From the IMG/VR virus record IMGVR_UViG_3300033146_000804, positions 1-20,561 of that record: 20,561 nt of DNA. One strand, given 5' to 3'. The translations under genes and the position numbers were made by a program. Under the pieces are notes generated by a model that made no database searches, was not told the origin of the DNA, and saw only the letters and a list, made by a program, of their open reading frames with translations. Positions 1 through 20,561 of this stretch are shown here, one piece after another. How positions within the stretch are numbered: position 1 is the stretch's first letter; every line of letters begins with the position of its first letter. The DNA comes from a virus.

Positions 1-2
1 AC

Positions 3-1055
3 CCCGACGCATTCATCGAGGTGATCAACCACATCTATCCCCGCGACGACTATGACCCATTCAAGATCGACAACCTGAACATGCCTTGGGGTAGTGTCTG
101 GCTTGAAGCCAAGGGTGCCGGAGACAGGGCCCTCGGTGAGTCAGGATTCAACTCACGGCCCACGATGTTCCCACGATGGGTGGTGATCGGTGAAGATCCA
201 TATGGCCCCGACTGCCCAGCGATGGAAGTCTTGGGTGACGTGAAGATGCTACAGCGGCTGGAACGCGACAAGCTGATGGCCCTTGCCAAGAGTATCGATC
301 CCCCGATGAACGTGCCGTCTACCCTGTACGGTAGGCTCAAGACCTATGCCGGAGCCCACAACATCGTATCCGGTACCGAGAACGAGAGGATTCAGGAAAC
401 CTTCGCGGTCAATTACGACATCGAGAGGATCGGGGTAGAGATCCAGCGTGTAGAGCAGCGCATTGCCAACGGATTCTACAACGATCTGTTCCTGATGCTC
501 ACCGGTCAAGAGAGGTCAGGAACTACGGCATACGAGATCGCCAAGAAGCACGAAGAGAAGCTGACCCTGTTGGGCCCAGTCATCGAGCGGCAGAACTCAG
601 AGCTACTGACCCCGATCATTGAGCGGACGTTCGACATCTGCCTGCGTCGTGGTCTGATCCCACCCCCACCGATGGAGGTGACCGAGGAACAGATCAAGGT
701 TGAGTATGTCTCGATCCTTGCACAGGCCCAGAAGGCCGTCGGCGTCACCGCGATTGAGCGATCGATCGGATTCATCAGCAGCATGACCGAGGTCTACCCA
801 GAGGTCAGGTACAAGATCGACCCGATGAAGGTGGCCAGTGACTATGCAGCAATGCAGGGGATGAACCCAAGACTGTTGCGGAGTGATGATCAGGCCAAGA
901 AGATGTACGACGCCCAGCTACAGCAGCAACAGCAGGCGATCGAGCATGAGCAGCAGGTCAATGAGGCGGTACAGGGAGCAGAGATGGCTAAGACGCTGGG
1001 AGATACCAACTCGGCAACACTTGACCGGATGACCCAACAAGTACCCGCGCTATAG
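3..1055 (+). CDS. Portal (head-to-tail connector) protein, 3' part only
   Basis: This is the C-terminal part of the portal, the dodecameric ring at the capsid vertex through which DNA is packaged and ejected. The frame is open to the left edge (codons PDAFIE precede the GTG at 21), so the real start is outside the window and the GTG at 21 is an internal Val codon. The recognisable part matches the T7 gp8-type head-to-tail connecting protein family: GTTAYEIAKKHEEKL, then LGPVIERQNSELLTPIIERTF, RRGLIPPPP and VEYVSILAQAQKAVG in the usual order (about nt 520-745). The end is a Gln/Glu-rich helical tail (about nt 905-1000), as in other portals of this type. It is followed 9 bases later by the Bbp19-like gene. 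The family call is from recalled motifs and is strong; the missing N-terminus cannot be judged. Confidence 0.93.
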   Translation, partial: PDAFIEVINHIYPRDDYDPFKIDNLNMPWGSVWLEAKGAGDRALGESGFNSRPTMFPRWVVIGEDPYGPDCPAMEVLGDVKMLQRLERDKLMALAKSIDPPMNVPSTLYGRLKTYAGAHNIVSGTENERIQETFAVNYDIERIGVEIQRVEQRIANGFYNDLFLMLTGQERSGTTAYEIAKKHEEKLTLLGPVIERQNSELLTPIIERTFDICLRRGLIPPPPMEVTEEQIKVEYVSILAQAQKAVGVTAIERSIGFISSMTEVYPEVRYKIDPMKVASDYAAMQGMNPRLLRSDDQAKKMYDAQLQQQQQAIEHEQQVNEAVQGAEMAKTLGDTNSATLDRMTQQVPAL

Positions 1056-1058
1056 GAG
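1054..1058 (+). promoter_or_regulatory. Shine-Dalgarno that fixes the GTG start at 1065
   Basis: AGGAG lies across the portal stop codon, six bases before GTG 1065. It supports the GTG start over the later ATG codons in that frame, the first of which would lose the conserved N-terminal half. Confidence 0.6.
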
Positions 1059-1064
1059 TAGGCA

Positions 1065-1382
1065 GTGACAGACATCTTTGACGACAGGACGAAGGAAGCC
1101 GATGAGTATTCAAAGGTTGCAGCAGACCGGAAGAAAACCAAAGACGAGTACCGCACTCTTTTCTTTTCGGACGCAGGGAAGAACGTGCTTCTTGACCTCC
1201 TACAGTTCACTGGGGTCATTCGACCTGTCTATTGCAAAGGAGATCCAGAAGAGTCTGCTCGAAACGAAGGAAGACGAGAGGTGGGCCTGATGCTTCTTGA
1301 CGTGCTGGATATCAGGGGCTATAAGGATTTATTGAAGCTGGAACAACGTGGAGTAGAACTAACCAAGATGGGAGAGATTTGA
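1065..1382 (+). CDS. Bbp19-like small phage protein
   Basis: A 105-residue protein starting with GTG. The core LFFSDAGKNVLLDLLQFTGV, followed after a loop by DPEESARNEGRREVGLMLLDVL, has the pattern of the Bbp19 family found between the portal and scaffold genes of BPP-1-like podoviruses: a helix with hydrophobic heptads, then a conserved EGRR and another helix. Its biochemical role is not established. The position between portal and scaffold suggests a part in head assembly or portal function, which is inference. It has no signal peptide or membrane segment and is highly charged. The stop codon shares a base with the next start (TGATG at 1380-1384), so the two genes are probably translationally coupled. 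Family assignment is by recalled motif and gene order. Confidence 0.75.
   Translation: MTDIFDDRTKEADEYSKVAADRKKTKDEYRTLFFSDAGKNVLLDLLQFTGVIRPVYCKGDPEESARNEGRREVGLMLLDVLDIRGYKDLLKLEQRGVELTKMGEI
1370..1376 (+). promoter_or_regulatory. Shine-Dalgarno favouring ATG 1382 for the scaffold gene
   Basis: GGGAGAG ends five bases before ATG 1382 but only two before the in-frame TTG at 1379, which is too close. This supports the ATG. Confidence 0.5.
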
Positions 1383-2113
1383 TGAAGAGAGAGACGATTT
1401 TATACCGGACGACAGACGACGCGGCAGGCATTGACCTGTCAGGTGCAGATGATCAGGGTGCAGATACTGGTGCAGATACTGGTGCAGATACTGGTGCAGA
1501 TGATCAGGATACTGGTGCAGATACTGGCTCAGGTGATCAGGATACTGGTGCTGGCGATGATAGTGGCACTGATGATGGTGGAGACGGCACTGACGACAAG
1601 TCTGGAGATGACAAGGGCGGGGACGATGAGCCCATTACATATGAAATACCAGAGGCCCTCAAGGAAGTGTTCGATGATCAGGAGACGTTTGACGAAGCGA
1701 CCGAGTTTGCGCGATCCATTGGATTGAATCAGGAGCAATTTGCTGCCACGTTTGAATACCTCATGGATAACGTCAGCGGTAGCTTTCAGGAAAATATCTC
1801 TGATTACAAAGAACAGAACCAGCAGGGACTCAATGCGCTCAGGGAGGAACTGGGCACGACGGCCTACGACAAGACAATGACTGATGCAGCACGGGTGGTT
1901 AATGCCGTTGGTGATCAGGCGTTCGTCGAGTTGTTGGCAAAGAGCGACATGGGGAACAATCCAGTTATGGCGAGATTTCTCGGCAGCCTCGGTGCACTAC
2001 TGAGCGAGGATGGATTGTCGATGGCGGGCGGGCAGGATGAGCCGAAGCCGGTACCCAATGCCGCAGGAGGTGACGACGCACTGGCAAAGAAGTTTTACCC
2101 AAACATGAAATAG
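1382..2113 (+). CDS. Capsid scaffolding protein (putative)
   Basis: A 243-residue, strongly acidic protein directly upstream of the major capsid gene, the normal place for the scaffold that shapes the procapsid and then leaves or is degraded. Residues about 20-80 are a low-complexity Gly/Asp/Thr/Gln run made of GADT and related units, with no fold expected. From about residue 85 comes a more ordered, helical region beginning PITYEIPEALKEVFDD, with predicted helices through LREELGTTAYDKTM. The last residues, LAKKFYPNMK, match the short basic-aromatic tail (lAxxfYPxM) seen at the end of scaffolds in this phage group, where the C-terminus contacts the capsid protein. The ATG overlaps the upstream stop. 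No protease motif was seen. The function rests on position, acidity and the tail motif rather than a clear domain match. Confidence 0.75.
   Translation: MKRETILYRTTDDAAGIDLSGADDQGADTGADTGADTGADDQDTGADTGSGDQDTGAGDDSGTDDGGDGTDDKSGDDKGGDDEPITYEIPEALKEVFDDQETFDEATEFARSIGLNQEQFAATFEYLMDNVSGSFQENISDYKEQNQQGLNALREELGTTAYDKTMTDAARVVNAVGDQAFVELLAKSDMGNNPVMARFLGSLGALLSEDGLSMAGGQDEPKPVPNAAGGDDALAKKFYPNMK
1442..1556 (+). repeat. Tandem 12-bp coding repeat (GADT units) in scaffold gene
   Basis: The unit GGTGCAGATACT occurs in tandem at 1457-1468, 1469-1480 and 1481-1492, again at 1514-1525, and in partial or diverged form on either side, mixed with GATCAGGATACT-type units. The unit is in frame (Gly-Ala-Asp-Thr), so gain or loss of copies would change protein length without a frameshift. 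Confidence 0.85.
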
Positions 2114-2122
2114 GAGTTCAAA

Positions 2123-3160
2123 ATGAAAAACTTACGGTTTATCGATCAGGTTTTTAAGACCGCAACGGTTGGGGATACTGCCCTGACCCTCTCTGACTGG
2201 GCACAACGCCGTGATCCAGATGGCAATACTGCCGACATCGTCGAAGTTCTGGCCCGTACCAACGAGGTCATCGACGACATGCTGTGGGTTGAGTCGAATC
2301 AGGCCACCAGCCATATCTCCACGATCCGGTCTGGGTATCCTTCCGGTACATGGAGAATGTTCAACTACGGTGTTGCTCAAGAGAAATCACGCACCGTGCA
2401 AATCTCTGACGGGATGGGAATGCTTGAGACCTACTCCAAGGTTGATAAGGCTCTTGCCGATCTGAACGGCGACAGTGCTGCATTCCGGTTCTCTGAGGAC
2501 AAAGCATTTATCGAAGGCCTCAATCAGACCTTTGCTGAAACACTGTTCTACGGATCGAAGCTTGAGCCTCAAAAGTTCGTCGGCTTTGCTCCGCGCTATA
2601 ACGACACCCCGCAGGAGACCGATGACCTGCTGAACACATTCAACATCATAGACGCTGGTGGTACTGGTTCCGACAACACCTCGATCTGGCTTGTTGTCTG
2701 GGGTGCCAATACCTGTCACGGCATCTTCCCGAAAGGTGGCATGGCTGGACTGAGCAACCGAGATCTTGGTGAAGATACTCTGACCGACGAGAACGGGAAC
2801 GAGTACCAAGGATACCGGACTCACTACAAGTGGGACTGTGGTTTGACCATCCGCGACTGGCGTTATGTCACTCGGATTGCCAACATCGACGTTAGTGATC
2901 TAACCAAGGATGCCTCCGCTGGTGCCGATCTGATCGATCTCTTGATCCAGATGGTAGAACGTCCCCCATCTCTTGGCATGGGCCGTCCAGTGATCTACTG
3001 TAACCGGACTATCCGCTCATTCCTCCGTCGTCAGATTGTCAACAAGGACAACGTCTACCTGAACATGGACGAAGTTGCTGGTAAGAAGGTGCTGCGTTTT
3101 GACGAGATCCCTGTCCGGCGTTGTGATGCTATTCTGAACACCGAGGCACAGGTAGCCTAA
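2123..3160 (+). CDS. Major capsid protein (GP7 type, HK97-like fold)
   Basis: A 345-residue shell protein of the epsilon15 gp7 / BPP-1 type. The family signature is clear: an N-terminal LSDWAQRRDPDG region, the RSGYPSGTWRMFNYGV segment, then GMLETYSKVDKALADLNGD and AAFRFSEDKAFIEGLNQT leading to ETLFYGS (about residues 97-150). The middle holds WLVVWGANTCHGIFPKG, and the C-terminus ends in a strand-rich region with the typical VLRFDEIPVRRCDAI. Known members form T=7 shells with an HK97-type fold, without covalent cross-linking in epsilon15 and BPP-1, and are locked by a separate cement protein, which is the next gene here. An AGGAG site precedes ATG 2123. The stop TAA is followed in frame by a second TAA nine bases later, created by a short duplication. 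Length is close to the family's usual size. Confidence 0.95.
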   Translation: MKNLRFIDQVFKTATVGDTALTLSDWAQRRDPDGNTADIVEVLARTNEVIDDMLWVESNQATSHISTIRSGYPSGTWRMFNYGVAQEKSRTVQISDGMGMLETYSKVDKALADLNGDSAAFRFSEDKAFIEGLNQTFAETLFYGSKLEPQKFVGFAPRYNDTPQETDDLLNTFNIIDAGGTGSDNTSIWLVVWGANTCHGIFPKGGMAGLSNRDLGEDTLTDENGNEYQGYRTHYKWDCGLTIRDWRYVTRIANIDVSDLTKDASAGADLIDLLIQMVERPPSLGMGRPVIYCNRTIRSFLRRQIVNKDNVYLNMDEVAGKKVLRFDEIPVRRCDAILNTEAQVA

Positions 3161-3194
3161 TTAGCCTAACCACTTTTTTGTAAGGAGAAAGATA

Positions 3195-3602
3195 ATGAAG
3201 AAATTTCTAGCCAAGGTCTTCAAGACCACCATGTTTGACCGTTGCAATACTTTTTGCATCGATGAAGCCTTCACTGGCGACGGCCCCTCGACTGACATTG
3301 TCGATCTTGGGACTAACCCCCAGCGTCACGGTTCCCGCCGTTCGGCATTGATCTGCATTACCGAGACCTTTGCCGGTGCTACAACCATGACCGCCAAGCT
3401 CCAGACCTCCATTGACGAGGCCTTCAGTGTTACCAAGGATGTCGTCTATGAGTCTGACGATCTTGAAGCCGGTGCAAGTATTGAGCTTCCTTTCCCGAAG
3501 GATCTCTTCCGCTATGCCCGTGTTTATTTTGAGTTCGATGTGCCTCCAACCGCAGGCAAGGTTACTGCTGGAATCGTCCTCGACGGTGAAGCTGATTATT
3601 AA
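3195..3602 (+). CDS. Capsid cement (decoration) protein, Bbp16-like
   Basis: A 135-residue protein directly after the major capsid gene, with a strong TAAGGAG site in front of ATG 3195. In BPP-1 and epsilon15 the equivalent protein binds the outside of the shell at the capsomer junctions and stabilises it. Features fitting the Bbp16-type jellyroll are an N-terminal segment FCIDEAFTGDGPSTDIVDLG, then beta-rich stretches ALICITETFAG, TMTAKLQTSIDEAF, a predicted loop, IELPFPKDLFRYARVYFEFD, and a closing strand KVTAGIVLDG. No membrane or signal sequence was found; the basic first 15 residues are not followed by a hydrophobic core. Gene order and strand pattern support the call. A GC-rich hairpin follows the stop. 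Confidence 0.82.
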   Translation: MKKFLAKVFKTTMFDRCNTFCIDEAFTGDGPSTDIVDLGTNPQRHGSRRSALICITETFAGATTMTAKLQTSIDEAFSVTKDVVYESDDLEAGASIELPFPKDLFRYARVYFEFDVPPTAGKVTAGIVLDGEADY

Positions 3603-3611
3603 TCCCTAACC

Positions 3612-3635
3612 GGTGGGGGGCTACGGCCCCCTGCC
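3612..3635 (+). terminator. GC-rich hairpin with UACG tetraloop, possible terminator or mRNA-stability element
   Basis: In the 47-base gap after the cement gene, GGTGGGGGGC (3612-3621) pairs with GCCCCCTGCC (3626-3635) over ten base pairs, with two G-U pairs, around a TACG loop. C(UACG)G belongs to the very stable UNCG tetraloop class. No run of T follows, so a textbook intrinsic terminator is not present. It could cause partial termination, protect the 3' end of the abundant capsid mRNA, or mark a processing point. The next gene's AGGAGAG site lies just downstream and outside the stem. Confidence 0.5.
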
Positions 3636-3649
3636 ACAGGAGAGTCAAT

Positions 3650-3922
3650 ATGTTAGTCAAGGCAATCAGGAACGGATTTTACAATAGAGTTCGCCGCGCT
3701 GGCGATTCGTTTACATTCAAAGGTGCCAAGGTTCCATCGTGGTGCATTGAGCTGGCCGAGGGGAAGTCAAAGACCAAGTCGACCGGACTCAAGGCCGTAG
3801 ATGCCGTGACCGTTATCGGAACAATGAAAGATGTTGACGAGCTCCGCAACTTCATTGAGAACGACAAGCGGGTCAGCGTGATCGAAGCGGCAATGAACCA
3901 GATCACAGACATCGAACAGTAG
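3650..3922 (+). CDS. Small conserved-type phage protein of unknown function
   Basis: A 90-residue protein with a good AGGAGAG site nine or so bases before ATG 3650. The N-terminus VKAIRNGFYNRVRRAGDSFTFKG, followed by VPSWCIEL, resembles a short beta-type motif (V+A.R.GFY...RR.GD.F......P.W) seen in small proteins coded between capsid and tail genes in many phages. The rest, after a Lys/Ser linker (about residues 38-47), is a helical C-terminus. No enzyme motif, signal or membrane segment is seen. Its place between the cement gene and the adaptor gene suggests a virion or head-completion role, but this is only context. The function is not known to me. Confidence 0.6.
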   Translation: MLVKAIRNGFYNRVRRAGDSFTFKGAKVPSWCIELAEGKSKTKSTGLKAVDAVTVIGTMKDVDELRNFIENDKRVSVIEAAMNQITDIEQ

Positions 3923-3927
3923 GAGGT
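3921..3927 (+). promoter_or_regulatory. Near-perfect Shine-Dalgarno for the adaptor gene
   Basis: AGGAGGT overlaps the stop codon of the preceding gene, three bases before ATG 3931, and is complementary to the 16S rRNA tail. The spacing is short, but no other start fits better. Confidence 0.5.
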
Positions 3928-3930
3928 AAC

Positions 3931-4536
3931 ATGGCCAGTTCAGACACTCAGATCTGCAACATCGCCTTGGGCCAGATTGGCGTCGGGCGCATTGCGGACA
4001 TCAAAGGAACAAGTCAGGTAGAGAGAGACTGCGCTGCCATTTATAATGATGCACGGGACGAGGTCTTGGCAGACTTTGACTGGGCCTTTGCCCGTGCCCA
4101 ACGCACCCTTTCACGATCGGCAATCACTCCGGTGTTCGGGTACACCAGCTCATTCCAGCTCCCACCTGACTGCGTTGCCGTGAGAAACATCAACCATTTC
4201 ATCCTCGTTGCAGCAGAAGATCGGATGTCCAAGGCCGAAAGCATCAAGCCGAAGTACGAGATTTTCGGGGACAAGATCTACTGCAACCTTGAGAGCTGTC
4301 AGCTCGTCTACACCAAGCGGGTGACTGATCCAGTCATGTTCACATCCAAGTTCGTCACGGCCCTTGCCAACCGGTTGTCAGCAGTGCTGGCCAACTCAGT
4401 CAAGAAGAATGCCGAGATGTCTTTGAAGTGGTGGGACTTCTACTACAATTCAATCAGCCGGAACGAGGAGCTATCCAATAAAGGAGAGGATGCGCCACGG
4501 CCTGAGCTGAACCCGTATGTTGAGGCCAGACTATGA
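3931..4536 (+). CDS. Tail tubular protein A-like head-tail adaptor (T7 gp11-like)
   Basis: A 201-residue protein of the tail tubular protein A family. In T7-like virions it forms a ring beneath the portal and joins head to nozzle. The N-terminal signature is clear: a small-residue helix QICNIALGQIGVGRI, followed by the charged helix ERDCAAIYNDARDEVLADFDWAFARAQRTL (about residues 30-60), then a strand-rich middle (FQLPPDCVAVRNI, KYEIFGDKIYCN, CQLVYTKRVTDP) and a C-terminal helix pair (ALANRLSAVLANSVKKNAEM) ending in a flexible tail. The order helix, strands, helix is the family pattern. The stop overlaps the next gene's start (ATGA at 4533-4536), so adaptor and nozzle are likely made in a coupled way, as in related phages. 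Length is usual for the family. Confidence 0.88.
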   Translation: MASSDTQICNIALGQIGVGRIADIKGTSQVERDCAAIYNDARDEVLADFDWAFARAQRTLSRSAITPVFGYTSSFQLPPDCVAVRNINHFILVAAEDRMSKAESIKPKYEIFGDKIYCNLESCQLVYTKRVTDPVMFTSKFVTALANRLSAVLANSVKKNAEMSLKWWDFYYNSISRNEELSNKGEDAPRPELNPYVEARL

Positions 4537-6548
4537 TTTGGCGGGCGCAGAATTCATTCTCTGGGGGAATCATCTCCAGAAAGATGGCAGGTCGGGTTGA
4601 CCTCGGTCAGTATGCGGCCTCCCTGTCGGCACTGTGGAACTTCAAGGTGTTGCCGCACGGGGGAATTCAGAACCGATCGGGCACCAGATATTGCGCTGCC
4701 GCAAAATACCCAGACAAGAAATGCCGGATGATCCCATTCGAGTTCTCCCAGACCGAGTCATATGGGATGGAAGTCGGTGAGTCGTACATCCGATTTTTCT
4801 TTCATGGTGAGTTGGTTGAAGACGCTGGAGTTCCTGTCGAGGTGGTTACTACCTACTCAGAGGCAGAGCTTCCTGATGTCGATTATGTCCAGACCGGCAA
4901 CATCATGTTTCTGTTTCACCCAGACCATAAGCCCAAGAAGCTGACCCGAAAGGATGACCTCGGAAAAGTTTGGGAATTTGAAGATATGAAGTTCGTCGAT
5001 GGGCCCTATGATACAATCAACACCGATGACAGTCTGACATTGACTTCACTTGTGGATTCAGGAGCAACGCACCTCACCGCCTCAAAAGATCTGTTTGTCG
5101 TAACCGATGTTGGTCGTCATGTAAGAATCTTTAATGATGCTTCTGGGGCAGAGGCTTGGGGTTGGGCTCGCATTACCGTTTTTACCAATTCCAAGGAGGT
5201 TGATGCCGCAATTATCAGTGGAACTTTCCCGACTACAGCAACCAGCAAATGGAAGCTTGGGAAGTATTCACGGACAACCGGCTACCCATCGACCGGCACA
5301 TTCTATGAGAGACGCCTGTGTCTTGGCGGGATGAAAGATTTCCCCCAAGATATCGATATGTCGCGGACTGATTTTCCGGAAGAATTCTTTACCGCCCCAG
5401 ACCTGCAACTGATCGCCGAGGATGCTGTGGGCATTTCACTTTACTCAGAGCACATCGATGAGATCCAGTGGCTGAGACAAACCAGAAGCGGGCTGGCAGT
5501 TGGCACCTCAGGTGGCGAATGGGTCATCACTGGTGCCGGTGGTAAAGATGATCCGATCAGACCAGACTCAGTGCTTGCCAGAAAAAGTGTTGTCACACCA
5601 TGCCATTCGACTGTGAAGCCTCGACAACTTGACAACGCAATCCTGTTTTTGAGCAAAGCCGGAAATCGTATCCACGAGCTGTCGTTCGATTGGAAGGAGG
5701 ATTCATTCGTTGCCCTAGACCTTACCCTCCTGTCGGAGGATTTGTTCGCTGGTCATACTGTTACCTGCTTAGAATCAACGCTGGTTGACAGAGTTCTATG
5801 GGTAGTTCTCGATGATGGTGTGCTGATCGGTCTGACCTACATGAAAAACGAAAGCATCGTTGCATGGCACCAGCATTTTACCGTCGGAAAATTCGAGTCA
5901 GTTGCAGCCGTCAGTGAAGATACCCGCGAGGTTCTTTATGCCGTTGTCAACCGGACCATCGGTGGTGTTGAGCGCAGATACATTGAATATTTCGAGGATG
6001 ATTTTAACGGCGTCGATATCAAGGAAGCATTCTTTGTCGATTGCGGGATAACTGCCACCAGTGATCCTCCAACTGAGATAATTTTTGGATTAGATCATCT
6101 CGAAGGAGAAGAGGTTGTTGCACTTGCAGATGGAAGAACGGTGGCCCCGATGACAGTTGCAGGTGGACAGGTCAGGCTTCCTTTCCCAGCGTCTAAGATC
6201 AACGTCGGTCTGGCAATAGAAGCCTCCGGCCTCACCCTCCCAGTCGAGCTTGAAAGCATTAGCAACGGAGCCACCCTCGGACGGATGAAAGATATCGCCT
6301 CGGTCATCATGCTCGTCACAGAATCATACGGATGCAAGGTGGGCCGCGACATCAATAACTTGGAGGAGGTTGTCTTCAACGAGGAGATTATCTTCGGTGT
6401 GCACCCTGAATTATTTAGCGGATCAAAGAAGATCGACTCGATCGGTGGTCAGCCAAACAGAGAGGTAAGGGTTGCCTTTTCTCAGGATGAACCGCTACCA
6501 TTAACCCTGAACTCAATGATCACTGAACTCTCGATATTGGAGGATTGA
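4533..6548 (+). CDS. Tail tubular protein B-like nozzle protein (T7 gp12-like)
   Basis: A 671-residue tail component. The N-terminus has the typical opening of this family: QNSFSGGIISRKMAGRVDLGQY, then a small-residue stretch, LWNFKVLPHGGIQNRSGTRY, and RMIPFEFSQTESYGMEVGESYIRFF (about residues 5-90). Beta-propeller-like content follows, including DVDYVQTGNIMFLFHPDHKPKKL, FYERRLCLGGMKDFPQDIDMS, and the long strand-rich region to VLWVVLDDGVLIGLTYMK. In T7 the related protein forms the hexameric nozzle through which DNA and internal proteins leave. BPP-1-type homologues are often listed under misleading names such as 'E1 FCCH domain protein'. It overlaps the adaptor gene by four bases. The C-terminal third shows no extra enzyme motif that I can see. 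Confidence 0.87.
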   Translation: MIWRAQNSFSGGIISRKMAGRVDLGQYAASLSALWNFKVLPHGGIQNRSGTRYCAAAKYPDKKCRMIPFEFSQTESYGMEVGESYIRFFFHGELVEDAGVPVEVVTTYSEAELPDVDYVQTGNIMFLFHPDHKPKKLTRKDDLGKVWEFEDMKFVDGPYDTINTDDSLTLTSLVDSGATHLTASKDLFVVTDVGRHVRIFNDASGAEAWGWARITVFTNSKEVDAAIISGTFPTTATSKWKLGKYSRTTGYPSTGTFYERRLCLGGMKDFPQDIDMSRTDFPEEFFTAPDLQLIAEDAVGISLYSEHIDEIQWLRQTRSGLAVGTSGGEWVITGAGGKDDPIRPDSVLARKSVVTPCHSTVKPRQLDNAILFLSKAGNRIHELSFDWKEDSFVALDLTLLSEDLFAGHTVTCLESTLVDRVLWVVLDDGVLIGLTYMKNESIVAWHQHFTVGKFESVAAVSEDTREVLYAVVNRTIGGVERRYIEYFEDDFNGVDIKEAFFVDCGITATSDPPTEIIFGLDHLEGEEVVALADGRTVAPMTVAGGQVRLPFPASKINVGLAIEASGLTLPVELESISNGATLGRMKDIASVIMLVTESYGCKVGRDINNLEEVVFNEEIIFGVHPELFSGSKKIDSIGGQPNREVRVAFSQDEPLPLTLNSMITELSILED

Positions 6549-6549
6549 T

Positions 6550-7059
6550 ATGTGGGGAATGATAGCAATGGCAGGCATGAGTATTGCCGGATCGATGATG
6601 CAGGCAGGATCACAATACTCAGCAGCTCAGGCCAACGAAGAAGCAATGCGACGCGAGGCTCGGTACCAGAAGTATAAGTCCATCATGGATGAAAAGCAGT
6701 ACCTTGAGCAGGCGAAAAAGAGCATATCGGAAGGCAACGTAGCCTTTGCCAAGAGTGGCATTCGTCTTTCCAGCGGTACCGTTCAGGAGGTTTTCAGGGA
6801 GAATACCCAGACCATGTTGAATGACGCAGAGATGATCAGGCTACAGGGAGAATTTGCCCAGAGCAAAGCCATGATGGCAGCAGACAACTACAATCGGGAA
6901 GGCAACGCTGCACTCATTGGTGGGATCTTCAACGCTGGGAGTGGTGTTCTTGGGGCCATGAATAAAGGTGGAATGTTCGACAAGACCACCCCGACAACCA
7001 CGACCAAGACCACGGCACCAGCGATGAGCACGAAGAACGGGCCACTCTGGAGACCATAG
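6550..7059 (+). CDS. Small internal virion protein, T7 gp14-like
   Basis: A 169-residue protein starting one base after the nozzle stop, with GGAGG at 6539-6543. The N-terminal 20 residues are hydrophobic and Met/Gly-rich (MWGMIAMAGMSIAGSMMQAG), followed by a long Ala-, Glu- and Lys-rich helix, a GIRLSSGTVQEVF turn and another helix, then a glycine-rich hydrophobic stretch ALIGGIFNAGSGVLGAM. The last 30 residues are a Thr/Pro/Lys tail. This composition and position fit the smallest ejected core protein, which in T7 (gp14) inserts in the outer membrane to start the DNA-transfer channel. The hydrophobic ends fit membrane insertion. Sequence similarity within this protein class is weak, so the call depends mainly on context and architecture. 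Confidence 0.72.
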   Translation: MWGMIAMAGMSIAGSMMQAGSQYSAAQANEEAMRREARYQKYKSIMDEKQYLEQAKKSISEGNVAFAKSGIRLSSGTVQEVFRENTQTMLNDAEMIRLQGEFAQSKAMMAADNYNREGNAALIGGIFNAGSGVLGAMNKGGMFDKTTPTTTTKTTAPAMSTKNGPLWRP

Positions 7060-7069
7060 GGAGAACAAT

Positions 7070-8866
7070 ATGAAAGTACCAATGCTTCAATCTCAGGTAT
7101 CTGCCCCATCGTCGACAGGGTTTACCCCACAGAATTCAGCCAACGCCGGTGCAGCAGTAACGAATTTTGCCAACACCGCAATGGGGGTCATGGAAGATCG
7201 GGAAAAAAGAAATGCCGAGGCCATGATCATGGAGGGTGAGAACCGGCTTCGAGAAAGCAATCGTTCATTCCTGATGGATGCCAAGGTCAACCGTCGCGGT
7301 CGTGGAGCAATGGCCAGCGATGATGGATCGGTCAAAAGCGTCTATGATGATTATAATGAGAAGTCGAGCAAGACCCTCTCAGACCTCGTGGATACTGTGC
7401 CGAAGAGGTACCAGCAGCTCGCCCGTCAAAGATTCAGCGGGATCACCAGCTCTGGGGCCAACACTGTCGCGTCATATCAGTCCGGTCAGGAAGCAATCTG
7501 GCGGGAAGATACCAAGAAAGAAGCCGTCACTCAGGCCGAGAACGATCTTGTTTTTGGTGTGACCAATGGCGACCCAGTCCAATCACTCGACACCGCACTT
7601 GATGAAATTGCGCGGATCTCCAACGTCTATGGCAGCGGGGCCAACAAGGAATATACCAGCATCAAGCAGAGCAACGCCACTGCATCGGCTATCTCATTGA
7701 CCGCGTCAAAGAATGCAGGCATGGCCAGACAGATGCTGGAGCAGAAGAAATATAAGAAGCACCTGTCGATGACTCAGGTCGATAAGCTCAACGGTATCAT
7801 TGAGGGTGAGCAAGACCGTCAGGACGCAGAGGGACTGCTTGCAACCGCCAAGTCTTCCGGTGCCGACTATCAGGCCAGCCTCGAATTGGTCAATGAGTCG
7901 AATGCCAGCGACAAAGCAAAGGGCCTTGCCACGTCCCAGATCAAGCACAACAAAGCAGTGAACGATGAGATCTTCAACGAGCAAAGCTTCAAGTACCTCG
8001 ACATCCTGAGGAACGAGATCTTGGTCGGTGGGAATAAAGCTGGGTACACCCCACTTCAAGTTGAAGTCGATCCAGCGTTTGACATGCTCACCCCTCAGCA
8101 CAAAAAGATTATTCAGGGATGGGTCAAGGGTGATACCGATGGTCTCAAGGCTGGGCAATTTGAGCCGGTCGATAAGGTCAACAGATGGGACTCAATCAGA
8201 CGGCAGATCGACGCTGGGACTATTACCCGATCTGAAATCCTCGCCGGATCTGGAGAAACCCACGACGTTCGCGATACCCAGAAGTTGATCCTTTACTTCC
8301 AGTCACATGGTACCGAAGGGAAGACGGCAGAAGGCAACGCGATCAAGCTGATCGACATGGGCCCATATCGTGGACTCAAAGCAGAACAGCGTTCCCAGAT
8401 CAAATACTCAACCCTCGACGACATCCAGACATGGAAAGAGCAGAACAACGGGATGACCCCGAACGCCGAAACAATCAGGGAAATTGTCAAGCAAAATGCA
8501 GAGCCGATGGTCGATTATTCTTGGTGGGCAAAAACTCTCGGCAACGAGGAAGAGGGCAGGCTACAGGAGCAGTACAAGCAGATCCTTGAGCAGTTCCCGA
8601 ACCTCAACCGTCCTCAGTCTGAGCTATTCGATGAAGGCAAAAAGGTTCCGATCATGCGCCGGATGGCCGTTCATTATCGCCAGTCCGGATGGAAGCAAGC
8701 AACCCCGACCACCGTTGATCCACGGATTTCCATGTTCCTCGGTGAGCCAGAACAGCCTGATGGCTATATTTACTACATGACCGGAGACCGCAAGGTCGGT
8801 GTTCCGATCGGAAGTGATGAAGCAAACTATGTTCTCAGCCTTATTACTGCGGGGATTTCTCAATGA
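7070..8866 (+). CDS. Internal virion protein, T7 gp15-like position
   Basis: A 598-residue, mostly alpha-helical protein with an AGGGAG site before ATG 7070. Residues 1-40 are low-charge and Asn/Ala/Thr-rich (FTPQNSANAGAAVTNFANTAMGVMEDREKRNAEA), then long charged helices with repeated patterns such as VASYQSGQEAIWREDTKKEA and TPQHKKIIQGWVKGD. Near residues 455-500 comes a helical stretch with MVDYSWWAKTLGNEEEGRLQEQYKQ, and the C-terminus is a compact, partly beta region ending GVPIGSDEANYVLSLITAGIS. No catalytic motif or strong transmembrane segment was seen. Its place between the gp14-like gene and the giant gene is that of the second ejected protein (periplasmic tunnel part, T7 gp15). Its stop overlaps the next start (ATGA, 8863-8866). 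The function is inferred from synteny. Confidence 0.68.
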   Translation: MKVPMLQSQVSAPSSTGFTPQNSANAGAAVTNFANTAMGVMEDREKRNAEAMIMEGENRLRESNRSFLMDAKVNRRGRGAMASDDGSVKSVYDDYNEKSSKTLSDLVDTVPKRYQQLARQRFSGITSSGANTVASYQSGQEAIWREDTKKEAVTQAENDLVFGVTNGDPVQSLDTALDEIARISNVYGSGANKEYTSIKQSNATASAISLTASKNAGMARQMLEQKKYKKHLSMTQVDKLNGIIEGEQDRQDAEGLLATAKSSGADYQASLELVNESNASDKAKGLATSQIKHNKAVNDEIFNEQSFKYLDILRNEILVGGNKAGYTPLQVEVDPAFDMLTPQHKKIIQGWVKGDTDGLKAGQFEPVDKVNRWDSIRRQIDAGTITRSEILAGSGETHDVRDTQKLILYFQSHGTEGKTAEGNAIKLIDMGPYRGLKAEQRSQIKYSTLDDIQTWKEQNNGMTPNAETIREIVKQNAEPMVDYSWWAKTLGNEEEGRLQEQYKQILEQFPNLNRPQSELFDEGKKVPIMRRMAVHYRQSGWKQATPTTVDPRISMFLGEPEQPDGYIYYMTGDRKVGVPIGSDEANYVLSLITAGISQ

Positions 8867-11800
8867 ACAATGACCTTTTCCTACCGGATAATGCGATCGA
8901 AGCGAGAGATCCAGTCTCTACCTATCAGGCCTCAAGCGCGATAGATCCAGATCACGCCGCCAAGGTTGAGAAGACTGCACGGACTCTCGGTGCCGACCCG
9001 ATGATGGTCAACCAAGATCTCCAGAAGGCAGAACACGCAGCCAAGCAGCCAGACTGGAAGAAGATGGAGACCGACGCCCCGACCCTGTTTGATAAATCGG
9101 CAGATCCTAATTTCATGGCACGGGCTCAGGACGACCTGAACAACCTGATGGCATTGGAGAAGGCGTTCTACGTTCAGCCGCCAACAGTCAGGCCAGAGGT
9201 AACCCACACTATTCCGGAAAAATTCTGGGCGACAATCAAGCAAGGGTTTGCAGATCAGGCGGTCGCTGGTGCTACCTACACAGATCGGTACGACTTTGAA
9301 AACAAACAAGATAGAGACACTCTTCTCCGGAACATGACTGCTTCCGACAAGATGATCTACCTTGAAAACTTGGGGAAAATATCAGACGAAGAGAGACGTG
9401 CTGATTTCCCTGCCGCACAGAAAAAGGCACTAGAAGAAACCTATAAGAAGGTGAAGGAAGAGTTTACCAAGATTGCCGAACATCCGAATCTGGTTATGGA
9501 CGAGGAGATGAAGAAGTCTGCCAACGTCGTTGAGGATGTTGTCTCTGCAATAGGCTCGTCAATAGCCGGAACAGCGGTCACAATGACAACCGGTGGATAT
9601 GCCGGATTAGCGGTATTTTCCAACCAGATCTATGGATCTCTGTATCGGGAATACGTGAAGACTGTTAGCCCAAAACGTGCCCACCAAGCAGCATTTATCA
9701 ATACCATGTGGCAGGCTCCTCTTGAAACCGCCGGTGGAATATTTGAGTCTAAGGGAGTAAAGAACGCTTTCAAGGGTTTGGCGAAGAAGATCACCAAGGA
9801 CACTCCGGCTAAAGATGTTACCCCAGCAATATTCAAGACTATCTTCAAGAACGCTGGGAAGTCTTTGGGGATATCGATGGCCGGTGAAGGCTTCGAGGAA
9901 TACCTGCAAAATTTCCCCGACGTTTATGCCCAGATCCTTGTCGACAATCCAGACGCCACATCGGCAGAAGCTCTGGTCATGTTCATCAGTAAAATTCCAG
10001 AAACGATGATGTCGAAGGAATCCCTGTACAGCGGGCTGATTGGTGTGCTTGCTGGCGGCGCAACTACCAGCGTTGGTGTAGCAGTATCGGCACCTTTTCA
10101 GGCGGCACAGATCAAGCGGTCGAATGACTTCTCTGCAAAATTAAAAGAGATTCAGGAGATGATCGGAAACTCAACACTGGCCGAAAGAGACGATCAGGCG
10201 TTCGGTGAATTTGCCACTGAGGTCATGGGCAAGGATGGCAACGGGGAGATGTTCTTTCAGGGTGAGGCCCTTACCGAGGCACTTGCCGCGCAGGGAACGA
10301 CCATTGAAGAATGGGGCCAGAAGTACGGGGTTACAAAAACGCAACTCGAAGAAGCACTCACTACCGGTCAAGATCTTTCATTACCGTCTGGCAAGCTTAT
10401 CTCCGGACTCAAAGATGACCCTGTCGTTCAGGCATTGATCGAAGACCTAAAGGTACGACCGGAAGATATCTCCGTGAACCAGCAGGAAGACTTCAAGGCA
10501 ACCACCGAGGCAGAAACTGTCCGGATGCGCGACCTTTATGAGTCTGCCGTGGCAAAAGAATTCACTCCGGATCAGGTCGAAACTTTGACCCAGCAGATCC
10601 GTCAGTCAGCAGAAGCCGCAGGAATCAAAGGTTATACCGAGGAGAACGTCAAAAAACAAACGGCGTTATATATGTCCACCGCCAAGACTTGGGTCGACAA
10701 AGTCAATCAGGCCGGTGGGAATGTCACCCTCGATGATTTTTTCTCCACATTTTCCCTGACCTCAAAGCCAGCGTCTCAAGACATTGCCTTCCAGAAAAAC
10801 GAGGACGGATCATGGAATGTGACTTTGGATGGTCAGACTCAAACGCTGGAAGGAAAGAACCACGTCGAGGCACTATCGACCCATATCAACTCGGTCAACG
10901 AGAAGGCCCAGACCAAGATCGATGCCAACACCGCAGAACTTGAAGCGACCGAAGATCCGGCACGGCGTCAGGCGATCGAGGAAGAGAACCAGACCCTGAC
11001 CAAGCAGATCCAGCGCAACGAAGAGATCGTCAAGGCTGTGACCCACGACGGGCTCTACAATCAGGATGGCACGGTTGATGAAAAGTCGGATGCTTTTGTT
11101 CGGTGGGCCGGTACCAATGACGACGTTGTCGCCCCTGACGAGATCAACTTCCTTGATATTCAGGCCGGTAAAACTTACGTCTTCCGGATGTTCCACGGAA
11201 CGACCCATGAGTTTGAAGAGTTCGACGCCAACAGGGGAAACATTGAGGGATTCGCTGGCCGGACAAATTACTTTACCTCAAGCCAGTATGATGCCGAGGG
11301 AAACTACAGCAACATCGGTGGCCCAGACCTCGCGATGAAAATCACCAACCGCGCAGACCAGATTGAAGACGGGCTCAACGCCGAACTTGAATATGATTTC
11401 AATGGAGATGAAGAGGCGTTTATTTCTTATGCTGGTGCTGCCTATGGCGAGGAGTTTTTTCCGGCAGGATTACCCTATGACGAGCTGTCAGATGCGATGA
11501 ATGAATACTCTTCACGTCAGGCAGAGAAAGAATTTTACGGGGGAAAAGATAAGGTTCTTGAACTGTATGTCCGGACTGACAATCCATTCGTTGTCGACAG
11601 CGTTGAAAGGGTGCAGATCTTTGACGAGGAAGCAATGTGGGATCAGGCCCGTGAGGAAGCAGAAGACCCTGACGATCCAGATTCAATTCAAGACCGGTAC
11701 TATGAGCTGCTTGACGAATTCGATCCCCCGATATTTGACTTCATCAGAAACCTGAACTACGAGGACTTCAATCCGGAAGATATCATTCAGGCAATGATGG

Positions 11801-14800
11801 CAGAGCCGGACATGATGGCCAAGGATTTGTGGAGGATCATCGGTGAAAGTGCTCCGTATGCGTTCGAGGATGAGTCTGGGATGCAGGCAAGTAGCGAGAT
11901 CACCCAGAAGATCATCGAGGAACTGGGGTACGATTCGATTATCCTGAAAGATGCCAACCAGCAATTCATTGGTATGGATATGGAATTCGGCACGGCCCAC
12001 GTTCACATTTTCCACAAGAACAGATCCAACGTGAAGTCGGTCGACAATATCGGCACCTTTGATATTAACGATCCTAATATCTACCATCAGGAAATGTCGA
12101 CCAGAGTACCGGTACCGAAATCAAACATGAACTCGATCGACAACCTGCTGGTTCTGAACTATGACTCACTGCTGGCCAACCCGAAGGCACTGACCAAGAA
12201 CATCGAGGTCATGCTCAGGTCTCCGATATTCAGAGATTTTGCCGGTACCGACAAGCAGAAGGCAGAAAAAATCATCAAGCGGATGGAGGATAACCTGACC
12301 TTCATCTATGAAAATATCCCGCCTGAAATCAGGGACAGATCCAAGCTCTGGTATGACGGGGCCAACAAGATTGCCAACGACTGGGCCGATCGGTACGGTA
12401 TGACTCCGATGCAAGTCTCTGCCGCGATTGCCGTTATGTCCCCACAGAAGGACTGGTTCACCAACCTGTCAGTTGCAGAACGGGCCATCGATATCGTCAT
12501 CGGTCAGCGCATCCACAAGTTCGACGCAAAGATGCAGGAACGGATGATGCGGGACAAAAACTTCAACCGCGAGACCAGAACCGAGAACGTGCTCGTGACT
12601 GCTACGCTGGAAAAGATTAAGAACAAAAGTCTGGCAGAAATTCTGGCCACCGGCAACTTCCAACATGCTGCCGTTTTCGTCCGGATGTTCGACGAGGTCT
12701 ACAACGAGAAGGCCTATTCAGTCGTTACCCCTGAGGGAGGTATAGGCGACACCGTAAAGACCTTAAAAGGAGCAGAGCAGGACGCAGCATGGGGATCTTT
12801 TGGGGAGATTGCAAAGGCCGTTTCTGTCATCTACGACGGGTCAACTGAGAATGTCCATTTCCAACTCGGTGAGAACCACAAGGTTAGAAGTTTCTATAAC
12901 AATATTAATGACCCGAACAGCGTCAACGCTCACACAACTGTCGACACTCATGCGGTTGGTGCGGCACAGTTCAGGGCATTTTCATCCAAGAGCTTTGAGG
13001 TTGCCAACGCATTCGGTGGAAAGGCCAAGGAAGATCCACAGTCCGGCCCTGCTGCGGTAGGAACCGAAGGGCTTCTTGGAACTTACCCCTTCTATCATGA
13101 GGCATATAAGAGGGCCGCAGATAAACTTGGAATCCTCCCTCGCGAACTGCAATCGATCACATGGGAATACAGCCGTGGCCTGTTCGACAAGGGCAACAAA
13201 AATGTGATGAAGGATCAGATCGACGCGGTCTGGAAGCAGTACGAAGAAAAGAAGATCAGCCTTGCCAAGGCCAGAGAGCAGGTCATTGAGATCGCCGGTG
13301 GCGTAGCCGAACCAACATGGGTAGGCACTCCGGAAAATACTGAAATAAAACCGACCTATCGCGGCATGTCCCAGCGTGACGTCGGGAAAATTTCACCGGT
13401 CGAAGTCCAGCTCGAAGTTGCACCGAACCCAGCCAACCTCGGAGCGACAGCAGACTGGAACGCTCTCCCGATGGAGATCCAGAGAACCATCACGGAAGAC
13501 GTTGCGGCCCAGATCGTTCCGGAAGTCCTCAAGGCATTCGAGACAACCGGCACTTATTCGATTCAGGCCGGTGGCTTCATGGGTGGCACCACGCCAAACA
13601 TCGTTCTACAGCTCCAAGATCAGGCCAATGCCGTCCGGATCGCGCAGATGCTGGGCCATGTCCTTGATCAGGCGGGGATGGTTGTCGCCTCGAAATCAGA
13701 GAATCCAACGCTGAAAAAGAATGGTGCCGTGACCATCACCCTTCCTGAGGGTACCTCGACTGAGAAGATCGACGAGATCTACCAGCGTTTATATGCGATC
13801 GAGTACACCAAGAAGGACGGCACCAAGGGCAGCATTGCCGAAGGTCACACGACGGTTGAGAACCAGATGATGATCCTCAACTTTACCGAGATGGACAACA
13901 ACGAGCTTGCCGAGATCGTCGCAAAAGAGACCGGCCTCGAAGTCCAGACCGACAATATCTACTCTGACTATTATGACCAGTACAACTATGAGCAGTCTGA
14001 GTATGAGCTAACCAAGCAGGGCCTGCCGAAACTTGACAAAGAAGGCAAGAAAATAAAGCGGAAAAAGAAACGGACTGACCCGCTGCAACGGACTGCTGAC
14101 ACGCTGGCAGAGAAAGCAACCGAGCTCTACAACAAAAACGTGAAGTCGTTCCAGCCGAATGGTAGCATGGCCCAAGCCAAAGCAGAATCCACTATGCCTG
14201 ATGAGATTGATCTTGGCGTTGGTGGAAGGATGAAGCTTAAGCCGATGTATGAGGGCGAGTTGTATCGGGAAACAAACCTTGAAGGACTTAGCTATCTACT
14301 CACTCAGATTTTCGCTAATACCCCAGAGCAGGGATGGGTCACCGAAAAGTATTTCTCTGACAACGAAGATCTTGCTCTGGGCCAGCATGAAAACAAGGGT
14401 ATCATGATGGTGTTCGATGGCAGGAACATCCACGGAACATCTCCATCAAGCATAGCAAATATGGTTCCAGCCAGCGGTAAAGAGTACAAGAGTGAATACA
14501 TAGGGAGAGATTCTCTCCAGTCATTTGTCGTTCCAAAAGGAAGCAGGTTGAAGGGGTCTAGTAAGGTGTTTGCGTCCAGACACTTTAATAAAAAAGTCCT
14601 TGAAAATGGTGATACTTCTTACACCAAAAAAACAACCAAACCAGAACCGAGTCGATCAGGTGGCGAGAACTTTCCTGCCGATGTGAACTATGTCATGAAC
14701 GGGTTGCAGACCAGAAACGGATTTGTCCGGCTGAACCATTGGGCCAACAGGTCAGATCAGGAAACCATCAATCCAGATATGTACGGGGCCGGAAAGAAGG

Positions 14801-17800
14801 GCGCAGAAGCAAAGCGTCAGGAATCCCCGCACTGGATCAACCGGAGCTACTACGGATTGATCGATCAAAATCCGTACCAAAAAGAAGCCGGTGTTGGTGG
14901 CAACCAATTCGTCTTTGATATCAGGGCCAAGGATCTCTACGACATGACCGGAGATCCCCTCAACCTGAAAATAAAATCGAAAGACTTCGGCACCATCGAT
15001 CATTCACTTTACGAAAAAAATATCAAAGCCGCTGGGTATAAAGGGTACTGGACAAATAGCCCAATGGGTGGAGTGGTTGCATACTTCGAGGAGATCAACA
15101 CCTCAGGGGTGACCGAGGAAACCCACCTTCATGAGGACAAGAAGACCGAGACCAAATCCTTGCAGGCCGTTGTCGTTGAGCAGTATCAGCAGGAATCACG
15201 GGCAGCGATATCTTTCCAGAAAACTCCATCGACGGTGGCCGGTAATATCACCCTGTCGGAGACCGCAGATCTGAGCTCAACCCTCCACGAGATGGGCCAC
15301 TTCTTCCTCGAAATGGTGCGACATACCTATGAGACGACAGGCGCATACTCCGAGGAATGGGCCGTGATCAAGGATTTCCTTGGTGCCGAGGACGGGGTAC
15401 CACTGAAACGTGAGCAGCACGAGAAGTTCGCCAAGGGGTTCGAGAGATATTTGGCCGAAGGTAAGGCCCCCTCGATTGAGCTGAGATCTGCGTTCGACAA
15501 GTTCAAGAGCTGGATGATCAGTGTCTACCGGTCGATCACTCGGATCGGTGAAAAACTTTCTCCGGAAGTCACTTCAATGTTCGACAAGTTGCTTGCGACC
15601 GACGAACAGATCAAGGATGCAAAGGCCTCACAGGGATTGTTCTCGATCATCGATGAGGAGACCAAGGCCCAGTTGTCAGACGCTGAGGTTCAAGATCTTA
15701 TTGAGAAGCTTGACCTGACCGACGAAGAAGCAGCGCGGGCGATGGATATCTACAAGATGCGGAATCTCAAGAAGCGGAGAAAAGAATATACCGAGACCGC
15801 AACCAAGGAATGGAATGCACTGATCTCAACCAGACTTATCAAACTGGCCGGTGAGCGTGGTGGCATTGCCATAGAAGACCGTGACGCCTACGGCGAAGGG
15901 ATGCCGAAGAACGTCGGGCTGTTCAGGGAAGATGGAACACCTCTGCAAGGTCTGGCGATCGAGCTGGATATCTCTCTCAATGAGGCCGTTGATGCCCTGC
16001 TGTTCCATGAGAAAAAAGCGGACTTCGTTTCCAGACGGGTTGAGGAACTTGAGAAACTTCATGATGCCCAGCTCCCAGCCGATGAAGCAATCCACAGCGT
16101 GGCACTGCGTACCCAGATGGAAGCCGAGTCGAAGCTGCTGGCAAAACTTTCCCATCAGGAAAGAGTTCTTGAAAACCGGAAAATCAAAAGGTATGCCAAG
16201 GCACTGATAGGCAAGATGAATGCCAAAGAAGTCCGGAGCATTTCAAAAACCGTGACCGCATTAAGGAAGGCCAGACTCGAAGCCAACCGGCACGTCAAAG
16301 ATGGTGATTACGATAAGGCCTTTGACGCAAACGAGCGGGCCCGAATCCTTGAGCAGGTTATTGTTGAGAAGGTGAAGGCCAGAGATAATTTGCGATCGAT
16401 CATGAAGAGACGCAGCCGGATCTTGAAGCAGATAAAAAATAATCCAGCGGCTTACAATCAGGCCCACCGAGACCAGATCATGAGGCTACTTGCCAGATTC
16501 AGGATCAACGGCGAGAAGCTTATGGATATCGAAGGCAACGTCTCGCTGGCAACATTCTTTGAAGAACTGAACGCGAAGATCAGCACCGATGATTTCCTTG
16601 ATACGATCGGTGGTACTTTCGGAACATACGAATGGCTCTACAATGAAGAGGTTAGATCTGAATTCAAAGAGCTGCCATATGAGTTGGCAACTGGAGTCGA
16701 CGACCTCCTCAAGTTTTTAGCCAAAGATGGCAAGGTCGATAAGAGTGAATACCTAACCGATGGGGAAACAAAGATCCAAGATGTTGTCGACAAGCTGACA
16801 GAAAAAGAAACCGGCACCCTCAAGAAAATTGGTGAATATGCAATCTTCAAGGGGTTGAGACGCTGGCTGAGAAAACATGCCTCTGAGCACGTCTCTCTCC
16901 AATACCTCATGATGCGGATGGATGGATTCGACACCTCGATGAAGGGTGCCAACATGGCCCTATTCTCGAAGCTGTCCAAGGCCGCAGGTGAGCAGCAGGA
17001 TATGCTTGCCGATATGGACTCGAAGCTGAGACCGGCGATGGAACAACTGAGAAAATCTGCCATGAAATATCCGAGGATCTTGACTCATTTCAGGACTCCG
17101 GAGAAATTCACCAACCCAGAAAACAGTGATGTGAGTAAGGAATGGACATTCGATAAAGTCATCGCGGTTGCTCTGAACATGGGTAACCAAGATAACATGA
17201 CCAAGATGGCAGAAGGTTATGGCCTTTCCGTGGAAGATTTGCACGAAATAACGGCCATTCTCTCGAAAGAAGACCTAGAGGCTGTCCAGCAGATCCTTGA
17301 CGCTGTAGAGACGCTGTGGAGCCCTCTGGCGAAAGTCACCAAGAGACTCAAGGGGTTCACCCCAAAACGTGTTGAATATGAGCCCATGACGTTCAGGGCC
17401 GTCGAGGAGCACACTGCTGGTGGCGTTAAGATACCGGCCCGTGGTGCTGTGACAATTAAGGGTGGATACTACCCGTTGAAATTTGACGCGGGAATGTCTA
17501 TCAGGAAAGAGCGGCAGGATGATCGGGCCAATGTTATGCAGGTGCTCAACGGCCTGACCCCGTCGACCAAGACTCCGTCGGGATTCATGATTGAGCGGCA
17601 GGCATCCGCAGGTGGTCTGGCAGTATCTCTGGATATGGGAGTGCTCATCGATCACATCAATCAGGCAATCACCCACATCACCCATGCAATTCCATTGACC
17701 GATGTCGCGAAGGTGATGGGTCACAAAGATTATTATGACGCGGTATCCAATTCCTTCGGTGTTGAGATGGCCAAGAATATTCGTCCGATGCTGGCCCATA

Positions 17801-18906
17801 TTGCCAACCAGCGTGAGGGTGCCAGACTGATGGCCGGTGATGAGCTGGTTCAGGGAGAACGCCACAGGGCAACCGCGTTCATCCTGTTCTACAACACGAC
17901 TGTCGCATTGAAGCAGCCGTTCTCAGCACTGAACTTTATTCACGCGGCGGGAAAAGGTAGCAGCAAGTATCTAGCGAAGGAACTGATGAACTTCATGTCC
18001 AGCGGTGTCCGTCATAACGAGATGATGCAGGCGATCCACGACCTATCCCCAAACATGGCGAGAAGATGGAAGCAGATCGACAGGGACTTGCAGAAACCGG
18101 AAGCATTTGGCCGGATAAGAAAGCCAACCCGTGGAGAATCGATGAAGAGTTACCTGTCGAAACTAACCGAAACAACCGGCCCGATAATGATCAGGATGAT
18201 GGATGCCGCAACTGCATACCCAGCGTGGATGGCTGCCTATAAAATGGAGATGGATAAAAACGGTGGCAACGTCGACGAGGCTGTTTCATTTGCCGACAAT
18301 GTCATTGCAGCAACCCAGCCATTTGACCGGCCACTTGATAAGCCTATCGTCAGATCGAGCAAGGCAGGTCTGGCCGGACTGTTCACAATGTTCACTGGGT
18401 ACACCATAAAGTATGCCAATAGAAGGGCGTTCTATTATGAGGGCTTCAAGACCTACCTGAAAACTGGTGGCGAGTCTGGGATCAGTGGTGTTGACTTCAT
18501 GACCCACGTCTTAATGGAAAGAATACTCCCTTCGATTGCAATGACAACTATGGTAGGATTACTGCATGGAGATCTGTGTGGCGAGGATGGTGATTGCGGC
18601 GCAGACGATGTCCCACAATATGCGATGGATCTGCTGCTGTTCCAATTCGTTGGCCGGTACCTTGTGCAGGATGTCGCGTCACTTGCTGTTTCATTATTTG
18701 GCAAGGGGTACGTCAGGGATCTCGGAACTCCGGTATCGACTGGTGTTGAGGTCACGGCCTATGCAATAAAGAAGGCACTCAAAGATATTGAAAACGGTAC
18801 GTTTGACACGAAGACAACATTGGCTATCGCCAGAGTTCTTGAATATTTTGCACCGGCATTCAAGGTTCCTCATGGAGCCTACGACATGGCAACCGAAGAG
18901 GAGTAA
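8863..18906 (+). CDS. Giant polyvalent internal virion protein (T7 gp16 position), 3347 residues
   Basis: One uninterrupted 10,044-base gene overlapping the upstream stop (ATGA), with GGGGA at 8851-8855. By position it is the third ejected core protein, but T7 gp16 is only about 1300 residues and begins with a lytic transglycosylase, which I do not find here. Domains in order by residue: helical N-terminus with hydrophobic segments near 227-259 and 387-415; ADP-ribosyltransferase-like 765-1076; SPQKDWFTN/VDTHA domain about 1087-1490; orphan domain about 1495-1780; possible second transferase-like domain about 1790-1905; GxGxxGAE domain about 1942-2080; HEMGH metallopeptidase-like domain about 2125-2240; long charged helices to about 2800; a GGYYPLKFD segment near 2867; and hydrophobic stretches at 3167-3186, 3221-3236 and 3257-3280. 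This matches the 'polyvalent protein' idea: virion-carried enzymes delivered with the DNA. Gene reality is certain; domain functions are motif-based. Confidence 0.9.
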   Translation: MNNDLFLPDNAIEARDPVSTYQASSAIDPDHAAKVEKTARTLGADPMMVNQDLQKAEHAAKQPDWKKMETDAPTLFDKSADPNFMARAQDDLNNLMALEKAFYVQPPTVRPEVTHTIPEKFWATIKQGFADQAVAGATYTDRYDFENKQDRDTLLRNMTASDKMIYLENLGKISDEERRADFPAAQKKALEETYKKVKEEFTKIAEHPNLVMDEEMKKSANVVEDVVSAIGSSIAGTAVTMTTGGYAGLAVFSNQIYGSLYREYVKTVSPKRAHQAAFINTMWQAPLETAGGIFESKGVKNAFKGLAKKITKDTPAKDVTPAIFKTIFKNAGKSLGISMAGEGFEEYLQNFPDVYAQILVDNPDATSAEALVMFISKIPETMMSKESLYSGLIGVLAGGATTSVGVAVSAPFQAAQIKRSNDFSAKLKEIQEMIGNSTLAERDDQAFGEFATEVMGKDGNGEMFFQGEALTEALAAQGTTIEEWGQKYGVTKTQLEEALTTGQDLSLPSGKLISGLKDDPVVQALIEDLKVRPEDISVNQQEDFKATTEAETVRMRDLYESAVAKEFTPDQVETLTQQIRQSAEAAGIKGYTEENVKKQTALYMSTAKTWVDKVNQAGGNVTLDDFFSTFSLTSKPASQDIAFQKNEDGSWNVTLDGQTQTLEGKNHVEALSTHINSVNEKAQTKIDANTAELEATEDPARRQAIEEENQTLTKQIQRNEEIVKAVTHDGLYNQDGTVDEKSDAFVRWAGTNDDVVAPDEINFLDIQAGKTYVFRMFHGTTHEFEEFDANRGNIEGFAGRTNYFTSSQYDAEGNYSNIGGPDLAMKITNRADQIEDGLNAELEYDFNGDEEAFISYAGAAYGEEFFPAGLPYDELSDAMNEYSSRQAEKEFYGGKDKVLELYVRTDNPFVVDSVERVQIFDEEAMWDQAREEAEDPDDPDSIQDRYYELLDEFDPPIFDFIRNLNYEDFNPEDIIQAMMAEPDMMAKDLWRIIGESAPYAFEDESGMQASSEITQKIIEELGYDSIILKDANQQFIGMDMEFGTAHVHIFHKNRSNVKSVDNIGTFDINDPNIYHQEMSTRVPVPKSNMNSIDNLLVLNYDSLLANPKALTKNIEVMLRSPIFRDFAGTDKQKAEKIIKRMEDNLTFIYENIPPEIRDRSKLWYDGANKIANDWADRYGMTPMQVSAAIAVMSPQKDWFTNLSVAERAIDIVIGQRIHKFDAKMQERMMRDKNFNRETRTENVLVTATLEKIKNKSLAEILATGNFQHAAVFVRMFDEVYNEKAYSVVTPEGGIGDTVKTLKGAEQDAAWGSFGEIAKAVSVIYDGSTENVHFQLGENHKVRSFYNNINDPNSVNAHTTVDTHAVGAAQFRAFSSKSFEVANAFGGKAKEDPQSGPAAVGTEGLLGTYPFYHEAYKRAADKLGILPRELQSITWEYSRGLFDKGNKNVMKDQIDAVWKQYEEKKISLAKAREQVIEIAGGVAEPTWVGTPENTEIKPTYRGMSQRDVGKISPVEVQLEVAPNPANLGATADWNALPMEIQRTITEDVAAQIVPEVLKAFETTGTYSIQAGGFMGGTTPNIVLQLQDQANAVRIAQMLGHVLDQAGMVVASKSENPTLKKNGAVTITLPEGTSTEKIDEIYQRLYAIEYTKKDGTKGSIAEGHTTVENQMMILNFTEMDNNELAEIVAKETGLEVQTDNIYSDYYDQYNYEQSEYELTKQGLPKLDKEGKKIKRKKKRTDPLQRTADTLAEKATELYNKNVKSFQPNGSMAQAKAESTMPDEIDLGVGGRMKLKPMYEGELYRETNLEGLSYLLTQIFANTPEQGWVTEKYFSDNEDLALGQHENKGIMMVFDGRNIHGTSPSSIANMVPASGKEYKSEYIGRDSLQSFVVPKGSRLKGSSKVFASRHFNKKVLENGDTSYTKKTTKPEPSRSGGENFPADVNYVMNGLQTRNGFVRLNHWANRSDQETINPDMYGAGKKGAEAKRQESPHWINRSYYGLIDQNPYQKEAGVGGNQFVFDIRAKDLYDMTGDPLNLKIKSKDFGTIDHSLYEKNIKAAGYKGYWTNSPMGGVVAYFEEINTSGVTEETHLHEDKKTETKSLQAVVVEQYQQESRAAISFQKTPSTVAGNITLSETADLSSTLHEMGHFFLEMVRHTYETTGAYSEEWAVIKDFLGAEDGVPLKREQHEKFAKGFERYLAEGKAPSIELRSAFDKFKSWMISVYRSITRIGEKLSPEVTSMFDKLLATDEQIKDAKASQGLFSIIDEETKAQLSDAEVQDLIEKLDLTDEEAARAMDIYKMRNLKKRRKEYTETATKEWNALISTRLIKLAGERGGIAIEDRDAYGEGMPKNVGLFREDGTPLQGLAIELDISLNEAVDALLFHEKKADFVSRRVEELEKLHDAQLPADEAIHSVALRTQMEAESKLLAKLSHQERVLENRKIKRYAKALIGKMNAKEVRSISKTVTALRKARLEANRHVKDGDYDKAFDANERARILEQVIVEKVKARDNLRSIMKRRSRILKQIKNNPAAYNQAHRDQIMRLLARFRINGEKLMDIEGNVSLATFFEELNAKISTDDFLDTIGGTFGTYEWLYNEEVRSEFKELPYELATGVDDLLKFLAKDGKVDKSEYLTDGETKIQDVVDKLTEKETGTLKKIGEYAIFKGLRRWLRKHASEHVSLQYLMMRMDGFDTSMKGANMALFSKLSKAAGEQQDMLADMDSKLRPAMEQLRKSAMKYPRILTHFRTPEKFTNPENSDVSKEWTFDKVIAVALNMGNQDNMTKMAEGYGLSVEDLHEITAILSKEDLEAVQQILDAVETLWSPLAKVTKRLKGFTPKRVEYEPMTFRAVEEHTAGGVKIPARGAVTIKGGYYPLKFDAGMSIRKERQDDRANVMQVLNGLTPSTKTPSGFMIERQASAGGLAVSLDMGVLIDHINQAITHITHAIPLTDVAKVMGHKDYYDAVSNSFGVEMAKNIRPMLAHIANQREGARLMAGDELVQGERHRATAFILFYNTTVALKQPFSALNFIHAAGKGSSKYLAKELMNFMSSGVRHNEMMQAIHDLSPNMARRWKQIDRDLQKPEAFGRIRKPTRGESMKSYLSKLTETTGPIMIRMMDAATAYPAWMAAYKMEMDKNGGNVDEAVSFADNVIAATQPFDRPLDKPIVRSSKAGLAGLFTMFTGYTIKYANRRAFYYEGFKTYLKTGGESGISGVDFMTHVLMERILPSIAMTTMVGLLHGDLCGEDGDCGADDVPQYAMDLLLFQFVGRYLVQDVASLAVSLFGKGYVRDLGTPVSTGVEVTAYAIKKALKDIENGTFDTKTTLAIARVLEYFAPAFKVPHGAYDMATEEE
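11155..12090 (+). other. ADP-ribosyltransferase-like (ART-PolyVal type) domain of the giant protein
   Basis: Residues about 765-1076. It opens with VFRMFHGTTHEFEEFD (His778), the first motif of H-Y-E type ADP-ribosyltransferases that bind NAD. FAGRTNYFTSS follows, with Tyr803 in the second motif. It ends with the family's characteristic close: LGYDSIILKD, AHVHIFHKN, VKSVDNIGTFDINDPNIYHQ. Relatives usually have 'vvFdpsQIKS..N.GtFd...PnI' here. An acidic helical insertion lies around nt 11620-11780. The expected third catalytic residue is not obvious (AHVHIF in place of a clear Q/E position), so activity is uncertain. Such domains in phages modify host proteins or nucleic acids; the target here is unknown. 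Confidence 0.8.
12121..13332 (+). other. Helical domain with WY..A, SPQKDWFTN and VDTHA motifs (DUF7178-like)
   Basis: Residues about 1087-1490. Ordered motifs: NLLVLNYDSLL, LWYDGANKIANDWADRYG (Trp1163-Tyr1164), AAIAVMSPQKDWFTNLSVAER (Ser1193-Pro1194, Trp1198, Asn1201), KVRSFYNNI, TTVDTHAVGAA (Asp1361, His1363) and LPRELQSITWEYSRGLF. This motif series recurs in phage proteins, both alone and in fusions; from memory it resembles the family called DUF7178. The helix-SP-W-N and late VDxHA pattern recalls helix-hairpin-helix DNA glycosylases with a late acidic residue, but I cannot confirm that. The function is unknown. Confidence 0.6.
14215..14577 (+). other. Possible second ADP-ribosyltransferase-like domain
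   Basis: Residues about 1785-1905. The order is a strand with Arg (GELYRETNLEGLSYLL, Arg1802), TEKYFSDNEDLAL, strand GIMMVFDG, then KEYKSEYIGRDSLQSFVVPKGSRL (Glu1874 and Glu1878). This resembles the R/H, S/Y and E segments of transferase folds, in which a late Glu before a final strand is catalytic. The match is by pattern only and much weaker than for the upstream domain. Confidence 0.35.
14686..15102 (+). other. GxGxxGAE-type polyvalent-protein domain
   Basis: Residues about 1942-2080. Motifs: FVRLNHWANRS, INPDMYGAGKKGAEAKRQ, NRSYYGLID, QFVFDIRAKDLYDMTGDPLNL, then KNIKAAGYKGYWTNSPMGGVVAYFE. The series 'HxS...P..yGtG.kGaE..R...Y.Y......LYD...DPL...aGY.GY......v..F' recurs in large phage proteins. 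Its fold and reaction are not known to me. The opening strand with His and the closing GYxGY segment look like a diverged NAD-using transferase, which is speculation. Confidence 0.55.
15235..15582 (+). other. HEMGH zinc-metallopeptidase-like domain (MPTase-PolyVal type)
   Basis: Residues about 2125-2240. SSTLHEMGHFFLEM gives the zinc-binding HExxH at His2142-Glu2143-His2146. About 41 residues later, EKFAKGFERYLAEGKAPS offers a glutamate ligand (Glu2187, less likely Glu2194), the gluzincin arrangement. The following FDKFKSWMISVYRSI helix also fits the polyvalent-protein metallopeptidase family. All key residues for zinc binding and catalysis seem present, so it may be active. It could cleave host proteins, process the giant protein itself, or act on peptidoglycan peptides. 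Confidence 0.82.
18361..18702 (+). other. C-terminal hydrophobic segments of the giant protein
   Basis: Three hydrophobic stretches, GLAGLFTMFTGYTI (from residue 3169), ILPSIAMTTMVGLL (from 3221) and LLLFQFVGRYLV...ASLAVSLFG (from 3257), are separated by an acidic loop with CGEDGDCGADD. They could be membrane-inserting helices used when the protein crosses the inner membrane during ejection, or buried core helices. The sequence alone does not decide this. Confidence 0.45.
18898..18903 (+). promoter_or_regulatory. Shine-Dalgarno of the tail fiber gene inside the giant gene's last codons
   Basis: GAGGAG encodes the last two Glu residues of the giant protein and sits six bases before ATG 18910, so it decides the fiber start. 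The only bases between stop and start are CTT. Confidence 0.65.
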
Positions 18907-18909
18907 CTT

Positions 18910-20561
18910 ATGACAGTTTTAGGAACAAGGACGAGACAGACATTCGACGTTATTGGCGGCAAAGACTACGACCTTGCTTATGATTTTCTGTTCTTGGAGC
19001 CGGAAACATTATTCTGTATCCACACAAAGGATGACGGCACGACTGTTGAACTGACCTATGGAACTGACTACACCGCGACCGGTGGCAACAGTCAGTCCGG
19101 TACCGTTCACACTGTAGAGGTCTTGGTCGGTGGCACACTTACCGTTTATCGAGACGTTGAGGCTATCCAGCAATATGATGCCCGCGTTGGTGATGGGTTC
19201 AATACCGATACTTTTGAGCGTCAACTTGACCGGATGGTCATGGCAATTCAGGAGGCAGGATCAGGGTCTGTACTCGGTCTGAGGCTTCCGTTCAACACTC
19301 CAGTGGACGTGTCTAATGTGCTTGAGCTACCAGAGGCTGGGATGTATGTGAGGTGGGATGCTTTTGGTAAAAAACTAGTCAACGTCAAAGGTACTGTTCA
19401 GTTGAACCTTTTCACCCCAACGACCGCAGTTGAGTATCCAGATACTGGTGATATTTTCAACGCCGCGTTCTGGGTTATCAGTGGACTGGCAGGGACGTAC
19501 ACATGGCAGGCCGGAGATCTCCAAGGCAAGACCGGAGAGAACGGTGACTTCATGGTCTGGGATTTGTCTCACTGGCATCTCGTGGAGAACAACCTTCGGT
19601 CAGAATATTTCTACTACCTCGACGGGTCTCAGCCTCTGACTGCCGACTTTCAGGCAGATGGCCATAGACTGACTCACGTTGGCCCAGCAGTTGATCTTGA
19701 CGACGCTGTGGTTCTCAGACAGTTCGATGGGGTCGGCAACTTCTTCGTGAAAATCGCCGGTGACGAGATGAACGGAAATCTGGTCGTCGGGAAGGCTCAG
19801 GCCAACGCAAATATCAGTATTACTCCGGTTGACGACCAAGGATATTCCTCTATCATTCTCAGGGACGGATCTGGATTTTCACGGGCCACATGGTACGTCA
19901 GAAATGATATCGATTATGCGGCACTCCAGAAGCAGAACGCCGCCAATCAGACCACCTGTGAAGTGGCTCTCATGGACAACGGGAACTTGCAACTGCAAAT
20001 ACCTGCCACTCCGCAGCATGATTACGACCTCGCAACCAAAAAGTACGTTGACGAAAACTCTACCGGTGACGATGTCTTTACCAAGGCAGAGCACATCGAC
20101 GCAAGCACAGGAACCGGCGACGCTGCAAAGCCAATCATCCTGAATTCTCAGGGCAACATTGATCCATCGATGCTTGACGTCAGCGTGTTCTACTTCGTGA
20201 GTGATTTTACCCCGACCGCTGGCACTGAATATCCAAGTACCACCGGTGAATCTTACGGTGCCTTCTGGGTCGTTCAGGGACTTGCTGCTGACTATACCTT
20301 CGTTGGTGGAGACCTCGCCGGAAGAACAATAGCCAATGGCGACTTCATGGTCTGGGCCGCAGCAGGCTGGTCGATCATGGCTGGTGAGATGAATCCTGCT
20401 CTCTACTACCGACTCGATGGTACTCAGGCCCTCACCGAAGACTTTGCCGGTGGTGGAAAAGAACTCACAAATATCGCCGATGGAACAGCAGCCAACCATG
20501 CAGCAACGGTCGGGCAGTTAGACGCTGGGCTCAGTGGTAAGCTTGACACAGATGGGGTGGC
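18910..20561 (+). CDS. Tail fiber protein, N-terminal part (runs off the right edge)
   Basis: The frame is open from ATG 18910 to the window end, at least 550 codons, with no stop. Residues about 5-115 resemble the virion-anchoring N-terminus of T7 gp17-type fibers: a beta-rich start (FDVIGGKDYDLAYDFLFLEPETLFCIH), VELTYGTDYTATGG, GTLTVYRDVEAIQQYD, then GFNTDTFERQLDRMVMAIQE, where fibers switch to a trimeric helix. Typical fiber shaft motifs follow: AGDEMNGNLVVG (Gly284-Asp285 on), PQHDYDLATKKYVDE (Asp373-Asp381) and AATVGQLDAGLSGKLD. A block of about 107 residues occurs twice. The receptor-binding tip would lie beyond the window. The place after the ejection genes fits a fiber carried on the tail side. 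Specificity cannot be read from this part. Confidence 0.85.
   Translation, partial: MTVLGTRTRQTFDVIGGKDYDLAYDFLFLEPETLFCIHTKDDGTTVELTYGTDYTATGGNSQSGTVHTVEVLVGGTLTVYRDVEAIQQYDARVGDGFNTDTFERQLDRMVMAIQEAGSGSVLGLRLPFNTPVDVSNVLELPEAGMYVRWDAFGKKLVNVKGTVQLNLFTPTTAVEYPDTGDIFNAAFWVISGLAGTYTWQAGDLQGKTGENGDFMVWDLSHWHLVENNLRSEYFYYLDGSQPLTADFQADGHRLTHVGPAVDLDDAVVLRQFDGVGNFFVKIAGDEMNGNLVVGKAQANANISITPVDDQGYSSIILRDGSGFSRATWYVRNDIDYAALQKQNAANQTTCEVALMDNGNLQLQIPATPQHDYDLATKKYVDENSTGDDVFTKAEHIDASTGTGDAAKPIILNSQGNIDPSMLDVSVFYFVSDFTPTAGTEYPSTTGESYGAFWVVQGLAADYTFVGGDLAGRTIANGDFMVWAAAGWSIMAGEMNPALYYRLDGTQALTEDFAGGGKELTNIADGTAANHAATVGQLDAGLSGKLDTDGV
19411..19731 (+). repeat. Tail fiber module, copy 1 (about 107 codons)
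   Basis: Residues 168-274: FTPTTAVEYP...AAFWVISGLAGTYTW...GDLQGKTGENGDFMVWD...YYLDGSQPLTADFQADGHRLTHV. It shares layout and many residues with copy 2 at 20206-20529. Similarity is at protein level; the DNA has diverged, so this is an old duplication. Confidence 0.8.
20206..20529 (+). repeat. Tail fiber module, copy 2 (about 108 codons)
   Basis: Residues 433-540: FTPTAGTEYP...GAFWVVQGLAADYTF...GDLAGRTIANGDFMVWA...YYRLDGTQALTEDFAGGGKELTNI. It aligns with copy 1 almost without gaps. GDFMVW and LDGxQxLTxDF are the best conserved parts. It leads into NHAATVGQLDAG, a common fiber linker motif. Confidence 0.8.

Follow-up and report, generated by a model that had tools for sequence, protein, structure and literature searches.

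The 3347-residue protein encoded in the window (the whole of the 20,561-base IMG/VR virus record IMGVR_UViG_3300033146_000804, positions 1 to 20,561) belongs to the polyvalent proteins, a class described by Iyer, Burroughs, Anand, de Souza and Aravind (Iyer et al., 2017; PMC5512222), and its source virus is an uncultured podovirus, a relative of Bordetella phage BPP-1. We consider it probable, with good confidence, that it is a phage protein of the same type as Bbp10 of BPP-1, in which a delivery chassis encloses a cargo bay of swappable enzyme domains and a peptidase sits at the junction. The class is known; what goes beyond it is the measured chassis-and-cargo pattern together with a probable DNA glycosylase cargo, a variant that we regard as worth testing. 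Gene structure, synteny, homology, domain order, catalytic-type residues and the pattern of fixed and variable lengths are established directly. The features to which we refer are as follows.

6550..7059, + strand: gene for a gp14-like internal virion protein (phrog_418, E 1.2e-17)
7070..8866, + strand: 598-aa ORF at the bbp11 position of BPP-1 (no family; weak phmmer matches)
8863..18906, + strand: polyvalent protein gene, 3347 aa (single open frame; syntenic homologues in BPP-1, Carin1, AF, Jess A and others)
8863..10782, + strand: N-terminal chassis, residues 1–640, helical (common to BPP-1-like relatives)
8923..9171, + strand: LPD22 domain, residues 21–103 (PF18834, E 1.9e-15, above the gathering score)
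11155..12072, + strand: predicted ART-PolyVal ADP-ribosyltransferase, residues 765–1070 (PF18760; conserved triad H778, Y803, D1024)
12160..13362, + strand: DUF7178, residues 1100–1500, candidate HhH-GPD-like DNA glycosylase (PF23802, E 3.6e-19; 56-sequence alignment)
13396..14007, + strand: tandem ferredoxin-like domain, residues 1512–1715 (AlphaFold model; Foldseek; 16 relatives)
14185..14637, + strand: rare domain, residues 1775–1925 (only in Thalassomonas phage BA3, 46%, and contig L020)
14695..15162, + strand: second ART-like domain, residues 1945–2100 (H1959, Y at 1996/1997; twelve relatives, iterated HMM)
15220..15732, + strand: zincin-like metallopeptidase, residues 2120–2290 (HEMGH at 15286–15300, residues 2142–2146)
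15730..18903, + strand: C-terminal chassis, residues 2290–3347, long helices (phrog_9880, E 1.6e-144; alignment with 13 phages)
18910..20559, + strand: tail fibre gene, truncated by the window end (phrog_1640, E 4.9e-10)

An earlier note, made from the sequence alone, had described a single 10-kb gene for 3347 residues, and one frame is indeed open from the ATG at 8863 to the stop codon at 18904–18906, with no internal stops; the stop-free stretch spans 3361 codons, whereas 20 rounds of shuffling the window's bases gave 236 at most. The ATG shares bases with the stop codon of the preceding ORF (ATGA, 8863–8866), and the fibre gene, whose phrog_1640 match is to the fibre N-terminus, begins just 3' at 18910. 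Upstream are genes for a portal protein (Head-tail_con, PF12236), a scaffold-protease-like protein (phrog_458), a GP7 major capsid protein (PF20911) and Bbp16, followed by genes for the tail proteins phrog_394 and phrog_376, then by the gp14-like gene and the 598-aa ORF. This order matches that of BPP-1, where bbp10 (2052 aa) occupies the position of the giant gene, and the same order is found in Cobetia phage Carin1, Pseudomonas phages AF and HU1, Caulobacter phage Jess A, Vibrio phages and others. The scaffold/protease-like gene (window 1379–2113) has a TTG start with an ATG immediately after it, and its product carries a low-complexity GADTGADDQ-type stretch near the N-terminus. End repeats were sought in the 20,561-base window and none was found, and Megablast of the window against phages gave no matches, as did NCBIfam and PADLOC searches. 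Alignments were required to search the viral contigs, since single-sequence queries from the cargo or the C-terminus returned nothing usable.

Assignment to the polyvalent class rests on three features of the protein and its surroundings. At least two disparate biochemical domains, by predicted activity, lie in one polypeptide (ART-PolyVal, zincin, DUF7178), which bears out the proposal in the earlier note that several distinct enzyme-like domains are joined here. Domains of the class repertoire (LPDs, ART-PolyVal, MPTase) are represented by LPD22, by ART-PolyVal in the aligned relatives and by the HExxH zincin. The gene also lies among late virion genes, as expected of the phage type, with portal, capsid, tail and gp14-like genes upstream and the fibre gene downstream.

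Residues 1–640 and 2129–3347 match Bbp10-type proteins, while the region between is mostly without match. The hydrophobicity of the N-terminal chassis reveals one strongly hydrophobic segment, near residue 390. Among 84 complete relatives, the N-terminal part ends between residues 468 and 755 (CV 0.07) and the stretch from the peptidase to the C-terminus measures 1176–1440 aa (median 1252 aa, CV 0.04), whereas the cargo interval between them can be as short as 72 or as long as 2399 aa (CV 0.69), and 96% of the variance in total length lies there. The relatives, which are not a random sample, were collected through matches to DUF7178 or the C-terminal part, the best 80 being taken per scan; these criteria do not constrain the length of the middle. 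Pfam domains in the relatives' cargo interval include ART-PolyVal, PBECR5, GGDEF, RadC, GNAT, LPD23 and DUF7178. The protein has two fixed structural ends and an exchangeable middle.

Some database records of relatives have peculiarities of their own. Limnohabitans phage DC33 (PQ492659) is labelled Inoviridae, yet its 39-kb genome encodes a 3125-aa Bbp10-type polyvalent protein, and the taxonomy looks wrong. In phage zth2-2 (OL791268, a record marked unverified) the polyvalent frame breaks shortly past the circular junction, as if there were a sequence error there. The record of Vibrio phage 1.185.O (19060–19277) has four 'CRISPR spacers' annotated within a protein-coding phage gene.

The relatives of DUF7178 number at least 588 in viral contigs and 19 in genome contigs. 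The domain is found in its smallest form in cyanophage S-CBP42, as a 198-aa protein (PF23802, E 4.9e-48), which matches the window's domain with an hhalign probability of 99.8% (E 3e-28) and is itself matched in 155 phage records. Solo genes for the domain (L213, 30543–31139, and L214–L223) occur in cyanophages, roseophages, actinobacteriophages and a Salinibacter virus, and several of the copies are labelled 'glycosylase' in GenBank. Several of those examined are among the first genes at the record end (P12053L gene 02, CRP-1 gene 03, A-4L ORF03 and Dorin gene 6). Early genes often lie near a genome end, and by this analogy the placement that solo genes can have fits a role soon after DNA entry.

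One lysine and one aspartate (K1340, 12880–12882, and D1361, 12943–12945, in the window's protein) are present without exception in 56 polyvalent and 11 solo sequences, the former within G-x-(x-H)-K and the latter within V-x-x-D-x-H, where the surrounding positions are invariant or nearly so. In an AlphaFold model of residues 1092–1728 (pLDDT 88.6), which covers DUF7178 and the ferredoxin-like domain, the lysine, just past a tight turn, is predicted to begin one helix and the aspartate to begin the next (model helices 237–244, 248–258 and 271–278). In HhH-GPD glycosylases a lysine stands at a helix start after a tight turn and an aspartate opens the next helix. The elements that mark these enzymes, a helix-hairpin-helix followed by a conserved aspartate, with a lysine in the bifunctional members, can accordingly be recognized in DUF7178 so far as motif and secondary structure go. 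Foldseek aligned the model with AGOG, an 8-oxoguanine glycosylase, at a sub-significant E of 0.40, and a profile of the solo family found three matches in all in the PDB. All three are 8-oxoguanine DNA glycosylases/AP lyases (best E 0.049); the aspartate is in register and the lysine one column off.

Against this must be set the possibility that DUF7178 is some other helical enzyme acting on DNA or nucleotides, a reading that we find somewhat doubtful although it deserves to be taken seriously. Comparison by hhalign with bacterial HhH-GPD proteins was not significant (probability about 1% at best); the long polyvalent alignment scored no better than reversed or shuffled controls, and the solo alignment, while in the right register, scored barely above shuffles. 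No Pfam HhH-GPD was among the families listed for 67 DUF7178 members, and the first alignment made of DUF7178 yielded nothing useful when searched against PDB sequences. That other reading leaves unaccounted for the predicted helix-turn-helix, with lysine beginning the second helix and aspartate the one after, and the agreement of the hhalign register, the only PDB matches and the Foldseek match to AGOG, all of which point to HhH-GPD. Weighing the invariant residues, the helix layout and the AGOG and PDB matches against the non-significant profile-profile scores, we lean towards DUF7178 being an HhH-GPD/Ogg2-type DNA glycosylase, a prediction from alignment and model in which the individual similarity scores are sub-significant. 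It is like the Ogg2/AGOG glycosylases in the order of its conserved elements, with the lysine in the hairpin-helix and the aspartate before the next helix, and unlike them in the long insertion of the polyvalent-protein form and in a similarity that falls below significance.

The placement of the giant gene bears on a second alternative, namely that the protein corresponds in function and evolution to T7 gp16 and is a trans-envelope tube protein with acquired domains. The earlier note had set it in the place of the ejected core protein gp16, and that account of the gene order holds: the gene comes after a gp14-like ejection gene and a further small gene and precedes the fibre gene, a placement that speaks for this alternative. 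Homology to T7 gp16 did not find support. Family searches gave no gp16 or transglycosylase match, a profile of the C-terminal half had no meaningful match in the PDB, and the lysozyme of the relatives is encoded in the preceding gene. In the window that slot, where relatives encode a virion lysozyme (Bbp11, 'structural lysozyme'), is occupied by the 7070–8866 ORF; its weak phmmer matches among relatives are to the gene that immediately precedes the giant one (best E 3.5e-4), and no lysozyme or transglycosylase domain was detected in it by family searches. We therefore regard a gp16 counterpart as unlikely.

The earlier note had also named a transferase-like and a metallopeptidase-like domain, and both are recognizable, the one in the ART triad and the other in HEMGH. 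In the window's protein the first ART matches PF18760 at E 0.0084, below the Pfam cut-off, while its aligned relatives exceed the ART-PolyVal cut-off and H778, Y803 and D1024 are invariant with them; the His, Tyr and Asp that the HYD clade carries in strands 1, 2 and 5 are thus present at residue level, as read from the alignment. The second ART-like domain may be so called from its residue pattern and twelve relatives, its third catalytic residue not being conserved; there was no Pfam match in three relatives scanned, and a PDB sequence search with the ART-like region gave nothing useful. The rare domain before it is possibly an ART of the R-S-E type, judged by eye. A model of residues 1738–2290 (mean pLDDT 71) had no useful fold matches by Foldseek, and no zincin was among the matches listed for this 553-aa model.

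Residues 1512–1715 gave Foldseek matches to SAM lyase, ACT, RRM and HemQ folds. The match to T3-type SAM lyase (probability 0.99, TM 0.57, E-value 0.24) is a likeness of fold; unlike that enzyme, the domain has no conserved glutamate where Svi3-3 has its catalytic Glu69, and many unrelated ferredoxin-like folds match it as well. Assignment as a SAM lyase was rejected because 17 sequences show no conserved acidic residue at the Glu69 equivalent. The domain directly follows DUF7178 in 15 of 16 relatives, and this adjacency suggests that the two work together.

The peptidase motif HExxH is retained in 105 of 110 relatives, with HExxHxxx[DE] in 79 of the 110, and a second HE motif is invariant in the alignment. 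The window's HEMGHFFLE supplies both the HExxH and the downstream acidic residue expected of a zincin-like MPTase of the CLCA_X kind. The equivalent region of Bbp10 is published as a CLCA_X zincin, Bbp10 700–1000 being among the seeds of that family (PMC3650047). The window's domain is like CLCA_X in that this seed overlaps the part of Bbp10 aligning from residue 2108 and in the acidic residue four positions past HExxH; it differs from the family in being embedded in a larger protein, and is predicted from sequence. A peptidase profile matched SPRTN weakly (E 0.44).

These residues also weigh on a third alternative, that the protein is mainly structural, serving in ejection or assembly, and that its embedded domains are degenerate and act as non-catalytic spacers or fold units. 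Both ends are mostly helical, as such a protein might be, and the loss of a conserved third residue from the second ART-like domain would be in keeping with degeneration. The near-universal HExxH, the intact triad of the first ART and the invariant lysine and aspartate of DUF7178 are difficult to reconcile with it, however, as is the variation of the cargo among relatives from GGDEF cyclases to RNases, and we consider it quite improbable.

The domain order of the window's protein occurs in one other viral contig, L020. In a single frame, at about 59–65% identity, L020 encodes the C-terminal part of the first ART, DUF7178, the ferredoxin-like, rare and second ART-like domains, the peptidase and the C-terminal chassis; it is truncated at its 5' end, and the comparison covers the order from the first ART onwards. 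The unusual length might raise the suspicion that several genes were joined by a frameshift, a fusion or an error of assembly, which can be dismissed, since L020 has the same order in one frame, relatives reach 4254 aa and there are no internal stops. The earlier note had not recognized the order from a described phage; the class, however, is described, Bbp10 of a classical phage is a homologue and L020 shares the order.

We infer virion packaging, injection and all of the enzyme activities, and our working hypothesis for the chassis-and-cargo protein is as follows. The conserved N- and C-terminal parts would form a chassis for packaging and for passage into the cell. The cargo would comprise an ADP-ribosyltransferase, DUF7178 (most likely a glycosylase of HhH-GPD type), and the tandem ferredoxin-like, rare and second ART-like domains. 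The zincin, at the junction of cargo and C-terminal chassis, probably cuts the protein and so releases the cargo, whether ahead of delivery, in its course or afterwards. Inside the cell, host proteins would be the targets of the ART, and bases of incoming or host DNA those of the glycosylase-like domain, prior to the expression of any phage gene. In the published model (PMC5512222), phage polyvalent proteins are packaged in the virion and delivered with the DNA, and their domains are released by the MPTase; the late-gene context, the peptidase beside the cargo and the exchangeability of that cargo fit this model, and the suggestion in the earlier note of an effector set that would be delivered with the DNA agrees with it. 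More tentatively, and as no better than a possibility in our estimation, BPP-1-like podoviruses may share a standard two-ended chassis with a peptidase and an exchangeable bay, one cargo of which would be a virion-delivered DNA glycosylase acting before expression, the same enzyme being encoded by other phages as a separate gene.

If the chassis works as we suppose, it would constitute a modular system of protein delivery, made by nature and clearly bounded. Position in the protein would then show what hundreds of related phages carry as cargo, and this could be screened for enzymes of anti-defence or takeover. A phage-delivered DNA glycosylase would, if true, add base excision to what phages do in the immediate-early stage, an idea that the 198-aa solo forms of DUF7178 make testable in a simple assay.

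Compared with the polyvalent proteins of PMC5512222, the protein is alike in its unrelated predicted enzyme domains in one chain, its LPD, ART-PolyVal and zincin MPTase, and its late virion-gene context; it differs in the putative glycosylase domain, absent from that text, and the fixed two-ended chassis with a bay of variable length, measured here, is a description not found in the parts of it consulted. The N4 virion RNA polymerase and its relatives are likewise giant and carry an MPTase domain, some of them also an ART, with a virion association that here would be by inference (PMC5512222); unlike the N4 enzyme, the 3347-aa protein has no detected RNA polymerase domain. Bbp10 of BPP-1 (NP_958679) is shorter, at 2052 aa, and its cargo interval of about 230 aa is too short for the domain set found here. 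The two genes are nevertheless syntenic, and their products, whose N-terminal parts are similar, can be aligned from the peptidase almost to the C-terminus, a length of some 1,070 residues with about 23% identity.
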